Below are positions 1-64,000 of a DNA stretch of 64,000 bases, piece by piece; position 1 is the stretch's first letter, and the number at the start of each line of letters is the position of its first letter. Origin of the DNA: Phycisphaerae bacterium. Its GTDB lineage: Bacteria > Planctomycetota > Phycisphaerae > JAJVII01. The stretch lies in contig JAJVII010000042.1 of assembly GCA_022072085.1 (NCBI GenBank), forward strand, positions 1 through 64,000. The letters run 5' to 3'. Under the pieces are notes generated by a model. The model was not told the origin of the DNA. It did no database searches and was given only the letters and a program-made list of their open reading frames with translations. The position numbers and the translations under genes were made by a program.

Positions 1-93
1 AAGAGTTGGCGAGCATTGAACGGCAGCAAGCTGATTGCCGACGTGATCGCCGGCGTCGCGTTCGTTGATGGAGTCAAACAGATCGCCGCCTGA
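1..93 (+). mobile_element. C-terminal end of an IS256-family (mutator-type) transposase, cut by the window edge
   Basis: Frame 1 is open from the first base to TGA at 91-93 and gives 30 residues containing W-R-x-L-N-G, then V-I-x-G-V-x-F-x-D-G. This pattern closes many IS256/mutator transposases. The catalytic DDE part would lie to the left of the window, so it cannot be judged whether the element is intact. Decayed fragments follow immediately, which points to an old insertion area. The family call rests on this short C-terminal motif only. Confidence 0.5.
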
Positions 94-124
94 TCATGAT
101 GCCATCAACAACTTTTGACAATAG

Positions 125-307
125 CTCAACGCCACCTGGGTCAACCGCCGGGCCGACTACGACCGGATGCTCGACGCCCTGACCCTCGCCAAGGCCCAGG
201 CCGGCGTGAAGAGCACGGCCACCGCCTTCGGCCTGCTGCCGAACTTGGTGGAGAAGCACTTGGAGGAACTTGCCCGCCTACGAACCTGGCCGGATAGAAA
301 GGCATGA
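125..307 (+). pseudogene. Unidentified ORF remnant without a start codon
   Basis: After an in-frame TAG at 122-124 the frame stays open to TGA at 305-307. It encodes a mainly helical, charged peptide that includes ADYDRMLDALTLAKAQAG and LPNLVEKHLEELARL. There is no plausible start codon or ribosome binding site at the 5' end, so this looks like the 3' part of a truncated gene. I do not recognise the family. It lies between the transposase tail and the convergent lipoprotein gene, and is most simply read as debris of a mobile or phage-derived insertion. Confidence 0.35.
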
Positions 308-309
308 AT

Positions 310-1440
310 CTAATCTGAGGGCGTTTGGTGCTTGCCTGGAACGTCAACCATGATAATCTTGCCTCCGCCATCGTAAGTGGTGGTGTAGGCCAACTGCCGG
401 CTATCCGGGCTGAACGTGATGCTGTCAAAACCAATGTGGCCCCTCGGTGTCGTCCTCTGCCCGTCCACGATGAGAAACCACTTGCTGTCAGGCAACCCCG
501 CCATGCAGGCCACATGCTCTCCGTTCGGACTGAACTTGATGCCTAGTATCTGAGCATCCATCAGAGGCTCGTTTACGGTCTGGTCAGCGACGAGAAAGTC
601 CTCGCCGTCCCGCTGCCCGACATATGCGACTCGGTTGCCGTCACCGCTGAAGAAGAAAACCTGGTTCCATCCGGGATAGTTCCATTTGATTCGTTCAAAG
701 ATTGGACCCTCATTGCCGTCGATTGCCGCACAACACTGTCGTCCTTGTTTGAAGAGAACATAGGCCAGCCGTTCGCTATCAGGACCGAACATAAGGTGCT
801 GGATCGAGGCCATGTCGTACAGCACTTTCACCTGCCCATCCAGATAGAGGCGTGTCTTGCCATCCCCCGTGGTGACGTGGTAGGCTAGATGTTTTCCGTT
901 CGGGCTGAAGGCCAATTCCCGCAGGAAGTGAGATTCTGCCAGTCTGTGCCCATCGGCGATCCATTCAACATATCCACCACTGTGGGTGTTGAGTGCATAC
1001 GCGACGCGACTACCGTCATCACTGAGGTGGATCGTGTCATACGCGATTCGTTCAAAGGCCGGCTCTTCGCGGTGGTCGACGACCACGAACGCTCGACCTT
1101 CGTTCCTCACCAGATAGGCGATATGATTGAGGTCTGGCGTGGCCCTGACACTGTTTTCGCTCACCGCGTCATAGAGCTTGCCAGTGTAACCGTCCATCAC
1201 CATCCGCATCTTCTCGCCCACTCGGACGACGCGCCACGGAGCCATGCCATAAACCCTGGACAGATCCCGCTTGTCCCAAGGCACTTCGGCCACCTCTTGC
1301 TCAATGACGCCGAGCGAGCGGTCTGGTTGCGATGCTGCTGGGGGGGGCGGTGGGCCTGCGGAATCCTGCTTCCGGCAACCGGAACACAAGAGACCGGGGC
1401 CCAAGACGGCAAAGTACAAAACCGAAATCGCGCGATTCAT
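310..1440 (-). CDS. PD40/TolB-like beta-propeller lipoprotein
   Basis: The 376-residue product starts at an ATG with a clear GGGAGG Shine-Dalgarno six bases upstream; the open frame reaches further upstream but without such a site. The N-terminus is a signal peptide ending LLCSGC, so a lipid-anchored protein is likely although the lipobox is not canonical. A proline-rich linker follows, encoded across an 8-base G:C run. The rest carries at least six repeats of the form F-S-P-N/D-G/S-x-x-x-A-Y (for example FSPNGKHLAYHV and FSPDSRQLAYTT), typical of PD40/WD40-like blades. Its ligand is unknown. It is an intact gene between two decayed mobile-element remnants. Confidence 0.8.
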   Translation of the reverse strand: MNRAISVLYFAVLGPGLLCSGCRKQDSAGPPPPPAASQPDRSLGVIEQEVAEVPWDKRDLSRVYGMAPWRVVRVGEKMRMVMDGYTGKLYDAVSENSVRATPDLNHIAYLVRNEGRAFVVVDHREEPAFERIAYDTIHLSDDGSRVAYALNTHSGGYVEWIADGHRLAESHFLRELAFSPNGKHLAYHVTTGDGKTRLYLDGQVKVLYDMASIQHLMFGPDSERLAYVLFKQGRQCCAAIDGNEGPIFERIKWNYPGWNQVFFFSGDGNRVAYVGQRDGEDFLVADQTVNEPLMDAQILGIKFSPNGEHVACMAGLPDSKWFLIVDGQRTTPRGHIGFDSITFSPDSRQLAYTTTYDGGGKIIMVDVPGKHQTPSD

Positions 1441-1530
1441 GTGTCGCCTCCCGTTAACTTTGACGCAAGACTGACGCCGAAGTTCTACATCTCTTGGAGT
1501 ATGCGCGATGGGCGAGGCGCGATCGGGTAG

Positions 1531-1824
1531 ACAGAGGACGCATACCGGAAGGCCGAAGCCCGCGCCAAGGCCCGGTCCGCAGCCGTCACGCTCGCCGACC
1601 AAGACATCGCGCCCCCGCCGCCGATCCACAACGCTGGCCGGGGGGCGCAGGCCGACGCCAGCTTCCGATCTTTCTGCGAGACCGATTTCCCCCACCTGGT
1701 CATCGCCAAGATCGAGCGGGGCGACCGCGACTGTGAAACGCCGGCCGTCGCCATGCCCCGCGGCAGTGGCAAGACAACCCTCTGCCTGGTCACAGTGCTG
1801 TGGCGATCCGCAGCGCAAAGGGCC
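1531..1824 (+). pseudogene. Remnant of a phage terminase-like P-loop ATPase
   Basis: After TAG at 1528-1530 the frame gives a lysine/arginine/alanine-rich helical start, then FRSFCETDFPHLVIAKIERG, then a Walker A loop MPRGSGKTTLC whose first Met is at 1753-1755. The order 'FCETxFP - H-L-x-V/I-I-A-x-I-E - P-R-G-S-G-K-T-T-L-C' matches terminase large-subunit-like ATPases of phage-derived islands. The usual stretch between FCETxFP and the conserved HL is missing, and after the Walker loop the frame degrades into arginine/tryptophan-rich sequence. There is no start codon, Walker B or nuclease domain. This is a decayed fragment, not a functional gene. Confidence 0.55.
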
Positions 1825-1855
1825 TGCTGGAGGCGGGGGCGACTGAAAGGCGGGT

Positions 1856-2644
1856 TCACGCGTTTGCCGGCTCGGAGTCGGCGTCGAAGACGGGGAAGAA
1901 ATTCTCGCCGCGTTTGCTCACGCTGTGGCCGTCCATGTAGCAGATCGAGAACGCCCGGCGAGACTGGCTGCTCTGATTGCGGTCGCTGGCGTGCAGCAGC
2001 CAGTTGTGCAGGAGCATGGCCTCGCCCGGCTTCAGTTCGACGTACCTGACCCGGTCGCCGGTGCACCGCTCGGCCGCCATCTGCTCGGTGAGGAAACCCG
2101 AGGCGTGCTCGGGGTTGAGCAGTTCGTGATGCGAGCCGGGGATGATCTGCACGCAGCCGTTGGCACGGGTGGCCGGGTCCAGCGCCAGCCAGATCGTGAT
2201 CTGCGGGTCGCGGTCCAGGTCCGTCCAGCGGTCCTGGTGCCAGGGCAGCCAGGTGCCCTTGCCGGCCGGCTTGTTCATGAACATCGCCCGGAACAGGCCG
2301 ATCGGACCGGGTCCGTGGACGCGGCGGCAGATGTGGTGGAACAGCGGTCGGCGGATGAACGCCAGAAACAGCGGGTCGATTTCGAGATCCTGGATCTTGC
2401 GGTAGTTCAGCGTCGCCCCCTTGTGCCCGCGGCTCTGGACGCCCGCGTCCTCATACTTGCCTGTCTCGCTGTCGAGTTGCATGAGCATCCGGCCGTAGTC
2501 GATGTCCGCCTTGCCGAGCATGATGTCGTCAAGCCGTTGCTGCATGGCAGCCAGTTGGCGGTCGTCCAGCAGCCGGCCGAGATGGAGGTAGCCGTCCCGC
2601 TCGTATTGCCGCCACTGCGCTTCGGTCAGCGTGTCCGACGCCAT
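1856..2644 (-). CDS. Phytanoyl-CoA dioxygenase (PhyH) family protein
   Basis: The product is a 262-residue Fe(II)/2-oxoglutarate-dependent oxygenase of the PhyH family. The iron facial triad is visible as H136-x-D138 (in PWHQDRW) and H218 (in LLHAS). The following N-Q-S-x-x-S-R-R-A segment (R229/R230) supplies the arginine expected to bind 2-oxoglutarate. The start ATG has GGAGGA six bases upstream; an upstream in-frame start would lack this. It is monocistronic, with secA upstream on the same strand. The substrate cannot be read from sequence: planctomycetes carry many PhyH paralogues, and phytanoyl-CoA itself is unlikely. Confidence 0.85.
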   Translation of the reverse strand: MASDTLTEAQWRQYERDGYLHLGRLLDDRQLAAMQQRLDDIMLGKADIDYGRMLMQLDSETGKYEDAGVQSRGHKGATLNYRKIQDLEIDPLFLAFIRRPLFHHICRRVHGPGPIGLFRAMFMNKPAGKGTWLPWHQDRWTDLDRDPQITIWLALDPATRANGCVQIIPGSHHELLNPEHASGFLTEQMAAERCTGDRVRYVELKPGEAMLLHNWLLHASDRNQSSQSRRAFSICYMDGHSVSKRGENFFPVFDADSEPANA

Positions 2645-2788
2645 GCCGAATCCTCCGGAAGGGCCCAATGCGGTTCCGGGAATTCTAGCGCAGGCATGCG
2701 GAAGTCAAGCGGGCGCCCGCCGGAAGCCGCAGCGGCCGAATCAGACAGGAGAAGGCCTCGCCGCAGAAACGCGGGGGCGGGAAAGCAA

Positions 2789-6484
<3,696 letters not shown>

Positions 6485-6723
6485 GGGCCTCTCCGCATTG
6501 ATAGAAAGCTTCCCGCTCCGCAGCCTGTGGGCCGCGTACGGGACGCAACGGTCAACGCAACATCATCCACGCGACGCGGAGATATGTCAAGCTCGCCGCA
6601 CGGGATGCACGCGCGGACCGGCGCCAGGGCCGTTGCATTCCCCCCGCCACCCGCGGTAGAGTGCAGGGGTCGTCCGGCATCCGTGGGGGCCGCGGGCCCG
6701 TTCCGTTTCATCGAGTGCGACCC

Positions 6724-7677
6724 ATGCTCCGACCCGAGCCCATGTCGCAAGTTCCCCGCTACCCGGTCACCGCCGGCGTCGGGATGCTGGCCGTCGCGGT
6801 CACGGTCGCCTGGCTGAGCGGGCGCTCCATCGAGATGCTGACCGACGCCAACTGGTGGCCGGACCGTCCTTGGGGCCTGCTGACCAGCGCCCTGCCCCAC
6901 GTCAATGCGGTCCACCTGCTGTTCAATCTCTACTGGCTCTGGACGTTCGGGGCGTTCATCGAGGGGCGGCTGGGGCACGCCCGCACGCTGGGGCTCTACG
7001 CCCTGCTGGCAGCCGGCTCGTCGGCAGCCGAGACCGCCCTGTCCGGCGGCGGAGTCGGATTGTCGGGCGTCGGCTACGGCCTGTTCGCCTACCTGTGGGT
7101 CATGAGCCGCCGCAACCGACGCTACTACGACACCATCGATCAGCAGACGGTGCTGCTGTTCGTCGTCTGGTTCCTCATCTGCATCGCGACAACCTACACG
7201 GGCTACATGAACATCGGCAACGTGGCCCACGGCGCCGGGGCGGCGCTGGGGGCGTTGGTCGGTGTCGCGGCGTCGGGACCGATGCGCGAGCGGGCAGCCG
7301 GCGGCGCCGGCGCGGTGCTGTTGCTGGCGGCCAGCCTCGTTGCCTCCGCAGCCGGCCGGCCCTACCTGTACCTGTCAGCCGCGGACCGCGGCGGATTCTG
7401 GGCCGATCTCGGATTCAAGGCGCTGGGGGAACATCGCGACCGGGAGGCGCTGGAATACTACCGCAAGGCGATCAAGGAGGATCCGCGCGAGGCCAACTAC
7501 TGGTACAACCTCGGCATCGCGCTGGAGCGCACCGGCGACCCGGCCGAGGCCCGCAAGGCCTTCCACCAGGCAGTCACTCTCGATCCAGGCAACGCCATCT
7601 ACCGCAACGCGGACCGGCCCCCGCCGCCGGATGAGGACAATGCGGAAGATCAGCCGCCCTCGGGCTTGGGCATGTAG
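6724..7677 (+). CDS. Rhomboid-family intramembrane serine protease with C-terminal TPR
   Basis: This is a polytopic membrane protein of about 317 residues. The rhomboid core shows H-L-L-F-N-L-Y-W-L-W after the second segment, the catalytic serine in GLSGVGYG (about S114) and the catalytic histidine in NVAHGAG (about H169). After the last membrane segment a soluble tail carries TPR sequence (EALEYYRKAIKEDP, then YNLGIALERTGDPAEARKAF). The start is uncertain: ATG at 6724 and ATG at 6742 are both in frame and neither has a good Shine-Dalgarno. The 3' end overlaps the convergent gene by 28 bp. Cleavage of a membrane substrate is inferred from the intact dyad. Confidence 0.85.
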   Translation: MLRPEPMSQVPRYPVTAGVGMLAVAVTVAWLSGRSIEMLTDANWWPDRPWGLLTSALPHVNAVHLLFNLYWLWTFGAFIEGRLGHARTLGLYALLAAGSSAAETALSGGGVGLSGVGYGLFAYLWVMSRRNRRYYDTIDQQTVLLFVVWFLICIATTYTGYMNIGNVAHGAGAALGALVGVAASGPMRERAAGGAGAVLLLAASLVASAAGRPYLYLSAADRGGFWADLGFKALGEHRDREALEYYRKAIKEDPREANYWYNLGIALERTGDPAEARKAFHQAVTLDPGNAIYRNADRPPPPDEDNAEDQPPSGLGM

Positions 7678-8756
7678 TCCGCGAAGGCCTTGCTGCGGAC
7701 GATCTCGCCGCCCAGCATCACTTCCTTGCCGCCAACCTTGCCGACGTAGTAAGTCTTGGGGAACGCCAGCGGCGCCCGGCGGAGTTCAGCCTGGCCGATG
7801 GCCTTTCCGATCGCCTCGACGGCCTTGTCCATCGAGGGGTAACCGGCGGTGTCCAGCACCTGGGTGTTCTTCAGCGGCTCCTTGCTCATGCCGCCCCAGG
7901 TTTCGCTGCCGCGGGCCCGCTTGGCTTCGGCGACGAAATGCTCCCGCGATCCGACGTGCAGCCAGCCCACGTCGTTGTACCAGACCACGATCATCTCGCC
8001 GGTCCGGGCGATGCTGGTCAGCCGATCCTTCTCGTCCAGCAGCGTGCCCAGTTCGGCCAGCAGGCGCTGAATTTCGCGGAAACCCGGCAGGGCGTTCTGG
8101 ATGTACTCGTTCCGCCACTTGTCCGCCGCCTTCTGCCACTCGTCCAGCGACTTCCATGAGACCTCCGGGTCGGCCTGCATCTTGGCCTCGATCTCCTTCT
8201 TCAGCTTCACCCGGTCAGCCTGGAGCTTGTTCAGCTCCCGGTAAAGCTCGCGCAGCCTGTCGCCGTACGTTCCCTTGGGTTCGATCAGGCCCCACAGGTC
8301 GATCTCCCACCCCAGGTCCATGAGGCGGTCGTACTCGGCCTGCCGGTTCGCGATCGTCGCGTCCAGCGCGTCCAGCGGGGCCCGCCAGGCGTCGATCTTC
8401 TTCTGTTCGTCCGCCGCCAGTTCGCGCCCGCCCGGAGCGCCCACCTTCAGTTCCGTCAGCACCGTCTGGATGCTCTCGTGCGTCACCAGCTTGGTCATCG
8501 CCGAATTGATGCGGTCGATGTCGACCGCCTTGCTGTCGATGTCCTTCTGAAAGTTCGCGCGGACCAGCGAGACCACCTGCGGTCCTATCTCGCGAATCCG
8601 GCTGTCGATCTGGTAGATGCGTTGCTTCACATCGGCGTAGGGCACCGGGGCATCAGCCGACGATGCGCCGTCGTTCGCTGCCGGGACGTCGTCGCACCGC
8701 GCCACCGCCGCCGTTGACAACGCCGCCGCCAACGTCATCAGGAGCCATCGATTCAT
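7650..8756 (-). CDS. Exported hypothetical protein, coiled-coil rich
   Basis: A 368-residue protein whose start is fixed by AAGGAGG six bases upstream. Residues 1-20 form a signal peptide (MNRWLLMTLAAALSTAAVA). The mature part has long charged helices (IDSRIREIGPQVVSLVRANF; LRELYRELNKLQADRVKLKKE) followed by a more globular C-terminal third. I recognise no family or catalytic motif. It lies 14 bp downstream of another exported-protein gene on the same strand, so the two are probably co-transcribed and may act together in the envelope. Its 3' end overlaps the convergent rhomboid gene. Confidence 0.7.
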   Translation of the reverse strand: MNRWLLMTLAAALSTAAVARCDDVPAANDGASSADAPVPYADVKQRIYQIDSRIREIGPQVVSLVRANFQKDIDSKAVDIDRINSAMTKLVTHESIQTVLTELKVGAPGGRELAADEQKKIDAWRAPLDALDATIANRQAEYDRLMDLGWEIDLWGLIEPKGTYGDRLRELYRELNKLQADRVKLKKEIEAKMQADPEVSWKSLDEWQKAADKWRNEYIQNALPGFREIQRLLAELGTLLDEKDRLTSIARTGEMIVVWYNDVGWLHVGSREHFVAEAKRARGSETWGGMSKEPLKNTQVLDTAGYPSMDKAVEAIGKAIGQAELRRAPLAFPKTYYVGKVGGKEVMLGGEIVRSKAFADYMPKPEGG

Positions 8757-8770
8757 GGCCTGCCTCCTTT

Positions 8771-9259
8771 TCAGTCGTTCTCCCAGTCGGACTTGACGCG
8801 GGAGCTGATGATCCGCCACTCCTGGCCGTAGAGCATCAGCGTGTATTCGATCAGCACGCGGTTGTTCTGGTCGGTGATGTCGGGGTACTTCTGCCAGACG
8901 TGAACCAGCGTCGACTGCGGCAGGATCTGGACGTCGCGAATCTCGTACTCGAAGTTGCGCGGCTTGGCGTTGGTCAACCTGCGGGCCAGCGAATCGGAGC
9001 AGAGCTTCTTGCCCGCCTCCACATCGCCGGCCTTGGCCGCCGCCATGAACTTGTCGATCATCGCCCGCGCAGCCGCCTCCTTGGCGTCCCGTTCGGTTTC
9101 GGCCGACTTGGCCCGCTCGTCGCTGATGAGACTGGATCGCACCGGCCCGCCGCCGTCGCCGCTCGACGAACTGCTGCTCGACTTCTTGCCGCCGCAGCCG
9201 CACGTCCCCGCCAGCAGCAGCGACGACGCGATCGCCCACACACATTTCCAATGACGCAT
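8771..9259 (-). CDS. Small exported (possibly lipo-) protein
   Basis: A 162-residue product with an AAGGAGGT site eight bases before the chosen ATG. The N-terminus is a signal sequence ending LLLAGTCGCGG, compatible with lipidation at one of the two cysteines although the lipobox is imperfect. A serine/glycine linker follows, then a compact alpha+beta domain (RAMIDKFMAAAKAGDVEAG ... YTLMLYGQEWRIISSRVKSD) whose closing strand pattern resembles NTF2-like/SnoaL-type folds. That fold assignment is an impression only. It is the first gene of a two-gene unit with the coiled-coil exported protein. Confidence 0.65.
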   Translation of the reverse strand: MRHWKCVWAIASSLLLAGTCGCGGKKSSSSSSSGDGGGPVRSSLISDERAKSAETERDAKEAAARAMIDKFMAAAKAGDVEAGKKLCSDSLARRLTNAKPRNFEYEIRDVQILPQSTLVHVWQKYPDITDQNNRVLIEYTLMLYGQEWRIISSRVKSDWEND

Positions 9260-9417
9260 GGCCGTGACCTCCTTCCGGTTCGCAGAGTTGATCGCGCGCC
9301 AGGGATCCGCCTGCAAACCCCGGCGCCCCAGAATTGTCCCGCCCTCGCCAGCGCTGCGAAGTGTACCCGAAGCGCCGGACGATTTCCACTCCGTTACGCG
9401 CCGGCTAGAATACCGCC

Positions 9418-10137
9418 ATGGCCGTCTACCGCATCCCCGACAAGGAACTGGTCTTCCCCAACCCGGCGCTGGCCGACAGGGACGCCGACTCCAACGGCTT
9501 GCTCGGCGTCGGCGGCGACCTTCGCCCTGCCCGCCTGCTGCTGGCCTACCGCAGCGGCATCTTCCCGTGGTACAGCAACGGCGGCCCGATCCTCTGGTGG
9601 TCGCCCGATCCCCGGTTCGTCATCTACCCCGACCGCATGCACGTCTCGCGATCGCTGGCCCGCACGATCCGACGCGGGCAATTCGCCGTGACGATGGACC
9701 GCGCCTTCGCCGATGTCATCGAGGGCTGCGCGACCACGCCGCGCCGCGGCCAGGGGGGGACGTGGATCACGCCCGAGATGGGCGCCGCCTACACGCTGCT
9801 GCACGAGCAGGGCCACGCCCACAGCGTCGAGGCGTGGGCGGGCAATCGGCTGGCCGGCGGCGTCTATGGCGTGTCGATCGGACGGTTCTTCGCCGCCGAG
9901 TCGATGTTCGCCGCCGCCCCCGACGCCAGCAAGGCGGCCCTGGTCCACCTCGTCCGGCAGCTCGCGCGGTGGGGGTTCCCGTTGATCGACTCGCAGATCC
10001 ACACCGACCACGTTGCCCGGATGGGCGGCATGGATATTCCGCGCCGGCGATACCTGGCCGAGTTGAAAGCCGCCGCCGCCCTGCCCCCGCCGCCGCTCCC
10101 CTGGCGTTTCGACACCGACTTCGACCCGCTGGGATAG
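9418..10137 (+). CDS. aat: Leucyl/phenylalanyl-tRNA--protein transferase
   Basis: Aat transfers Leu or Phe from aminoacyl-tRNA to proteins with N-terminal Arg or Lys, marking them for the N-end-rule pathway. The 239-residue product is close to the usual size and has the hallmark block GIFPWYSNGGPILWWSPDPR, then RTIRRGQFAVTMDRAF, an A-Y-x-x-L-H-E-Q-G-H-A-H-S-V-E-A-W segment and F-A-A-E-S-M-F. Single gene on the plus strand. An inverted-repeat element starts 13 nt after its stop codon. Confidence 0.96.
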   Translation: MAVYRIPDKELVFPNPALADRDADSNGLLGVGGDLRPARLLLAYRSGIFPWYSNGGPILWWSPDPRFVIYPDRMHVSRSLARTIRRGQFAVTMDRAFADVIEGCATTPRRGQGGTWITPEMGAAYTLLHEQGHAHSVEAWAGNRLAGGVYGVSIGRFFAAESMFAAAPDASKAALVHLVRQLARWGFPLIDSQIHTDHVARMGGMDIPRRRYLAELKAAAALPPPPLPWRFDTDFDPLG

Positions 10138-10150
10138 GCTCGTGGCGGAA

Positions 10151-10361
10151 GCCACAGATGGACACAGATTGACAGGACTCTTCGTATCTGGCCGCTGAGG
10201 CGCTGAGTCGCAGAGCGACAATGGTTCATGGAAAAGGCTGCTCGGAGTCTTTCGATGGCTTCCGATTCCTGTCCTTGTCCAAGTCCTCTTCCTCAGCGCC
10301 TCTGCGCCTCTGCGGCGAACCGAATTGCAGAGAATGCTCTGCACCTGTGTCAATCCGTGGC
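10151..10361. repeat. Nested inverted-repeat element, no ORF, just after aat
   Basis: The outer arms are 10151-10167 and 10345-10361 (17 nt, 15 matching; core CACAGATG). The inner arms are 10192-10215 and 10292-10315 (24 nt, 20 matching; unit GCGCCTCTG/CAGAGGCGC). The 76 nt between the inner arms hold no plausible gene. Architecture matches the inverted-repeat cassettes in the flagellar operon but without cargo, and one pair is nested within another. It begins 13 nt after the aat stop codon and fills most of the 259-bp gap between the convergent genes aat and tag. Confidence 0.75.
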
Positions 10362-10396
10362 CCCTCCGCTCTTGCCCGGGTCGTGGCCTTGCACCG

Positions 10397-10975
10397 TCAG
10401 AGCGTCTGCACTTCGCGGTGGCGGAAGCAGGTGGTGACGTGGTCGTTGACCATGCCGACGGCCTGCATGAAGGCGTAGCAGATCGTCGGGCCGACGAAAC
10501 GGAAGCCGCGGGCCTTGAGGGCCTTGCTCATCGCCCGGGATTCGTCGGTCTCAGCCGGCAGGTCGGCCAGCGTTCGGCGGCGGTTGACGATCGGCTGGCC
10601 GCCCACGAAACTCCACAGCCACTCGGCGAACCGGCTACCCCCTTTGCCATCCATCACCTCCAGCCACGCGCGGCAGTTGGCCACCGCGGCCCGCACCTTC
10701 AGTCGGTTGCGGACGATGCCGGGGTCGCGCAGCAGGGCCGCGATCTTTCGGCCGTCGTAGCGGGCGACGCGGGCCGGGTCGAACCCGTCGAACGCCCGGC
10801 GGTAGCCCTCGCGCTTGCGGAGGATGGTGATCCAACTCAGGCCGGCCTGGGCCCCGTCGAGGATGAGATGCTCCAGCAGTTCGCGGTCGTCGCGCACCGG
10901 CACGCCCCACTCGGTGTCGTGGTAGCGGACATAGAGCGGATCGTCGCCGCACCAGGAACATCTCTTGGGCTGCAT
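10397..10975 (-). CDS. tag: DNA-3-methyladenine glycosylase I
   Basis: Tag removes 3-methyladenine from alkylated DNA in base-excision repair. The 192-residue protein has the zinc-ligand pair at the N-terminus (C in RCSWCGDDP, H in YHDTEWG) and the matching pair near the C-terminus (VNDHVTTC). GLSWITILRKREGYRRAF and the family block GFRFVGPTICYAFMQAVG lie between. The start is set by AAGGAGGT seven bases upstream. It is monocistronic, with the surface-protein terminator upstream. Confidence 0.95.
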   Translation of the reverse strand: MQPKRCSWCGDDPLYVRYHDTEWGVPVRDDRELLEHLILDGAQAGLSWITILRKREGYRRAFDGFDPARVARYDGRKIAALLRDPGIVRNRLKVRAAVANCRAWLEVMDGKGGSRFAEWLWSFVGGQPIVNRRRTLADLPAETDESRAMSKALKARGFRFVGPTICYAFMQAVGMVNDHVTTCFRHREVQTL

Positions 10976-11052
10976 GCCGACCTCCTTGTTCAGACGCCCA
11001 AGCATATCCGCCTGTCCCCTGAAGGAAAGGCGCTCCCCGCCGCCAAACGAAG

Positions 11053-11078
11053 AGCCCCGGGCGCGTTCGCCCGGGGCT
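11053..11078 (-). terminator. GC-rich hairpin terminator of the surface-protein gene
   Basis: Perfect 11-bp arms (AGCCCCGGGCG and its complement) close a 4-nt CGTT loop. On the minus strand the hairpin lies 46 nt after the stop codon of the surface-protein gene, and is followed by a short pyrimidine-rich stretch (CTCTTCGTTT). The U-tract is weak, but stem strength and position fit a terminator. Confidence 0.7.
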
Positions 11079-11124
11079 GAACTCAGGAGCACATCAGCAG
11101 CGATGCGGCCGAACGCGACGCGTT

Positions 11125-13158
11125 CTAGATCGGCAGCACGGAGACATACCCGGAGCCGGTGGTCAGGCTGCCGGTGATGTTGCCCGCGCCGTCCTCGAAG
11201 TTGCCCGTCAGGGCGTCGACGGGGACGAACCGGCTGCCGGTGGTCAGCGAGAAGACCTTGCCGCCGACAGTGATGGCGTGGTCGATCTCGCTGCCGATCA
11301 CCATCTGCCGGATGCTGCCGTCCACCGTCAGGTCGGTGTCCAGCGTGCCGATGCTGACCGTGCCCAGGATGTTGCCGCCGAATCCCAGGGCCGGGGCGCT
11401 GCCCAGGCTGCCCAGGACGTTGAACATGCTGCCGGCCTTCACGTCGCCCAGAACGAGGTAGGCGGCCCCGCCGCCGGTCCCGCTGGTCAGATCAACCTGC
11501 ACGTTCAGGCGGCCGGCAAAGTATCCGCCCACGTAGAGGCCTGCGATGTCCGCGTCGGAAAGGTCCTTGACGTTGTCGGCTTCGATCGTGCCGCGGGCCA
11601 GCACGTTGCGCCCGACGTAGAGGTCCAGGTTCTCCGCACCGACTGTGCCGTTGAGGTCCTTCTCGATGCGGATGGTCACGTCATCGTCACCGCCGGCCTG
11701 GGCCCCGGCCAGGACGCTGCCCAGCACGTGGATCATCCCCGTGCCGCCGACGACCGCCCGGCCGCCGAAGTCGCCGTCCACGGTCAGGTCCAGGTCGTTT
11801 CTGATCGCAAACTCCGAGGTCCGGTCCACGCCGCCGTGAATGACAGCCGTCGTGTTGACCCCCGTGCCGGCCACCGACGAGCCGCGCAGGGCCCCGTTGA
11901 CCGTCAGGTCCAGGCTGTCATAGGCGATGATCTTGCTGCTGCTGGTCGCTCCGAATACCTCGGTGGCGGTGGTTGTCGTGAAGAGCGTCGAGCCGCGGAC
12001 CTGGCCGGTCACGCTCATGTTGAACAGCCCGTCGATCAGCACGATCGAGTTGACGCAGTCGCGGTCGACGTTGAAGACGAATGTTCCCTCGGCGGCCACC
12101 TCGGCCTTCTGGATGGACCCGTGCACGGTCAACTGCCCGCCCGCGTTGGAGGCGATCGTGCCCCGGTTGACCGAGCCGTTCACGGTCATGTCCAGATTGT
12201 CCGAGGCAGTGAAGGTCCCGCCGGCCACCGTTCCGGTTTCCAGCGTCAGGTCCTCGGCATTGATGACCGAGTGGACCCCGACCACGCCGTTGATCGCAGC
12301 CGTCAGCGACCCGTTCTGCCCCCAGATGCCGTCGAAGCCCCGGCCGACAGTGAGCATGACCACGCTGGTGTCGGCAATGACCTGCCCGCCGCGGAGGAAG
12401 CTGCCGTCGATCGTCCAGGCGCCGGTGAGCCCCTCCCAGGTGTCGACCATGCCCTGGAAGTTGCCGCGCACGTGGGCATCGCCGATGAATGAGTCATGCA
12501 GGGCGATCAGCCCGGTCTTGCCGAAAGCCCCGCCGACCTCCAGGTTGCCTCCCCACGCGCCCCCGACGTTGAGCCGGCCATCGAATCCCCGCGCGATCGT
12601 GACATCGCCGCTCACGTTGTTCAGGACATCGATGACGACATTCTTGTCCAGGCTCCTGAGCACCAGTGCCTCGCCGCTGCCGCCGCCGGTGATGTTGGTG
12701 ACCCGCAGGCCGCCCCCCGCCGCGAAGCCCGGACCGGTGAAGGCGTCCAGGTTGAAGGTCGTCCCGCTGGGCCCGGCCACCGTGTAGACCCCCTTGATGA
12801 GAGAATTCGAGGTGATCGCGCCCAGGGCCACATCGTTGCTGCCGCCGGCGTTGCCGTCGCGTACGGAAATGGCGAAGTTCTTGCTGGCCCCGGTGATGGC
12901 CATCGACAGGATTTCGTCGCCGTTGCCCAGGGCGCCCGCGGTGCTGTCCTCGATGGTCACCTTGCCCTTGGAGCCGCTGATCGCGACGGTCACCGCGTCG
13001 CCGTTGGAGTCGGTGAAGGCGACTTCCGTCAGCACGCCGATCTGGAGCACGGTTGAAAGCAACAGGCGGGATTCCAGGTTTTCCAGCCGCGGGCCGGAAG
13101 GGGCATCGACCGTGGTCGGCCGGCCGCGCCGGGCCCTCACGTCACGTTTGTTCCGCAT
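11125..13158 (-). CDS. Large beta-rich surface/extracellular protein with LEPR-XLL-type N-terminus
   Basis: The product is 677 residues. A basic start (MRNKRDVRARRGRP) is followed by GPRLENLESRLLLST at about residues 22-36, matching the LEPR-XLL motif known from the N-termini of planctomycete exported giant proteins. The rest is Gly/Asp/Val/Thr-rich and built from repeating units of 20-25 residues of the type 'D-L-T-V-D/N-G-x-x-x-x-x-x-V-x-G-T-G', suggesting a parallel beta-helix or solenoid. No catalytic motif is seen. The start has AGGAGG upstream, behind a long structured leader. A strong hairpin follows the gene. Likely a cell-surface or secreted structural protein. Confidence 0.75.
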   Translation of the reverse strand: MRNKRDVRARRGRPTTVDAPSGPRLENLESRLLLSTVLQIGVLTEVAFTDSNGDAVTVAISGSKGKVTIEDSTAGALGNGDEILSMAITGASKNFAISVRDGNAGGSNDVALGAITSNSLIKGVYTVAGPSGTTFNLDAFTGPGFAAGGGLRVTNITGGGSGEALVLRSLDKNVVIDVLNNVSGDVTIARGFDGRLNVGGAWGGNLEVGGAFGKTGLIALHDSFIGDAHVRGNFQGMVDTWEGLTGAWTIDGSFLRGGQVIADTSVVMLTVGRGFDGIWGQNGSLTAAINGVVGVHSVINAEDLTLETGTVAGGTFTASDNLDMTVNGSVNRGTIASNAGGQLTVHGSIQKAEVAAEGTFVFNVDRDCVNSIVLIDGLFNMSVTGQVRGSTLFTTTTATEVFGATSSSKIIAYDSLDLTVNGALRGSSVAGTGVNTTAVIHGGVDRTSEFAIRNDLDLTVDGDFGGRAVVGGTGMIHVLGSVLAGAQAGGDDDVTIRIEKDLNGTVGAENLDLYVGRNVLARGTIEADNVKDLSDADIAGLYVGGYFAGRLNVQVDLTSGTGGGAAYLVLGDVKAGSMFNVLGSLGSAPALGFGGNILGTVSIGTLDTDLTVDGSIRQMVIGSEIDHAITVGGKVFSLTTGSRFVPVDALTGNFEDGAGNITGSLTTGSGYVSVLPI

Positions 13159-13848
13159 GGTTTCGCCTCCTGGGTGCAGGTGTACCGGACAGGCGTCTGG
13201 AACAATCCAGACGCTCCGACAACGATGGACAAGGCCCGTAGCCGCTGCCTTTGCGGCTTGGCCGAACCAGAGCGACCAGACCCGGCCCCCGGGCTGCAAC
13301 ATAGGGGGGTCAGAAGATGGAAAGCGGTAGTCTGGAAATGGCAACGAAGTGGGTCGCGGGCGAAGCCGCAACCAACTGCCGACATCATCATACCTTCGCA
13401 CCCACGGCACGCAAGTTTTCGCCTCCGACCACGCACGGCAGACCGGCGTCGGACCGGCTCACCACGGCCGGCGGCAAAGACGAACGCACTGACCTGCCGA
13501 TTTGTAACCCGAAGATGGCGAGAGATTTCCTGTAGAAAATAGGGAGGCTTTAACGATAATTCGTCCACGGGAAAGGCGGCCAAGGTCCGATAGTCTGGCG
13601 GCCTGGGCCTGAAGGTCGGATGTTGCTTTTTTTCAACGCGGGGCTGGCTGGTTGTTGTTTTTCGGCAACACCCCCTTCCTCGGCACGACAGTGAAAGCGA
13701 CCGGGTTCTAAATCACATCCTATTGTATCATAATGACTTGCAGTCTCGAAATGAGGTATGTTGCCGACAACAGATACCTCTGGCACGCCATTTGCAATGC
13801 TTTACGGGCGGAGGGACAGTGAGGAGATGTCTGCCGACATCTGAGTCC
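13159..13848. other. 690-bp intergenic region between divergent surface-protein and PilZ genes
   Basis: No convincing gene is present. Near the surface-protein start there are two small inverted repeats in its leader: GCGTCTGG at 13193-13200 with CCAGACGC at 13207-13214, and an AGCCGC/GCGGCT pair near 13239-13257. The middle (13530-13740) is clearly more AT-rich, with T-runs around 13624-13665. The PilZ-side end contains a sigma-54 promoter, annotated separately. The region presumably carries the promoters of both genes. Confidence 0.6.
13781..13796 (+). promoter_or_regulatory. Sigma-54 (-24/-12) promoter of the PilZ gene
   Basis: The sequence TGGCACGCCATTTGCA matches the sigma-54 consensus TGGCAC-N5-TTGC, with the invariant GG (13782-13783) and GC (13794-13795) separated by exactly 10 bp. 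Transcription would start near 13808, about 40 nt before the PilZ ATG. A second perfect sigma-54 promoter precedes flgB in this window. Confidence 0.85.
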
Positions 13849-14202
13849 ATGGCAACTGAAAAGCGACAACACCGAAGGCTGCCAATCCGCCTGCCCCTGG
13901 TCTGCCGGGACCCGGACAGTCCCGGCCGCGTTCTGGTACGAAGCAAGACCGCCAATGTGAGCACGGGCGGGCTCTACTTCGAGACGTTGGCCGACGGCAT
14001 CCAGGTCGGACAGGCGTTTGAGTTGGAACTGACGATCCCGCCGGGCGACGGGCACTTCCCCTACCAGGGCCGCGTCGCGGCGCAGGCCGAGGTCGTGCGC
14101 GTCGACGAACTGCCGCCGACGCCCGAGGGGGAAGGCATCATGCAACTGAGCCGCTGGGGGGTGGCCGCGCGGTTCAACGCCAATCTGAAGCTTAGCTTCT
14201 AG
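13849..14202 (+). CDS. PilZ-domain (c-di-GMP-binding) protein
   Basis: A 117-residue single-domain protein. The c-di-GMP-binding signatures are both present: an arginine-rich QHRRLPIRL at residues 7-15 (R-x-x-x-R) and NVSTGGLYFE (N-x-S-x-x-G) about 30 residues later. Such proteins act as c-di-GMP effectors, often on flagellar or surface functions. It stands alone downstream of a consensus sigma-54 promoter, which suggests co-expression with the sigma-54-controlled flagellar genes (inference). The ATG chosen gives the usual PilZ start, although the Shine-Dalgarno is poor. Confidence 0.88.
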   Translation: MATEKRQHRRLPIRLPLVCRDPDSPGRVLVRSKTANVSTGGLYFETLADGIQVGQAFELELTIPPGDGHFPYQGRVAAQAEVVRVDELPPTPEGEGIMQLSRWGVAARFNANLKLSF

Positions 14203-14286
14203 CCCCCGCTGCACGACAATGATTGCAGGCCGAGCGCGTTTCAGATGCGCCGACGCAACGGGCATGTCCTTGCGTGGGGTTGGGAC

Positions 14287-15408
14287 TCAGTCGCCAGCCG
14301 CCGCCGATCGGCCGCTCAGCGGCACGGGCGCCACCGCCGGCAGCCGCGCTGCCAGCCGCCATACCAGCAGCCCCAACGCAAGCAACCCGATCGAGACGAC
14401 CTGGCTGAAGCTCAGGCCGTAGAGCACCGGCAGCGTGTCCTTGCGGATGGCTTCGAGGATGAACCGCGAGACGGGATAGAGCGTCAGCATCAGCGCGAAG
14501 ACCTGCCCTTCCCTGCGGCGGTTGGCGTAGAACAGATTCAGCAGGATGCAGATGAGCAGGGCGTTGAGCGCCGAGTAGAGTTGCGTCGGGTGGACGGGCA
14601 CATCGCGGTAGTGGTACGTCTGGTTCAGGCGGCCTTCCTTGTGGATCGTCTCGCGGTCGAGCAGTTCATAGAGCGCCGGCTGCCCGGGTCCCATGTCGTG
14701 GGCGACCAGGAACTGCCGGGGCACGTCCAGCACCGGGCCGTCCGGCCTCGTGCCGGGCGGGGCATCGGCGTGAACGGTATAGGCCGTGTTGGAGGCGTCC
14801 TTGCGCTCTTCGGGGACGACGAACCGTTCGTGCCCGTCGGCGTCGGCGAGCGGCGTGCCGTCGTCACCGACGATCCGCCAGGCCATGCCCGTGGCGTGCT
14901 GGCTGTAGGAGGGGCTGCCATAGGGGAACGAGATTGTCGGCGCCCAGTCCAGCGTGCATCGCCCGCCGAAGCAGCAGCCGTTGAGCGTGCAGCCGATGCG
15001 TCCGAACGCCAGGCCGATCATCAACGACGGCGCCGCGATATCCAGCACGCGGCGGACCGACAGCCGCTTGCGCAGGATGTATCCGATGCCCAGCACCAGC
15101 GCCAGCAGCAGCCCGCCGTAGTAGACCAGCCCTCCGGCCCGCACGTTGACCATTCGGCCGACGTCGCCCCAGAACCCGTAGCCCGTGAAATCGCCGAAGT
15201 TGAGGATAACGTACAGCCCCCGCGCCCCGGTGATCCCGCCGATCAGCGCCAGCAGCCCGAGGTTGACGATGTGCTCGGGGTTCTCGCCGAAGCGCTTGGC
15301 CCGGCGGTAGGCCATCAGGATCCCCGTGCCGAATCCCAGCACGATCATCAGCCCGTAGCCCATCACCGGGATCGAAAGCCACGGCAGGTCGAAGAGGATG
15401 TATCGCAT
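14287..15408 (-). CDS. lgt: Prolipoprotein diacylglyceryl transferase
   Basis: Lgt attaches diacylglycerol to the lipobox cysteine of prolipoproteins at the inner membrane. The 373-residue polytopic protein has G-A-R-G-L-Y-V-I-L at about 61 and the family signature GRIGCTLNGCCFGG starting at residue 136. The later H-P-T-Q-L-Y-x-A-L motif is also present. About 95 extra residues (roughly 165-265, predicted periplasmic and polar) separate the signature from the HPTQLY block, so the protein is longer than the usual 260-300. It is followed 6 bp later on the complementary side by panC, which lies upstream in the same minus-strand run. Confidence 0.95.
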   Translation of the reverse strand: MRYILFDLPWLSIPVMGYGLMIVLGFGTGILMAYRRAKRFGENPEHIVNLGLLALIGGITGARGLYVILNFGDFTGYGFWGDVGRMVNVRAGGLVYYGGLLLALVLGIGYILRKRLSVRRVLDIAAPSLMIGLAFGRIGCTLNGCCFGGRCTLDWAPTISFPYGSPSYSQHATGMAWRIVGDDGTPLADADGHERFVVPEERKDASNTAYTVHADAPPGTRPDGPVLDVPRQFLVAHDMGPGQPALYELLDRETIHKEGRLNQTYHYRDVPVHPTQLYSALNALLICILLNLFYANRRREGQVFALMLTLYPVSRFILEAIRKDTLPVLYGLSFSQVVSIGLLALGLLVWRLAARLPAVAPVPLSGRSAAAGD

Positions 15409-15414
15409 GGCCGC

Positions 15415-16281
15415 TCAGTCCCCGTGTCCCTCGGTCAGGTCGACGGCGAAGTTGTCGATCAGCCGCGTCTGCCCGACGCGCACCGCCAGGGCGATCAGGG
15501 CCTGCCGGTCGGCCAGGTCGGCCAGCGGTTCGAGCGTGTCGGCGTCGACGATCTCGACATAGTCTATCTCAGCAGTATGGGCGTCGTTGATGATCGCCTC
15601 GATCCGCGAGCGGATGTGGCCGGCGTTGCGTTCCCCCCCGGTGATCATCTCGAACGCCGCCTGGAGCGCCCGGAACAGGCAGACCGCGTCGGCCCGCTGC
15701 GAGGCCGTGAGGTATCGGTTGCGGCTGGACATGGCCAGCCCGTCCGGCTCGCGGACGGTCGGCAGCACCTCCAGTTCCACCGGGAAGTTCAGGTCGGTTA
15801 CCATCCGCTGGATGATGATGACCTGCTGGGCGTCCTTCTGCCCGAAGAACGCCACGTCCGGCAGCACCAGGTTGAACAGCTTGGCCACCACCGTGCAGAC
15901 GCCGCGGAAATGCCCCGGTCGGCTGGCCCCGCACAGCACGTTGCTCAGCCCCTCGACTTCCACGTGCGTGCGATAGCCGGCCGGATACATCTCGGCCGCC
16001 GACGGCGCGAACACCAGGTCGGCCCCGAGTTGATCGACCAGGCTGCAATCGCCCTCCAGCGAGCGCGGGTAGCGGTCCAGGTCCTCGCCCGGACCGAACT
16101 GCGTCGGGTTGACGAAGATCGAAACGACGACGTAGTCGCAGCGCTCCACCGCCCGGCGGACCAGGGCCGCGTGGCCGTCGTGCAGCGCCCCCATCGTGGG
16201 CACGAGTCCGACGCTCTTGCCGGCGGCGCGGGCCTCGCCAAGATGGCGGCGGAGTTCCTCGATCGTGTGAATCGTGAACAT
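15415..16281 (-). CDS. panC: Pantothenate synthetase (pantoate--beta-alanine ligase)
   Basis: PanC condenses pantoate with beta-alanine using ATP, the last step of pantothenate synthesis. The 288-residue protein shows VPTMGALHDGHAALVRRA (HIGH-like), SIFVNPTQFGPGEDLDRYPR, the F-x-G-V-C-T-V-V-x-K-L-F-N block, FFGQKDAQQ and MSSRNRYL (KMSKS-like). Length and motif order are normal. It is part of the minus-strand cluster with lgt, the deoxynucleoside kinase and folK, which puts cofactor genes next to each other. No other pan gene is nearby. Confidence 0.97.
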   Translation of the reverse strand: MFTIHTIEELRRHLGEARAAGKSVGLVPTMGALHDGHAALVRRAVERCDYVVVSIFVNPTQFGPGEDLDRYPRSLEGDCSLVDQLGADLVFAPSAAEMYPAGYRTHVEVEGLSNVLCGASRPGHFRGVCTVVAKLFNLVLPDVAFFGQKDAQQVIIIQRMVTDLNFPVELEVLPTVREPDGLAMSSRNRYLTASQRADAVCLFRALQAAFEMITGGERNAGHIRSRIEAIINDAHTAEIDYVEIVDADTLEPLADLADRQALIALAVRVGQTRLIDNFAVDLTEGHGD

Positions 16282-16333
16282 TCAGCACTCCATGTCGGGC
16301 ACACTCTAGGCATATCAGGCGGAAATGACAAGA

Positions 16334-16936
16334 TTACATTCGCTCTTGTACATACGAGTCGATAGCCGCCAGGGTTGGCTCTGCCAGCGGATCGTTTCGC
16401 CCGCAGTCGATCCGCATCGCCGCCGGGCCGCACTCGAAGTATCGCTCATAAGCCAGCCGCAGCGGCTCGACGTAGTCGGCCTCCAGCCCCATCTCCATCG
16501 CCCGGCCTCGCCCGCGGATTCGCCCGATCAGCCGATCGGTCGTATCGGTCAGGTAAACCACCGCGTCGGGCCTCCGCACCAGCGGCGAAAGCAGGCCGTG
16601 CAGGCGGTTGTAGAACGCCTGCTGGTCCCCCCGCAGCGTCCGCGGCGTAAACAGCAGGCCCTTCTCGAAGATGTAGTCCGAAACAATGGGCCGATCCGTC
16701 GGCCAGCCGGTCTGCTCCCCGTCCGCGCGGAGTTGCTCGAACCGCGAGAAGAGAAAGTAGAGCTCGTTGGGCAGCGCGGTGTCTGCGACGCCGCGATAGA
16801 ACTCGCCCAGGAACGGGTTGCGGTCGAACCGCTCCAGGATCAGCAGCGCCCCCCACCGCCTGGCCAGATGCTGGGCCAGCGTCGTCTTGCCCACCCCGAT
16901 GGGCCCGGCGATGGCGACGTAGCGGTCACGCTTCAT
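16334..16936 (-). CDS. Deoxynucleoside kinase family protein
   Basis: The product is 200 residues with a P-loop GPIGVGKTTLA at about 11-21, then E-R-F-D-R-N-P-F-L-G-E-F-Y, which matches the E-x-x-x-N-P-F-L segment of deoxynucleoside kinases. D-Y-I-F-E-K and the lid-like RIRGRGRAMEMG follow. It probably phosphorylates a purine or pyrimidine deoxynucleoside for salvage; which one cannot be told. Its start overlaps the end of folK by 11 bp. The pairing of folK with a dNK-like kinase is a common arrangement in several phyla. Confidence 0.85.
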   Translation of the reverse strand: MKRDRYVAIAGPIGVGKTTLAQHLARRWGALLILERFDRNPFLGEFYRGVADTALPNELYFLFSRFEQLRADGEQTGWPTDRPIVSDYIFEKGLLFTPRTLRGDQQAFYNRLHGLLSPLVRRPDAVVYLTDTTDRLIGRIRGRGRAMEMGLEADYVEPLRLAYERYFECGPAAMRIDCGRNDPLAEPTLAAIDSYVQERM

Positions 16937-17423
16937 CGTCGGCCCCCGACTCGTCCAGCCGCTCCAGCAGTTCCTCGGCCGACAGGCCCAGCAGCGGATG
17001 GCGCACGCCCGGGGCGACTTCGGCCAGGGGTTCGAGCACGAACCGCCGCTCGTGCATCCGCGGGTGCGGCAGCGTCAGGCCGTCCTGGCCGTCGATCACC
17101 GCCTCGCCCACCAGCAGCAGGTCCAGGTCGATGATCCGCGGGCCCTGGAAGACTCGGCGGGTCTGCGGCTCGCGGCCGAGGTCGGATTCGATCCGCTGCA
17201 ATTCCGCCAGCAGGTCGAGCGGCGGAAGCTCGGTCTCGATGACGACGACGCCGTTGAGGTAGTCCCTCTGCCCCGGCGGCCCGCCGACCGGGGCCGTCTC
17301 GTGGTAGCGGCTGCGGGCGAGCAGGCGGACGCGCGGCAGGCCCGCGATCAGCGCGACGGCGGCGTCCAGCGACCGGACCCGGTCGCCGAGGTTGGAGCCG
17401 ATTGCAATGCAGGCAATCTCCAT
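16926..17423 (-). CDS. folK: 2-amino-4-hydroxy-6-hydroxymethyldihydropteridine pyrophosphokinase
   Basis: FolK (HPPK) transfers pyrophosphate from ATP to 6-hydroxymethyl-dihydropterin in folate synthesis. The 165-residue protein begins with A-I-G-S-N-L-G-D-R, has F/Y-H-E-T-A-P-V-G-G-P-P-G-Q-R-D-Y-L-N-G, and the signature R-x-x-x-G-P-R-I-I-D-L-D-L-L-L, followed by L-P-H-P-R-M-H-E-R-R-F-V-L-x-P-L. All expected motifs are intact. It overlaps the downstream kinase gene by 11 bp, consistent with translational coupling. Confidence 0.96.
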   Translation of the reverse strand: MEIACIAIGSNLGDRVRSLDAAVALIAGLPRVRLLARSRYHETAPVGGPPGQRDYLNGVVVIETELPPLDLLAELQRIESDLGREPQTRRVFQGPRIIDLDLLLVGEAVIDGQDGLTLPHPRMHERRFVLEPLAEVAPGVRHPLLGLSAEELLERLDESGADDEA

Positions 17424-17460
17424 GCCGCCGCTCTCGTGATGGGATCTTGCCGAGCCGGCG

Positions 17461-18765
17461 TCAGGCCCGCCGACGGGTCCGCCGCTTCTTCCGGGCCTCG
17501 GTCATGTCCGACGGCGGCTCCGCGTCGGCGTCCGTCTCCAGCAGCGAGGGCTGGTCGTTGTCGCCGTCGGGCTCTTCAGCCTCCTCCGCGTGATCGGCCG
17601 GCGGGGGTTCCGGCGCAGGCGGGTCAGCCGGCGGCGTCACCGGCCCGGGCGGCGCAGCCGCCAGGGCCGCGAAGATCGAGCCGGCGTCGTCGTCCGCAGC
17701 AGCGTCAGCGGACAGGGCCGGCGTCTCCTGCGACGGCGGAAGCATCGCCTCGGTGAGCCCCTCGCGGAATCGGCCGAGCTGCCGCCCGGCCTGGTCGAAC
17801 TTGTTGGTCGCCCGCTCCAGATGAACGCCGATGACGCGGAACGATTCCTCGAACTCGGTCAGCCGCTCCTGCAAGCCGCCCAGCCGCCCGAGGATTTCCT
17901 GGGCGTTCTGCTCGATCTGCAACCCGCGCAGCCCCAGCACGATGGTGTAGAGGTAGGCGTAGAGCGTGTTGGGGCTGACGGGGATCACGCGGCGGCTGAG
18001 GGCGTATTCGTGAATCGAATCCACGCCGCTGTCGCGGATGATCAGCTCGTAGTAGAGGCTCTCGGTCGGCAGGTAGAGCAGCGCGAAATCGACCGTGCCG
18101 TGCTGCGGACGGATGCCGACCTCGCCGACATGGTCAACATATTTCTGGATGGCTTCGCGGTCGCGCCGGCCATCGGGCCGTCGGCCGGTGTCGGGCCCGA
18201 AGCCCGCATCGATCGCCAGCAGGTGTTTGCCCATGCGGACCAGGGCGTCGATCGGCTCGCCGCCGTCGAGGACCGCGTTCAACTCGTAGTGCTGGGGGGG
18301 CATGATCTGGCCGAGCAGGTCAGCCAGCCAGAGTTCCCCGCCGATCGCGCTGCCCGGCGGGGGCATCCGCAACGCCTCCCCCAGGCCGGTGAGCTGCGTG
18401 CCGATCTCGGTGATCCGCCGCGACGCGTCGCTGATCGCACCGAGCCCCTGGCGAACCTGGCGGACGACGTCGTTGGCCTTGTCCAGCCGCTCGCCGATGG
18501 TCTCGTCGGTCTTCCGCCAGAGCTTGCTCATCTCCTTCTGGCTGGATTCCGATGCCGACTTGACCTCTTTGCGCAGGGCGTCGAGCTGGTCCTGGAGCAG
18601 GAGGGTCTTCTCCATGCCTGAGGCCTCGGCCTGACGCGTGGCGACCATGCGCTTGAAGTCCCGCCTCAGCAGCTCGTAGCCGACGATCAGTGCGATCACC
18701 AGCGCCGCCACCAGCAGGATCAGCAGCAGATAGATGATGCCCGTCCACCAGAGCGCGAGGATCAT
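17461..18765 (-). CDS. rmuC: DNA recombination protein RmuC
   Basis: The 434-residue protein has an N-terminal membrane helix (IIYLLLILLVAALVIALIVG), a coiled-coil to about 120, then the RmuC domain. That domain shows L-A-D-L-L-G-Q-I-M-P-P-Q-H-Y-E-L-N-A, G-K-H-L-L-A-I-D-A-G-F, YVDHVGEVGIR and Y-L-P-T-E-S-L-Y-Y-E-L, followed by V-I-P-V-S-P-N-T-L-Y-A-Y-L. RmuC limits inversions at short inverted repeats in E. coli. The C-terminus is an acidic, proline-rich tail ending in a basic run (RKKRRTRRRA). It lies between folK and hslU on the same strand. Confidence 0.93.
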   Translation of the reverse strand: MILALWWTGIIYLLLILLVAALVIALIVGYELLRRDFKRMVATRQAEASGMEKTLLLQDQLDALRKEVKSASESSQKEMSKLWRKTDETIGERLDKANDVVRQVRQGLGAISDASRRITEIGTQLTGLGEALRMPPPGSAIGGELWLADLLGQIMPPQHYELNAVLDGGEPIDALVRMGKHLLAIDAGFGPDTGRRPDGRRDREAIQKYVDHVGEVGIRPQHGTVDFALLYLPTESLYYELIIRDSGVDSIHEYALSRRVIPVSPNTLYAYLYTIVLGLRGLQIEQNAQEILGRLGGLQERLTEFEESFRVIGVHLERATNKFDQAGRQLGRFREGLTEAMLPPSQETPALSADAAADDDAGSIFAALAAAPPGPVTPPADPPAPEPPPADHAEEAEEPDGDNDQPSLLETDADAEPPSDMTEARKKRRTRRRA

Positions 18766-18785
18766 GCGTCAGGTCCGCCAGCCAA

Positions 18786-20171
18786 TCAGAGAATATACTT
18801 CGACAGGTCCTCGTCCTTCATCACATCGGCCAGTTGGGCGCGGACATATTCGGCGTCGATCGTGACGTGCCCGCCGGCCATCTCGGTCGCCCGGAAGCTC
18901 AAGTCGTCCAGCACCTTCTCCATCACGGTGTAGAGTCGGCGGGCGCCGATGTTCTGGGTCATGCGGTTGGCCCGCTCAGCCACCGCCGCCATCTCGCCGA
19001 TGCCGTCCTCGGTGAAAGTCAGCCTGACGTTCTCGGCCCCCAGCAGGGCCATCTGCTGCTTGATCAGGCTGTGCTCGGGCTCGGTCAGGATGCGCCGGAA
19101 ATCCTCCTGGCCGAGATCCTGGAGTTCCACGCGGATGGGGAAGCGGCCCTGGAGTTCCGGCATCAGGTCGGCCGGCTTGCTCCCGTGAAACGCCCCGGCT
19201 GCGATGAACAGGATATGGTCCGTGCGGATGTTGCCGTGCTTGGTCGCGACGGTCGAGCCCTCGACGATCGGCAGCAGGTCGCGCTGCACGCCCTGACGCG
19301 AAACGTCCGGGCCGAACTTGCTGTCCGAGCCGGCCACCTTGTCCAGCTCATCGACGAAGATTATGCCGCTGTTGGCGGCCCGCTCCAGGCCGAGCTGGGT
19401 CACCTTGTCGCGGTCGATCAGCCGATCGACCTCCTGGTTGAACAGCACCTGCCGGGCCTCGCGGATGGGCAGCCGACGCTCGCGCGTCCGCGAGGGGATC
19501 AGGTTCTCGAAGACGTTCTGGAACGAGGGCTCCATCTGCTCCAGGCCCATCTGCGAAAAGGCGGCCATCGGCACGGCCTTCTCCTCGATGCGGATCTCAA
19601 CGACGCGCTCGTCCAGGGCGCCGGAGCGAAGCTGCTGGCGGACCTTCTCGCGGCGGCGGCGGCTGGCTTCGACGGCCTCGTCGGCGCCAACGCCTTCCAG
19701 TTCCCATTCGCGCTTCTCGGGGACCGCCGGGACCAGCTCGTCGAGCAGGCGGTCCTCGACCAGCCGCTCGGCCTGCTCGCGCATCAGCGCCGTCTGCTCG
19801 CCGCGGACCATCTGGATCGACAGCTCGACCAGGTCGCGGACCATGCTCTCGACGTCGCGGCCGACGTATCCGACCTCGGTGTACTTCGTCGCTTCGACCT
19901 TGATGAACGGGGCGCGGATCAGCCTGGCCAGCCGCCGGGCGATCTCCGTCTTGCCCACGCCGGTCGGACCGATCATGATGATGTTCTTGGGGGCGACCTC
20001 CTCCGCCAGCTCGCGGCCGAGCTGTTGGCGGCGCCAGCGGTTGCGAATGGCGATGGCCACGGCCCGCTTGGCGTCGTCCTGTCCGACGATGTACTTATCC
20101 AGCTCGCTGACGATCCGCTGGGGCGTCAGGTCGGCGTCTTCGATGATCGGGCCTGCGGCCTCCACAGCCAT
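18786..20171 (-). CDS. hslU: HslUV protease ATPase subunit HslU
   Basis: HslU unfolds substrates for the HslV peptidase. The 461-residue AAA+ protein has L-D-K-Y-I-V-G-Q-D-D-A-K-R-A-V-A at about 22-37, Walker A GPTGVGKTEIARRLA, KVEATKYTEVGYVGRDVESM (pore motif GYVG), an I-domain rich in charged residues, Walker B I-I-F-V-D-E-L-D-K-V-A, sensor G-R-F-P-I-R-V-E-L, and it ends S-K-Y-I-L as HslU usually does. hslV is not adjacent: the upstream neighbour is trmB on the other strand. The protease partner must be elsewhere or absent. Confidence 0.96.
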   Translation of the reverse strand: MAVEAAGPIIEDADLTPQRIVSELDKYIVGQDDAKRAVAIAIRNRWRRQQLGRELAEEVAPKNIIMIGPTGVGKTEIARRLARLIRAPFIKVEATKYTEVGYVGRDVESMVRDLVELSIQMVRGEQTALMREQAERLVEDRLLDELVPAVPEKREWELEGVGADEAVEASRRRREKVRQQLRSGALDERVVEIRIEEKAVPMAAFSQMGLEQMEPSFQNVFENLIPSRTRERRLPIREARQVLFNQEVDRLIDRDKVTQLGLERAANSGIIFVDELDKVAGSDSKFGPDVSRQGVQRDLLPIVEGSTVATKHGNIRTDHILFIAAGAFHGSKPADLMPELQGRFPIRVELQDLGQEDFRRILTEPEHSLIKQQMALLGAENVRLTFTEDGIGEMAAVAERANRMTQNIGARRLYTVMEKVLDDLSFRATEMAGGHVTIDAEYVRAQLADVMKDEDLSKYIL

Positions 20172-20249
20172 GAGGCGTCCTCCTACGGGTTCCCCATCAT
20201 ATCAGGATATCGCCGCGGCTTCCAAGGCATACCACCGCCCGCTGGGCGA

Positions 20250-20258
20250 TGCTATAAT
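20250..20258 (+). promoter_or_regulatory. Extended -10 promoter element very close to the trmB start
   Basis: The sequence TGCTATAAT (extended -10 TGn plus perfect TATAAT at 20253-20258) ends 7 nt before the GTG start at 20266. A start point 6-8 nt downstream would coincide with the GTG, implying a leaderless mRNA. No convincing -35 is seen, as is common for extended -10 promoters. Confidence 0.65.
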
Positions 20259-20265
20259 CCGCGCC

Positions 20266-20886
20266 GTGAGCGAGAAACTCGCCATCGAGTCGCTGGCGCT
20301 GAAGCTGGAGGACCTGCCCCAGCCGGTTGATCCGCGCACGCTGTTCCCCTGCCAGGACCGGCCGCTGGAGGTGGAGGTCGGCATCGGCAAGGGAACGTTC
20401 CTGGTTGAGCAGGCCCGCAGGCGCAGCGACGTGAACTTCTTCGGCATCGAGTGGGCCAACAAATACTACCTCTACGCCGCCGACCGTTGCGCCCGCTGGG
20501 GGCTGTCCAACGTCCGCCTGCTGCGGACCGACGCCCGGGCGTTCGTCGAGGCCTGGCTGGCCGACGGCTGCCTGGACGCCCTGCACGTCTACTTCCCCGA
20601 CCCCTGGCCGAAGAAGCGGCACCACAAGCGGCGGTTCTTCCGCGAGCATACGATGAATCACGTGGTCCGCGCCCTGCGGCCGGGCGGGCGGCTGTTCGCC
20701 GCGACCGACCACGCCGAATACTTCGAGACGATGCAGGCCGTCGTGCTGGGCCGGTCCGACCTGGAGGAGGTCCCCTTCCCCGCAGACCTCGGCGGACCGG
20801 GCGAGATCGTCGGCAGCAACTTCGAACGCAAGTACATCAGGGAAGGCCGGACGTTCCATCGTCTGGCCGTCCGCAGGCGAGCCTGA
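20266..20886 (+). CDS. trmB: tRNA (guanine-N7-)-methyltransferase
   Basis: TrmB makes m7G46 in tRNA using SAM. The 206-residue protein has the SAM-binding motif E-V-G-I-G-K-G-T-F-L at about 36, I-E-W-A-N-K-Y, and the TrmB signature YFPDPWPKKRHHKRR followed by A-T-D-H-A-E-Y-F. GTG at 20266 is the only start that keeps the usual N-terminus. There is no Shine-Dalgarno and TATAAT lies just before it. The gene heads a tightly spaced plus-strand run. Confidence 0.93.
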   Translation: MSEKLAIESLALKLEDLPQPVDPRTLFPCQDRPLEVEVGIGKGTFLVEQARRRSDVNFFGIEWANKYYLYAADRCARWGLSNVRLLRTDARAFVEAWLADGCLDALHVYFPDPWPKKRHHKRRFFREHTMNHVVRALRPGGRLFAATDHAEYFETMQAVVLGRSDLEEVPFPADLGGPGEIVGSNFERKYIREGRTFHRLAVRRRA

Positions 20887-20908
20887 CCGACCGCACGAAA
20901 GGAGCCCC

Positions 20909-21316
20909 ATGACCCTCAAGGCGCTGGTTCCGATGGTGTTCGTGACCGACGTGAAGCGGTCGGTCGACTTCTACAGCCGGGCCCTGGGCTTCCGCATGAC
21001 CGGCAGCTACATGCCCGACGGCCGCCTCTGCTGGGCCTGCCTCAAGAGCGGCGACGCGGACCTGATGCTCTCGCTGCCGGAAGGGACCGTCGGCGGCGGC
21101 TGCATCTATTACTACTACACCGACGACGTGGTAGGCCTGCACGCCGCGCTGGCTCGCAAGGGCATCGAGACCACCCAGCCGTTCGTCACGTTCTACGGCA
21201 TGAAGGAAATCACGCTGCGCGATCCCGACGGCAACGTCATCACCGTCGGCCAGAACACCGACGAGCCGCCCACCGACGGCGCCGAACGGGCGGTCGACCT
21301 GCGGGAGCACAAGTAG
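20909..21316 (+). CDS. VOC (glyoxalase/bleomycin-resistance fold) family protein
   Basis: A 135-residue protein with two beta-alpha-beta-beta-beta halves: it opens L-V-P-M-V-F-V-T-D-V-K-R-S-V-D-F-Y-S-R-A-L-G-F and ends with I-T-L-R-D-P-D-G-N-V-I-T-V-G. This is the standard vicinal-oxygen-chelate pattern. The metal-ligand positions typical of glyoxalase I are not all obvious, so the reaction is unknown. Good AAAGGAG site. It lies between trmB and the LigD-like gene with 1-22 bp gaps, hence probably one transcript. Confidence 0.85.
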   Translation: MTLKALVPMVFVTDVKRSVDFYSRALGFRMTGSYMPDGRLCWACLKSGDADLMLSLPEGTVGGGCIYYYYTDDVVGLHAALARKGIETTQPFVTFYGMKEITLRDPDGNVITVGQNTDEPPTDGAERAVDLREHK

Positions 21317-21317
21317 G

Positions 21318-21905
21318 ATGGCCAAGCCGCCCGGGGACAAGCTGGCTGACTATCAGAAGAAGCGTGACTTCGCCCGCACGCCCGAGCCGACCGGCGGGCA
21401 GGCTTCGCCGGACGCGCCGATCTTCGTTGTCCAGAAGCACGACGCCTCGCGGCTGCACTACGACTTCCGCCTGGAGATCGGCGGCACGCTGGCGAGCTGG
21501 GCCGTTCCCAAGGGGCCGAGCCTGGACACCTCGCAGAAGCGGCTGGCCGTCCACGTCGAGGACCACCCCCTGGACTACGCCGACTTCGAGGGGACGATCC
21601 CCGCGGACGAATACGGCGGCGGCACGGTAATGCTCTGGGATCGCGGGACGGTGCGGTTCCTCGGCGACCAGCCGCCCGAGGCGATGCTCGAAGGCGGCTT
21701 CCTCGAGTTCGTCCTCAGCGGGCAGAAGCTCAAGGGGCGATTCAAGCTGATCCAGACGAAGATGGGCGGCCAAGCCAAGAACTGGCTCCTGGTCAAGGGG
21801 GGCGACGAGCACGCCAACAAGGGCGACGTGCTGGTCGAGCAGCCCGACTCGGTGAAGACGGGGCGCTCGCTCGAACAGATCGCCGCGGAAGCTCAGGAGA
21901 CCTGA
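21318..21905 (+). CDS. Stand-alone LigD-type 3'-phosphoesterase domain protein
   Basis: This 195-residue protein corresponds to the 3'-phosphoesterase (PE) domain of bacterial NHEJ ligase LigD, without ligase or polymerase domains. The catalytic blocks are visible: F-V-V-Q-K-H-D-A-S-R-L-H-Y-D-F-R-L-E, W-A-V-P-K-G-P-S, H-V-E-D-H-P-L-D-Y-A-D-F-E-G, and I-P-x-x-E-Y-G-G-G-T-V. These contain the HxDxH-type and later histidine residues that bind Mn. PE trims 3'-phosphate and ribonucleoside ends. No Ku or ligase gene is nearby. It starts 1 bp after the VOC stop codon. Confidence 0.9.
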   Translation: MAKPPGDKLADYQKKRDFARTPEPTGGQASPDAPIFVVQKHDASRLHYDFRLEIGGTLASWAVPKGPSLDTSQKRLAVHVEDHPLDYADFEGTIPADEYGGGTVMLWDRGTVRFLGDQPPEAMLEGGFLEFVLSGQKLKGRFKLIQTKMGGQAKNWLLVKGGDEHANKGDVLVEQPDSVKTGRSLEQIAAEAQET

Positions 21906-21912
21906 CGCCGCA

Positions 21913-22650
21913 ATGAGCGCACCGTTGCAGCAAGCCGCCCGGGCCTTGTCGGCAGCGACGAACGTCTGCGTTCTCACTGGCGCGGGCGTGTCGGCGGAGT
22001 CGGGCGTGCCGACGTTCCGCGGGCTGGATGGGCTGTGGAAGAACTTCCGCCCAGAGGAAGTCTCTAACCCCGACGCCTTCGCCCGCGACCCGGCGCTGGT
22101 GTGGGAGTGGTACAACATGCGGCGGGACAGGCTCGGCGGCGTCGAGCCCAACCCCGGCCACCATGCGATCGCCGAGATCGAGCGGCGGGTGGATCGCTTC
22201 ACGCTGGTCACCCAGAACGTGGACGGCCTGCATGCCGCCGCCGGCAGCCGAAACGTGCTGGAGGTCCACGGCAACATCTGGCGGACGCTCTGCACCGGCT
22301 GCGGACGGCGGCAGGACCGCACCGGCGAGCGGCTGGACGCACTGCCCGCCTGTCCCGCGTGCGGGGCGCTGCTTCGGCCGGACGTGGTCTGGTTCGGCGA
22401 GATGCTCGACCCGGACCTCTGGGACGCCGCGGTCGAGGCCGTCCGGTCGTGCGACCTGTTCCTGTCGGTTGGCACCAGCGCAGTCGTCTACCCGGCAGCC
22501 GGCCTGTTGGACGCCGCCGCGGGAGCGGTTAAGATCGAGGTGAACGTCGAGCCGACGCCGGCCAGCGCCCGCGTCGACATCGCCCTGGCGGGACGCAGCG
22601 GCCAACTGCTGCCCCTGCTGGCGCGACAGGCATTTGGACTTGGAGACTGA
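21913..22650 (+). CDS. SIR2-family NAD-dependent protein deacylase
   Basis: A sirtuin of 245 residues. NAD-binding GAGVSAESGVPTFRG lies near residues 23-37, the catalytic block is T-Q-N-V-D-G-L-H with the active-site H in E-V-H-G-N, and a zinc site is C-T-G-C ... C-P-A-C. This is followed by R-P-D-V-V-W-F-G-E and V-G-T-S-A-V-V-Y-P-A. The A-x-x-x-Y-x-x-R pattern of CobB desuccinylases appears as W-Y-N-M-R-R-D-R, so deacylation of succinyl-lysine is possible. It starts 7 bp after the LigD-like gene in the same run. Confidence 0.93.
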   Translation: MSAPLQQAARALSAATNVCVLTGAGVSAESGVPTFRGLDGLWKNFRPEEVSNPDAFARDPALVWEWYNMRRDRLGGVEPNPGHHAIAEIERRVDRFTLVTQNVDGLHAAAGSRNVLEVHGNIWRTLCTGCGRRQDRTGERLDALPACPACGALLRPDVVWFGEMLDPDLWDAAVEAVRSCDLFLSVGTSAVVYPAAGLLDAAAGAVKIEVNVEPTPASARVDIALAGRSGQLLPLLARQAFGLGD

Positions 22651-22657
22651 TGCGTCC

Positions 22658-23962
22658 ATGAAGGTCACACTCGCATACGACACGACCGGGCTGGAAGTCG
22701 AACTGCCCGACAAGAACGTCAAGGCCGTCCTCCGCCATCGCGGGGGCAAGGTGCTCAACGACCCGGCGGCGGCGATCCGCTCGGCACTGGCCAACCCTAT
22801 CCACAGCGATCCGCTGGCCAAGCTGGCCGAGGGGCGAAAGACGGCCTGCATCCTGATCTGCGACCACACGCGGCCGTCGCCGGACCGCCTGATGCTGCCG
22901 CCGATGCTCCAGGCGCTGGAGTCGGCCGGCATCGCCCGCGCGGACATCCTGATCCTGGTCGCGACCGGCCTGCACCGGCCCAGCACGCCGCAGGAAATCG
23001 AGCGGATGGTCGGCCCGCAGGTGGCCGCCGACTATCGCATCGAGAACCACGACGCCCGCGACCGCGACGCCCACGCCTTCTGCTGCAAGACCGCAGACGG
23101 CATCGCAGCCGATCTGGACAAACGCTACCTGGCCGCCGAACTGAAGCTGGCGACCGGCTTCGTCGAGCCGCACCTGATGGCCGGTTTCGGCGGCGGGCGG
23201 AAGATGGTCGCCCCCGGCGTCGCGTCGGCCGACACGATCTGCGCGTTGCACTCGCCGCGCATCCTGGAGAACCGCCGCTGCCGCGAAGGCAACCTGGCCG
23301 GCAACCCGCTGCACGACGCCGCCACCGAGATCGCCCGCACCAGCGGGCTGGAGTTCATCGTCCACGTTACGATGGACGACCAGCGGCGGATCACCGGCGT
23401 CTACGCCGGCACGCCCGGCGAGACGTTCGAGGCGGCCGTCCGCGGCATCCGTCCGCAGGTGACCGCCAAACTGCCCGAGCCGACCGACATCGTCGTCACC
23501 AGCGGCGGCGGCGCCCCCCTGGACGCCAGCTACTACCAGACGGTAAAGGGCATCACCGCGGCCCTGCCGGCGGTGCGGCCTGGCGGCGTGATCCTGGTCG
23601 CCTCCAGTTGCAGCGAGGGGCTGGGCAGCGAGGACTTCGTCGCCACCATGACGCAGTTCAAGGGGTTCGAGGAATTCCGCGACGCGATCCTCGAAGAGGA
23701 GGACGCCAAACGCTACTTCCGCATCGACCAGTGGCAGCACGAGCAGGTCAGCCACGCCGACCGTAAGGCCGACGTCATCCTCGCCCAGAGCATGCTGTCG
23801 GCTGAGGACCGCGGGCGGCTGTGGATCCCCGCGACCGAGCAGTTCGCCGAGGCCCTGGCGATGGCCTTCAAGCAGCAGGGCGACGATGCAACGATCTCGG
23901 TGATGCCTGATGGCCCGTACGTCCTGGTCGACGCCCCTGCCCCGCCCGAAACGATATTCTGA
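22658..23962 (+). CDS. larA: LarA-like nickel-dependent racemase family protein
   Basis: The 434-residue protein matches the LarA family: an N-terminal domain with I-C-D-H-T-R-P-S-P and a histidine-bearing T-G-L-H-R-P-S-T, a catalytic region with L-K-L-A-T-G-F-V-E-P-H-L-M-A-G-F-G-G-G-R-K-M-V-A-P-G-V, and C-terminal A-S-C-S-E-G-L-G. LarA racemises lactate with a nickel-pincer cofactor; planctomycete paralogues may use other hydroxyacids. The larB/C/E cofactor genes are not in the window. ATG at 22658 is preferred over an upstream in-frame TTG that would overlap the sirtuin gene. Confidence 0.85.
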   Translation: MKVTLAYDTTGLEVELPDKNVKAVLRHRGGKVLNDPAAAIRSALANPIHSDPLAKLAEGRKTACILICDHTRPSPDRLMLPPMLQALESAGIARADILILVATGLHRPSTPQEIERMVGPQVAADYRIENHDARDRDAHAFCCKTADGIAADLDKRYLAAELKLATGFVEPHLMAGFGGGRKMVAPGVASADTICALHSPRILENRRCREGNLAGNPLHDAATEIARTSGLEFIVHVTMDDQRRITGVYAGTPGETFEAAVRGIRPQVTAKLPEPTDIVVTSGGGAPLDASYYQTVKGITAALPAVRPGGVILVASSCSEGLGSEDFVATMTQFKGFEEFRDAILEEEDAKRYFRIDQWQHEQVSHADRKADVILAQSMLSAEDRGRLWIPATEQFAEALAMAFKQQGDDATISVMPDGPYVLVDAPAPPETIF

Positions 23963-23982
23963 GAATGTCAACGGAGCCGGTG

Positions 23983-24951
23983 ATGGATAAGTTGCGCGTA
24001 GCTTCGGTTCAGTTTCAGCACGCCCCCGGCGACAAGGCCGCCAACCTGGCGACCGTCGCGCGGTTCGTCAGCCGAGCCGCCGACGCCGGCGCCCATGTCG
24101 TCACATTCCCCGAGTGCTGCATCAGCGGCTACTGGCACCTGCGCAAGCTCTCGCGCAAGGAACTGCTCGCCCTGGCTGAGCCGGTCCCGGCCGGCCCCGC
24201 GTCGCAGCGACTGGGCGAACTGGCCGTGAAGCACAAGGCCATCGTCGGCGCCGGCCTGGTCGAACTGGCCGACGACGGGAAGATGTATAACAGCTACGTC
24301 GTCGCCACGCCGGAAGGGCAGTTTCACTGTCACCGCAAGATTCACATGTTCATCAGCGAGCACCTGACCTGCGGCTCGCAATACACCGTGTTCGACACGG
24401 CCGCGGGCTGGCGGCTGGGCGTGCTGACCTGCTACGACAACAACATCGTCGAGAACGGCCGCATGATGGGCCTGGCCGGCGTGGACCTGCTGCTGGCCCC
24501 CCACCAGACCGGCGGCTGCGCCAGCCGCAGCAAGCACACGATGGGCGTGGTCAGCCGAAAGATATGGGACAACCGCGAGGCCGACCCGTCCGCGATCGAA
24601 GCCGAGTTCAAAGGCGACAAGGGACGGGCCTGGATTCTGCGCTGGCTTCCCAGCCGGGCCCACGACAACGGCATGTTCATCGCCTTCAGCAACGGCGTCG
24701 GCCCGGACGACGACGAGGTCCGCACGGGCAACGCGATGATCCTCGACCCCTACGGGCGCATCCTGGCCGAGACCTGGCGGGCCCGCGACGCGATGGTCAC
24801 CGCCGACCTGGACCCCGATCTGCTGGAAGGCTGCACCGGCCGGCGCTGGATTCAGACCCGCCGCCCGGACCTCTACGCCCCGCTCACCGTGCCCACCGGG
24901 CAGGAGATCGACATGCGGGCCTCGCGCTTCGCCGCCGACGGCAAGTTGTAA
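23983..24951 (+). CDS. Carbon-nitrogen hydrolase (nitrilase superfamily)
   Basis: The product is 322 residues. The start at MDKLRVASVQF has GGAG seven bases upstream; an earlier in-frame ATG at 23965 has none. The catalytic triad is visible as E in VTFPECCISGYW, K in CHRKIHMF, and C in VLTCYDNN. Substrate range (amide or nitrile) cannot be read from sequence. It closes a plus-strand run starting at trmB and lies 2 nt plus its alternative start after larA, which suggests joint expression with the racemase. Confidence 0.9.
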   Translation: MDKLRVASVQFQHAPGDKAANLATVARFVSRAADAGAHVVTFPECCISGYWHLRKLSRKELLALAEPVPAGPASQRLGELAVKHKAIVGAGLVELADDGKMYNSYVVATPEGQFHCHRKIHMFISEHLTCGSQYTVFDTAAGWRLGVLTCYDNNIVENGRMMGLAGVDLLLAPHQTGGCASRSKHTMGVVSRKIWDNREADPSAIEAEFKGDKGRAWILRWLPSRAHDNGMFIAFSNGVGPDDDEVRTGNAMILDPYGRILAETWRARDAMVTADLDPDLLEGCTGRRWIQTRRPDLYAPLTVPTGQEIDMRASRFAADGKL

Positions 24952-24968
24952 CCCCCCCCCGCCGCCCG

Positions 24969-25700
24969 CTACGGCGAATCCGCACGGCTGCCCGGCAGTC
25001 GCGACGCATTGTAGAACGGCGCAACCACCGCAACGGCGCGATCGAAGAAGCCGGACAACTCGGCCACCGGCAGACGCGAGCGATCGGGGTAGAAAACGAT
25101 CCACTGGCCGTTGCCTTCGGCGCACCAGTCCGGGAGATGCTGGAACTGGGCGATCGCCTCGGCAGTGAAGAGTCGGCGGACGGCCGCCTCGTTGGGCCCG
25201 CGCACCAGGTAGCGCGAGGAGAACCCCGGGGCCTGCGCGAAGTCGATGTCCTGGTATCCGAAAACCGACGCCAGCTTGTGCCGCAGGTGCTCGGGCCGCA
25301 TCTCGAACCGCGGGACCGCGGCCCCGGGCAGGTGGAACGCGGCGACGCTGCGCCTATACGTGCGACTGTTCTTCCCGCCTCCGACCGTGTAGCGATAGTC
25401 GAACAGACAGGTCTCCAGCCCGCCCTCCTCCGTCCGGGCCAGGCGCGTGACCTTCTTGCCATGGCCGAGCGTGAACAGGTGGCAGCCGCCCAGGCGGTCC
25501 AGCAGCCACTGCGCCTTGGCCTGATACTCGAACCCCATCGACGCCGCCAGTTGGGCCATCTCCCGGTCGCGCCGCCGCTCGGCGGCGGCGGAGATTCCCG
25601 CCACGATCAGCGCCAGCAGGCCGACCGTCACGAAGATGCCGATGATCAGCCCCGCCGGGGCGCCGGAGGCCAGGTGCAGCAGCGCGGTGTCTGAAACCAT
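24969..25700 (-). CDS. Hypothetical single-pass membrane protein
   Basis: A 243-residue protein with an N-terminal membrane helix (GLIIGIFVTVGLLALIVAGI, about residues 16-35) followed by a basic stretch and a soluble domain. The domain alternates beta strands with F-D-Y-R-Y and F-H-L-P motifs and ends with a helix after W-I-V-F-Y. I do not recognise a named family; short membrane-anchored proteins with an FDYxY segment are common in planctomycetes. The start has GGGGAG upstream. It is convergent with the amidohydrolase gene across a 9-base C run. Confidence 0.65.
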   Translation of the reverse strand: MVSDTALLHLASGAPAGLIIGIFVTVGLLALIVAGISAAAERRRDREMAQLAASMGFEYQAKAQWLLDRLGGCHLFTLGHGKKVTRLARTEEGGLETCLFDYRYTVGGGKNSRTYRRSVAAFHLPGAAVPRFEMRPEHLRHKLASVFGYQDIDFAQAPGFSSRYLVRGPNEAAVRRLFTAEAIAQFQHLPDWCAEGNGQWIVFYPDRSRLPVAELSGFFDRAVAVVAPFYNASRLPGSRADSP

Positions 25701-25783
25701 GCGGATTCTCCCCTCAGCCGACAACAGTCAGCCGACGTGGAATCTACGTTCGAACATCGCCGTCTGTCCAGCCCGAAGGCGGT

Positions 25784-26743
25784 TCATCTGTCCGTCAGCC
25801 ACGCGTGGTCCGCAGCCGTGAAGACCGCCGGTGCGGGCGGCAGGCGGGTCAGGTCGAAACGGTCGCGGAACTCGTCGGCTGACATCGGCTCGCGGGCCGG
25901 GACGACCCCGCTCCAGAACGCGAGCAGGCCGACGACGCGGTCTGCCGACACTCCGGCGTCGCGGTAGGTGGCCAGCCGCGTATCGCCGTGGCGTTTGGCC
26001 AGGCGGCGGCCGTCCTCGCCCACGACCAGCGGCAGGTGCGTGTAGCGTGGCGGCGGGCCCAGGCCGAGCAGGTGGTAGAGCAGCAACTGTCGGCCGGTCG
26101 AGCCCAGCAGGTCGTCGCCGCGGACCACGTCGGTCACGCCCTGGCGGGCGTCGTCGACGACGACCGCCAACTGGTAAGCCGGCAGGCTCGCCTTGGTCGC
26201 CACAACGAAGTCGCCGACCTCCCGCTGCACGTTCACCCGCTGCGGGCCGTGGAAGCCGTCGTTGAACGCAATCTCCCCGTCGGGCACGATCAGCCGCCAG
26301 GCGATCGGGGCGTCCCGGCGCCCGGCGTCAGCGGCGTGGGAAAGATCGTCGGGCGCCGGCCGGCAGGTTCCGGGGTAGCGAAGTTCGTGCGCGTCAGCGT
26401 GCGGCGCGGAGGCGGCCTGCTCGATGTCCCGCCGCGTACAGCGGCAGGGATAGATCAGCCCGGCTGACCGCAGCCGATCCAGCGCGTCGCGGTATGGCGA
26501 CAGGTCGGCCATCTGCCGCGTCGGCCCGGCGTCCCAGTCCAGGCCCAGCCAGCCGAGGTCTTCGACCGCAGCCGCGTCGGCGCCGGGCTTGGTCCGCGGC
26601 GTGTCCAGATCCTCGATCCGCAGGACGATCCGCCACCCCCCGCGACGGGCCAACGCCCAGTTGGCCAGGAACGTCCGGGCGTTGCCCATGTGCAGAGCCC
26701 CCGTGGGCGACGGGGCCAGCCGGGTTGTGCGTTGCTCGCTCAT
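25784..26743 (-). CDS. gluQ: Glutamyl-Q tRNA(Asp) synthetase
   Basis: GluQRS is a truncated glutamyl-tRNA synthetase that glutamylates queuosine in tRNA-Asp. The 319-residue protein opens R-L-A-P-S-P-T-G-A-L-H-M-G-N-A-R (HIGH motif), has R-I-E-D-L-D-T-P-R, the GluQRS zinc site C-R-C-T-R ... Y-P-G-T-C-R, and the KMSKS-like R-R-L-A-K-R-H-G-D. It lacks an anticodon-binding domain, as expected. The chosen ATG opens at MSEQRTTRLAPS; upstream in-frame sequence overlaps the neighbouring M28 gene. Gap to that gene is 22 bp. Confidence 0.93.
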   Translation of the reverse strand: MSEQRTTRLAPSPTGALHMGNARTFLANWALARRGGWRIVLRIEDLDTPRTKPGADAAAVEDLGWLGLDWDAGPTRQMADLSPYRDALDRLRSAGLIYPCRCTRRDIEQAASAPHADAHELRYPGTCRPAPDDLSHAADAGRRDAPIAWRLIVPDGEIAFNDGFHGPQRVNVQREVGDFVVATKASLPAYQLAVVVDDARQGVTDVVRGDDLLGSTGRQLLLYHLLGLGPPPRYTHLPLVVGEDGRRLAKRHGDTRLATYRDAGVSADRVVGLLAFWSGVVPAREPMSADEFRDRFDLTRLPPAPAVFTAADHAWLTDR

Positions 26744-26765
26744 CGGACCTCGCGGGCGCGCGATG

Positions 26766-27836
26766 CTACTCCCGTCCAGCCAGGTCGGCCAAGACGTCGG
26801 CCATGCCCGTGACCACACGGGCCATGCGGCCGTAGTCAAGCGTGTCGGGCGTGTCGGCGCTGGTGTGGTAGCGGCGGCTGCGGAAGTTGGACGTGTCGGT
26901 CAGCATGAAGCCCGGGTAGCCCATCTCCCAGAACCCCCACTGGTCCGACCGCGTGATGTCGGGCGCCAGGAAGATCGGCGGGGCCCCGCCCTGGCTGGGG
27001 AACTGGGCGTGCTGGCGGAACGAGCGGATCGCGTCGCGGATGAACCGCCGCGAGCCGTGGTTGCCCACGAACCCGATGAAGTCGGCCGTGCTTGGATAGC
27101 GCAGCGCGAACGGGAAGGGATAGTGCTGGCTGCCGGGGGCGTCGCTGAAGCAGCCGATCATCTCCAGCGAGATCATGCCGACGACCTTCTCGCCGCGCTG
27201 GCGGCAGCGCTTGGCGTAGGCGTAGCTGCCCATGTTGTCGGTCGCGAAGAAAGGCCACTCCTCGTTGGCCCAGGCAACGAAGCGGATCGTTCGGCTGACC
27301 TGCCGCCCGCGGAGCAGCCGGGCCAGTTCGATCGTGCCGGCGATGCCGGACGCGTTGTCGTCGGCGCCGGGGTTGGATTGCTCGCTGCGCTGGCGGGTGT
27401 CGTAGTGGGCGCCGACGATCAGGATCTCGTCCTTCAGCCGACCGCCGGTCAGCTCGGCCTCGACGTTGCAGGCCGTCACGTCCTTGAGCGCCCCGTAACG
27501 GCACTCGGGCAGGTTGACGGGGAACTCCTGCCGCCGGGGCGTGTAGCCGGCCGCCAGGAATCGCGTCTCGATCCACGACGCGGCCTCGGACATCTTGTCC
27601 GGCCGCCACAGGTTGCGGTCGCCGATGTCGCCGGCCAGGTGGGCGACGTCGGCCTTGAGCCGGTCGCGCGTGAGGGTCTGGGACGCGGTCAGCGCCGGCA
27701 GCGGCCCGCCGTACGATCGGCCGGGCATCCAGGTGAAGTAGAGGAACGCCCCGACCAAGAGCCCCGCGACGCCCAGAACCACAGCGCCGAGGATAATCCA
27801 TCCCCGCCACGTCCTCGGATAGCACAGGAGTCTCAT
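26766..27836 (-). CDS. M28-family zinc aminopeptidase, membrane anchored
   Basis: The 356-residue protein has an N-terminal membrane helix (IILGAVVLGVAGLLVGAFLY), then a PA/M28-like region and the peptidase domain. Zinc-ligand blocks are G-A-H-Y-D-T-R, G-A-D-D-N-A-S-G, W-A-N-E-E-W-P-F and the final Y-H-T-S-A-D-T-P-D-T. It probably releases amino acids from peptides at the envelope. It shares the minus strand with gluQ downstream. The divergent signalling cluster starts about 280 bp away. Confidence 0.9.
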   Translation of the reverse strand: MRLLCYPRTWRGWIILGAVVLGVAGLLVGAFLYFTWMPGRSYGGPLPALTASQTLTRDRLKADVAHLAGDIGDRNLWRPDKMSEAASWIETRFLAAGYTPRRQEFPVNLPECRYGALKDVTACNVEAELTGGRLKDEILIVGAHYDTRQRSEQSNPGADDNASGIAGTIELARLLRGRQVSRTIRFVAWANEEWPFFATDNMGSYAYAKRCRQRGEKVVGMISLEMIGCFSDAPGSQHYPFPFALRYPSTADFIGFVGNHGSRRFIRDAIRSFRQHAQFPSQGGAPPIFLAPDITRSDQWGFWEMGYPGFMLTDTSNFRSRRYHTSADTPDTLDYGRMARVVTGMADVLADLAGRE

Positions 27837-28018
27837 CGCCTGATCCCTCGCCCTCGGTCAGAGGCCCCGGTCAGATGGCAAGTCTAGCCGCAGGACGCCT
27901 TAATCGAAAGACTCAACCCGGAAGTGGCCTGCAAGGGGAAGGCCTGGATCGCTGAAACGACCAGGCCGGAAGGCACTGCCAAAGTGTCCTCAAGTCAATT
28001 CCCCGAAGGTCCGATTAA

Positions 28019-28047
28019 TTGCACTGGGAAGTTAATCTGGGTAGAAT
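28019..28047 (+). promoter_or_regulatory. Candidate sigma-70-type promoter of the HTH-REC gene
   Basis: TTGCAC (28019-28024), a 17-bp spacer and TAGAAT (28042-28047) lie about 70 nt upstream of the HTH-REC start. Further downstream GCCGATAA occurs at 28064-28071, identical to the sigma-28 -10 consensus, but no TAAA stands at the right distance, so sigma-28 use is doubtful. Confidence 0.5.
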
Positions 28048-28060
28048 AGGCAAAATCGAG
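28031..28060. promoter_or_regulatory. Shared AATAGGCAA motif, copy 1
   Basis: Positions 28031-28053 match 37120-37142 (upstream of fliA) at 20 of 23 bases. Both copies are followed by AATCGAG, after 0 and 7 extra bases respectively. The core AATAGGCAA also occurs at 46801-46809 upstream of fliN. It overlaps the -10 of the promoter above, so it could be a regulator site. Function is inferred only from conservation and position. Confidence 0.45.
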
Positions 28061-28114
28061 GGGGCCGATAACCTGTCGCCACAGGTGCGGCGACCAGGAG
28101 CGAGGGCAAGAAAG

Positions 28115-28696
28115 ATGAAAGAAGTCTTCACGACGGGCGAGGCGGCTGAGGTGTGCCAGGTCTCCCAGCAGACCATCATCCGCTGCTTCGACGCCGGCCG
28201 TATTAAGGGCTTCCGCGTGCCGGGCTCGCGGTTCCGCCGCATTCCGCGCGACGCACTGATCCAGTTCATGCGCGACAACGACATCCCGCTGGACCGGCTG
28301 AGCTCGGGCAAGTCTCGCGTTCTCGTGGTCGATGACGATCCGGAGATCGTGGACATCTTCACCGACGCGCTGAAGCGCGACGGGCGGTTCGAGATCCGCA
28401 CCGCGCAGACCGGCTACGACGCGGGCATCGCCACGCAGGAGTTCAACCCCGACCTGCTGATCCTGGACTACATGCTGCCGGACATCAACGGGAACATCGT
28501 CTGCCGGACGATCCGGCAGAACCCGGCGTTCGCGCACATGAAGATCGTCTTCGTTTCGGGCGTGGTGGACCGGCACGAGATCGAGGACCTGCTGCGGGCC
28601 GGCGCCGACGACTTCGTCAAGAAGCCGTTCAATGTGCGGGAACTGATCGACAAGATCGCCGGCATGCTCAAGATGGAGTCGGTTCAGGTGAGATAG
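28115..28696 (+). CDS. Excisionase-type HTH fused to a response-regulator receiver domain
   Basis: A 193-residue protein with an unusual order. An N-terminal excisionase/MerR-like winged helix (F-T-T-G-E-A-A-E-V-C-Q-V-S-Q-Q-T-I-I-R, about 4-55) precedes a complete receiver domain: acidic D73-D74-D75, phospho-acceptor D118 in LLILDYMLPD, S148 and the K169/K170-P171 pair. In most response regulators the receiver comes first. It is probably a DNA-binding output protein whose kinase may be the HDOD-kinase encoded 30 bp downstream. A copy of a motif shared with the fliA upstream region lies 5' of it. Confidence 0.85.
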   Translation: MKEVFTTGEAAEVCQVSQQTIIRCFDAGRIKGFRVPGSRFRRIPRDALIQFMRDNDIPLDRLSSGKSRVLVVDDDPEIVDIFTDALKRDGRFEIRTAQTGYDAGIATQEFNPDLLILDYMLPDINGNIVCRTIRQNPAFAHMKIVFVSGVVDRHEIEDLLRAGADDFVKKPFNVRELIDKIAGMLKMESVQVR

Positions 28697-28725
28697 CCGC
28701 CCTTGCGGGCGCGCGGGGTTGCCGC

Positions 28726-31059
28726 ATGTCACAGATTCAGCCTGACGCAACCGAGGCCGCGCGCAAGGTCGAGATGATCGTCGCGCAGCTCGACTCCCTG
28801 CCCACCCTGCCGCGCATCGTCACACAACTGCTGCGCATGACGCGCAGCGATCAGACCGGCGCCCGCCAGGTCATCGAGCTGATCAAGCAGGACCAGGCCC
28901 TGACAGCCAAGATTCTCTCCCTGGCCCGCCGGGCCGGTTCAGGCATCCGCGACGACGTGACCACCATCGACCGCTGCGTCGTGCTGATGGGCCTGGAGGC
29001 CGTCCGCAACGCCGCGATGTCGGTCAAGATTTTCGAGATATTCAACCCGGCTGACGAAACGGGCGCGGGCAAGTTCAATCTCACCGGCTTCTGGCAGCAC
29101 TCGCTGGCCGTCGCGCTGGCGTGCGAGCAGCTCGCCCCGGGCCTGGCCAAGTCAGCCGCCGCGGGCGGGCAGCGTCCGCCGTCGGCCGACGATCTGTTTG
29201 TCGCGGGCCTCCTGCACGACATCGGCAAGGCCGCCCTGCACTACGCGCTGCCCAAGAGCTACTCCAAGGTCATCGAAGCCGCCCAGAAGAGCCACGCCCC
29301 CCTGCCCGGCATCGAGCGAAGGCTGATCGGCATCGACCACAGCGTCGTCGGCAAACGGCTGGCCCAGAAGTGGAACCTGCCCGAGGGCGTCGCCGAGGCC
29401 GTCTGGCTGCACCACACCCCGCCGTCGGCGCTGCCCGAGTCGGCCCGGGCCCGCGGGTTCGCCCCGGCGGTTCACCTGGCCGACCTGATCGTGCGTGAAA
29501 TGCGGCTGGGTTTCTCCGGCAACTTCCCCCGCCCGGCCAGCGCCGAGCAGGTGGCCGAGTCACTCGGCGTCCCGGCAGCGATGCTCGAACCGATCCGCCG
29601 CCAGTTGCCCGAGCAACTGGCCGCCCGGGCCTCGCTGATCGGCATCGACAAGCTCGACAGCCGCGAGCTGTATCACAACGCCATTGCCGGCGCCAACGAA
29701 GAGTTGGCCCGCCTGAACGCTCAACTGCTCCACCGGTCGGTCAACCTCGCGAGCAAGGCCCGGCAGTTCGACCTGCTGGCCGACCTGAATCGCGAGCTTC
29801 GCCCGGCAGCCGCCCCGATCGAGGTGGCTGAACTGATCGCCAAATTGTTCGCCCAGGTGCTCGAGTGTCCGCGGGTCGCGGTCTTCTCCGAGCCGCCCGA
29901 ATCCCCCCGCCCCGGCTGCGACCCGCTGATCGAAGGCGTCGTCGCCCAGAGCGACGGCCGCGTCGTCGAGCGGTTCCTGCTCACCCCCGACGGGGTCGAC
30001 GTCGCCGGGCTGGCCGAGGCTCGCCGTCGCGGCTGGTTCGACACAACGCAGTCGCCTGACGGCTTCGGGCTCTATGCCGTCGAGGGCCACCTGTCCTGGA
30101 TTCACCATCGTCTGAGCCAGCCGCTGCCGTTGGCCGGCGCCCGGCTGATGCCGCTGCCGGCTGAGGGCGTCTGGATCGGCGGGGTGCTGTTCGCGACCGA
30201 GGGCGAGCAGGCGGCCGCCAGCCGTTGGCCGGCCGGGCGCAGCGAGTTGTTCGCCCTGGCCTCGGCGGCAGCGCTGGCCCTGCGGGCGGCGCAGTTGCAC
30301 GCCCGCCGCGAGAACATGCTCGAAGAGCTCGCCGCCGCGGCCCAGCGGCTGGCCCAGGCCCAGGACGAACTGACGCGACAGCAGGCAATGGCCAGCGTCG
30401 GACGGATGGCCGCCGGCGCGGGGCACGAACTGAACAACCCGCTGACGGTCATCTGCGGCCGCGCCGAACTGCTCAGCCACGATGAAGCCGACCCCAAGCG
30501 CAAAGAGGCGCTGGAGCAGATCCTCGCCCACGCCCAGCGGGCCAGCTCCATCGTGAGCGAATTGATGAGCTTTGCCCGGCCGCCCGTTGCCAGGCCCGAT
30601 GCAGTCGATGCCGCGGCCCTGCTCCGGACTCTCACCGCACCGCTGGCTGACGCCGACATCGACGTGCGGATACAGACCGAGACCGATCCGCCGCTGGTCC
30701 TGTGTGACCCTGAGCAAATGCGACAATCTCTGTCCGCCATCCTGGAGAACGCCAGGCAGGCAATGGCCCAGGACGCCGGCGGGCGACACGTGAATGTGCG
30801 TATCGCCCCGGTCCTGCTGGCTGAACGCGAGATGATCGAGATCGCCATCGCGGACACCGGCGGGGGCATGTCGCCGGAGGTGCTGGAGCACGCGACCGAC
30901 CCGTTCTACTCGGCCAGGCCCGCCGGCCGCGGACGCGGCATGGGTCTGGCGTTGGCCCGCCGACTGATCGAGAACAACGTCGGTCAGATTCGCCTGGAGT
31001 CCGAGCCCGGCAGCGGAACGGTCGTCTACGTCCGCCTGCCGCGTGCGCCGGAAGCTTAA
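28726..31059 (+). CDS. HDOD-GAF-histidine kinase
   Basis: The 777-residue multidomain protein begins with an HDOD domain (about 15-230) that keeps an intact H164-D165 pair in GLLHDIGKAAL, and a second histidine region WLHHTPP. A divergent GAF-like sensor region follows (about 340-520), then a short coiled coil, a dimerisation/phospho-acceptor helix (H567 in AGAGHELNNPLTV) and a HATPase with N-box N-A-R-Q-A-M, D-T-G-G-G-M and G-R-G-M-G-L-A-L. No membrane segment is present, so it is a cytoplasmic kinase. Its neighbours on both sides encode receiver proteins, suggesting a local phospho-signalling unit. Confidence 0.9.
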   Translation: MSQIQPDATEAARKVEMIVAQLDSLPTLPRIVTQLLRMTRSDQTGARQVIELIKQDQALTAKILSLARRAGSGIRDDVTTIDRCVVLMGLEAVRNAAMSVKIFEIFNPADETGAGKFNLTGFWQHSLAVALACEQLAPGLAKSAAAGGQRPPSADDLFVAGLLHDIGKAALHYALPKSYSKVIEAAQKSHAPLPGIERRLIGIDHSVVGKRLAQKWNLPEGVAEAVWLHHTPPSALPESARARGFAPAVHLADLIVREMRLGFSGNFPRPASAEQVAESLGVPAAMLEPIRRQLPEQLAARASLIGIDKLDSRELYHNAIAGANEELARLNAQLLHRSVNLASKARQFDLLADLNRELRPAAAPIEVAELIAKLFAQVLECPRVAVFSEPPESPRPGCDPLIEGVVAQSDGRVVERFLLTPDGVDVAGLAEARRRGWFDTTQSPDGFGLYAVEGHLSWIHHRLSQPLPLAGARLMPLPAEGVWIGGVLFATEGEQAAASRWPAGRSELFALASAAALALRAAQLHARRENMLEELAAAAQRLAQAQDELTRQQAMASVGRMAAGAGHELNNPLTVICGRAELLSHDEADPKRKEALEQILAHAQRASSIVSELMSFARPPVARPDAVDAAALLRTLTAPLADADIDVRIQTETDPPLVLCDPEQMRQSLSAILENARQAMAQDAGGRHVNVRIAPVLLAEREMIEIAIADTGGGMSPEVLEHATDPFYSARPAGRGRGMGLALARRLIENNVGQIRLESEPGSGTVVYVRLPRAPEA

Positions 31060-31181
31060 CCCAATTCCCATAATCTCAGATAACGCGAGTTCCCTTCATC
31101 ATTTCCACATCTAAGTCAAGTGCCCTCTCCAACGGGCCGAACAATCTGGTGGACAACCAACTGACGCCCTGGAGGGGTTGA

Positions 31182-31739
31182 ATGGTCAGCCACCGAACAG
31201 ACGATACGCAGCCCGTGGGACCCGCCGACGGCGAAATCCTGATCGTTGAAGACGACGAAGAAGTCGGCCGATCGCTGGCCGAGGAGGCGACCAAATTCTT
31301 CAACCGTCCGGCGGTTGTCGCCGCCTCGCTGCTGGAGGCCGAGGCCTACCTCGACGAGAATCACCCCGTTGTCGTGCTGACCGACATGCTCCTGCCCGAC
31401 GGCGACGGCACGGAACTGCTGCTGCGTCTTCAGCGCGATCAGGTGCCCGCAGTCGCCGTCATCACCGGCGCCCCCAGTCTCTATCGCGCAACCGTCGCGT
31501 TGCGGACCCACGCCGCCGACTTCCTGGTCAAGCCCTACAACAGCCGCAAGCTGACCGCGATGTTCGAGCGGCTGGCTGCCCGGCTCAACGACGACGGCGA
31601 AACCGGCCGACTCCGCGAGGAACTCCGCCAGGCCCGCAAGACGCAGGAGAGTCTGCGACTTAAGATCGACATCCTCTGCAAGGACCTCGTCGGCGGGTAC
31701 CAGAAGCTGCTGGCCAAGGTTGCCGGCGACGGGAAGTAG
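31182..31739 (+). CDS. Response regulator receiver protein with C-terminal coiled coil
   Basis: A 185-residue protein with a receiver domain: acidic pair E23-D24-D25, phospho-acceptor D68 in VVLTDMLLPDGDG, T/S in V-I-T-G-A, and the conserved K in FLVKPYN. The C-terminal 50 residues form a charged helix (R-L-R-E-E-L-R-Q-A-R-K-T-Q-E-S-L) in place of an output domain. It may bind a partner through the helix. GGAGGGG stands before the ATG. It follows the HDOD-kinase by about 120 bp. Confidence 0.85.
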   Translation: MVSHRTDDTQPVGPADGEILIVEDDEEVGRSLAEEATKFFNRPAVVAASLLEAEAYLDENHPVVVLTDMLLPDGDGTELLLRLQRDQVPAVAVITGAPSLYRATVALRTHAADFLVKPYNSRKLTAMFERLAARLNDDGETGRLREELRQARKTQESLRLKIDILCKDLVGGYQKLLAKVAGDGK

Positions 31740-31751
31740 CCCCCGCCGATT

Positions 31752-31797
31752 CGCGACCCCGCGCCCCCTCTTATCCTTCGAGCCGTCGCGGTTTTTT
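31752..31797 (+). terminator. Likely terminator after the receiver gene
   Basis: CGCGAC at 31752-31757 pairs with GTCGCG at 31785-31790 and is followed by G and a run of six T. The stem is short and the loop is 27 nt, so it is a weak candidate, but it lies in the convergent gap between the receiver gene and the DegT aminotransferase. Confidence 0.4.
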
Positions 31798-32933
31798 CAC
31801 GCCGACTTGTCGATTGCGTCGGCCAGCACGCCGGCGACGCGGTCGATCTGGGACTCGGTGAGCTTGTTGAAGAACGGCAGCGCGATCCCGCGGGCGCCCA
31901 GCGACTCGGTCACCGGGAAGTCGCCCTCCTTCGTGCCCAGCAGCTCGCGATAGAATGGCTGAAGGTGGATCGGAGCGAAGTAGTTGTTGCAGCCGATGCC
32001 CTGCTCGCGCAGGTGGGCCATCACGCGGTCGCGCCCCTCGGCCGTCGTCCCCTCAGCCAGCCGCATCACGTAGACGAACCAGCTCATCGTCACGCCGGGC
32101 AGGACCTGCGGCGTCTCGACGCCTTGCGACTCGACCAGCGGCGCCAGGCGGCGAGCGTAGGCGTCGGCCACCTTGGCCCGCTCAGCCAGGATCACGTCCA
32201 GCCGCTCCAGTTGGGCCGTCCCGAGTGTCGCCTGGATGTCGCTCATGCGGTAGTTGAACCCCAGCCGGACGTGGCCCAGCCAGCTTCCGCCGGTCGTGTC
32301 GCGGCCCTGGTTGCGCATCGACCGGCAGAGGTCAGCCAGCTTCGCGTCGTCGGTGACGATCATGCCGCCCTCGCCCGTCGTGATCTGCTTGTTGGGATAG
32401 AACGCGAAGCAGCCGGCTGCTCCGAACGAGCCGGCGGGCCGATCCCTGTGCCGTGCGCCGATGGCTTCGCAACTGTCCTCGATGAACCGCAGGCCGTGCC
32501 TGGCGGCGATGGCCTCGATCGCGTCGTAGTCCGCCGGGTGGCCGAACACGTCCACCACAAGCAGGCCGCGGGTGCGCGGCGTGATGGCCGACTCGATCAT
32601 CGCGGGGTCGATGTTGCCCGTGCGCGGATCGACGTCGACGAAGACCGGCTTGACCCGCTCGAACAGCAGACAGTTGCTGGAGGCGATGAAGCTGAAGGGC
32701 GTGGTGATGACCTCGTCGCCCTCGCCCCAGCCCAGGGCCCGGACGATCAGGTGCAGCCCGCTGGTGCCGCTGTTGACGGCCACGCCGTGAGCGACGCCCG
32801 CGACCTTCGCGGCGGCCGCCTCGAACTGCGGGATCCGCGGGCCCAGGCTGAGCTGCGGGGTCTGAAGCACCTTGACCACCGCACTGCGTTCCAGGTCCGT
32901 CAGGTCCGGTCTCGAGAGAGGGATTTCTTCCAT
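31797..32933 (-). CDS. DegT/DnrJ/EryC1/StrS-family PLP aminotransferase
   Basis: The product is 378 residues. The family core is seen in F-E-A-A-A-A-K-V-A-G-V, N-S-G-T-S-G-L-H-L, E-V-I-T-T-P-F-S-F-I-A-S-S-N, FIEDSCEAIGA, and the PLP-binding lysine in FYPNKQITTGEGG. These enzymes aminate nucleotide-linked keto-sugars for surface polysaccharides. No other sugar-nucleotide gene is next to it. The divergent ABC exporter 170 bp away could export a glycolipid or lipid product, but that link is speculative. Confidence 0.92.
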   Translation of the reverse strand: MEEIPLSRPDLTDLERSAVVKVLQTPQLSLGPRIPQFEAAAAKVAGVAHGVAVNSGTSGLHLIVRALGWGEGDEVITTPFSFIASSNCLLFERVKPVFVDVDPRTGNIDPAMIESAITPRTRGLLVVDVFGHPADYDAIEAIAARHGLRFIEDSCEAIGARHRDRPAGSFGAAGCFAFYPNKQITTGEGGMIVTDDAKLADLCRSMRNQGRDTTGGSWLGHVRLGFNYRMSDIQATLGTAQLERLDVILAERAKVADAYARRLAPLVESQGVETPQVLPGVTMSWFVYVMRLAEGTTAEGRDRVMAHLREQGIGCNNYFAPIHLQPFYRELLGTKEGDFPVTESLGARGIALPFFNKLTESQIDRVAGVLADAIDKSA

Positions 32934-33018
32934 GAGACTTTCGCTTTCACTTTCGCTTCATCTGGCCGACCGCGGCGGATCGGCAACCAGCCGGTCCGGG
33001 CGAACGGGGGCAAAATGG

Positions 33019-33043
33019 TAGCATATCGCCGGGCGATATGCTA
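33019..33043. promoter_or_regulatory. Perfect 25-bp palindrome between the DegT and ABC exporter genes
   Basis: TAGCATATCGCC and its exact complement are separated by one G (12-bp arms). It overlaps AT-rich sequence suitable for a -10 box (TATGCT/TATGTT) about 60 nt upstream of the exporter start. This is the form of an operator for a dimeric repressor, although a hairpin in the leader is also possible. No second copy was found in the window. Confidence 0.65.
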
Positions 33044-33103
33044 TGTTCCTGTTCTTGCGCCGGCGGCGCGAATCGACGGGCGCCTTGGCCAAGCGGGAGC
33101 GCG

Positions 33104-35263
33104 ATGAAGAGCTTCTTCAAGATGCTGAAGTACCTCTGGCCGTACCGGTCCCGGATCGGCCTGGGTGTTCTCGCCGCTATCGGCATGAGCCTGCTGTTCA
33201 CCGTTTCCATCGGCATGCTGGCGCCCATCCTTCAGGTCATTACCAGCCGCGAAGGACTTACCGGCTGGATCAACCGCAGCAACGCCGAGCGCCGCCTGGA
33301 CATCCGCTTCCACAGCCCGGACGTGCCGACCACCGGCCAGGCCGACACGCAGTTGCCCATCGTCCTGAGCGTGGGCAGCAAGAATCCAGTCGGGGACAGC
33401 ATCAAGGAACTGACGCGGATCTCCGCCGTCAACGGCAAGCACGTGACCAACCTGGCCGACCTGGTCGCCGAGGTCGTCGCCATCCCAGGCCAAGCCGACA
33501 TCACCCTGACCCCGCAGGGCCCGGACGGCCCGCTGCCGCCGGTGACGGTCCACCTGAAGAAGACAGCCGGCTACCAGTCGTTGATCTCGCGGGTGGTCCA
33601 CCTGCTGCCGCAGGGCGACGATTCCGACGCCCGGCTGGCCGCCCTGGCCTGGATCATGGTCATCCTGATGGGCATGACGATCGCCCGCAACCTGCTGCGA
33701 TACTTCAACGACGTGCTCGTGCAGGGCTCAGCCGTGCTGGCCATCACGCACATCCAGGCCGAGACCTATCGCCACATGACCCGCCTGCCGATGGAGAATT
33801 TCTCCACCACCGGCATCAACGATACGATCAGCCGCGTCACGCAGGACACCAACCAGATCAAGATCGGCATGCAGACGCTGTTCGGCAAGACGATCCAGGA
33901 ACCGCTGCGGGCGGGCTTCTGCCTGATCCTCGCGTTCCTGCTCCAGTGGGAAGTCGCCCTGGTCGCCCTGATCGCCGCTCCGGTGACCGGTTACTTCATC
34001 CGGGTGTTCGGCAAGAAGATGCACAAGGCCGCCAAGAAGGCCCTGGTCAGCTTGGCCCGCATGCTCGAAGTGCTCGAGGAGACCATGTTCGGCCTGCGCG
34101 TCGTCAAGGCCTACACCATGGAGGGCTATGAGCAGCGGCGGCTCTTCCGCGTGCAGCGCAAGTTCCTCAGGGAACAACTCCGCATGGTCCGCATCGACGC
34201 GGCCGTCTCGCCCCTGCTGGAGGTGCTCGGCTTTGTCGGCATGATCGTCGCGGTCCTGCTGGCTGCCAAGCTCGTCCTCAGCGGCAGCCTGGACATGCGG
34301 ATCCTGCTCGTCCAACTCGGCCTGCTGATCGCCGTCGGCGACTCGATGCGCAAGCTCAGCAACGTCAACAACCGCCTCCAGCAAGCCGACGCCGCCAGCG
34401 AGCGGATTCTCAACATCCTCTCGGCCAAGCCCGAGGAAGCCGGCGCCGACCTGCCCAAGCTCGGCCCGCTGACTGACCGCATCGCATTCCGCGACGTCGA
34501 CTTCGTCTACCCCGGTACGACGGCCAAGGTGCTCCGCGGCGTGAACGTCGAGGCCCGCGCCGGCGAGATCGTCGCCGTCGTCGGTCCCAACGGCTCGGGC
34601 AAGACCACGCTGCTCAGCCTGCTGCCGCGGTTCTACCGGCCGTCCGGCGGGCAGATCACCTGGGACGGCCAGGACCTCCAGCGCATCAACCTGCGGTCGC
34701 TGCGCCGGCAGATCGGCCTGGTCACGCAGGACGCGGTGATCTTCGCCGACACCGTCGCCAACAACATCCGCTACGGCAACCCGCGGGTCACGCGCGAGCA
34801 GGTCGTCGCCGCCGCCAAGCAGGCCTTCGCAGACGAGTTCATCGTCGAGATGCCCCAGGGCTACGACACGATCATCGGCGAGCATGGCACGACGCTCTCG
34901 GGCGGCCAGCGGCAGCGGCTGGCGCTGGCCCGGGCGATCCTCCGCAACCCCTCGGTGCTGATCCTCGACGAAGCCATGAGCCAGGTTGACGCCGAGAGCG
35001 AGTTGAAGATTCAGCGTGTGCTCGACAAGTTCCTGGTCGGCCGGACCGCGTTCGTCATCGCTCACCGCTTTAGCACGGTGCGGCAGGCCGACAAGATCGT
35101 GGTGCTGGAGAACGGCCGCCTGGTCGGCCTGGGCACGCACGACGAACTGATCGTTTCCTGCCCGTTGTATCGCACGCTGTATCAGACGCAGTTGCAGGGC
35201 GACCCGCTGCCGGCCTCGCCCAGCCCGCAGGCGGCGGCGCAAAGGTTGGACACGACCCCTTGA
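33104..35263 (+). CDS. ABC exporter (MsbA/LapB-like half transporter) with an inserted periplasmic domain
   Basis: The 719-residue protein fuses a six-helix membrane domain to an ATPase: Walker A GPNGSGKTTLL, Q-loop T-Q-D-A-V-I-F, signature LSGGQRQRLALARAIL, Walker B S-V-L-I-L-D-E-A and H-loop A-H-R-F-S-T. Exporters of this type move lipids or peptides as dimers. Between membrane helices 1 and 2, about 100 extra residues (roughly 60-160) include I-S-A-V-N-G-K-H-V-T-N-L-A-D-L and a closing V-T-V-H-L-K-K that resemble half of a PDZ domain. The start has GGGAG upstream. Substrate unknown. Confidence 0.92.
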   Translation: MKSFFKMLKYLWPYRSRIGLGVLAAIGMSLLFTVSIGMLAPILQVITSREGLTGWINRSNAERRLDIRFHSPDVPTTGQADTQLPIVLSVGSKNPVGDSIKELTRISAVNGKHVTNLADLVAEVVAIPGQADITLTPQGPDGPLPPVTVHLKKTAGYQSLISRVVHLLPQGDDSDARLAALAWIMVILMGMTIARNLLRYFNDVLVQGSAVLAITHIQAETYRHMTRLPMENFSTTGINDTISRVTQDTNQIKIGMQTLFGKTIQEPLRAGFCLILAFLLQWEVALVALIAAPVTGYFIRVFGKKMHKAAKKALVSLARMLEVLEETMFGLRVVKAYTMEGYEQRRLFRVQRKFLREQLRMVRIDAAVSPLLEVLGFVGMIVAVLLAAKLVLSGSLDMRILLVQLGLLIAVGDSMRKLSNVNNRLQQADAASERILNILSAKPEEAGADLPKLGPLTDRIAFRDVDFVYPGTTAKVLRGVNVEARAGEIVAVVGPNGSGKTTLLSLLPRFYRPSGGQITWDGQDLQRINLRSLRRQIGLVTQDAVIFADTVANNIRYGNPRVTREQVVAAAKQAFADEFIVEMPQGYDTIIGEHGTTLSGGQRQRLALARAILRNPSVLILDEAMSQVDAESELKIQRVLDKFLVGRTAFVIAHRFSTVRQADKIVVLENGRLVGLGTHDELIVSCPLYRTLYQTQLQGDPLPASPSPQAAAQRLDTTP

Positions 35264-35297
35264 CCGAACCGCCGCGGGCCGATAGACTGCTCGATTC

Positions 35298-35372
<75 letters not shown>

Positions 35373-35609
35373 TCAGGCCTGGTCGCTTTGGCGCCCGGGC
35401 CTTCTTCTTGCGCCGTGGGACCCGCGGGGCCAAGCCGGCCCCCTGCCTGCCTTCGTTTGGCCCTGCCCACAACGTTTTGCCTGCCCGCACCCATCGTACT
35501 CGCGTGTTGTGCGATGCGGCGTCTCTTCTGCTAGAATGCAGTTCCAACGGCCGATGCAATTCGGGGTAGGCCGTAGACCGAGGGCAAAATCCCGAACGAG
35601 GTTTCCGAG

Positions 35610-36047
35610 ATGGCTTCTTTCTATATCCAGCCGGCTCTTCCCCGGCCAGACTTCCGCTTGGTCATCTCTTTTCTGTGGGGCGATTTCCAAAACGTTGATA
35701 CCGATGGCAACTCTGATAATCCAGCCAGTCGGGACTGGACAGAGCTCTATTGCCAGAACCGTGAGAATAAAGTGGAGACGTTCAACGTGAGCCCGGTTCG
35801 AGATAAGCCGCTTGTGCTCGGAATTGAATCCGAGGCTCCGTTTCTGGCAGCGAGAGTAGCCTACTTCCTCGCCTCAGAGACGGCATCCGGCGTTTCTGCT
35901 AGCCCCAATGGGCCTTTTGAGAATGTTGAGGCGCTGCGAATGATCCTTGGCCCCGACTTCGATTGGCGTTCAGCGGAACGCCGGGCGGCTGTGAGCTGCT
36001 GGCGATGTTCAACGCGGGAGAGTCCTTACCCCAATCTTCAAGAGTGA
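35610..36047 (+). CDS. Hypothetical protein
   Basis: A 145-residue open frame with GAGG upstream of its ATG. It is less GC-rich than the surrounding genes and uses more AT-ending codons, which could indicate transfer. The sequence has an N-terminal beta-like segment (DFRLVISFLWGDFQN), a middle R-V-A-Y-F-L-A-S-E-T helix and a possible L-G-P-D-F-D-W motif, but no recognised family. The last 35 residues look less ordered and could follow a frameshift. It is isolated between the tRNA and the end of fliA. Confidence 0.45.
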   Translation: MASFYIQPALPRPDFRLVISFLWGDFQNVDTDGNSDNPASRDWTELYCQNRENKVETFNVSPVRDKPLVLGIESEAPFLAARVAYFLASETASGVSASPNGPFENVEALRMILGPDFDWRSAERRAAVSCWRCSTRESPYPNLQE

Positions 36048-36149
36048 CGCCGACTAGAAATTCCGGACCCACAGTTACCTCCGCCGCAAGAAGTCCTAAC
36101 CGTGTCCGGCTTTCCCGATTGGCCTGGTCGCTTCGTATCGTTGAAACAG

Positions 36150-36181
36150 AGACGCCCCTCGGTCCTCACCGAAGGGCGTCT
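36150..36181. terminator. Bidirectional hairpin terminator between the hypothetical gene and fliA
   Basis: Arms 36150-36163 and 36168-36181 form 14 positions with a single C-A mismatch, closing a CCTC tetraloop (core AGACGCCC/GGGCGTCT). It lies 103 nt after the plus-strand hypothetical and 71 nt after the minus-strand fliA stop, ending the long flagellar transcript. T-tracts on both sides are short. Confidence 0.7.
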
Positions 36182-36187
36182 TGAATT

Positions 36188-36217
36188 CATCTGTGGGAGT
36201 CTGCGTCCATCTGTGGC
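36188..36217. repeat. Solitary CATCTGTG-type repeat downstream of fliA
   Basis: CATCTGTGG, TCTGCG and CATCTGTGGC stand in tandem. The unit is the same as in the arms of the elements at 10151-10361 and 44132-44235. No clear inverted partner was found on the other side, so this may be a single remaining arm. It lies 35 nt after the fliA stop codon. Confidence 0.5.
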
Positions 36218-36252
36218 AACGGATCTTCGGGCTGCCCGATTATCCGCGTCGG

Positions 36253-37080
36253 TCACTCCGCCGGGATCGCGAACTCGCGATGGCGGTTGCCGAGCTGGCC
36301 CTTCAGCCGGTCCAGGATCGCGCTGTGCATCTGCGAGACCCGCGACTCGCTCAGGTCCAGCGTCGCGCCGATCTCCTTCATCGTCATCTCTTCATAGTAG
36401 TAGAGGATCAGGATCAGCCGCTCGGCCCGCGTCAACCCGCGCGTCAGCAGATCCTTCAGGTCGGTCCGCTGAGCCTCCTCCTCCGGGTTGCGGCAGGCCG
36501 GGTCGCAGAGCACCTCCAGTTCGGTCACGTCCTTGTTGTTGTCGGTCTGGTAGTGCGTCCGCGAGAGGCTGACCACCGACACCGTCGGCGCGTCGCGCTT
36601 CAGCCGGGCGAACTCCTTCATGCCGATGTTCAGCCGCTTGGCCAACTCGCCGTCGGTCGGCTTTCGGCCGAGTTCGGCCTCCAGGCACTTGGCCGTGTCG
36701 TTGAGCTTGTGCGATCGGCTGCGCACCAGGCGCGGCACCCAGTCCATCGAGCGCAGCTCGTCGAGGATCGCGCCGCGGATCCGCTGCGCGCAATACGTCT
36801 CGAATTTGACGCCGCGATCCAGGTCGAACGCGTCGATCGCGTCCAGCAGGCCGAAAATGCCCGCCTGGATCAGGTCGTCGACGTCCACCTCGTCGGGCAG
36901 CCGCACGTGCAGCCGCTCGGCGTTGTAGCGGACCAGCGGCAGATACCGCTCGACCAGCCTGTTGCGGGATTCGTCGGTCGGCTTGGACTTGTGCCGTCGC
37001 CACAAGGCCGCCGTCTCCTTGGCGTCCATGGGGTTCCTGACGGCGGTGTCGGCCTGCGGGGCTCGGTGCGCCTTGGACAT
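36253..37080 (-). CDS. fliA: RNA polymerase sigma factor FliA (sigma-28 family)
   Basis: FliA directs late flagellar genes. The 275-residue protein has region 2 (Y-L-P-L-V-R-Y-N-A-E-R-L, D-L-I-Q-A-G-I-F-G-L-L-D-A-I-D-x-F, F-E-T-Y-C-A-Q-R-I-R-G-A-I-L-D-E-L-R), a region 3 with G-R-K-P-T-D-G-E-L-A, and region 4 H-T-H (L-I-L-I-L-Y-Y-Y-E-E-M-T-M-K-E-I-G-A-T-L). The ATG at 37080 has GGAGG eight bases upstream; a GTG two codons earlier is less well spaced. It is the last gene of the flagellar run. No anti-sigma flgM is seen here. Confidence 0.94.
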   Translation of the reverse strand: MSKAHRAPQADTAVRNPMDAKETAALWRRHKSKPTDESRNRLVERYLPLVRYNAERLHVRLPDEVDVDDLIQAGIFGLLDAIDAFDLDRGVKFETYCAQRIRGAILDELRSMDWVPRLVRSRSHKLNDTAKCLEAELGRKPTDGELAKRLNIGMKEFARLKRDAPTVSVVSLSRTHYQTDNNKDVTELEVLCDPACRNPEEEAQRTDLKDLLTRGLTRAERLILILYYYEEMTMKEIGATLDLSESRVSQMHSAILDRLKGQLGNRHREFAIPAE

Positions 37081-37113
37081 ATCCACGTCCTCCGTAACAA
37101 TTGGATATGAGTC

Positions 37114-37142
37114 AATATAGTCAATCTAGGTAAAATAGGCAA
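37114..37142 (-). promoter_or_regulatory. Candidate sigma-70-type promoter of fliA
   Basis: Read on the minus strand: TTGCCT, a 17-bp spacer and TATATT, about 30 nt upstream of the fliA start. It overlaps the second copy of the AATAGGCAA motif. This would let fliA be transcribed separately from the long upstream operon. Confidence 0.5.
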
Positions 37143-37157
37143 TATTGAAATCGAGAA
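37120..37157. promoter_or_regulatory. Shared AATAGGCAA motif, copy 2
   Basis: Positions 37120-37142 match 28031-28053 at 20 of 23 bases; the trailing AATCGAG is present after 7 extra bases. It lies in the 89-bp gap between the small membrane-protein gene and fliA, which is much more AT-rich than surrounding DNA. Confidence 0.45.
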
Positions 37158-37169
37158 TCTCTTCCGATT

Positions 37170-37571
37170 TCAATCCGCCCGTTCGCCGGCCTGGCGGGGC
37201 CCATCCTTGGCCTCGACATCCGACGTAACTTCCGATTCAGAACTGGCTTGCAAACCGGCCAGGCGGTCCGCCTCGGCCTGTTCGCGTGCCAGACGGTTCG
37301 TTTGTTCCGTGACCACTCGGCCGGCGATCCCGCCAGCGACGGCCCCGACCAGCGCCAGGGCCGCCATCACCACCAGGGCCCGGGTCAGGATGGCCGTGGT
37401 GTCGTTGCCGACGGCCAATCCCTGGATGATTGCCAACGCGAAACCGAGCAGTCCGAGCCCGCCGGCCGCCAGGGGGCCCAGCCGGGCCCCGCCGCGCATC
37501 GTCGGGGGCAGCGCAACCGGCGCGTCTGTTGTCGCCGGGGCGTCGGTCGTGATGTCCGCCTGCTCAGCCAT
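37170..37571 (-). CDS. Small two-helix membrane protein, flagellar operon
   Basis: A 133-residue protein. An acidic/alanine-rich N-terminus is followed by two membrane helices (LAAGGLGLLGFALAIIQGLA, about 32-51; A-L-V-V-M-A-A-L-A-L-V-G-A-V-A-G-G, about 66-82) and a charged C-terminal helix. The family is not recognised. It lies 12 bp after flhG and just before fliA on the same strand, so a motility-related or sigma-related membrane role is possible, but nothing in the sequence demonstrates it. Confidence 0.6.
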   Translation of the reverse strand: MAEQADITTDAPATTDAPVALPPTMRGGARLGPLAAGGLGLLGFALAIIQGLAVGNDTTAILTRALVVMAALALVGAVAGGIAGRVVTEQTNRLAREQAEADRLAGLQASSESEVTSDVEAKDGPRQAGERAD

Positions 37572-37583
37572 GCTCGTTCGCCA

Positions 37584-38567
37584 TTAGAAGAACAGTCCCG
37601 CGATCCGCCGGAACAGCCCCGGCCGATCGCCGTTGGCCCGCTGGACCGCCTGGCTGTCGGACGACAGCCGGGCCGCCAAGGCGACCAGTTCGCGGCTGAC
37701 CGCCGCCCGCGGCTGCATCGCCACGACCAGCCGACGGGCCCGCACCGCCGCCGGCACCTGCGGATCGCGCGGCAGGTGGCCGAGGTCGAGCACTCGCCAG
37801 CCGAGGAACCGCGAGGCGGTCTTGGCGATCCGCGAGTAGACCGCCCTGCCCTCTGCCCGATCGTTGGCCTGGTTGACCAGCACGCCAACGCGCCCGTCGT
37901 AGCCCTCGCGGGCGAGTACCTTGATCAACGCGTAGCCGTCGGTCATGGCCGTCGGCTCGGGCGTCGTCACGACCATCACTTCGTCGGCGGCATGGGCGAA
38001 GGCGATGACGTTCCGCGAGATGCCCGCGCCGGTGTCGATCACGATCAGGTCGGCCGACCGCTCCAGGTCCATCAGCTCAGCCAGCAGTCCCGCGCGGCGG
38101 GCGTCGTCCAGGTCGGCCAGGTGGCTCAGGCCCGACGCGCCGGGCAGGAAGAGCAGCCCGCCCGGGCCTTCCATCAGCGTCGCGCCCAGGTCCGCGCGGC
38201 CTTCGACCACGTGGCCGAGGTTGAGCGCGGGGGTCAGGCCCATGATCAGGTCCAGGTTAGCCAGCCCCATGTCGGCGTCGATCAGCAGCACGCGTCGCCC
38301 GGCCCGGGCCATGCAGTAGGCGACGTTCGCAGCGACGCAGCTCTTGCCGACCCCGCCCTTGCCGCTGGCCACCGCAAGCACTCGCGGGCGGGGCGCGGGG
38401 ACCGCAGAGCGGGGATCGGTGGTCACGGGGCGGGGCTCGCCGGTCGCCGAGGGGGAAGCAGCCGTCTCGGCAGCCGGGGCGGTTTCCACCGACCCCTGCT
38501 CCCCGACCGCCGACCCCGGTGTCTGGGCGTTCATCAGTTCACGAAGTTTCCACGCCTGGTCACGCAT
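37584..38567 (-). CDS. flhG: Flagellar number regulator FlhG (MinD-like ATPase)
   Basis: FlhG counters FlhF in setting number and place of flagella. The 327-residue protein starts with the FlhG-type helix M-R-D-Q-A-W-K-L-R-E-L-M, has the deviant Walker A SGKGGVGKSCVAANVA, D-A-D-M-G-L-A-N-L-D, V-I-D-T-G-A-G, and T-T-P-E-P-T-A-M-T-D. A proline/alanine-rich linker of about 40 residues separates the first helix from the ATPase. It overlaps flhF by 8 bp. Confidence 0.93.
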   Translation of the reverse strand: MRDQAWKLRELMNAQTPGSAVGEQGSVETAPAAETAASPSATGEPRPVTTDPRSAVPAPRPRVLAVASGKGGVGKSCVAANVAYCMARAGRRVLLIDADMGLANLDLIMGLTPALNLGHVVEGRADLGATLMEGPGGLLFLPGASGLSHLADLDDARRAGLLAELMDLERSADLIVIDTGAGISRNVIAFAHAADEVMVVTTPEPTAMTDGYALIKVLAREGYDGRVGVLVNQANDRAEGRAVYSRIAKTASRFLGWRVLDLGHLPRDPQVPAAVRARRLVVAMQPRAAVSRELVALAARLSSDSQAVQRANGDRPGLFRRIAGLFF

Positions 38568-39864
38568 GCTGGCCGACCTCCAGGCGTTCGACGCCGGCCT
38601 GATCGTCCACCGTGACCTCCAGCCGCGGCAACGTCCCTGGCCGCGGCGACAACTGCGAATGCTCGATCGACCGCTCGATGATCCACTGGGCGATCCGACG
38701 CGACTGGCTGACCTCGATGTCCTCGGGCACGTCCTGGCCGGTCGTCACGTAGCTGAGCGACGCGCCGACCTGCCGCACGACCTCCAGCACGACGCCAAAG
38801 CTGACGGCCTCGTCCAGCTTGGTCAGGATGACGCGATTGACGCCCAGCGGAGTGAACCGCTGGATCGCAGCCCGCAGCGACGCCTGGGAGCAGGTGCTGC
38901 TGAGGACCAGGTGCGTCTCGTCGGGCCTGGCCGCGTCGAGGAACCCGCGAAGCTCGTTGAGCTTTAGCTGGTCCGCCGGGCTGCGTCCGGCGGTGTCCAT
39001 CAGGATCACGTCGCACGTGCGGCGAAGCGCGTCCAGTTCTCGCTTCAGTTCGTCGGGCGTCAGCACGACCCGCAGCGGCACGTCGATGATCTGGGCGTAG
39101 GTCGCCAACTGGTTCACCGCGGCGATGCGGTAGGTGTCGATGGTCACCAGGCCGACGCGGTGCTTCTCGCGGAGCTTGAAGTTGGCTGCCAGCTTGGCGA
39201 TCGTCGTCGTCTTTCCCACGCCGGTCGGCCCGACCAGTGCGACCACCCGCGGACCTGCCGACGGGTCCAGTTGCACGGGCCCGGCCGTGCGGATCATCGC
39301 GCTGACGCAATCGACCAGCCGGTCGCGGATCTCGCCGCGGTCCAAAGGCCGGTCGCGAAGCTGCGTCCGCAGCGACTGGACGAGTTGGCTGGCCAATTCC
39401 TCGGCTACCTCGGACTCGAGCAGTTGCAGGTAGGCCTCGAAGAGTTCCTCGGGCAGGTCGCCCATCTTCGCGCTGCGCGACTCGGTGACCAGCGTCGCGA
39501 CCATCTCGCGGATGTGGGCCAACTCCTGGGTCATCACGGTCGAGAAGCCCGCGTTGTCAGCCGACGGGGTCGCGTCAGCCTGCGGCCTGGCCGGGGAGTT
39601 GGCGCCAGCCGGTGCGGCCGCGCCGCCGAACATGCGGGCCAGCGCGTTTGCCCGCTGGGCCTGAGGCGAGATGCGCGGCGAGCGCGGCAGGACGTTCACG
39701 TCGTCGGCCGCGGTGATCTCGACGACCTCGCGGGCGCCGATGCCCATGAAGCCGCCCTTGCGGACAGTGCGCGTCTGAAGAATCACGGCGTCGCAGCCGA
39801 GGTCGCGTTTGACGTTGGCCAGGGCCTCGGCCATCGTCGCACCTTGGTAAGTTCTTGGAGTCAT
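38560..39864 (-). CDS. flhF: Flagellar SRP-like GTPase FlhF
   Basis: The 434-residue protein has the B domain opening R-T-Y-Q-G-A-T-M-A-E-A-L-A, then the NG GTPase: GPTGVGKTTTIAKLAANF (G1), D-T-Y-R-I-A-A-V-N-Q-L, D-T-A-G-R-S (G3), T-K-L-D-E-A (G4) and closing G-Q-D-V-P-E-D-I-E. FlhF recruits early flagellar parts to the pole. It lies 120 bp after flhA, with a small hairpin (39926-39946) in the gap, and overlaps flhG. Confidence 0.94.
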   Translation of the reverse strand: MTPRTYQGATMAEALANVKRDLGCDAVILQTRTVRKGGFMGIGAREVVEITAADDVNVLPRSPRISPQAQRANALARMFGGAAAPAGANSPARPQADATPSADNAGFSTVMTQELAHIREMVATLVTESRSAKMGDLPEELFEAYLQLLESEVAEELASQLVQSLRTQLRDRPLDRGEIRDRLVDCVSAMIRTAGPVQLDPSAGPRVVALVGPTGVGKTTTIAKLAANFKLREKHRVGLVTIDTYRIAAVNQLATYAQIIDVPLRVVLTPDELKRELDALRRTCDVILMDTAGRSPADQLKLNELRGFLDAARPDETHLVLSSTCSQASLRAAIQRFTPLGVNRVILTKLDEAVSFGVVLEVVRQVGASLSYVTTGQDVPEDIEVSQSRRIAQWIIERSIEHSQLSPRPGTLPRLEVTVDDQAGVERLEVGQHA

Positions 39865-39925
39865 CGCGATTCCCAGAGTCAGTAAGCGGATCGAATTTCT
39901 TAGCCCACCCGGGCCCCGATTTCAA

Positions 39926-39946
39926 GGACTAATTCTGTTTTAGTCC
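39926..39946 (-). other. Small hairpin in the flhA-flhF gap
   Basis: GGACTAA and TTAGTCC flank 7 nt. The surrounding 120 bp are AT-richer than the neighbouring genes. There is no U-tract after it on the minus strand, so attenuation or an mRNA-processing site is as plausible as termination. Confidence 0.4.
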
Positions 39947-39984
39947 AGTCAACATCGACACTTACAAGCCTCCCGCCGGGCGTC

Positions 39985-42165
39985 CTACGCGCCCACGCGC
40001 TGGGGCTTGGCCGACGGACGGGCCGGACGGGCGGGTGCAGCCGGCTCAGCCGGCGTCTGCTCCACCGTCACCATGCCCAGCGACTCGACGGCCATCGACT
40101 TCACGATCTCGTTGTACGCCAGCACCGCCGCCGACGGCAGCGACGGCTCGATGAGTTGCTTGACCGCAGCCCGCACCTGCGGCGAGCAGAGCACGACCGC
40201 CGGTCGGCCGGCCGAGAGCACCTTGCCCAACTCGCGGCCGATCCGTTCGCTGATCCGCGCCGCCAGCATCGGCGGCAGCGTCAGGGCGCTGCTGTATTCG
40301 GTCCGCTCGATGTGGCTGTTGATCAGATCCTCCAGCGCCGGGTCGAGCGTGACGCAATGGATTCGGCCGTTCTCGTCGGCGTACTGGGCGCAGATGCTGC
40401 GGGCCAGCGCGTTGCGGACGTACTCAGTCAGCACGTCGACGTCTTTGGTCCGGGCGGCCCAGTCGCCGATGGTCTCCAGGATCGTCTCCATGTCGCGGAT
40501 CGAAACCCGCTCGTGCAAGAGGTTCTGGAGCACCTTCTGAATCTCGCCGGTCTCCAGCTTGGCCCCGACGACCTCCTCGACCAGTTGCGTCGCCTTCTCC
40601 TTGAGCGTCTCCAGCAGCGTGTGCGTCTGCTGCCGCGTGAGCAGTTCGTGGGCGTGCGACTTGATGACCTCGGTCAGGTGCGTCGCCAGGACGCTGGTCG
40701 GCTCGACGACGGTGTAGTTGGCGATCTCAGCGCGGGCCTTGGTCTGGGCGTCGATCCAGAGCGCCGGCAAGCCGAACGCGGGCTCGGTCGTCGGCGTGCC
40801 GGGGATGCGCTCGCCCGCGACACCGCTGTCCATCGCGAGGTACTGGCCGGGGAAGACATGGCCGCCCGCAACGCGGCTGCCGCGGATGCGGATGGCGTAA
40901 TCGTTCTGCCCAAGCTGCATGTTGTCGCGGATGCGGATCGGCGGCACGACGATGCCCAGTTCGCCGGCGACCTGTCGGCGGATCATCGCGATGCGGTCGA
41001 GCAGGTCGCCGCCGGCCGATTTGTCCACCAGCCGCACCAGCCCGTAGCCGACCTCCAGCTCCATCGGCTCGACGCCGATGAGCGACTCGATCTTCTCGGG
41101 CTCCTTCTTGGGCGGCAGCTTGGCGCGGGCGGCGTCGACCTTGGCCTGGCGGGTCGTGCCGCGGTGCAGCAGGATCGCGATCCCCGCGCAGGAGCCGCCC
41201 AGCAGCAGCAGCGGAATCTTCGGCAGCGGCGTGATCATCAGCGTGCCCAGGAACGCAGCCGCGATCGCCAGCGCGACCGGCCGCGAGGTGAGTTGGCCGA
41301 GCAGTTCCTCGCCCAGGTTGCTGCGGGCGGTGGAGCGCGTCACGATCAGGCCCGCGGCGATCGAGATGATGAACGCGGGGATCTGGCTGACTAGGCCGTC
41401 GCCGATAGTCAGCCGCGTGAACGTGCCCAGGCACTGCTGGAAGCTCCAGTGGTACTCGACCATGCCGACGTAGAGGCCGCCCAGGATGTTGACCAGCGTG
41501 ATGACGATACCGGCGATCGCGTCGCCGCGGACGAACTTGCTGGCGCCGTCCATGGCCCCGTAGAAGTCGGCTTCGCGGTTGATCTCCTGGCGGCGGGTGC
41601 GGGCGGCCGTCTCGTCGATCAGACCGGCGTTGAGGTCGGCGTCGATGGCCATCTGCTTGCCGGGCATGGCGTCGAGGGTGAACCGGGCGGCCACCTCGCT
41701 GATGCGCGTCGCGCCCTTGGTGATGACCACGAACTGGATGACGACCAGGATGATGAAGATGATCAGCCCGACCGCGAGCGAGCCGCCGGCAACGAAGTTG
41801 CCGAAGGTCTCGATGACCTTGCCCGCGCCGCCGATGGCGTCAGCCGCCCCGCTGGAGCGGTCGCCCGCGGTCAGGATCAGCCGAGTGGTCGCGGTGTTGA
41901 GCACCAGCCGCAGGAGCGTCGTGCCCAGCAGAAGCGAAGGGAAGACGGAGAATTCCAGCGGATGGGTCACGTAGATGGAGGTCAACAGAATGACCGCTGC
42001 CAGGGTGATGTTGCAGATCAGCAGAAGGTCCATCAGCGACATGGGCAGCGGAACAAGGATGACGAAGATGAGGCAGGTCGCCGCCGCCGGAACCATCAGC
42101 CCGCGGTAGCGATGCAGGATCGCCAGAAAGGAATTCCTCGGGATGTTGGAAGACGGAGCCATCAT
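39985..42165 (-). CDS. flhA: Flagellar export gate protein FlhA
   Basis: FlhA is the large export-gate component of the flagellar type III system. The 726-residue protein has about eight membrane helices in the first half, the FHIPEP-type loop V-A-A-R-F-T-L-D-A-M-P-G-K-Q-M-A-I-D-A-D-L-N-A-G, G-A-M-D-G-A-S-K-F-V-R-G-D-A-I-A-G, and a cytoplasmic half beginning around P-L-G-I-like sequence (G-V-E-P-M-E-L-E-V-G-Y-G-L). It follows flhB by 13 bp. Confidence 0.97.
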   Translation of the reverse strand: MMAPSSNIPRNSFLAILHRYRGLMVPAAATCLIFVILVPLPMSLMDLLLICNITLAAVILLTSIYVTHPLEFSVFPSLLLGTTLLRLVLNTATTRLILTAGDRSSGAADAIGGAGKVIETFGNFVAGGSLAVGLIIFIILVVIQFVVITKGATRISEVAARFTLDAMPGKQMAIDADLNAGLIDETAARTRRQEINREADFYGAMDGASKFVRGDAIAGIVITLVNILGGLYVGMVEYHWSFQQCLGTFTRLTIGDGLVSQIPAFIISIAAGLIVTRSTARSNLGEELLGQLTSRPVALAIAAAFLGTLMITPLPKIPLLLLGGSCAGIAILLHRGTTRQAKVDAARAKLPPKKEPEKIESLIGVEPMELEVGYGLVRLVDKSAGGDLLDRIAMIRRQVAGELGIVVPPIRIRDNMQLGQNDYAIRIRGSRVAGGHVFPGQYLAMDSGVAGERIPGTPTTEPAFGLPALWIDAQTKARAEIANYTVVEPTSVLATHLTEVIKSHAHELLTRQQTHTLLETLKEKATQLVEEVVGAKLETGEIQKVLQNLLHERVSIRDMETILETIGDWAARTKDVDVLTEYVRNALARSICAQYADENGRIHCVTLDPALEDLINSHIERTEYSSALTLPPMLAARISERIGRELGKVLSAGRPAVVLCSPQVRAAVKQLIEPSLPSAAVLAYNEIVKSMAVESLGMVTVEQTPAEPAAPARPARPSAKPQRVGA

Positions 42166-42178
42166 TCACTCTTGCCTG

Positions 42179-43282
42179 CTAATTCACGCTCGGCGTTGCC
42201 GCCAACACGCGACTCTTGCGTCGGCCTCGGCCGGCCAACTCGTAGACGTAGGCCAGCACCTCCGCGACGGCCTTGTAGAACTTCACCGGCACTTGGTCGC
42301 CAATGTCGCAGGCGGCGAACAACGCCCGGGCCAAAGGGGCCCGACGGACGATCGGCACGCGGTTCTGGATCGCGATCTTGCGAATCTGCTCAGCCATCAG
42401 GTCCGCGCCCTTGGCCACCACCCGCGGGGCGCCCATCGCCTGGGGGTCGTACTTCAGCGCGACGGCCACGTGCGTCGGGTTGGTCACAATCACGTCGGCC
42501 CGCGGGACCTCGGCGGCGATCCGCTGCATGGCCAACTGCCTGGCCACGTTGCGTCTGCGGGCCCGCAGGGTCGGGTCGCCCTCCATCCGCTTGAGTTCCT
42601 CGCGCAGCTCGTGCCGCGACATCATGAGCTGTTTCTCGTGCTGATAGCGCTGGAACGCGAAGTCCAGGATCGCCAGCACCAGCAGCACCAGCGAGACGCG
42701 GATCGCCAGCACGTAGACCAGCTCGGCCGACGCCCCGACGCTGCCCCAGAAATCCAGGCTCATCAGCCCGGTGATTTCCTCCATGCGGGCGCTGATCGTC
42801 GCCCAGCAGACCCAGGCGATCAGCACGATCTTGCCGATGTTGACGAGCATCTTGACCAGGTTGCGAGACGAGAACAGTCGCCCGAGCCCGGCGATCGGGT
42901 TGATCTTGTTGAAGTCGGGCATCACTGGCCGCCAGGTCGCGATGAACCCGACCTGGACGAGGTTGGCCAGGAACGCCGCCGCCGCCGCCGCCAGCACCAG
43001 CGGCAGCACGACGTTGGCTGCGGTGGAAAAACTCGCGCGGGCCGAGGCCAGCATCGATTCGGGGCGAAGCGACCCGTCGCCGCCGAGCATGCGGCCGGTC
43101 AGGCCGGCCAGTTGGCGCAGGATCGACGGGCCCAGGAGGTTCAGCGTCACCAGGGCGCCCAGCAGCGCCAGGGCAGCCGTCAGGTCGGTCGACTTGGCGA
43201 CCTGGCCGCTCTCCCGCGCCTCCTGCAACTTGTGCGGAGTCGGGCGTTCGGTCTTCTCGCCCATCTCCTCATGGTCAGCCAT
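42179..43282 (-). CDS. flhB: Flagellar export switch protein FlhB
   Basis: FlhB switches export specificity from rod/hook to filament. The 367-residue protein starts with E-K-T-E-R-P-T-P-H-K-L-Q-E-A-R-E-S-G-Q-V-A-K-S, has four membrane helices and the self-cleaving NPTH in VTNPTHVAVALKYD, followed by A-P-R-V-V-A-K-G-A-D. The C-terminal tail is short and basic. It lies between fliR and flhA with short gaps. Confidence 0.97.
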   Translation of the reverse strand: MADHEEMGEKTERPTPHKLQEARESGQVAKSTDLTAALALLGALVTLNLLGPSILRQLAGLTGRMLGGDGSLRPESMLASARASFSTAANVVLPLVLAAAAAAFLANLVQVGFIATWRPVMPDFNKINPIAGLGRLFSSRNLVKMLVNIGKIVLIAWVCWATISARMEEITGLMSLDFWGSVGASAELVYVLAIRVSLVLLVLAILDFAFQRYQHEKQLMMSRHELREELKRMEGDPTLRARRRNVARQLAMQRIAAEVPRADVIVTNPTHVAVALKYDPQAMGAPRVVAKGADLMAEQIRKIAIQNRVPIVRRAPLARALFAACDIGDQVPVKFYKAVAEVLAYVYELAGRGRRKSRVLAATPSVN

Positions 43283-43308
43283 CTCGTCACGTCCTCAGAG
43301 AAGGTCGC

Positions 43309-44100
43309 CTACGCCACCAGCCCGCCGATCACCTGGTTCACCTGCCACAATGCGTTTTCGATCGTCCCGCCGAAGACCCGCATAGCCGCGGTCACCGTCG
43401 CCGCGAGCACCAGCAGGCCGAGCACCGCCCGCAGCGGGAAGCCGGCCGTCAGGATGTTCAACTGCGGCACGGTCCGGTTGATCAGCCCCATCGCAACGGC
43501 CACCAGGAACAGCGCCAGCACCGTGGGCAGCGCCATCTTGAACGCCATCACGAACGAGGCAGCCAGCATGCCGGTCAGGACGTTGACAGTCGTCCCGTCC
43601 GGCGCGAACCCGCCCAGCGGAACCGCGCGGAAGCTGTCCAGCAGGCCGCTCATCAGCATGCGGTGGCCGCCGATCGCAAGGAACACCATCAGGCCCATCC
43701 AGAAGAAGACCACGCCCATCAGGTCGTCGTTATCCTGGTAGGCCGGGTTGAACACGTCGGCCAGGGCGATGCCCATCTGCTGGCCGATCATCGTGCCGGC
43801 CAACTGGAGGCCGCTGAAGATCGTCGTGATGGCCAGGCCCATCAGCAGGCCGATCAGCGTCTCGCAGGCGATGGCGACCGCGATACCCACCGGCGAGATC
43901 GGCCAGACCACCCGCTGCGGCAGCACCGGCCACAGGGCGAACGCGATGACCAGCGTCAGCCCGACGCGAACCTTGACCGGCACGCTGGCCGACCCGAAGA
44001 ACGGCGCCATGATCATCAGCCCAGCCAGCCGGAACAGAACCATGAGCAGGCCCGGCAGCTTGAGGGCGATCGGCAGAAGTTGGGACAGGCTTTCCATCAT
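43309..44100 (-). CDS. fliR: Flagellar export gate protein FliR
   Basis: The 263-residue protein has six membrane helices. Family blocks are F-R-L-A-G-L-M-I-M-A-P-F-F-G, L-A-G-T-M-I-G-Q-Q-M-G-I-A-L-A-D-V-F-N-P and R-T-V-P-Q-L-N-I. Start at MMESLSQLL; a GTG 12 codons upstream has no ribosome site and would reach into the repeat element behind it. fliQ precedes it, separated by a 143-bp gap that contains an inverted-repeat element. Confidence 0.93.
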   Translation of the reverse strand: MMESLSQLLPIALKLPGLLMVLFRLAGLMIMAPFFGSASVPVKVRVGLTLVIAFALWPVLPQRVVWPISPVGIAVAIACETLIGLLMGLAITTIFSGLQLAGTMIGQQMGIALADVFNPAYQDNDDLMGVVFFWMGLMVFLAIGGHRMLMSGLLDSFRAVPLGGFAPDGTTVNVLTGMLAASFVMAFKMALPTVLALFLVAVAMGLINRTVPQLNILTAGFPLRAVLGLLVLAATVTAAMRVFGGTIENALWQVNQVIGGLVA

Positions 44101-44131
44101 GGAGCGTTCACCCGGATCGAACGGACGACTG

Positions 44132-44235
44132 GCCACAAATGCACACAGATTGCACAGATGAAATCAGAAGAAGGGCGCCGCCGGTCTCGTCTTCCCATCT
44201 GTGTTCATCTGTGTTCATCTGTGTCCATCTGTGGC
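44132..44235. repeat. Gene-less inverted-repeat element between fliQ and fliR
   Basis: The left arm (from 44132) and right arm (ending 44235) are about 30 nt each and nearly complementary. Both are built of a CATCTGTG unit repeated about every 10-11 nt; the right side has four units in a row. The outer 20 nt match at 17 positions. The roughly 30-40 nt between them hold no ORF. The element ends 8 nt before the fliQ stop codon as read on the minus strand. Confidence 0.75.
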
Positions 44236-44243
44236 AACTCTTC

Positions 44244-44504
44244 CTAGAACGGCCCGCTGCCGAACATGGCAGCCGCGTAGGCCAGCAGCTTGGCGGCGAT
44301 CCAGGGCATGAACAGGATGGCCGCCAGCACCATTGCGATAATCTTGGGCACGAACGTCAACGTCTGTTCCTGGAGCTGCGTCACCGCCTGGAGCAGCGAG
44401 AGGATCAGGCCAACGATCAGCCCCGTGACCAGCATCGGCGCGGAGATCAGCAGCGCCAGGATCAGCATCTCTCGCCCGATCTGTAGGGCCTGTTCGACTC
44501 CCAT
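44244..44504 (-). CDS. fliQ: Flagellar export gate protein FliQ
   Basis: An 86-residue protein with two membrane helices: A-L-L-I-S-A-P-M-L-V-T-G-L-I-V-G-L-I-L-S and F-V-P-K-I-I-A-M-V-L-A-A-I-L-F, joined by the conserved L-Q-A-V-T-Q-L-Q-E-Q-T-L-T-F. Start at MGVEQAL with AAGGGA seven bases upstream; a start five codons earlier is also open. It follows fliP. Confidence 0.95.
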   Translation of the reverse strand: MGVEQALQIGREMLILALLISAPMLVTGLIVGLILSLLQAVTQLQEQTLTFVPKIIAMVLAAILFMPWIAAKLLAYAAAMFGSGPF

Positions 44505-44552
44505 CGCGATCCCTTTCACTGCGCGCAGCAGCCCCGCGGGGCGTCCGCAGCG

Positions 44553-45410
44553 CTATCTGAAACTCGTCAGCAGCGTTCCGATCACCAGGTGCCAGCCGTT
44601 GACCAGCACGAACAGCAGTAGCTTGAACGGCAGGCTGATCAGCACCGGCGGCAGCATGAGCATGCCCATGCTGATCAGCACCGACGCGATCACCAGGTCG
44701 ATGATGAGGAACGGCAGATAGATCTTGAAGCCCATCACGAAGGCGACCTTCAGCTCGCTGATTACGAACGCCGGGATCATCACGCTGGTGGGCACGTCGG
44801 ACCACTCGCGGGCGGCGCCCTTGCCCTGGTAGTCCAGGAACATGTAGACGTCGTCCTGGTTGCCGGCCTCGGTGATCTGGCGGATCATGAACGCCCGCAC
44901 CGGCGCCGCGGCCCGCGTCATGGCCGTCTTCTGATCCATCTGTCCGGCCAGGTACGGCGACAAGGCCTCCTTGTGGATCGCCTGCCAGGTCGGCGTCATG
45001 ATGAAGAACGTCATGAACAGCGCCAGACCCAGCAGCACCTGGTTGGGCGGGAGCTGCTGCGCCGCCAGCGCCTGCCGCAGCAGCGACAGCACCACGATGA
45101 TCCGCGTGAAGCAGGTCACCATCACCAGGATCGCCGGCGCCAGCGTCAGCACCGTCAGCAGCACGAGCAACTGGAGCGTCGCCGAGAGCCCGCCGCTGTC
45201 CTTGGCCGGCGGCGCCACCTTGGTCAGGTCCGGGATGTGCAGCGGGTTGTCGATCGGCACGCCTGCGGGCGACGACGGGGAAGTGGGTGCCGGCGTGGCG
45301 GGCGATTCCTGCGCCCAGGCCGGGGCCACCGCCAGCACAACCGCCAGCAGCGCAGCCGCCGCCAGCGATCGGCCGACCGTCATTCGCTTCTCACGACGCC
45401 CCGTCGACAT
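44553..45410 (-). CDS. fliP: Flagellar export gate protein FliP
   Basis: FliP forms the export channel with FliQ and FliR. The 285-residue protein has a cleavable signal peptide (A-A-A-A-L-L-A-V-V-L-A-V-A-P-A-W-A), a proline-rich spacer, then four membrane helices with F-T-R-I-I-V-V-L-S-L-L-R-Q-A-L, P-P-N-Q-V-L-L-G-L-A-L-F-M-T-F-F-I-M, and near the end P-A-F-V-I-S-E-L-K-V-A-F-V-M-G-F-K-I-Y-L-P-F. All as expected. Confidence 0.97.
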   Translation of the reverse strand: MSTGRREKRMTVGRSLAAAALLAVVLAVAPAWAQESPATPAPTSPSSPAGVPIDNPLHIPDLTKVAPPAKDSGGLSATLQLLVLLTVLTLAPAILVMVTCFTRIIVVLSLLRQALAAQQLPPNQVLLGLALFMTFFIMTPTWQAIHKEALSPYLAGQMDQKTAMTRAAAPVRAFMIRQITEAGNQDDVYMFLDYQGKGAAREWSDVPTSVMIPAFVISELKVAFVMGFKIYLPFLIIDLVIASVLISMGMLMLPPVLISLPFKLLLFVLVNGWHLVIGTLLTSFR

Positions 45411-45432
45411 GAATCACCCAAGGCCCGATCTC

Positions 45433-46194
45433 TCAGGCCCGACGAAAGGACTTCAACTTCGAGAGACTGGACTGCACGCGGCCCATCAGGCGGCGGACCT
45501 GCTCGCCGGCGCCACGGCCGGCAGGCGTTGTCGGCTCTTCGTCCGCGTCGGCCATCGCCTTGCTCTGCCGCCCGAGCAACTGGGCGAACCCCTCGCCGAG
45601 GATCGATTTGCCCGACGGGCAGGCGGCCAGCAACTGCTCGATCTCGCCCGGGTCGTCGATCTGGGCCAGCAGCGAAATCTGCTGCCCCGTCACGCCGACC
45701 ACCAGCAGGCGTCGGCCGAGGTGCATGAGGACGACATGTTGCTTGGCCGACAGCGGCCAGCGTGCAACGACCTTCATCGGCCCGCCGCGATGACCGGCCA
45801 CCCCCGCGGGCGCCCATCTGCGGACGACCCATGCGGCGACTACGATCAGCCCGAGCACCGCAGCCAGTGCGATCCAGCCGGAGAAGAAGCCGCCGCCGCT
45901 CGCCGCCGGCTTGTCGTCGCCGGACGAATCAGCGGACCGGCCGCCGATGGCCTGGCCTTCGAGCTTGCGATACCTGGCGGATGAATCATCGGCGGCGGCG
46001 GTTTCAGGCTTCGGTTGGGGCGTGGCGGCGGGAGCGGCGCCCGGGTCGGCCGACGTGGACTGGGGGAGGTTGGCCGACACGGGCCCCACCTGCGTGACCG
46101 CCGGCGGGCCGTCGGCGTCCGCGACGGCAACGTGCATCCTCGCCACCATGGCCAGACACGCCGCCAGCAGAATGACCGGGCGATTCGGCGCCAT
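45433..46194 (-). CDS. fliO: FliO-like flagellar biosynthesis protein
   Basis: A 253-residue protein with a signal peptide, a disordered Pro/Ala/Ser-rich periplasmic stretch, one membrane helix (WIALAAVLGLIVVAAWVVRR) and a short beta-type domain (MKVVARWPLSAKQHVVLMHL ... RLLVVGVTG) that is the typical FliO C-terminus. FliO helps FliP assembly. The position between fliN and fliP supports the call more than sequence conservation, which is low in this family. AGGAGG precedes the ATG. Confidence 0.85.
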   Translation of the reverse strand: MAPNRPVILLAACLAMVARMHVAVADADGPPAVTQVGPVSANLPQSTSADPGAAPAATPQPKPETAAADDSSARYRKLEGQAIGGRSADSSGDDKPAASGGGFFSGWIALAAVLGLIVVAAWVVRRWAPAGVAGHRGGPMKVVARWPLSAKQHVVLMHLGRRLLVVGVTGQQISLLAQIDDPGEIEQLLAACPSGKSILGEGFAQLLGRQSKAMADADEEPTTPAGRGAGEQVRRLMGRVQSSLSKLKSFRRA

Positions 46195-46278
46195 GTTCCA
46201 CCCGCCTCCTTGCGGGCCTGCCCGGGTCCCTGAGGCCGGGCTTCGTCCGCCAATCCCTGGCGGACGCACGTGCCGTCG

Positions 46279-46725
46279 TCAGACTGTCTCGTCGGCGGCC
46301 TCCGCCGACACAATCTCGTTCACGCGGACGCAGAAGGTGTCGTTGAGCACGAGCACTTCTCCGCGGGCCACCAGGCGGTCGTTGACGAAGACGTCAACGG
46401 GATCGCCCGCCAGCTTCTCCAGTTCGACTACCGCGCCCTCGCTGAGCTTGAGCACGTCTTCGACGAGCATGCGGCAACGGCCCAATTCCACCTTCACGTT
46501 CAACTCGACGTCGTTGAGCAGGTCGATCGGCTGCTCGTCAGCGCCGAGCACGACGTCGGTCAGGTCGGGCAGATCGGCGTGGCGGCCCGCGCCGGCGCCG
46601 TCGGTGACGACGTTGCCCTGCGGGCGCGCAGCGGCGACGCCAGTGCTGGCGTCAGTTGCAATGTCGAGTGAAGGAGAGTCAGCCGATGTGGGGCTCTGCC
46701 CGTCCCTGCGATCTTCGTCGGCCAT
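46279..46725 (-). CDS. fliN: Flagellar motor switch protein FliN
   Basis: The 148-residue protein has an N-terminal acidic, poorly conserved region and the C-terminal SpoA domain: [49 protein letters not shown]. FliN forms the C-ring with FliM, but no fliM is found in the window. First gene of the fliNOPQR-flhBA run. Confidence 0.95.
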
Positions 46726-46993
46726 GGGAATCCTTTCCCGTTAGCCTGTCGGCGGAATTGTAAGCACCTATACGATACCTAATTAAGCAGACTGTCCGAT
46801 AATAGGCAAATAAATTTTCAAGAAAATTTAATCCGTGCACGGCCGCCGTCCGATAAACAGTTGTTGCGATTCCGCGACCCCTTGTGCCCCGCCGGCTTGA
46901 CGCGCCCCACTTATCGTGCAACGCCGCCTGCGCGACGCACGCCCGCGGCATGAAGAAATCGTTCCCCTCGCACCACCGCAGCAACGAAAAGAA
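46726..46993. promoter_or_regulatory. AT-rich intergenic region upstream of fliN
   Basis: This stretch plus the terminator beyond it makes a 318-bp gene-free gap; it presumably carries the fliN promoter. It contains AATAGGCAA (46801-46809) and two TCCGATAA boxes on the plus strand (46795-46802 and 46849-46856). The second has TAAT 16 bp upstream (46829-46832), resembling a sigma-28 promoter pointing away from fliN. No certain minus-strand promoter could be chosen: TTGCCT-N17-TTAATT is a weak candidate. Confidence 0.5.
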
Positions 46994-47020
46994 GCCGGGA
47001 CGCCTTCGCGGCGTCCCGGC
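46994..47020 (-). terminator. Rho-independent terminator after fliL
   Basis: Perfect 11-bp GC-rich arms (46994-47004 and 47010-47020, core GCCGGGACGCC) close a 5-nt TTCGC loop. On the minus strand it is followed by TTCTTTTCGTT. It lies 24 nt after the fliL stop codon and would end the motA-motB-fliL transcript. Confidence 0.85.
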
Positions 47021-47043
47021 AGGAATCGACTTAGCGCCGTCGT

Positions 47044-47589
47044 TCAGTAGTCGGCGCGGAGGCGGATCCAGTTGCTTACGACGATCTTCTTGATCTTGCC
47101 CTCGCCGAAGATGCCCTCGAATTCCTGCTGAAGCAGTCGGCGGAGCGTGGTCAGTTCCGGCTCCTTGTCCAGTTCGTCGGGACCCATGCGGGCGATCACC
47201 TCGCGCACGGTCGACTCGATCGTCGCCTTGCGTTTCTCCATGACCTTCTTGACGGTGTCCAGTTCGTCCTGGCTGACGTAGGCGTAGATCTCGTAGCGGT
47301 AGAGGAAGGTCACGCCGCGCTTCGTGTTGGGGGCCTTGCCCTCGACGATCAACTCCTCGCAGTCGTTGCTGGCCAGCACGCCCGCGGGGCCGGCGCCGTT
47401 GGTCTTGGCCTGCGCCTGGCCGGGCGAACCGTTCAGCAGCATGACCAGCACAATCAGGACCGCCTCGCCCAGCAGCACGCCGCCGACCCACAGCGCCGTG
47501 ACCAGCTTGGGATTGCGAGGCTTCTTCTCGGCCGCTTCGCTTTCCGGCTGTACCTGCTCTTCTTCGTTGCGGGGCTTCTCTGTCGCCAT
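47044..47589 (-). CDS. fliL: Flagellar basal-body protein FliL
   Basis: A 181-residue inner-membrane protein with a charged cytoplasmic N-terminus, one membrane helix (VTALWVGGVLLGEAVLIVLV) and a periplasmic domain ending with the FliL-type L-R-R-L-L-Q-Q-E-F and I-V-V-S-N-W-I-R-L. FliL associates with the stator. It follows motB by 2 bp and ends with a strong terminator. Confidence 0.9.
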   Translation of the reverse strand: MATEKPRNEEEQVQPESEAAEKKPRNPKLVTALWVGGVLLGEAVLIVLVMLLNGSPGQAQAKTNGAGPAGVLASNDCEELIVEGKAPNTKRGVTFLYRYEIYAYVSQDELDTVKKVMEKRKATIESTVREVIARMGPDELDKEPELTTLRRLLQQEFEGIFGEGKIKKIVVSNWIRLRADY

Positions 47590-47591
47590 CT

Positions 47592-48419
47592 CTACGGCTC
47601 CTCCTCTGCGTTGTCGATCTGCACCTGCGTGACGGCCTGCGTCGGGTCGCCAAGTTCGTCGGGCAGCGCGGACGACGGCGCCTTCGGTATGGTCTCGTGC
47701 TCGCCTCCGTCGAACTGCTGCACGAGCGACTGGTTCACAATGATCTCGACGCGGCGGTTGGCCGCCTTGCTCTGCTCGTCATACGCCCGCTGGACCAGCG
47801 GCTCGCTGCTGCCGCACGTCACCCGCCGAAGCCGGTCCGGGCGGATGTGCAGTTGCACGAGGTAGTCAGCCACCGCGGTCGCCCGGGCAAAGGAAAGCTC
47901 GTGCCCGTCCTTGTACTTCTTGTCCGGCCCGGTCTCGGCCCGCGTGCTGTGGCCGCGAATCTCGATCTTGTTGTTCTCCCCGCGGATCAGCGTGGCCACC
48001 TCCTGCAGGGCGGCCTTGGCTTCCTCGCGCAGTTCAGCCGACCCGAAGTCGAAGCCGATCCGCCCGCCGATGGTGAACTCGATGCCCTCGCGGATTCTGC
48101 GGACGGTGTTCTCGCGGCCTTCAACGCCCTGGTCCTGGGCGTTGCCGGCCTTGAACTTGAAGTTCTCCAGCGAAATCTCGTCCAGCCGCGTGATCAGCGA
48201 GTTCTCCGGCGCGTCCTTGCTGACCACCGTGCCCATGCCGCCCTCGTAGCCGAAGGCCTCTTTGACCGCCTCCATCACCTTGCGGAACTTGTCGTTGTCC
48301 TTCACCTCGCTCATGGCCACGAGCATGATGAAGAAGGTCAGCAGCAGTCCCATCATGTCGCCGTAGGTCACCATCCACTCGGGGGCCCCGGCCGGCGTGA
48401 CTCTCTTGCGCTGGATCAT
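47592..48419 (-). CDS. motB: Flagellar stator protein MotB
   Basis: The 275-residue protein has the proton-channel helix W-M-V-T-Y-G-D-M-M-G-L-L-L-T-F-F-I-M-L-V-A with the essential D21-like aspartate, a plug/linker, and a C-terminal OmpA-type peptidoglycan-binding domain (I-E-I-R-G-H-S-T, L-S-F-A-R-A-T-A-V-A-D-Y, N-R-R-V-E-I-I-V). MotA precedes it by 18 bp. Confidence 0.96.
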   Translation of the reverse strand: MIQRKRVTPAGAPEWMVTYGDMMGLLLTFFIMLVAMSEVKDNDKFRKVMEAVKEAFGYEGGMGTVVSKDAPENSLITRLDEISLENFKFKAGNAQDQGVEGRENTVRRIREGIEFTIGGRIGFDFGSAELREEAKAALQEVATLIRGENNKIEIRGHSTRAETGPDKKYKDGHELSFARATAVADYLVQLHIRPDRLRRVTCGSSEPLVQRAYDEQSKAANRRVEIIVNQSLVQQFDGGEHETIPKAPSSALPDELGDPTQAVTQVQIDNAEEEP

Positions 48420-48437
48420 GGCTCACGCTCCGGGCCC

Positions 48438-49226
48438 TCAGGCGGCCTCGGCCTGCTCGTCGCTCATCTCGCGGCGCTGCGCCGGCGAGAGATACGTCTT
48501 CAGTTTCTGCTCCACGATGCGCGGATTGTCGCCGCTCTGGATCGACATCACCCCGCGGATGATGATCTGCTTGACCAGCACTTCCTCGTCGCTGCGCATC
48601 CGCAGCTTGTCGGAAACCGGCAGCGCGAACATGTTGGCCAGCAGCGCGCCGTACAGCGTCGTCAGCAGCGCGGTGGCCATGCCCGGGCCGATCTTCGAGG
48701 GGTCATCCATGTTCTTGAGCATGATGACCAGGCCCACCAGCGTGCCGATCATGCCGAACGCCGGCGCATACTTGCCCAGCGCGTCAAACAGCCCGCGCCC
48801 CTGCTCGTGCCGGGCGATCACCGCTTCCAGTTCGCTCTCGAGAATCTGCTCGATCAGCTCCGGGTCCGACCCGTCGACGGCCATCTGGATGCCCTTGATG
48901 AGAAACTCGTCGTCAATGTCCTTGGTCAGGCTCTCCAGGCTCAGGATGCCGTCGCGCCGGGCAACTTCGGCGTAGCCGACCATGTCCTTGATCAACTGGC
49001 TGGGCGGGGTCGTCTTGGTCATGAAGGCGTGCTTGACGACCTTGGCGATTTCCATCACCTTCTTGAGCGGGTAGCTCATCAGCGCCGAAGCAATGCCGCC
49101 ACCGAAGACGATCGCCACCGACTGCCAGTCCAGGAAGCTGCCCGGCTGCCCGTTGGTCCCCTGGACGATCGCCCAGGCGATCAGGGCGATGCCCGACAGC
49201 AGGCCGATGAGTGTGGCAAGGTCCAT
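48438..49226 (-). CDS. motA: Flagellar stator protein MotA
   Basis: The 262-residue protein has four membrane helices and the cytoplasmic loop with A-V-I-A-R-H-E-Q-G-R and the proline-containing last helix region P-A-F-G-M-I-G-T-L-V-G-L-V, G-P-G-M-A-T-A-L-L-T-T-L-Y-G-A-L-L-A-N-M. It begins the motA-motB-fliL unit; a sigma-28-like promoter lies about 85 nt upstream. Confidence 0.96.
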   Translation of the reverse strand: MDLATLIGLLSGIALIAWAIVQGTNGQPGSFLDWQSVAIVFGGGIASALMSYPLKKVMEIAKVVKHAFMTKTTPPSQLIKDMVGYAEVARRDGILSLESLTKDIDDEFLIKGIQMAVDGSDPELIEQILESELEAVIARHEQGRGLFDALGKYAPAFGMIGTLVGLVIMLKNMDDPSKIGPGMATALLTTLYGALLANMFALPVSDKLRMRSDEEVLVKQIIIRGVMSIQSGDNPRIVEQKLKTYLSPAQRREMSDEQAEAA

Positions 49227-49309
49227 GCCCGTTCCGTGCCGATTGCGGGTTCCGGTTCCTCAGCCCGGCCATGCCAGCGCATCCGCCGCCACATGGCAAC
49301 CATCGCTCA

Positions 49310-49337
49310 CTATCGGAAATCGCTTGTGCCGGGTTTA
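49310..49337 (-). promoter_or_regulatory. Sigma-28 (FliA)-like promoter of motA
   Basis: On the minus strand TAAA (49334-49337), a 16-bp spacer and TCCGATAG (49310-49317) resemble the sigma-28 consensus TAAA-N15-GCCGATAA, six of eight in the -10 box. Transcription would start near 49300, giving a leader of about 75 nt. fliA is encoded 12 kb away in the same region. Confidence 0.6.
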
Positions 49338-49364
49338 CTTACAGAATCGTGAAGACTTGCACAG

Positions 49365-49438
49365 CGAGCCGGCGTCGGGCCGGTCCGCGCCGGCGCCGCT
49401 TTCGCGGACCAGCCCGGACGCCTCCCGACGCCGGCTCG
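49365..49438 (-). terminator. Long hairpin between flbD and motA
   Basis: Perfect 15-bp outer arms (49365-49379 and 49424-49438; core GCCGGCGTCGGG) enclose a second inverted pair (GGTCCGCG/CGCGGACC). It lies 55 nt after the flbD stop codon. It probably terminates the flgB-flbD transcript, though the following T-content is low. Confidence 0.6.
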
Positions 49439-49493
49439 TCATTGGAACTGCCGCCCAGCCGCCCGGCCCGAACTCCGCCGGACGTGGGGGCTA

Positions 49494-49688
49494 TTATCGG
49501 AACGCCCGAAGGCTCCGTCCGTACTCGATCGCCCGCCGGACCACTTCGGGCACCGTTTCGCGCACGTTCAGCTTTTCGCCGCCGATCAGGGCGACGCAGG
49601 TGTCGTGCTCGCTGGACGCCTCGACGTAGCGGATCAGTTCGGCGTTGACGACGAAGGCCTTGCCGTTCAGACGCGTCAACTGGATCAT
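49494..49688 (-). CDS. flbD: FlbD-like flagellar protein
   Basis: A 64-residue protein that opens with M-I-Q-L-T-R-L-N-G-K-A-F-V-V-N-A-E-L-I, continues Y-V-E-A-S-x-x-x-D-T, and ends V-R-E-T-V-P-E-V-V-R-R-A-I-E-Y. This is the small FlbD (swrD-like) family found next to hook and stator genes. AGGAGAG precedes the ATG. It follows flgE by 52 bp. SwrD in Bacillus increases motor torque; the same role here is inference. Confidence 0.88.
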   Translation of the reverse strand: MIQLTRLNGKAFVVNAELIRYVEASSEHDTCVALIGGEKLNVRETVPEVVRRAIEYGRSLRAFR

Positions 49689-49740
49689 CACGCCACTCTC
49701 CTGCACTGCCCCCTGGTTCTGGCTGCACGTCCCGGCCAGC

Positions 49741-51435
49741 TTACCGGACCGTCTGGAGCAGCTCGGTAAGCAACTGGTTGGACGAGTTGATCACGCGGCT
49801 GGCCGCCGAGAAGCCCGTGCTCGCGACGATCAGGTTGATGAACTCGCGCGACAGGTCGACGTTGCTCAGTTCCAGGGCGCCCGAGGCGATCTTGCCCACG
49901 CCGCCGGTCAGCGGGGCCCGGACGACCGGCACGCCGCTGTTGGGGCCGGAGCTGAACAGGTTGTCGCTCTCGGCCACCAGGCCCGAGTCGTTGGCGAACG
50001 TCGCCAGGGCAAGCTGCCCCAGCGTCTTGGTCAGGCCGTTGGTGAACGTGCCGACCACCGAGCCGTCGGGCCCGAACGCGAAGTCGCTCAGCGTGCCGAC
50101 CGGGAAGCCGTCCTGCGTGCTCATCACGATCGAGCTGTCGTCGGCCGCCAGGGCCGTCATCGTCGAGAAGTCCGCCGAGATGTTCAGCGGCGTCTCGGCG
50201 CCGGTGCTGTCGCGGTTGATCGTGATCGAGTTGCCGCTGACGGTGAGCAACTGGCCCTGGTTGCCGAACGTGAGTTGGCCGGTCCCCACCGCCAGGTCGA
50301 TGTCCGTGTCGTCCGGGCTCTCGGCAAACCACCGCCAGGTCGTGCCCAGCCCGCTGCGCGATTCCAGCACCATGCTGATGCCCGCGGTGATCTCCGTTCC
50401 CAGCGAGTCGTAGAACGTCATCGACGTATAGACCGACTCGCCGTCGGCCGACGCGCTCTTGGTGAACGTCAGCGGCTCGTTGAACGAGCTGTTGGTGCTC
50501 AGCAGGTCGCCGACCTGGATGTCCAGGTCGTTCACCGTGCCAATGTTCCCGACAACCGAGATGTGGCCGGTCGAGTCGATAGTCACGCCGGCTGAGGTGC
50601 TGGTGTCGGTGTTGATGCCCAGCACGTCCTGGAGCCACTCCATGAACTCGCCCACTGTCGAACCGCTGTTGATGGCGCTGGTGGAACTGCTGGTGACGGT
50701 AAAGGTCGAACTGGGCAGGTCGCGGCCGCCCTTTTCGGTGTTCAGCGTCAGTTCGTCGCCGACCGCGAAGATCGCATCCGTGCCGCTGCGCACGTCGGTC
50801 AGGTCCGTGGACTCGACGGCCGCCGCCCCGCCGTTTCCGGCGTCGGTCAGGGCCTGGCTGGCCAGCACGGCCGCCGTCGTCGCCACGACGCCGCTGCTGT
50901 TCAGGTTGCCGGCGTAGTCGGCGTTGCTGGTGGCACCGGCCACAGAGAGCTGGCCGATCGGCACCTGAAGCCGTGTCAGCGTGCCGGTCACCACGTTGAA
51001 GTTGCTGTCCACGCCAAAGCCCTCGAGGAAGTATCCGTCGCCGCTGACCAGGTAGTTCTGACCGTTGAGCACGAACGCGCCGTCGCGGGTGTACGCCTGC
51101 GAACCGTCGCCCTTCTCGACGATGAACCAGCCCTTGCCTTCGATCGCAAGGTCCGTTCCCTTGCCCGTGCTCTCGAACGAGCCGGGTTCCATGTTGCGCT
51201 GAATGGCCCCGGCCACGGCGCCCAAGCCGATCTGCGTCGGGTTGGCTCCGCCCGTCGTCCCCGACGGCGGCGCGCCGAAGCTGAACGTCTGGCTGAACTG
51301 CGACTGGAACGACACCGTCGACGACTTGAACGCCGTCGTGTTCACGTTGGCGATGTTGTTGCCCGTCACGTCCAGCTTGAGCTGGTTGACGTTCAGACCC
51401 GACAGCGCGGTGAACAGTGAACTGGTCAGACCCAT
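49741..51435 (-). CDS. flgE: Flagellar hook protein FlgE
   Basis: The 564-residue protein begins with the rod/hook signature L-F-T-A-L-S-G-L-N-V-N-Q-L-K-L-D-V-T-G-N-N-I-A-N-V-N-T-T-A-F-K and ends with the matching heptad helix (E-F-I-N-L-I-V-A-S-T-G-F-S-A-A-S-R-V-I). It is longer than the roughly 400 of E. coli, with a large Ser/Thr/Gly-rich middle (D2/D3-type) domain. flgD is upstream. Confidence 0.95.
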   Translation of the reverse strand: MGLTSSLFTALSGLNVNQLKLDVTGNNIANVNTTAFKSSTVSFQSQFSQTFSFGAPPSGTTGGANPTQIGLGAVAGAIQRNMEPGSFESTGKGTDLAIEGKGWFIVEKGDGSQAYTRDGAFVLNGQNYLVSGDGYFLEGFGVDSNFNVVTGTLTRLQVPIGQLSVAGATSNADYAGNLNSSGVVATTAAVLASQALTDAGNGGAAAVESTDLTDVRSGTDAIFAVGDELTLNTEKGGRDLPSSTFTVTSSSTSAINSGSTVGEFMEWLQDVLGINTDTSTSAGVTIDSTGHISVVGNIGTVNDLDIQVGDLLSTNSSFNEPLTFTKSASADGESVYTSMTFYDSLGTEITAGISMVLESRSGLGTTWRWFAESPDDTDIDLAVGTGQLTFGNQGQLLTVSGNSITINRDSTGAETPLNISADFSTMTALAADDSSIVMSTQDGFPVGTLSDFAFGPDGSVVGTFTNGLTKTLGQLALATFANDSGLVAESDNLFSSGPNSGVPVVRAPLTGGVGKIASGALELSNVDLSREFINLIVASTGFSAASRVINSSNQLLTELLQTVR

Positions 51436-51543
51436 CGTAAGCCTCCTTTGGTGATCGCCTGTGGCGACTCACTCATCCCGGCGAATCTTCTGTTTCTCCC
51501 CGGGACGCTGGGCCCCGGCGTTTGCTTATCTCCGCTATCCGCG

Positions 51544-51963
51544 TCAGCCGCCCTTCGGCTGGGTCACGCGGGTGACATCGTCCAGCCCGACTCGCTGCCC
51601 GTTGTCCAGGTCCAGGTAGACGCTGCCCGACTCGACCGCCACGCTGGTCACCGTCCCGGTCACCTTGTCCAGCGTGCTGTTCAGGCCGGTCACCACCTTG
51701 CCGATCAGCGCGCCCGCCGAGCTGATCTGCTGCTGGAGCGTGATCGTCTTGAGCGTGCTCTCCAGGTCGAGGTTGCTCTGCAGCCCTCGGATCGCGGACA
51801 TCTGCTGGAGCAGTTCCTGGTTCTTCATGGGCTCGAACGGATCCTGGTTTTTCAACTGCGTGATCAGCAGCCTGAGAAAGTCCTCCGGCGAAACGTCGCC
51901 CACGCTCTTGGCCTGCGTCGAACTGCTGCGGCTTCCGCTGACTCCGCTGATGACACTGGACAT
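51544..51963 (-). CDS. flgD: Hook-capping protein FlgD
   Basis: The 139-residue protein shows the N-terminal FlgD core: E-D-F-L-R-L-L-I-T-Q-L-K-N-Q-D-P-F-E-P-M-K-N-Q-E-L-L-Q-Q-M-S-A-I. The C-terminal FlgD-Ig domain is replaced by a short beta segment, giving a short form that caps hook assembly. It follows fliK by 22 bp. Confidence 0.94.
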   Translation of the reverse strand: MSSVISGVSGSRSSSTQAKSVGDVSPEDFLRLLITQLKNQDPFEPMKNQELLQQMSAIRGLQSNLDLESTLKTITLQQQISSAGALIGKVVTGLNSTLDKVTGTVTSVAVESGSVYLDLDNGQRVGLDDVTRVTQPKGG

Positions 51964-51985
51964 TTCCGACTCCTTGAGTTTTCCG

Positions 51986-54127
51986 CTACCCCCACAGGTT
52001 CAGGCCGCCCGTCGCGACGCGTCCGCCAGCCGTTGCCGCCGGTTCCGCGTCCGCCGTCGCTGCCTGCGTGTTCCGCTCGTTGGCAAACGATTCCCGCCCC
52101 CGGCCGTCCTGTCCGTCGGACGTCTGCCGTCCGCCGCCGTCGCCCGGCTGATCGTCGCCGCCCTGCCCGCCCGCATGCGACGGCGCCTCGCCCGCACGCG
52201 GGCCCTGCACCGACAGGTGCGTCACCGACAGGCCGTGCGCCTGGAGCGATTCGCGCAGGTGGCTAAGTTGGCTGCTCAGAAGGTCGGCCGCCGATTCGCT
52301 CCCGGGCAGCAGCGTCAGCCGAATCGAGTGTCCGCCCATCGCCATGTTCACCTGCACGCTGCCCATGCCCGGCGGGTCCAGTTGCAGCCGGATCATCCCG
52401 CCGCCGCCGCCCAGCCGAGCCACCGCCGCCTGGGCGATCCGATCGCCGTTGGCCGCCGCGTCGAATGACTCGACCACCGATTGGCCGGCCGCGTCGGCCG
52501 ATGCGCCAGAGCCGGGCACGACGCTCGCGCCGGCCCGCGTGCCCGCGCCGGCTGTCGTCGCCAGTCCGCCCGTCGGATCGCCTGCCGTGCCCGTCGCCGT
52601 TTCGGCCGCCGGCATCTGGAGAGCAACCGCCCCCTGCCCAACCGGGCTTGCAGCCGGCGCCGGCTGAGCGACCACGGTCGGTTTGAAGTTGTCAGCCGCG
52701 ATCGGCCGATCGGCGGCGGGGCGTTGCGCCGGATGGCCGTCAGGATCCGCCGTCTGTTCGACCTCGACACGGACATCCGCGGGCAGCCGGACAGCCGGGC
52801 CGGCCGGGGCCTGCTCCGCAGGCGGCCGCGACGGCTGGGCCGTCTTGTGGCCGACAGCCGTGGCCGGCTTCGCCTCCCGGCTGGCCAGTGTCGCGTCAGG
52901 CCGGTCGGCCTTCACTTCCGCTCGCGGGCGGATAGTCCCGGTCGTCGGCTGTTCAGTTCGCCGTGCCGCGTTCGCGACGTCCTCATCCTCGACGGGCTCA
53001 GCGGCTTGCTGCTCGACCTGTTGCGTGACATCTAGCAAGACCGCGCCAGCGGATACCTCCTGCGACCGCGCCGGAGCATTCTCGGCCACCTTCGCGTGGT
53101 CCGCCGGTTTCTGCTGTGCCTCGTTGAGACGCCGGCCGGCGTCGCTCGCCACCTGCCGCAGCGGTGGATCGACCTGCGCCGGCGCCGGTGTCGTCGGCGG
53201 CTGCGATAGCGCGACCTCCGGGGCCACCGGCTGCGGCTTCGTCGCAATCAGCCGTCGCGGCGTGTCGGTCGGCTGCGGGGCCGGCGGCTGATCCGAGTCG
53301 TCCTTCACCGCCTGGGCCCCGCCGCCCGCCTGAGCGACCTGGACATCGAAGTTCACCGGGGCGCCCGCTGCCGGCTGGGCCGTCGGGCTCGCGGGTTCAG
53401 TCGGACGCGCATGGGGCTGGGCCTTCGCGCCGGCGTCGCCCGCCTTGGCGTGGCCGACCAACGGCTTCACGTCGGCCGATCGCGTCTGCCGCGTCGGCGA
53501 CTCGGCCAGACGAGAGACGTGCAGGTGCTTGCGAACCGCCTCCGGATCGGCCGGCTGCCTGGCGGGCGCGGGGTATTCCGTGTCGTTCGCCACGTCAGCG
53601 GTGGCCGCCTTCTGGGCAATTTCGGTCGTGGCGCCGGTCGCAGCAGCCGCATCGTCGATTTCCCTCGCGTCGGCCGTATCGACCGCATAGCCGGACAGCA
53701 CAGCCGCCAGCCAGTGGGCGACCTGGGCCGCGTTGGTCGGATCGACCGTGTCGGGCAACTGTAACTGCAACTCCTGCGGGACGTCGCCGTCCGCGAAAGT
53801 CCGCAGCGCCTCAGCCAACTGCTCAGCCGTCACCGGCGCGTTCGCGGCAGTGTCCGCAACAGCCTGCGAGGAGCCCGCCACGGGCCCGTCCGCCTCGCCG
53901 ACGGCTGCGTCTCGCCCGCCGGGCCGAACCGGCGACGGCATGCCCGTGGCGCCGCCGGGCTTCTGCAACGACGCCTGCCGCCGTGCGGGCCGAACCGAGT
54001 CAGCCAGCGCCCGGGCGAACTGCCCCGTGTCGGACGGGGTCTCGTCGGCCGCGACGTTGCGGGAGCGCGACCCTGTCGGCTTGGCCGCCGCCAGGTCGCG
54101 AATCAGGTTGCCTGTGCTCTGCGACAT
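51986..54127 (-). CDS. fliK: Hook-length control protein FliK
   Basis: A 713-residue, mostly disordered Pro/Ala/Thr-rich protein with a C-terminal FliK domain (L-Q-L-D-P-P-G-M-G-S-V-Q-V-N-M, followed by R-L-T-L-L-P-G-S-E and L-S-S-Q-L-S-H-L-R-E-S-L-Q-A-H-G-L). FliK measures the hook and triggers FlhB switching. Low complexity in the middle is expected for this molecular ruler; the length is well above the 405 of Salmonella FliK. Confidence 0.9.
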   Translation of the reverse strand: MSQSTGNLIRDLAAAKPTGSRSRNVAADETPSDTGQFARALADSVRPARRQASLQKPGGATGMPSPVRPGGRDAAVGEADGPVAGSSQAVADTAANAPVTAEQLAEALRTFADGDVPQELQLQLPDTVDPTNAAQVAHWLAAVLSGYAVDTADAREIDDAAAATGATTEIAQKAATADVANDTEYPAPARQPADPEAVRKHLHVSRLAESPTRQTRSADVKPLVGHAKAGDAGAKAQPHARPTEPASPTAQPAAGAPVNFDVQVAQAGGGAQAVKDDSDQPPAPQPTDTPRRLIATKPQPVAPEVALSQPPTTPAPAQVDPPLRQVASDAGRRLNEAQQKPADHAKVAENAPARSQEVSAGAVLLDVTQQVEQQAAEPVEDEDVANAARRTEQPTTGTIRPRAEVKADRPDATLASREAKPATAVGHKTAQPSRPPAEQAPAGPAVRLPADVRVEVEQTADPDGHPAQRPAADRPIAADNFKPTVVAQPAPAASPVGQGAVALQMPAAETATGTAGDPTGGLATTAGAGTRAGASVVPGSGASADAAGQSVVESFDAAANGDRIAQAAVARLGGGGGMIRLQLDPPGMGSVQVNMAMGGHSIRLTLLPGSESAADLLSSQLSHLRESLQAHGLSVTHLSVQGPRAGEAPSHAGGQGGDDQPGDGGGRQTSDGQDGRGRESFANERNTQAATADAEPAATAGGRVATGGLNLWG

Positions 54128-54143
54128 ACTCGCTGCAACTTCC

Positions 54144-54833
54144 TCAGGGCCGGCCGGCGAGGCTGGCCTGTCGATTGTCGGTCTTGCCCGTCGCGTCGGC
54201 CGCGGGTGTCTTGGCCGCCGACGGGTCTTCCATGTAGTCGAGAACCTTGCGCAGCTTGGCCTGCTCGGCCGGGGTCTGGAACGCCTTGGCCGCCTTGGCC
54301 GCCTTGCGCGGGTCCATGTGCGTCAGGTAGCGCACGACCTCCGCGTCGTCCATGTTCATGAACAGGTCCTTGGCCTGGTCGGCGTCCAGCGACTCGTACA
54401 TCTCCAGGCTCTTCTTGAAGCCCGCACCGGCCAGCAACACGCGCTCGGCCTCGCGCTGCTCCTGCCACTTCTTCCGGTCGGCCTCGAACTGGCTGATGCG
54501 AAGATCCAGGGCGCCCTTTGCCTGGTCGAGCTGGACCTTGAAATCCTTCAGCTCGCGCATCTGCTGCTCGATCTGGAGCTGTGTCACCTGCGTCTGCTCG
54601 CGCTCGTCGGCGATCCGCTGACCGGCGGTGGTCAGGTTGTCGGGCTGAACGGCCGGCGTCTCGGTCTTGGCGGCGGCCGCCTGGAGCGGACGGTCGAGCA
54701 TCACGTCGCGAATCAGCTTGAGCTTGTTGCCGCTGAGCTTGCCGGTCGCGAACAGCGCCCCGGCCAGCACTCCAGCCGCCAGCAGATGCGCCGCCGCGAT
54801 AATGGCCACGATTTCCCATAGTTTCCGCATCAT
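54144..54833 (-). CDS. MotE-like (MgtE N-domain) flagellar protein
   Basis: A 229-residue protein with an N-terminal membrane helix (I-V-A-I-I-A-A-A-H-L-L-A-A-G-V), a long coiled coil (about 70-130) and a C-terminal region Y-E-S-L-D-A-D-Q-A-K-D-L-F-M-N-M-D-D-A-E-V-V-R-Y-L that matches the MgtE intracellular N-domain repeats of MotE. In other bacteria MotE chaperones MotC; here it sits between fliJ and fliK. Its start overlaps the fliJ stop codon as ATGA. Confidence 0.78.
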   Translation of the reverse strand: MMRKLWEIVAIIAAAHLLAAGVLAGALFATGKLSGNKLKLIRDVMLDRPLQAAAAKTETPAVQPDNLTTAGQRIADEREQTQVTQLQIEQQMRELKDFKVQLDQAKGALDLRISQFEADRKKWQEQREAERVLLAGAGFKKSLEMYESLDADQAKDLFMNMDDAEVVRYLTHMDPRKAAKAAKAFQTPAEQAKLRKVLDYMEDPSAAKTPAADATGKTDNRQASLAGRP

Positions 54834-55321
54834 GCGTCAGGTCCTTCCGACGCGCCGGCCGCCTCGGCCTCCTGCCGATTCCGCCGGTGCGTCTGCACGC
54901 CCATCTCATCCAGATCCCGCCGCTCGGTCCGGCCGACCTCGGCCAGCCACTGGCTTCGCCGCCGGTCGCGCAGCTTGTCGAGCACCTTACGCCGCTTGAC
55001 GGCCTCGACCAGCTCGGCCTGCGCCTTGCGGGCCTCCTGCTGCGTCGTCGCCCGCTCACAAAGCGTCTGCACCATCGCCCGCATGACCGAGTTGACGTAG
55101 CTGCGGTGGTGGGCCAGCCGCCGCACGTCCAGCGACCCGACCAAACCCCCGCCGCGCAGGGCGCCGTGCTCGTCGCGGATCATGTCGTTGTAGCGGACGG
55201 CCCGGGCCGTCTGCTCGTTCAGCCGCCCGACCACGCGGCCCAGCGCGGCCTTGCGCTGGTCCTCCTCGTGCTGCCTGATCCGCAGCAGCGGATCGAGCCG
55301 GAATTTGAACTTGCTTGCCAT
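54830..55321 (-). CDS. fliJ: Flagellar export chaperone FliJ
   Basis: A 163-residue protein, almost all charged helix/coiled coil (F-R-L-D-P-L-L-R-I-R-Q-H-E-E-D-Q-R-K-A-A-L-G-R-V), as expected for FliJ, the stalk-like partner of the FliI ATPase. It follows fliI by 38 bp, in which a CACAGAGG-type repeat occurs. Confidence 0.88.
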   Translation of the reverse strand: MASKFKFRLDPLLRIRQHEEDQRKAALGRVVGRLNEQTARAVRYNDMIRDEHGALRGGGLVGSLDVRRLAHHRSYVNSVMRAMVQTLCERATTQQEARKAQAELVEAVKRRKVLDKLRDRRRSQWLAEVGRTERRDLDEMGVQTHRRNRQEAEAAGASEGPDA

Positions 55322-55330
55322 CTCTCAGTT

Positions 55331-55350
55331 CACCACAGAGGCACGGAGAG
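55331..55350. repeat. Single CACAGAG-type repeat between fliI and fliJ
   Basis: Two tandem units (CCACAGAGG, CACGGAGAG) of the same type as the arms around the GxxExxY cassette. There is no inverted partner. It lies 9 nt after the fliI stop codon on the minus strand. Confidence 0.5.
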
Positions 55351-55359
55351 AACTCCGGC

Positions 55360-56703
55360 TCACGCCTTGATCCCCCGCTTGGCGTACTCCTGCTGAATCC
55401 TGCGGTGCAGGCCCAGCAACGCCACCTTGGCCTGAGCGAAGCGGACCGGCTCCTCGATCCGCTGGCACAGGAACGCATTCACTTCGTCGCGCATCTGCAC
55501 GGCCACGTCCTGGTGCGGGTTGGACCCAGCGACGTAGGCCCCGATGTTCACCAGGTCCTCGATCTCGTTAAACTCCGCGACCATCCGGGCCGACACGCGG
55601 GCCGCCTGCGTGTGCTCATCGTCCACCAGGTCGACCGCCAGACGCGAGATTGAATCGGTCACGTCCACCGCCGGGTAGTGCCCGCGATTGGCCAGCCGAC
55701 GCGACAGCGACAGGTGGCCGTCCAGGATCGAGCGGACGTGGTCGGTCACGGGCTCGGTCATGTCGTCGCCCTCGACCAGCACGGTGTAGAAACCGGTGAT
55801 CGAGCCGCTCGCGGTCCGGCCGGCCCGCTCCAGCAGCGTCGGCATCATCGAAAAGACCGACGGCGGATAGCCGCGGGTGGCCGGCGGCTCGCCCGCAGCC
55901 AGGCCGATCTGACGCTGGGCGGTGGCCATGCGCGTCAGCGAGTCCATCAGCAGCAGGACGTTGAGCCCCTGATCGCGGAAGTATTCAGCGACGGCCGTCG
56001 CGGTCAGCCCCGCGCGAAGACGCGTCAGCGGCGGGGCATCGGAAGTCGAGACCACCACGACGCTGTGGGCCAGGCCCTCGTCGCCGAGGTCCTTGGCCAG
56101 GAAATCCTTTACCTCGCGGCCGCGCTCGCCGACCAGCCCCACGACCACCACGTCGGCCGAGGTGTAGCGGGCGATCATGCCCAGCAGGACGCTCTTGCCC
56201 ACGCCCGGACCGGCGAAGATGCCCATGCGCTGACCCTGGCCGACGGTCATCAGGGCGTCGATGCAGCGGACGCCGGTGCCGATCGGTTCTGTGACGCGCT
56301 CGCGCTGCATCGGGCCCAGCGGCTCGCGGGCGATCGGCTGATGATCCACCGTCGCCAACGGGCCCTTGCCGTCAATCGGGCGGGCGAAGGCGTCGACCAC
56401 GCGGCCGAGCAACGCCGGGCCGACAGGGACCTGCCAGACAGTCGATTCAAGGCTGATGCGATCGCCGCGGCCGAGGCCCGTCGTCTCGCCCAGCGGCATG
56501 ACCAGCGTGCCGCGATCGGAGAAGCCGACGACCTCGGCCGGCATGTCGCCACCGGTCGCGGTGCGGATGCGGCAGCGGGCGCCGACCGGACAGGAGAGCC
56601 CCTCAGCCGACGCGATCAGCCCGGTGACCGACTGCAATCGCCCGGTCATGCCCATCGGCTGAATCCGCCGCAGGGAGTCGAATTGTCGGTCGTAGAGAGC
56701 CAT
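55360..56703 (-). CDS. fliI: Flagellum-specific ATPase FliI
   Basis: The 447-residue F1-like ATPase powers export. Walker A is GPGVGKSVLLGMIA, with G-E-R-G-R-E-V, Walker B V-L-L-L-M-D-S-L-T-R and the closing region Y-A-K-R-G-I-K-A. The ATG has no recognisable Shine-Dalgarno: the bases upstream belong to the right-hand arm of the GxxExxY cassette, which separates fliI from fliH by about 440 bp. Confidence 0.96.
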   Translation of the reverse strand: MALYDRQFDSLRRIQPMGMTGRLQSVTGLIASAEGLSCPVGARCRIRTATGGDMPAEVVGFSDRGTLVMPLGETTGLGRGDRISLESTVWQVPVGPALLGRVVDAFARPIDGKGPLATVDHQPIAREPLGPMQRERVTEPIGTGVRCIDALMTVGQGQRMGIFAGPGVGKSVLLGMIARYTSADVVVVGLVGERGREVKDFLAKDLGDEGLAHSVVVVSTSDAPPLTRLRAGLTATAVAEYFRDQGLNVLLLMDSLTRMATAQRQIGLAAGEPPATRGYPPSVFSMMPTLLERAGRTASGSITGFYTVLVEGDDMTEPVTDHVRSILDGHLSLSRRLANRGHYPAVDVTDSISRLAVDLVDDEHTQAARVSARMVAEFNEIEDLVNIGAYVAGSNPHQDVAVQMRDEVNAFLCQRIEEPVRFAQAKVALLGLHRRIQQEYAKRGIKA

Positions 56704-56713
56704 TGGTTTCTAG

Positions 56714-57149
56714 ACCACAGAGAGCACAGAGAACACAGAGCGAATCAGAGAACCATTCGTTTGATGCCATCCCGCAGGAGCTTGACGTTGAAGTTAAGCA
56801 GCAGGCCTTTCGGAATCCCGCTCAAGTTCATGTAGGTCAGCAATTGAGCTGCATGAAGCGGCGTGAGGCTCTCGACTGCCTTGATCTCAATGATCAACTT
56901 TCCCGGAATCATCACATCAATCCTGTAGCCGCAATCCAATTCAACGCCCTTGTACGTGACCGGCAGGGCCCATTGCCTCACGAACTCACAGTTGCGTTGG
57001 CGCAACTCATAGCAGAGGCATGCCTCGTAGGCGGATTCGAGTAAACCCGGCCCCAGGGCCTTGTGCACTTCGATGGCCGCTGCAATGACTTCAGATGTAA
57101 GAGCATCCCTCTCATCTTCCATCTCTGTGCTCTCTGTGTGCTCTGTGGT
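56714..57149 (-). mobile_element. Inverted-repeat cassette A carrying a GxxExxY gene, in the fliH-fliI junction
   Basis: Arms 56714-56740 and 57123-57149 (27 nt) are complementary at 24 positions and are built of the tandem unit CACAGAG plus 2-3 bases. They enclose a single gene (56745-57122) with almost no spare sequence; the gene is on the operon strand. The outer right end abuts the fliH stop codon (57150-57152). No transposase or target duplication was seen. Confidence 0.75.
56745..57122 (-). CDS. GxxExxY protein
   Basis: The 125-residue protein shows the family signature G-P-G-L-L-E-S-A-Y (G-x-x-E-x-x-Y), then [18 protein letters not shown], a PD-(D/E)xK-like D...E-x-K core, and ends [17 protein letters not shown] nuclease-like fold is suggested for this family but the function is not known to me. 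It is unrelated to motility and occupies the space between fliH and fliI inside an inverted-repeat frame. Confidence 0.9.
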
Positions 57150-57848
57150 TCACTCTTCCCTTGTGCCCAGCAGTTCGGCCGCGATGCGGGTCAACTGCGT
57201 CTGGATCGTCGCGTCCACTTCGCTGGACTGGCCGCTCTCGCGCCACGCCGTCACGCGGCAGCCGCCCGGCTCGATCGACTCGTCGGCAACCACCTGCACC
57301 TCGCCCTCACCGGTCAGTCGGTCGGCCAGGTTAGGGGCGAACTCCTGGATGGTCGCCAGGTCGCCGGGGCTGACGCGGATCGACAGTCGCGATGTATGCC
57401 CGGTCAACTCCACCGCCGCGTCGACCGTGCGGCGGCAGGCGCCGGGGTCGGCAGCCAGCCGCGTGCGGACGACCTTCTCCGCCGCCGTCAGCGCCAGCGC
57501 GACCAGATCCTGCCGCGCCTCCGCCAGCATCTGCCCCTTGCGTTCGTTCAGCATCTCCATCGCCTCAGCCAGCATGCGGCCGGAGCGGGCGAACTCGGCG
57601 TCGAAGCGGCGCTGGGCCTCGTCGCGGCCGACCTTGAGGCCCTCCTCGCGGCCGGCGGCGTGCCCCTCGGCGTGACCGGCCGACCGGGCCTGCTCGCGGA
57701 TCGCGTCGGCGTTGGCCTGGGCGTCGGCGACCAGGGCCTCGGCCCGCTGCCGGGCGGCCGCGATGATCGACCGCGCTTCGATGGCGATGTCGCCGAAGTT
57801 GAACGGGGTCGCGCGGGCGGTCTCGGAATTCTTGATGACGCCGGACAT
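57150..57848 (-). CDS. fliH: Flagellar export stator protein FliH
   Basis: A 232-residue protein with an N-terminal charged coiled coil containing A-x-x-x-A-x-x-x repeats (A-D-A-Q-A-N-A-D-A-I-R-E-Q-A-R) and a C-terminal globular part (R-V-S-P-G-D-L-A-T-I-Q-E-F, T-G-E-G-E-V-Q-V-V-A-D, G-G-C-R-V). This is the FliH/SctL pattern. FliH links the FliI ATPase to the C-ring. It sits between fliG and the GxxExxY cassette. Confidence 0.88.
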   Translation of the reverse strand: MSGVIKNSETARATPFNFGDIAIEARSIIAAARQRAEALVADAQANADAIREQARSAGHAEGHAAGREEGLKVGRDEAQRRFDAEFARSGRMLAEAMEMLNERKGQMLAEARQDLVALALTAAEKVVRTRLAADPGACRRTVDAAVELTGHTSRLSIRVSPGDLATIQEFAPNLADRLTGEGEVQVVADESIEPGGCRVTAWRESGQSSEVDATIQTQLTRIAAELLGTREE

Positions 57849-57894
57849 TCGTTGCTCGCTTCAACAGTCCACGCCGCGGGCGGCGGGGCTCGGT

Positions 57895-58902
57895 TCACAC
57901 GACCATTTCACGATCGCCGCCGCGGCCGGAGATGACGATCTCCCCGGAGTCCTCCAGGCGGCGGACCACGTCCACGATCTTCTGCTGGGCGGCCTCGACG
58001 TCGCTGACGCGGACCGGGCCCATGTACTGCATGTCTTCCTTGATGAGCTGCGTCGCCCGCTCGCTCATGTTCTTGAATATCTTGTCCTTCAGTTCCTCGC
58101 TGGCCGTCCGCAACGCCAACGCCAGGTCGGCGTTGTCGATCTCCTTGAGCACCGACTGGATGCCGCGGTCGTCCACGAGCATGATGTCCTCGAAGACGAA
58201 CATCAGCCGCCGGATCGACTCGACCAGGTCGGGGTCCTCGGTCTCCAGGGCCTCAAGGATGCTCTTCTCGGTGGCGCGGTCGGCCAGGTTGAGCACCTCG
58301 GCCACCGTCTCGACGCCGCCGGTCTTCTCAAAGGTCTGGTGGATCATCGAGGAGAGCCGGCTCTCCAGCCCGCGCTCGACCTCCTTGATCATCTCGGGGT
58401 TGGTCTGCTCCATGTTGGCGATGCGCTTGACGACTTCGATCTGCTTGGCGGCGGGCAGGCCAACGAGAATCTCCGACGCCTTGCCCGACGGCAGGTGCGA
58501 GAGGATCAGCGCAATCGTCTGCGGGTGCTCGTCCTGGATGAAGGTCAGCAGGTTGTCGGCCTCGGCCTTGCTCAGGAACGCGAAGGGCGAGGCGTTGATG
58601 GTCCGCTCGACCTGACCGACGATCTCGTCTGCCTGCTCCTTGGTCAGGCTCTTGCTGAGCAGCTCGCGGGCGTACTGGAGGCCGCCCTCGTCCATGTAGT
58701 TGTGCGCCAACGCCAGGTTGTAGAACTCGCGGACGACGGCCGTCCGGTCGCGCGACTCGATGTGACCGATCGAGGCGATCTCGCGGCTGACATCCTCGAT
58801 GGCCTCGCCGTCCAGCCGCTGCATGACCAGTGCAGCCGAGTCCTGGTCCATGCTCAGCAGCAGGATGGCGGCCTTGCGGGATCCCGAGATATCGTCAGCC
58901 AT
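57895..58902 (-). CDS. fliG: Flagellar motor switch protein FliG
   Basis: The 335-residue protein opens S-R-K-A-A-I-L-L-L-S-M-D, has the EHPQT motif (D-E-H-P-Q-T-I-A-L-I-L-S-H-L), the middle N-M-E-Q-T-N-P-E, and C-terminal torque helix residues L-K-D-K-I-F-K-N-M-S-E-R-A. Start at MADDISG with GAGGTG upstream; a GTG three codons earlier is also open. FliG transmits torque and binds the FliF ring encoded next to it. Confidence 0.96.
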   Translation of the reverse strand: MADDISGSRKAAILLLSMDQDSAALVMQRLDGEAIEDVSREIASIGHIESRDRTAVVREFYNLALAHNYMDEGGLQYARELLSKSLTKEQADEIVGQVERTINASPFAFLSKAEADNLLTFIQDEHPQTIALILSHLPSGKASEILVGLPAAKQIEVVKRIANMEQTNPEMIKEVERGLESRLSSMIHQTFEKTGGVETVAEVLNLADRATEKSILEALETEDPDLVESIRRLMFVFEDIMLVDDRGIQSVLKEIDNADLALALRTASEELKDKIFKNMSERATQLIKEDMQYMGPVRVSDVEAAQQKIVDVVRRLEDSGEIVISGRGGDREMVV

Positions 58903-58914
58903 CGGCGTCACCTC

Positions 58915-60591
58915 TCACTTGGCCCCTTTCCCGATCCAGCGGCGGACGAGCGTCGCGGCGGCGTCGGGGTTCTCCTGCACCAGGTGCGTCACCTGCTCGA
59001 CCATCTGCTGCGTGCGCTGGGCCTCCTCGTCCGGCTCCATGTCGTCCAGGAGACCGGGGACCGGCTTGCGAGCGGCGCCGCCGGCCGACTGGGGACCGTA
59101 GGCGGCGCCGGCGGCCTGCACGGCGGCGCCCTGCCCCTGCGTCTCGGCTGCCAGCGTGCCGGCGCCCGACGCAGCCCGGCGCATCATCATCAGCATCATC
59201 AGCAGGCTGATCACCGCCAGGGCGCCCAGGCCGATGCTCGGCGCCCGCTGCCACAGGGCCGCGATCATGCCGGCCGACTCGACCGCCGGCTGCGTCTGGG
59301 CGCTCTCGGCCACCTTGTCGTAGAAGTAGCTGATGACGACTTTGTCGTCCTCGGCCGGGTCGCTGCCGATCGCGGCCTTGACCATCGGCTTGATGCGGCC
59401 GATCTCGTTTCCGATGAACGTCTTCAGGGCCGCCGGATCGGGCTTGTCCTGGTCGGTCTCGGCCTTGTAGGCCGTTACGAAGTAGCTGTAGGGGATGTTC
59501 ACCGACGCCGTGACCGACTGCACCATGCCGGGCATGTGAACGGTCTCGGTGCGCTTCTCGCCGATCTTCGTGTCGTAGGTCGTCTGCTCCTCGTTGTCGC
59601 TGCTCTTGGAGCCGGCCGACGCCGCGGTGTTGGCCACCGCCGCCCCGCCGGTGTTCAGCGCCACGCCCGGCTCGCCCCCGCCGCCCGAGCCGTCGGCCGA
59701 CGTGCTCTTGTGGCTGGTCTCGCTGGCGACCACGCTGACCGCGTTGTCTTTGTCCACCTTGACCTCGGTCTCCTTGCGGGTGGCCGGGTCGAGCTTCACG
59801 TCCGCGGTGACCAGCACGCCCTCGATATGGCCGATCACCTTCATGATGCTGCGGACGCACTTCTCCTCGTGCTGCGTGGTCAACTCAAGATAGTCGGCGG
59901 GCATGCCCGCTTCCTCGCTGGGCACGCGATAGCTTCGGCCGTTGGTCGAGTCGATGACGCGGACCCGGTCGCGCGGCATGTCGCGGACCGCTCCGCAGAT
60001 GTAGTCCGCGACCGCATTGACCATCTTCTTGTCGATCGTCTGGCCCGGTCGCATCCGCAGATGCACCGCCGCCGACGGCTGGCCCTGGGCGGACCCGAAG
60101 CCCCGCTTCTGCGGCCGGTCGATCAGAACCTGGGCATCCAGGACGTTGGGGAACTGCCGGAAGACCGAGGCGATCTGGTTACGCTCGGCGACATCCTTCT
60201 TCATCTCGAACTCAGCCGGGCTCTGCCAGATGTTGCTGTCCTTGACGAGCTGCTCGAAGCCGAAGCTGAAATCGTGCGGCAGGGCGTTGTTGGCGGTGAG
60301 CACATAGTGAGCCTGGAGCCGGTCGTCCGGGGCAACCATCACCTTGCCGTCGGAAGCGACCAGGGCGTTGATGCCGGCCGCCTTGAGGGCGGTCACCATT
60401 CGGCCGGACTCGTCAGCCTCGAACGCCTGGTCGAGCACGGGCACGCGGTCGCTGGTCCCGGCGTACTTCATCATCCAGACCACGCAGACCACGATCAGCA
60501 CCAGCAGCGTCGCGATCAGCATCCGCTGGCTGAATGAGAGTTGCTGAAACATGGACTTGATCTGGTCGAGCGTCTTTTGGAATCTTCCCAT
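58915..60591 (-). CDS. fliF: Flagellar MS-ring protein FliF
   Basis: The 558-residue protein has two membrane helices (about 28-45 and 440-460) around two ring-building motifs; K-M-V-N-A-V-A-D-Y-I-C-G-A-V, V-P-S-E-E-A-G-M-P-A-D-Y and Y-F-Y-D-K are visible, and the C-terminus is the FliG-binding tail. The ATG at MGRFQKTL has AGGA upstream. The four-helix-bundle cassette B separates it from fliE. Confidence 0.96.
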   Translation of the reverse strand: MGRFQKTLDQIKSMFQQLSFSQRMLIATLLVLIVVCVVWMMKYAGTSDRVPVLDQAFEADESGRMVTALKAAGINALVASDGKVMVAPDDRLQAHYVLTANNALPHDFSFGFEQLVKDSNIWQSPAEFEMKKDVAERNQIASVFRQFPNVLDAQVLIDRPQKRGFGSAQGQPSAAVHLRMRPGQTIDKKMVNAVADYICGAVRDMPRDRVRVIDSTNGRSYRVPSEEAGMPADYLELTTQHEEKCVRSIMKVIGHIEGVLVTADVKLDPATRKETEVKVDKDNAVSVVASETSHKSTSADGSGGGGEPGVALNTGGAAVANTAASAGSKSSDNEEQTTYDTKIGEKRTETVHMPGMVQSVTASVNIPYSYFVTAYKAETDQDKPDPAALKTFIGNEIGRIKPMVKAAIGSDPAEDDKVVISYFYDKVAESAQTQPAVESAGMIAALWQRAPSIGLGALAVISLLMMLMMMRRAASGAGTLAAETQGQGAAVQAAGAAYGPQSAGGAARKPVPGLLDDMEPDEEAQRTQQMVEQVTHLVQENPDAAATLVRRWIGKGAK

Positions 60592-60609
60592 GGCTTTCCT
60601 GCTCACATG

Positions 60610-61080
60610 CCAGAGGCTGGAGGCTAGCGACTAGAGGCTAGCCTTCCGTTGCAACGAGCGAATCAACCCGCCAATGGTCTTGCCGACTTCCTGGAAGAGC
60701 CCCCACGTCTCCCGCATCTCTTCACGAGGCAGGTATTTCAGCCGAATGGCCAGCAGAAACTGCGTCTCGGCCTCGGCCAGCGAACCCAGGGCAATTCTGA
60801 GGTGCTTGACGAATTCGTTCTTCGTCGAGCGAGCAAGGCCTTCCGCGATGTTCGAGGGCACCGACACGACGGCCCGGCGAAGCTGACTGGTCAGGCCGAA
60901 CCGCTCGGCTTCGGGCAGGAAGCCGGAGTGTCCGTACATCTCTTCCGCCAGGTCCATAGCCTTCTGCCATGCGATCAGATCGCGATAGCTCTTGAACTTC
61001 AACTTGTCCGGCCCTTTGGCGGCCATTCAGACACTCCTCTTGCAGCCTCTAGCCTCTAGCCCCTAGCCCCTAGCCTCTGG
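60610..61080 (-). mobile_element. Inverted-repeat cassette B carrying a four-helix-bundle gene, in the fliE-fliF junction
   Basis: Arms 60610-60641 and 61049-61080 (32 nt) match at 28 positions. They are built of a CTAGCCTCTAGC-type unit of about 9-10 nt. The single gene inside (60631-61026) has its stop codon within the left arm. The right end lies 14 nt after the fliE stop codon. Architecture is the same as cassettes A and C although the arm sequences differ. Confidence 0.75.
60631..61026 (-). CDS. Four-helix-bundle (S23-like) protein
   Basis: The 131-residue protein belongs to the four-helix-bundle family first found in 23S rRNA intervening sequences. The signature S-Y-R-D-L-I-A-W-Q-K-A-M-D-L, L-T-S-Q-L-R-R-A-V-V-S-V-P-S-N-I-A-E-G, and L-R-I-A-L-G-S-L-A-E-A-E-T-Q are clear. 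GAGGAG precedes the start. Related Avd proteins bind nucleic acid in diversity-generating retroelements, but no reverse transcriptase is near. Confidence 0.92.
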   Translation of the reverse strand: MAAKGPDKLKFKSYRDLIAWQKAMDLAEEMYGHSGFLPEAERFGLTSQLRRAVVSVPSNIAEGLARSTKNEFVKHLRIALGSLAEAETQFLLAIRLKYLPREEMRETWGLFQEVGKTIGGLIRSLQRKASL

Positions 61081-61094
61081 TCACTGACCCCTGC

Positions 61095-61400
61095 CTAGAG
61101 CCTCATCTGCTGCACTTCCTGATACGCGTCCATCAGCTTGTTGCGAATCTGCATCAGCATGTCGAAGGCGACGTCGGCCTTCTGGACGGCCACCATCACC
61201 TCGGCCACGTTGGTCGTCTGCCCGGTCGCCAGCTTGTTGGTCGCGTCGGCGGCCTCGGACTGGAGCCGGTTCACCTCGTTGATGCTGTCCATCAGCACCT
61301 TGGAGAAACTGCCGTCGCCCTTGCCGTCGACGGCGCGGGCGGCGGCCGCCTGGCCAGCGCCGACGGACTGGATCGGGTTGTTCAGCGGGTTGACTGCCAT
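61095..61400 (-). CDS. fliE: Flagellar hook-basal body protein FliE
   Basis: The 101-residue protein shows the FliE C-terminus V-M-V-A-V-Q-K-A-D-V-A-F-D-M-L-M-Q-I-R-N-K-L-M-D-A-Y-Q-E-V-Q-Q-M-R-L. FliE joins the MS ring to the rod. It follows flgC by 64 bp, and cassette B lies right after it. Confidence 0.95.
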   Translation of the reverse strand: MAVNPLNNPIQSVGAGQAAAARAVDGKGDGSFSKVLMDSINEVNRLQSEAADATNKLATGQTTNVAEVMVAVQKADVAFDMLMQIRNKLMDAYQEVQQMRL

Positions 61401-61464
61401 CCGTGATTCTCCATTCGTTCAACAGGGCCCGGCCCGCGGCTCCGCCCCGGACCCGGCCCGCCCA

Positions 61465-61866
61465 TTACGCCAGCAGACGCAGGCTGGCCGACAACATCGC
61501 CTTGGTCGCCTCGATGGCGGTGATGTTGGCCTCGTAGGCCCGCGTCGCCTCCAACGCGTTGACGTACTCCGTCGCCATGTCCACATTGGGGTAGCTCACG
61601 TACCCGTCCACCGCGTCCGGGTGGCCGGGGTCATACACTTTGCGAAACTCCGACGGATCATGGGCGATCTCGGTCACCTGCACACCGCGCGGCCGGCCGG
61701 CCCGGTCCATCGCCTCGGCGAACAGCGGAACCTGGCGGCGGTACGGCCGCAGCGCCCCGCTCGCGTCGCGCGTCGAGTTGGCGTTGGCGATGTTGGCCGC
61801 AACCGTGTTCAGCCGAACCCGCTGGGCCGTCAGTCCGCTCGTCGAGATGTCCAGTGCGCCGAACAT
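61465..61866 (-). CDS. flgC: Proximal rod protein FlgC
   Basis: A 133-residue rod protein with L-D-I-S-T-S-G-L-T-A-Q-R-V-R-L-N-T-V-A-A-N-I-A-N-A-N at the start and the matching C-terminal helix Y-V-N-A-L-E-A-T-R-A-Y-E-A-N. Start at MFGALDIS with GGAG seven bases upstream. It is separated from flgB by cassette C, whereas flgB and flgC are normally adjacent. Confidence 0.95.
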   Translation of the reverse strand: MFGALDISTSGLTAQRVRLNTVAANIANANSTRDASGALRPYRRQVPLFAEAMDRAGRPRGVQVTEIAHDPSEFRKVYDPGHPDAVDGYVSYPNVDMATEYVNALEATRAYEANITAIEATKAMLSASLRLLA

Positions 61867-61879
61867 GCGTTGCTCCAAA

Positions 61880-62341
61880 CAGGGGTCGGGGGTCAGGGAA
61901 CGGGGGTCGGAAATCAGGATGCCCGCTTCGACGCCAACGACCTGATCAGCCCGTTCAGCAACCTCCCAGTTTCCTGCGTCAGGTCCCATGCCTTCCGAAT
62001 GTCCGCTTCCTTGACGAAACCCAGACGAACCGCCGCCGGCAATTCCGTTTCCGTCTCGCACAGAGAGCCCCGAGAGATGGAAAGGAATCTCAAGTAGTCT
62101 TTGCGGGAGAGCCGACCGTGCCCCTCCGCAATGTTGTTTGCGACCGAACCCGCTGCCCGGCGCACCTGCATGGTGAGTCCGAATCGCTCAAGATCCGGGA
62201 ACCCCACGCTGATCCTGTAGACCTCGACTAGCAGGTCCATCGCCCGTTGCCACACTTCGAGGTCTCTGTAAGTTCTGATCGCCATCAACCCGACTCCCGT
62301 CGTCTTCCTGCCGACCCCCGATCCCCGATCCCCGCCCCCTG
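61880..62341 (-). mobile_element. Inverted-repeat cassette C carrying a second four-helix-bundle gene, in the flgB-flgC junction
   Basis: Arms 61880-61910 and 62311-62341 (31 nt) match at 27 positions; the unit is CCGACCCC/GATCCCC repeated. The right end directly abuts the flgB stop codon (62342-62344). One gene (61914-62285) fills the interior and runs with the operon. Confidence 0.75.
61914..62285 (-). CDS. Four-helix-bundle (S23-like) protein, second copy
   Basis: A 123-residue protein of the same family as the one between fliE and fliF: R-T-Y-R-D-L-E-V-W-Q-R-A-M-D-L, L-T-M-Q-V-R-R-A-A-G-S-V-A-N-N-I-A-E-G-H-G-R, and F-L-S-I-S-R-G-S-L-C-E-T-E-T. The two copies are clearly homologous but well diverged, and their arms have different sequence, so they are not a recent local duplication. 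Confidence 0.92.
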   Translation of the reverse strand: MAIRTYRDLEVWQRAMDLLVEVYRISVGFPDLERFGLTMQVRRAAGSVANNIAEGHGRLSRKDYLRFLSISRGSLCETETELPAAVRLGFVKEADIRKAWDLTQETGRLLNGLIRSLASKRAS

Positions 62342-62773
62342 CTATCCAACCGTCCCGCGGATCGCCACCTTGAGCTGGGCGAACTGGACCCGCAGCAGCT
62401 CGGCGGCCGTGTTGTAGGTCAGCGTGTTCTCAGCCAGCGCCGCCATCTGCCTCTCGATCTGCCGGTTGGCTCCGTCGCCGAACAGCACGTTGTTGCCCTC
62501 GACCGGCATCGCGTGGTAGGCCGTCCGGCCGTCGCGCCCGGTGCGGACCTGTCGGCCGCCCAGAACCAGCCGCCCGCTGTTGCGACCACGTTCGTCCAGG
62601 GCCTTGGCCAGCGACTGCTGAAAGTCCGACACCGACAGGTCGCGGACCTTGTAGCCCGGCGTGTCGATGTTGGCGATGTTCTGCGTCAACTGCTCGTGCC
62701 TGGCCGCGGCGAACTGCATCACCTGCGTCAGCACCGGGATAGTCGTCTGGTTGACGAGTTGGTCCAGCAACAT
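62342..62773 (-). CDS. flgB: Proximal rod protein FlgB
   Basis: The 143-residue protein has the FlgB opening (V-M-Q-F-A-A-A-R-H-E-Q-L-T-Q-N-I-A-N-I-D-T-P-G-Y-K-V-R-D) and ends with the paired C-terminal rod helix. AGGAG stands before the ATG. A consensus sigma-54 promoter is 44 nt upstream of the start codon, so flgB heads the early flagellar operon. Confidence 0.95.
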   Translation of the reverse strand: MLLDQLVNQTTIPVLTQVMQFAAARHEQLTQNIANIDTPGYKVRDLSVSDFQQSLAKALDERGRNSGRLVLGGRQVRTGRDGRTAYHAMPVEGNNVLFGDGANRQIERQMAALAENTLTYNTAAELLRVQFAQLKVAIRGTVG

Positions 62774-62776
62774 CGC

Positions 62777-63004
62777 CTACTGCTCCTGCGAGACAACAGG
62801 TCCGGACTTGGGGATATGCAAACCGCATGCCAGCAGGTGCGGATGCCCTTTCCCGGCTGATTCGCCCGTTGGCGGCGCCGCCGGACGCGCAACTTTTGCG
62901 CCCGACGCGCAGGTTCTGCCGGCAGAATCCGCCTTCTGCCGCGGGGTGGCCGGGCGTTGACCGCCCGGCTGGCCGGGGACGCTGAGGCCCTGTGTCAACA
63001 GCAT
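62777..63004 (-). CDS. Small hypothetical protein between the sigma-54 activator and flgB
   Basis: A 75-residue frame with a strong ACAGGAGG site before its ATG and a start 11 bp after the activator's stop codon, so it is probably translated with that gene. It is proline/glycine/alanine-rich with no recognised motif (MLLTQGLSVPGQPGG at its start). The flgB sigma-54 promoter lies inside its 3' end. Confidence 0.5.
   Translation of the reverse strand: MLLTQGLSVPGQPGGQRPATPRQKADSAGRTCASGAKVARPAAPPTGESAGKGHPHLLACGLHIPKSGPVVSQEQ
62817..62832 (-). promoter_or_regulatory. Sigma-54 promoter of the flgB operon
   Basis: On the minus strand the sequence is TGGCATGCGGTTTGCA, matching TGGCAY-N5-TTGC with a 10-bp GG-GC spacing. 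The start point would be near 62806, a leader of about 33 nt before flgB. A sigma-54-dependent activator is encoded just upstream. Confidence 0.9.
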
Positions 63005-63015
63005 GACGCCTCCTG

Positions 63016-64000
63016 TCACTGGCTGACGGCCCCGACCAGGTCGCGGCCGCCCACCGGTTCCAGCAATCCCTGCTCGCGATAACGCTTGAGCTTGAGCCCC
63101 AGGGTCCGCAGGCCGATGCCCAGCGCCTCGGCCGTCCGCGCCCGGTGCCCGCCGTTCTCCTTGAGCGCGGCGAAGATCAGCCGCCGCTCCATCTCCGCCA
63201 TCAACGCGCCGTCGTAGGCGTCGAAGTCGTTCCGCCCCAGCCCCAGCAACGCCTGGGCGTGCGAAACCGACTGAGTCGGCTCGGCAGCCGGGGCGTTCCG
63301 CCGCAGCCAGCCCGCGACGCGGGCCGCGTCGATCGTGTCGTCGTCGGCTAGCGCCGAGCAACGCTCCATCAGGTTCTCCAGCTCGCGGACGTTGCCCGGC
63401 CAGTCGTAGCCGAGCAGCAGGTCGCGGGCCTCGGGCGTGAGGGTCAGCCGGGCCCGGCCTTCGCGGCGGGCGATGCGGGCCAGCAGGTGCTCAGCCAGCG
63501 GCTGCACGTCCTCGCGCCGCTCGCGCAGCGGCGGGATGTGAATCGGCAGCACGCTGAGGCGGTAGAAGAGGTCCTCGCGGAACTTGCCCTCCTGCACCCA
63601 GCGGCCCAGCGGGCGGTTGGTCGTCGCGATGACCCGCACATCCACGCGCCGGGCGATCGACGAGCCGACGCGCTCGAACTCCCGCTCCTGGAGCACGCGG
63701 AGCAGCTTGGCCTGGAGCCGGTCGTCCAGTTCGCCGACCTCGTCCAGCAGCAGCGTGCCGCCGTCAGCCAGCTCGAAGCGCCCCTGGCGGCTGCGGTCGG
63801 CGCCGGTGAAGGCGCCGCGCTCGTGGCCGAACAGTTCGCTCTCCAGCAGCGCCGGGCTCAGGGCGGCGCAGTTGACCGCGAGCATCGGCGCCGCGGCCCG
63901 CGGCGAAGCGGCGTGGATCGCCCGGGCGACCATCTCCTTGCCCGTGCCGCTTTCGCCGGTGACCAGCACCGTCGCGCTGTTGGGGGCAACGCGTTCGACC
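63016..64000 (-). CDS. Sigma-54-dependent transcriptional activator (NtrC/FlgR type), 5' end outside the window
   Basis: The visible 327 residues hold the AAA+ domain with Walker [10 protein letters not shown], the sigma-54 contact loop GAFTGA, Walker [14 protein letters not shown]-finger region [14 protein letters not shown], and a C-terminal Fis-type helix-turn-helix ([13 protein letters not shown]). The sensory N-terminus is cut off. Its place directly upstream of a sigma-54 promoter driving flgB suggests it is the flagellar master activator (FlgR/FleQ-like), by inference. Confidence 0.9.

Follow-up and report, generated by a model that had tools for sequence, protein, structure and literature searches.

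In the FlgS/FlgR system of Campylobacter and Helicobacter, the FleS/FleR system of Pseudomonas, and the FlrB/FlrC system of Vibrio, a cytoplasmic kinase and an NtrC-type regulator control the flgB rod/hook operon together with sigma-54. The MS-ring, the C-ring/rotor, and the export apparatus are made first in these systems, and it is their assembly that triggers the regulator; fliA of P. aeruginosa does not depend on the two-component regulator (PMC7064773). As far as the available part of a 2025 paper goes (PMC12316311), sigma-54 promoters are predicted for flagellar basal-body genes in Planctomycetia and for chaperone genes in Planctomycetota, Phycisphaerae included, and that part describes no flgB regulator, enhancer, or Phycisphaerae flagellar block of the kind reported below. 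We found no experimental account of flagellar control in Phycisphaerae in the literature. Here, we analyzed 64,000 nucleotides of a Phycisphaerae contig (referred to as the window) and found an arrangement that resembles the three systems in having a cytoplasmic kinase, an NtrC-type regulator, and a sigma-54 site before the flgB operon. Unlike in those systems, the promoter of flgB here also precedes fliF, fliG, and, by gene order, the export genes and fliA.

The C-terminal two thirds of the regulator are encoded at 63016..64000 on the minus strand, and the gene extends past the window to about C9:64464. The protein is 482 amino acids long and shows the features of the NtrC family, i.e., a receiver (REC) domain, an AAA+ domain with a GAFTGA motif, and a Fis-type helix-turn-helix (HTH), with PF00072, PF00158, and PF02954 all above cut-off. 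Upstream of it lie genes for a 318-amino-acid soluble histidine kinase (HisKA plus HATPase), a FlgN-family protein, and a TPR protein. The closest models to the regulator are those of NtrC, AtoC, and ZraR, yet it falls below every curated cut-off shown, including those of NtrC proper (446.6 of 558.6 bits), FlbD (365 of 750 bits, NCBIfam), PrsR (358.6 of 502.6 bits), and FlgR (319.5 of 750 bits), and the kinase falls below that of FlgS (99.3 of 600 bits). It is like Caulobacter FlbD in being an NtrC-type activator of flagellar genes, and the gene context of FlbD differs from that of the flgB regulator. Judged by its layout, the circuit would work like FlgSR, FleSR, and FlrBC, yet it lies below the FlgSR family cut-offs and precedes the MS-ring, export, and sigma-28 genes.

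The 16-mer TGGCATGCGGTTTGCA occupies 62817..62832 on the minus strand, in the spacer that separates the stop codon of the regulator gene (63016) from the flgB start (62773). It has the GG-N10-GC spacing and the TGGCAY-N5-TTGCW consensus of sigma-54 (−24/−12) promoters, and a matrix derived from the genome's 70 other sites gives it 25.7 bits out of a maximum of 28.2. No second sigma-54 site of ≥8 bits was found in the flagellar part of the window. With C62818 taken as −12, transcription is predicted to start at 62806, the same position that an earlier, sequence-only reading had arrived at; this would leave a 33-nucleotide leader before the flgB ATG (62773), with AGGAG at 62787..62783 upstream of the ATG. 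A side-by-side reading of spacers revealed that the activator stop codon is soon followed by a palindrome, which in the window is GCGCAAAAGTTGCGC (62887..62901, minus-strand sequence). It lies 54 bp upstream of the promoter 16-mer, with its center at about −88, and is the predicted enhancer (upstream activating sequence).

The genes downstream are all on the minus strand. flgB itself (62342..62773) matches Flg_bb_rod weakly and was assigned by synteny and by its orthologues in 31 of 61 genomes; flgC (61465..61866), fliE (61095..61400), and the MS-ring gene fliF (58915..60591; protein scanned as 58915-60606) were identified by domain scan, and the rotor gene fliG (57895..58902) was identified by synteny and sequence. 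The rest of the cluster (36253..57848) includes fliI, flbD, fliN, fliO, fliP, genes for an FlhF-like GTPase and a MinD-like ATPase, and others, some of which we take to be what their names say from our own reading of the sequence. It ends with the sigma-28 gene fliA (36253-37080; FliA_WhiG TIGR02479 above cut-off). Genes are co-directional from 62773 to 36253, about 26.5 kb, and we infer that one transcript may cover the whole flgB-to-fliA cluster.

We favor, with a probability of about 0.87, the reading that the flgB sigma-54 promoter is silent until the neighboring regulator, phosphorylated by the kinase, binds the palindrome, upon which transcription runs into flgB-fliG and on toward fliA. 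In such a mechanism, sigma-54 polymerase would form a silent closed complex at the −24/−12 site; the soluble histidine kinase would presumably phosphorylate the adjacent response regulator, which would then bind GCGCA-N5-TGCGC about 88 bp upstream of the start and remodel the polymerase by means of its AAA+ domain. Transcription would enter flgB-flgC-fliE-fliF-fliG and then, by putative read-through, the cluster up to fliA, whose product would switch on the late genes. The promoter, the enhancer, the gene order, the domain content, the class-wide conservation, and the phasing described below are the sequence-based part of this scheme, and sigma-70- or sigma-28-type promoters may act within the cluster beside the sigma-54 site. 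Since the MS-ring, rotor, and export genes are themselves downstream here, either a basal level provided by read-through from the regulator operon or by internal promoters would be amplified through sigma-54, or the kinase senses something else.

These features offer a wiring diagram for flagellar control in Phycisphaerae in which enhancer, promoter, regulator, and kinase are all named, and they put a predicted sigma-54 switch ahead of the genes for the MS ring and sigma-28, in contrast to the stepwise polar program of Campylobacter, Vibrio, and Pseudomonas. More tentatively, and with the odds slightly against it, the two-component system could be the flagellar master regulator of Phycisphaerae, with one promoter and one enhancer commanding rod, MS-ring, rotor, export, FlhF/FlhG, and sigma-28. 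If so, an assembly signal sensed via FliF/FliG would constitute a positive-feedback loop and not a stepwise polar-flagellum program.

To place the locus among its relatives, we compared 61 genomes, our own and 60 of the same class. Canonical flgB was found in 31 of them (E≤1e-14), and orthologues of the activator C-terminus (≥110 bits; next best ≤94 bits) occurred in exactly the same 31. In all 30 loci read (our own and 29 relatives), flgB is immediately preceded by a co-directional NtrC-type activator gene. Within the 300 bp before flgB, the highest-scoring sigma-54-like site usually falls in the spacer and is often the strongest of the entire locus; in a few of the 30, it is weak or absent. 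FlgB proved too variable in alignment for scanning the collection, and the regulator C-terminus was therefore used as the query against named genomes, and it recovered Phycisphaerae and other planctomycete records, mostly Phycisphaerae. flgB follows the activator in 77 of these 80 loci, and a site of ≥8 bits is present in 27 of the 77 spacers, versus 0.9% of control segments. Among 56 full-length loci, the order HK-RR-flgB-flgC-fliE-fliF-fliG is nearly invariant (HK in 56, flgC in 54, fliE in 56, fliF in 56, and fliG in 55). By these comparisons, the regulator-promoter-flgB arrangement is judged to be conserved class-wide in Phycisphaerae. In one family, f16 (G027, G034, G041, G048, and G055), the only flgB is a divergent one, and nothing scores above 94 bits as an orthologue of the flgB regulator; G041 carries a related activator gene about 7 kb from flgB.

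The sequence-only reading had proposed a simple circuit of activator, promoter, and early flagellar operon within 1.3 kb. The circuit holds up, being conserved throughout the class, and the size does not, because the activator gene runs past the window end and the activator plus spacer take up about 1.7 kb. Its core was thus correctly recognized and its extent underestimated, as a histidine kinase, a FlgN-like gene, the enhancer palindrome, and a target cluster of about 26.5 kb also belong to it.

The same comparisons bear on the alternative that survives best, namely, that flgB is transcribed mainly by read-through from the FlgN-kinase-regulator operon and that the sigma-54 site is a boost or a remnant. 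The genes are co-directional, and the spacers of some relatives are well under 100 bp and have neither a recognizable sigma-54 site nor a palindrome, so that in these relatives transcription reaching flgB from the regulator operon has to be enough. In the present genome, however, flgB has a near-consensus site of its own and an intact enhancer, and we regard read-through as the main route here as improbable.

GCGCA-N5-TGCGC was found exactly in 47 of 101 regulator-flgB spacers, versus 1.7 expected from random segments of the same loci, and with ≤1 mismatch in 66 of 101, versus 5.0 expected; relatedness inflates these counts, and the phasing test below is the one analysis from which loci sharing a promoter 17-mer were excluded. 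None of six permuted palindromes matched a spacer exactly. At several loci, the palindrome is present in two or three copies spaced by about 20 bp. In loci with both elements recognizable, palindrome-promoter distances cluster near 42, 52, 62, 71, and 81 bp, showing a periodicity of roughly 10 bp (best, 9.9; R, 0.63) that none of 2,000 simulations equaled in strength after removal of loci sharing the promoter 17-mer, relatedness and double copies being retained. An upstream enhancer, as is typical of sigma-54 promoters, is thus indicated by conservation, with binding of the activator as a prediction, and GCGCA-N5-TGCGC is likely the enhancer of the flgB promoter. Other exact copies of GCGCAA-N4-TGCGC in the genome were considered as further targets and rejected: four lack any sigma-54 site of ≥9 bits within about 2 kb, and the fifth (C33:67607) is found about 225 bp ahead of a PEP-CTERM promoter equipped with an enhancer of its own. 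A strict composite pattern matched only this genome among 199 of the phylum, and it is uninformative on distribution because class members with degenerate versions failed as well.

A second alternative, which we rate as still less probable than read-through, accepts the promoter and assigns it to another activator, such as that of the PEP-CTERM genes. The genome encodes 13 strong sigma-54 activators, and enhancer-binding proteins can act in trans. However, the flgB region has a palindrome of its own and lacks the PEP-CTERM enhancer ATGTTG-N8-CAACAT at ≤2 mismatches (best match, 4), and the neighboring regulator and flgB occur in the same genomes. The action of the neighboring regulator on the flgB promoter hence remains the preferred reading.

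The PEP-CTERM enhancer belongs to a separate set of promoters. At least 39 of 71 strict sigma-54 sites of this genome (G000) precede genes with a PEP-CTERM sorting signal (e.g., L022 10312, L036, L046, L061, and L078); three example genes exceed the TIGR02595 cut-off, and an exosortase is present in the genome. Within 200 bp upstream, ATGTTG-N8-CAACAT (≤2 mismatches) was found at 25 of the 39 promoters versus 9 of 500 control segments, at a distance of about 105 to 170 bp. The activator encoded on C37 has a promoter with a PEP-type enhancer right behind its gene and is a candidate PEP-CTERM regulator; at L042, L043, L044, L063, L067, and L069, other sigma-54 activator genes adjoin strict sites. 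In the window, a second strict site (13781-13796, plus strand; 28.1 bits) precedes a short PilZ-like frame and has a two-mismatch PEP-type enhancer 161 bp upstream. Haft et al. (2006) found sigma-54 motifs before PEP-CTERM genes to be common only to Proteobacteria, with an upstream motif that ends in TTTACA (PMC1569441). The promoters here are like those of the PrsK/PrsR system of Proteobacteria in preceding PEP-CTERM genes and differ in the planctomycete enhancer, ATGTTG-N8-CAACAT (PMC1569441). They thus appear to form a large PEP-CTERM sigma-54 regulon outside Proteobacteria with an enhancer of its own, and, by their different enhancers, the flagellar and PEP-CTERM genes of this genome are assigned to two separate sigma-54 circuits.

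The genome-wide search also bears on the promoter itself. The strict motif TGGCAYRNNNNTTGCW has 71 matches in the whole 5.49-Mb genome versus 1 for the reversed pattern; by codon-model gene calls, none of the 71 falls within a gene, and the next gene is on the same strand for 65. Their aligned consensus is cTGGCACGCcgTTTGCW, with C favored before TGG. The sister genome has 47 matches versus 1, and seven other class members have 1 to 10, which indicates that the PEP-CTERM expansion is a matter of this family, whereas the flgB promoter is class-wide. RpoN is encoded once in the genome, and rpoN is present in all 61 genomes of the class, so that its presence does not track flagella. Strict sites also occur at L035 4000, L071 4000, and L079 4000, preceding genes that, from reading the sequence alone, we presume to be groEL-, dnaK-, and Hsp20-like. 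These chaperone-gene sites agree with the Planctomycetota predictions in the available part of PMC12316311.

A chance resemblance of TGGCATGCGGTTTGCA to a promoter in GC-rich DNA would fit the window taken alone, where 2 matches at ≤1 mismatch versus 1.31 expected are not significant and chance is not excludable at that scale, but it is very unlikely given the genome-wide ratio, the intergenic position of every match, and, above all, the conservation of the site before flgB in relatives. The claim of a sigma-54 promoter for flgB with exact −24/−12 spacing was borne out by the GG-N10-GC spacing, the genome-wide excess, and this conservation, and we consider TGGCATGCGGTTTGCA a genuine sigma-54 promoter as judged from these features.

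The promoter had also been described as embedded in the end of a small open reading frame (ORF) behind the activator. An open frame of 75 codons plus stop does exist (62777..63004, minus strand), follows the stop at 63016, and contains the site, but it is no gene. Its codon score is −10.4, compared with +57 for flgB and +122 for the activator fragment; it has no Pfam family match; and in other spacers only short weak fragments resemble it, several of them over translated enhancer/promoter DNA. Spacers range from 39 to 643 bp (median, 156), and only 18 of 101 are long enough for such an ORF. As both the palindrome and the promoter lie within it, the ORF is best regarded as regulatory DNA, and a small conserved peptide was dropped on the codon score and the lack of conservation. 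A genuine small gene or leader peptide overlapping the promoter is hardly credible: the frame is open right after the activator, but it scores poorly, is unconserved, and exceeds 83 of 101 spacers, and chance ORFs are long in most frames of GC-rich DNA.

Within the flagellar operon, the window contains a pair of genes for four-helix-bundle proteins (23S rRNA IVP, PF05635) at 60631-61026 and 61914-62288, and further copies are found at L196, L199, L202, and L203. Short tandem repeats border six of the eight genomic copies; the repeats vary between copies but match as inverted pairs across each gene, with self scores of 17.5 to 35 versus a shuffled maximum of 15. In the sister genome, the PF05635 genes are partly elsewhere in the block (L111, between kinase and regulator and after flgB), and none was found in the block of the other 79 loci. 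Together with their repeats, these genes resemble a mobile unit of recent origin. A PD-(D/E)XK family fragment (56745-56912, minus strand; PF13366, last 51 positions only), situated between fliI and the flagellar gene before it, is a further insert in the flagellar operon.
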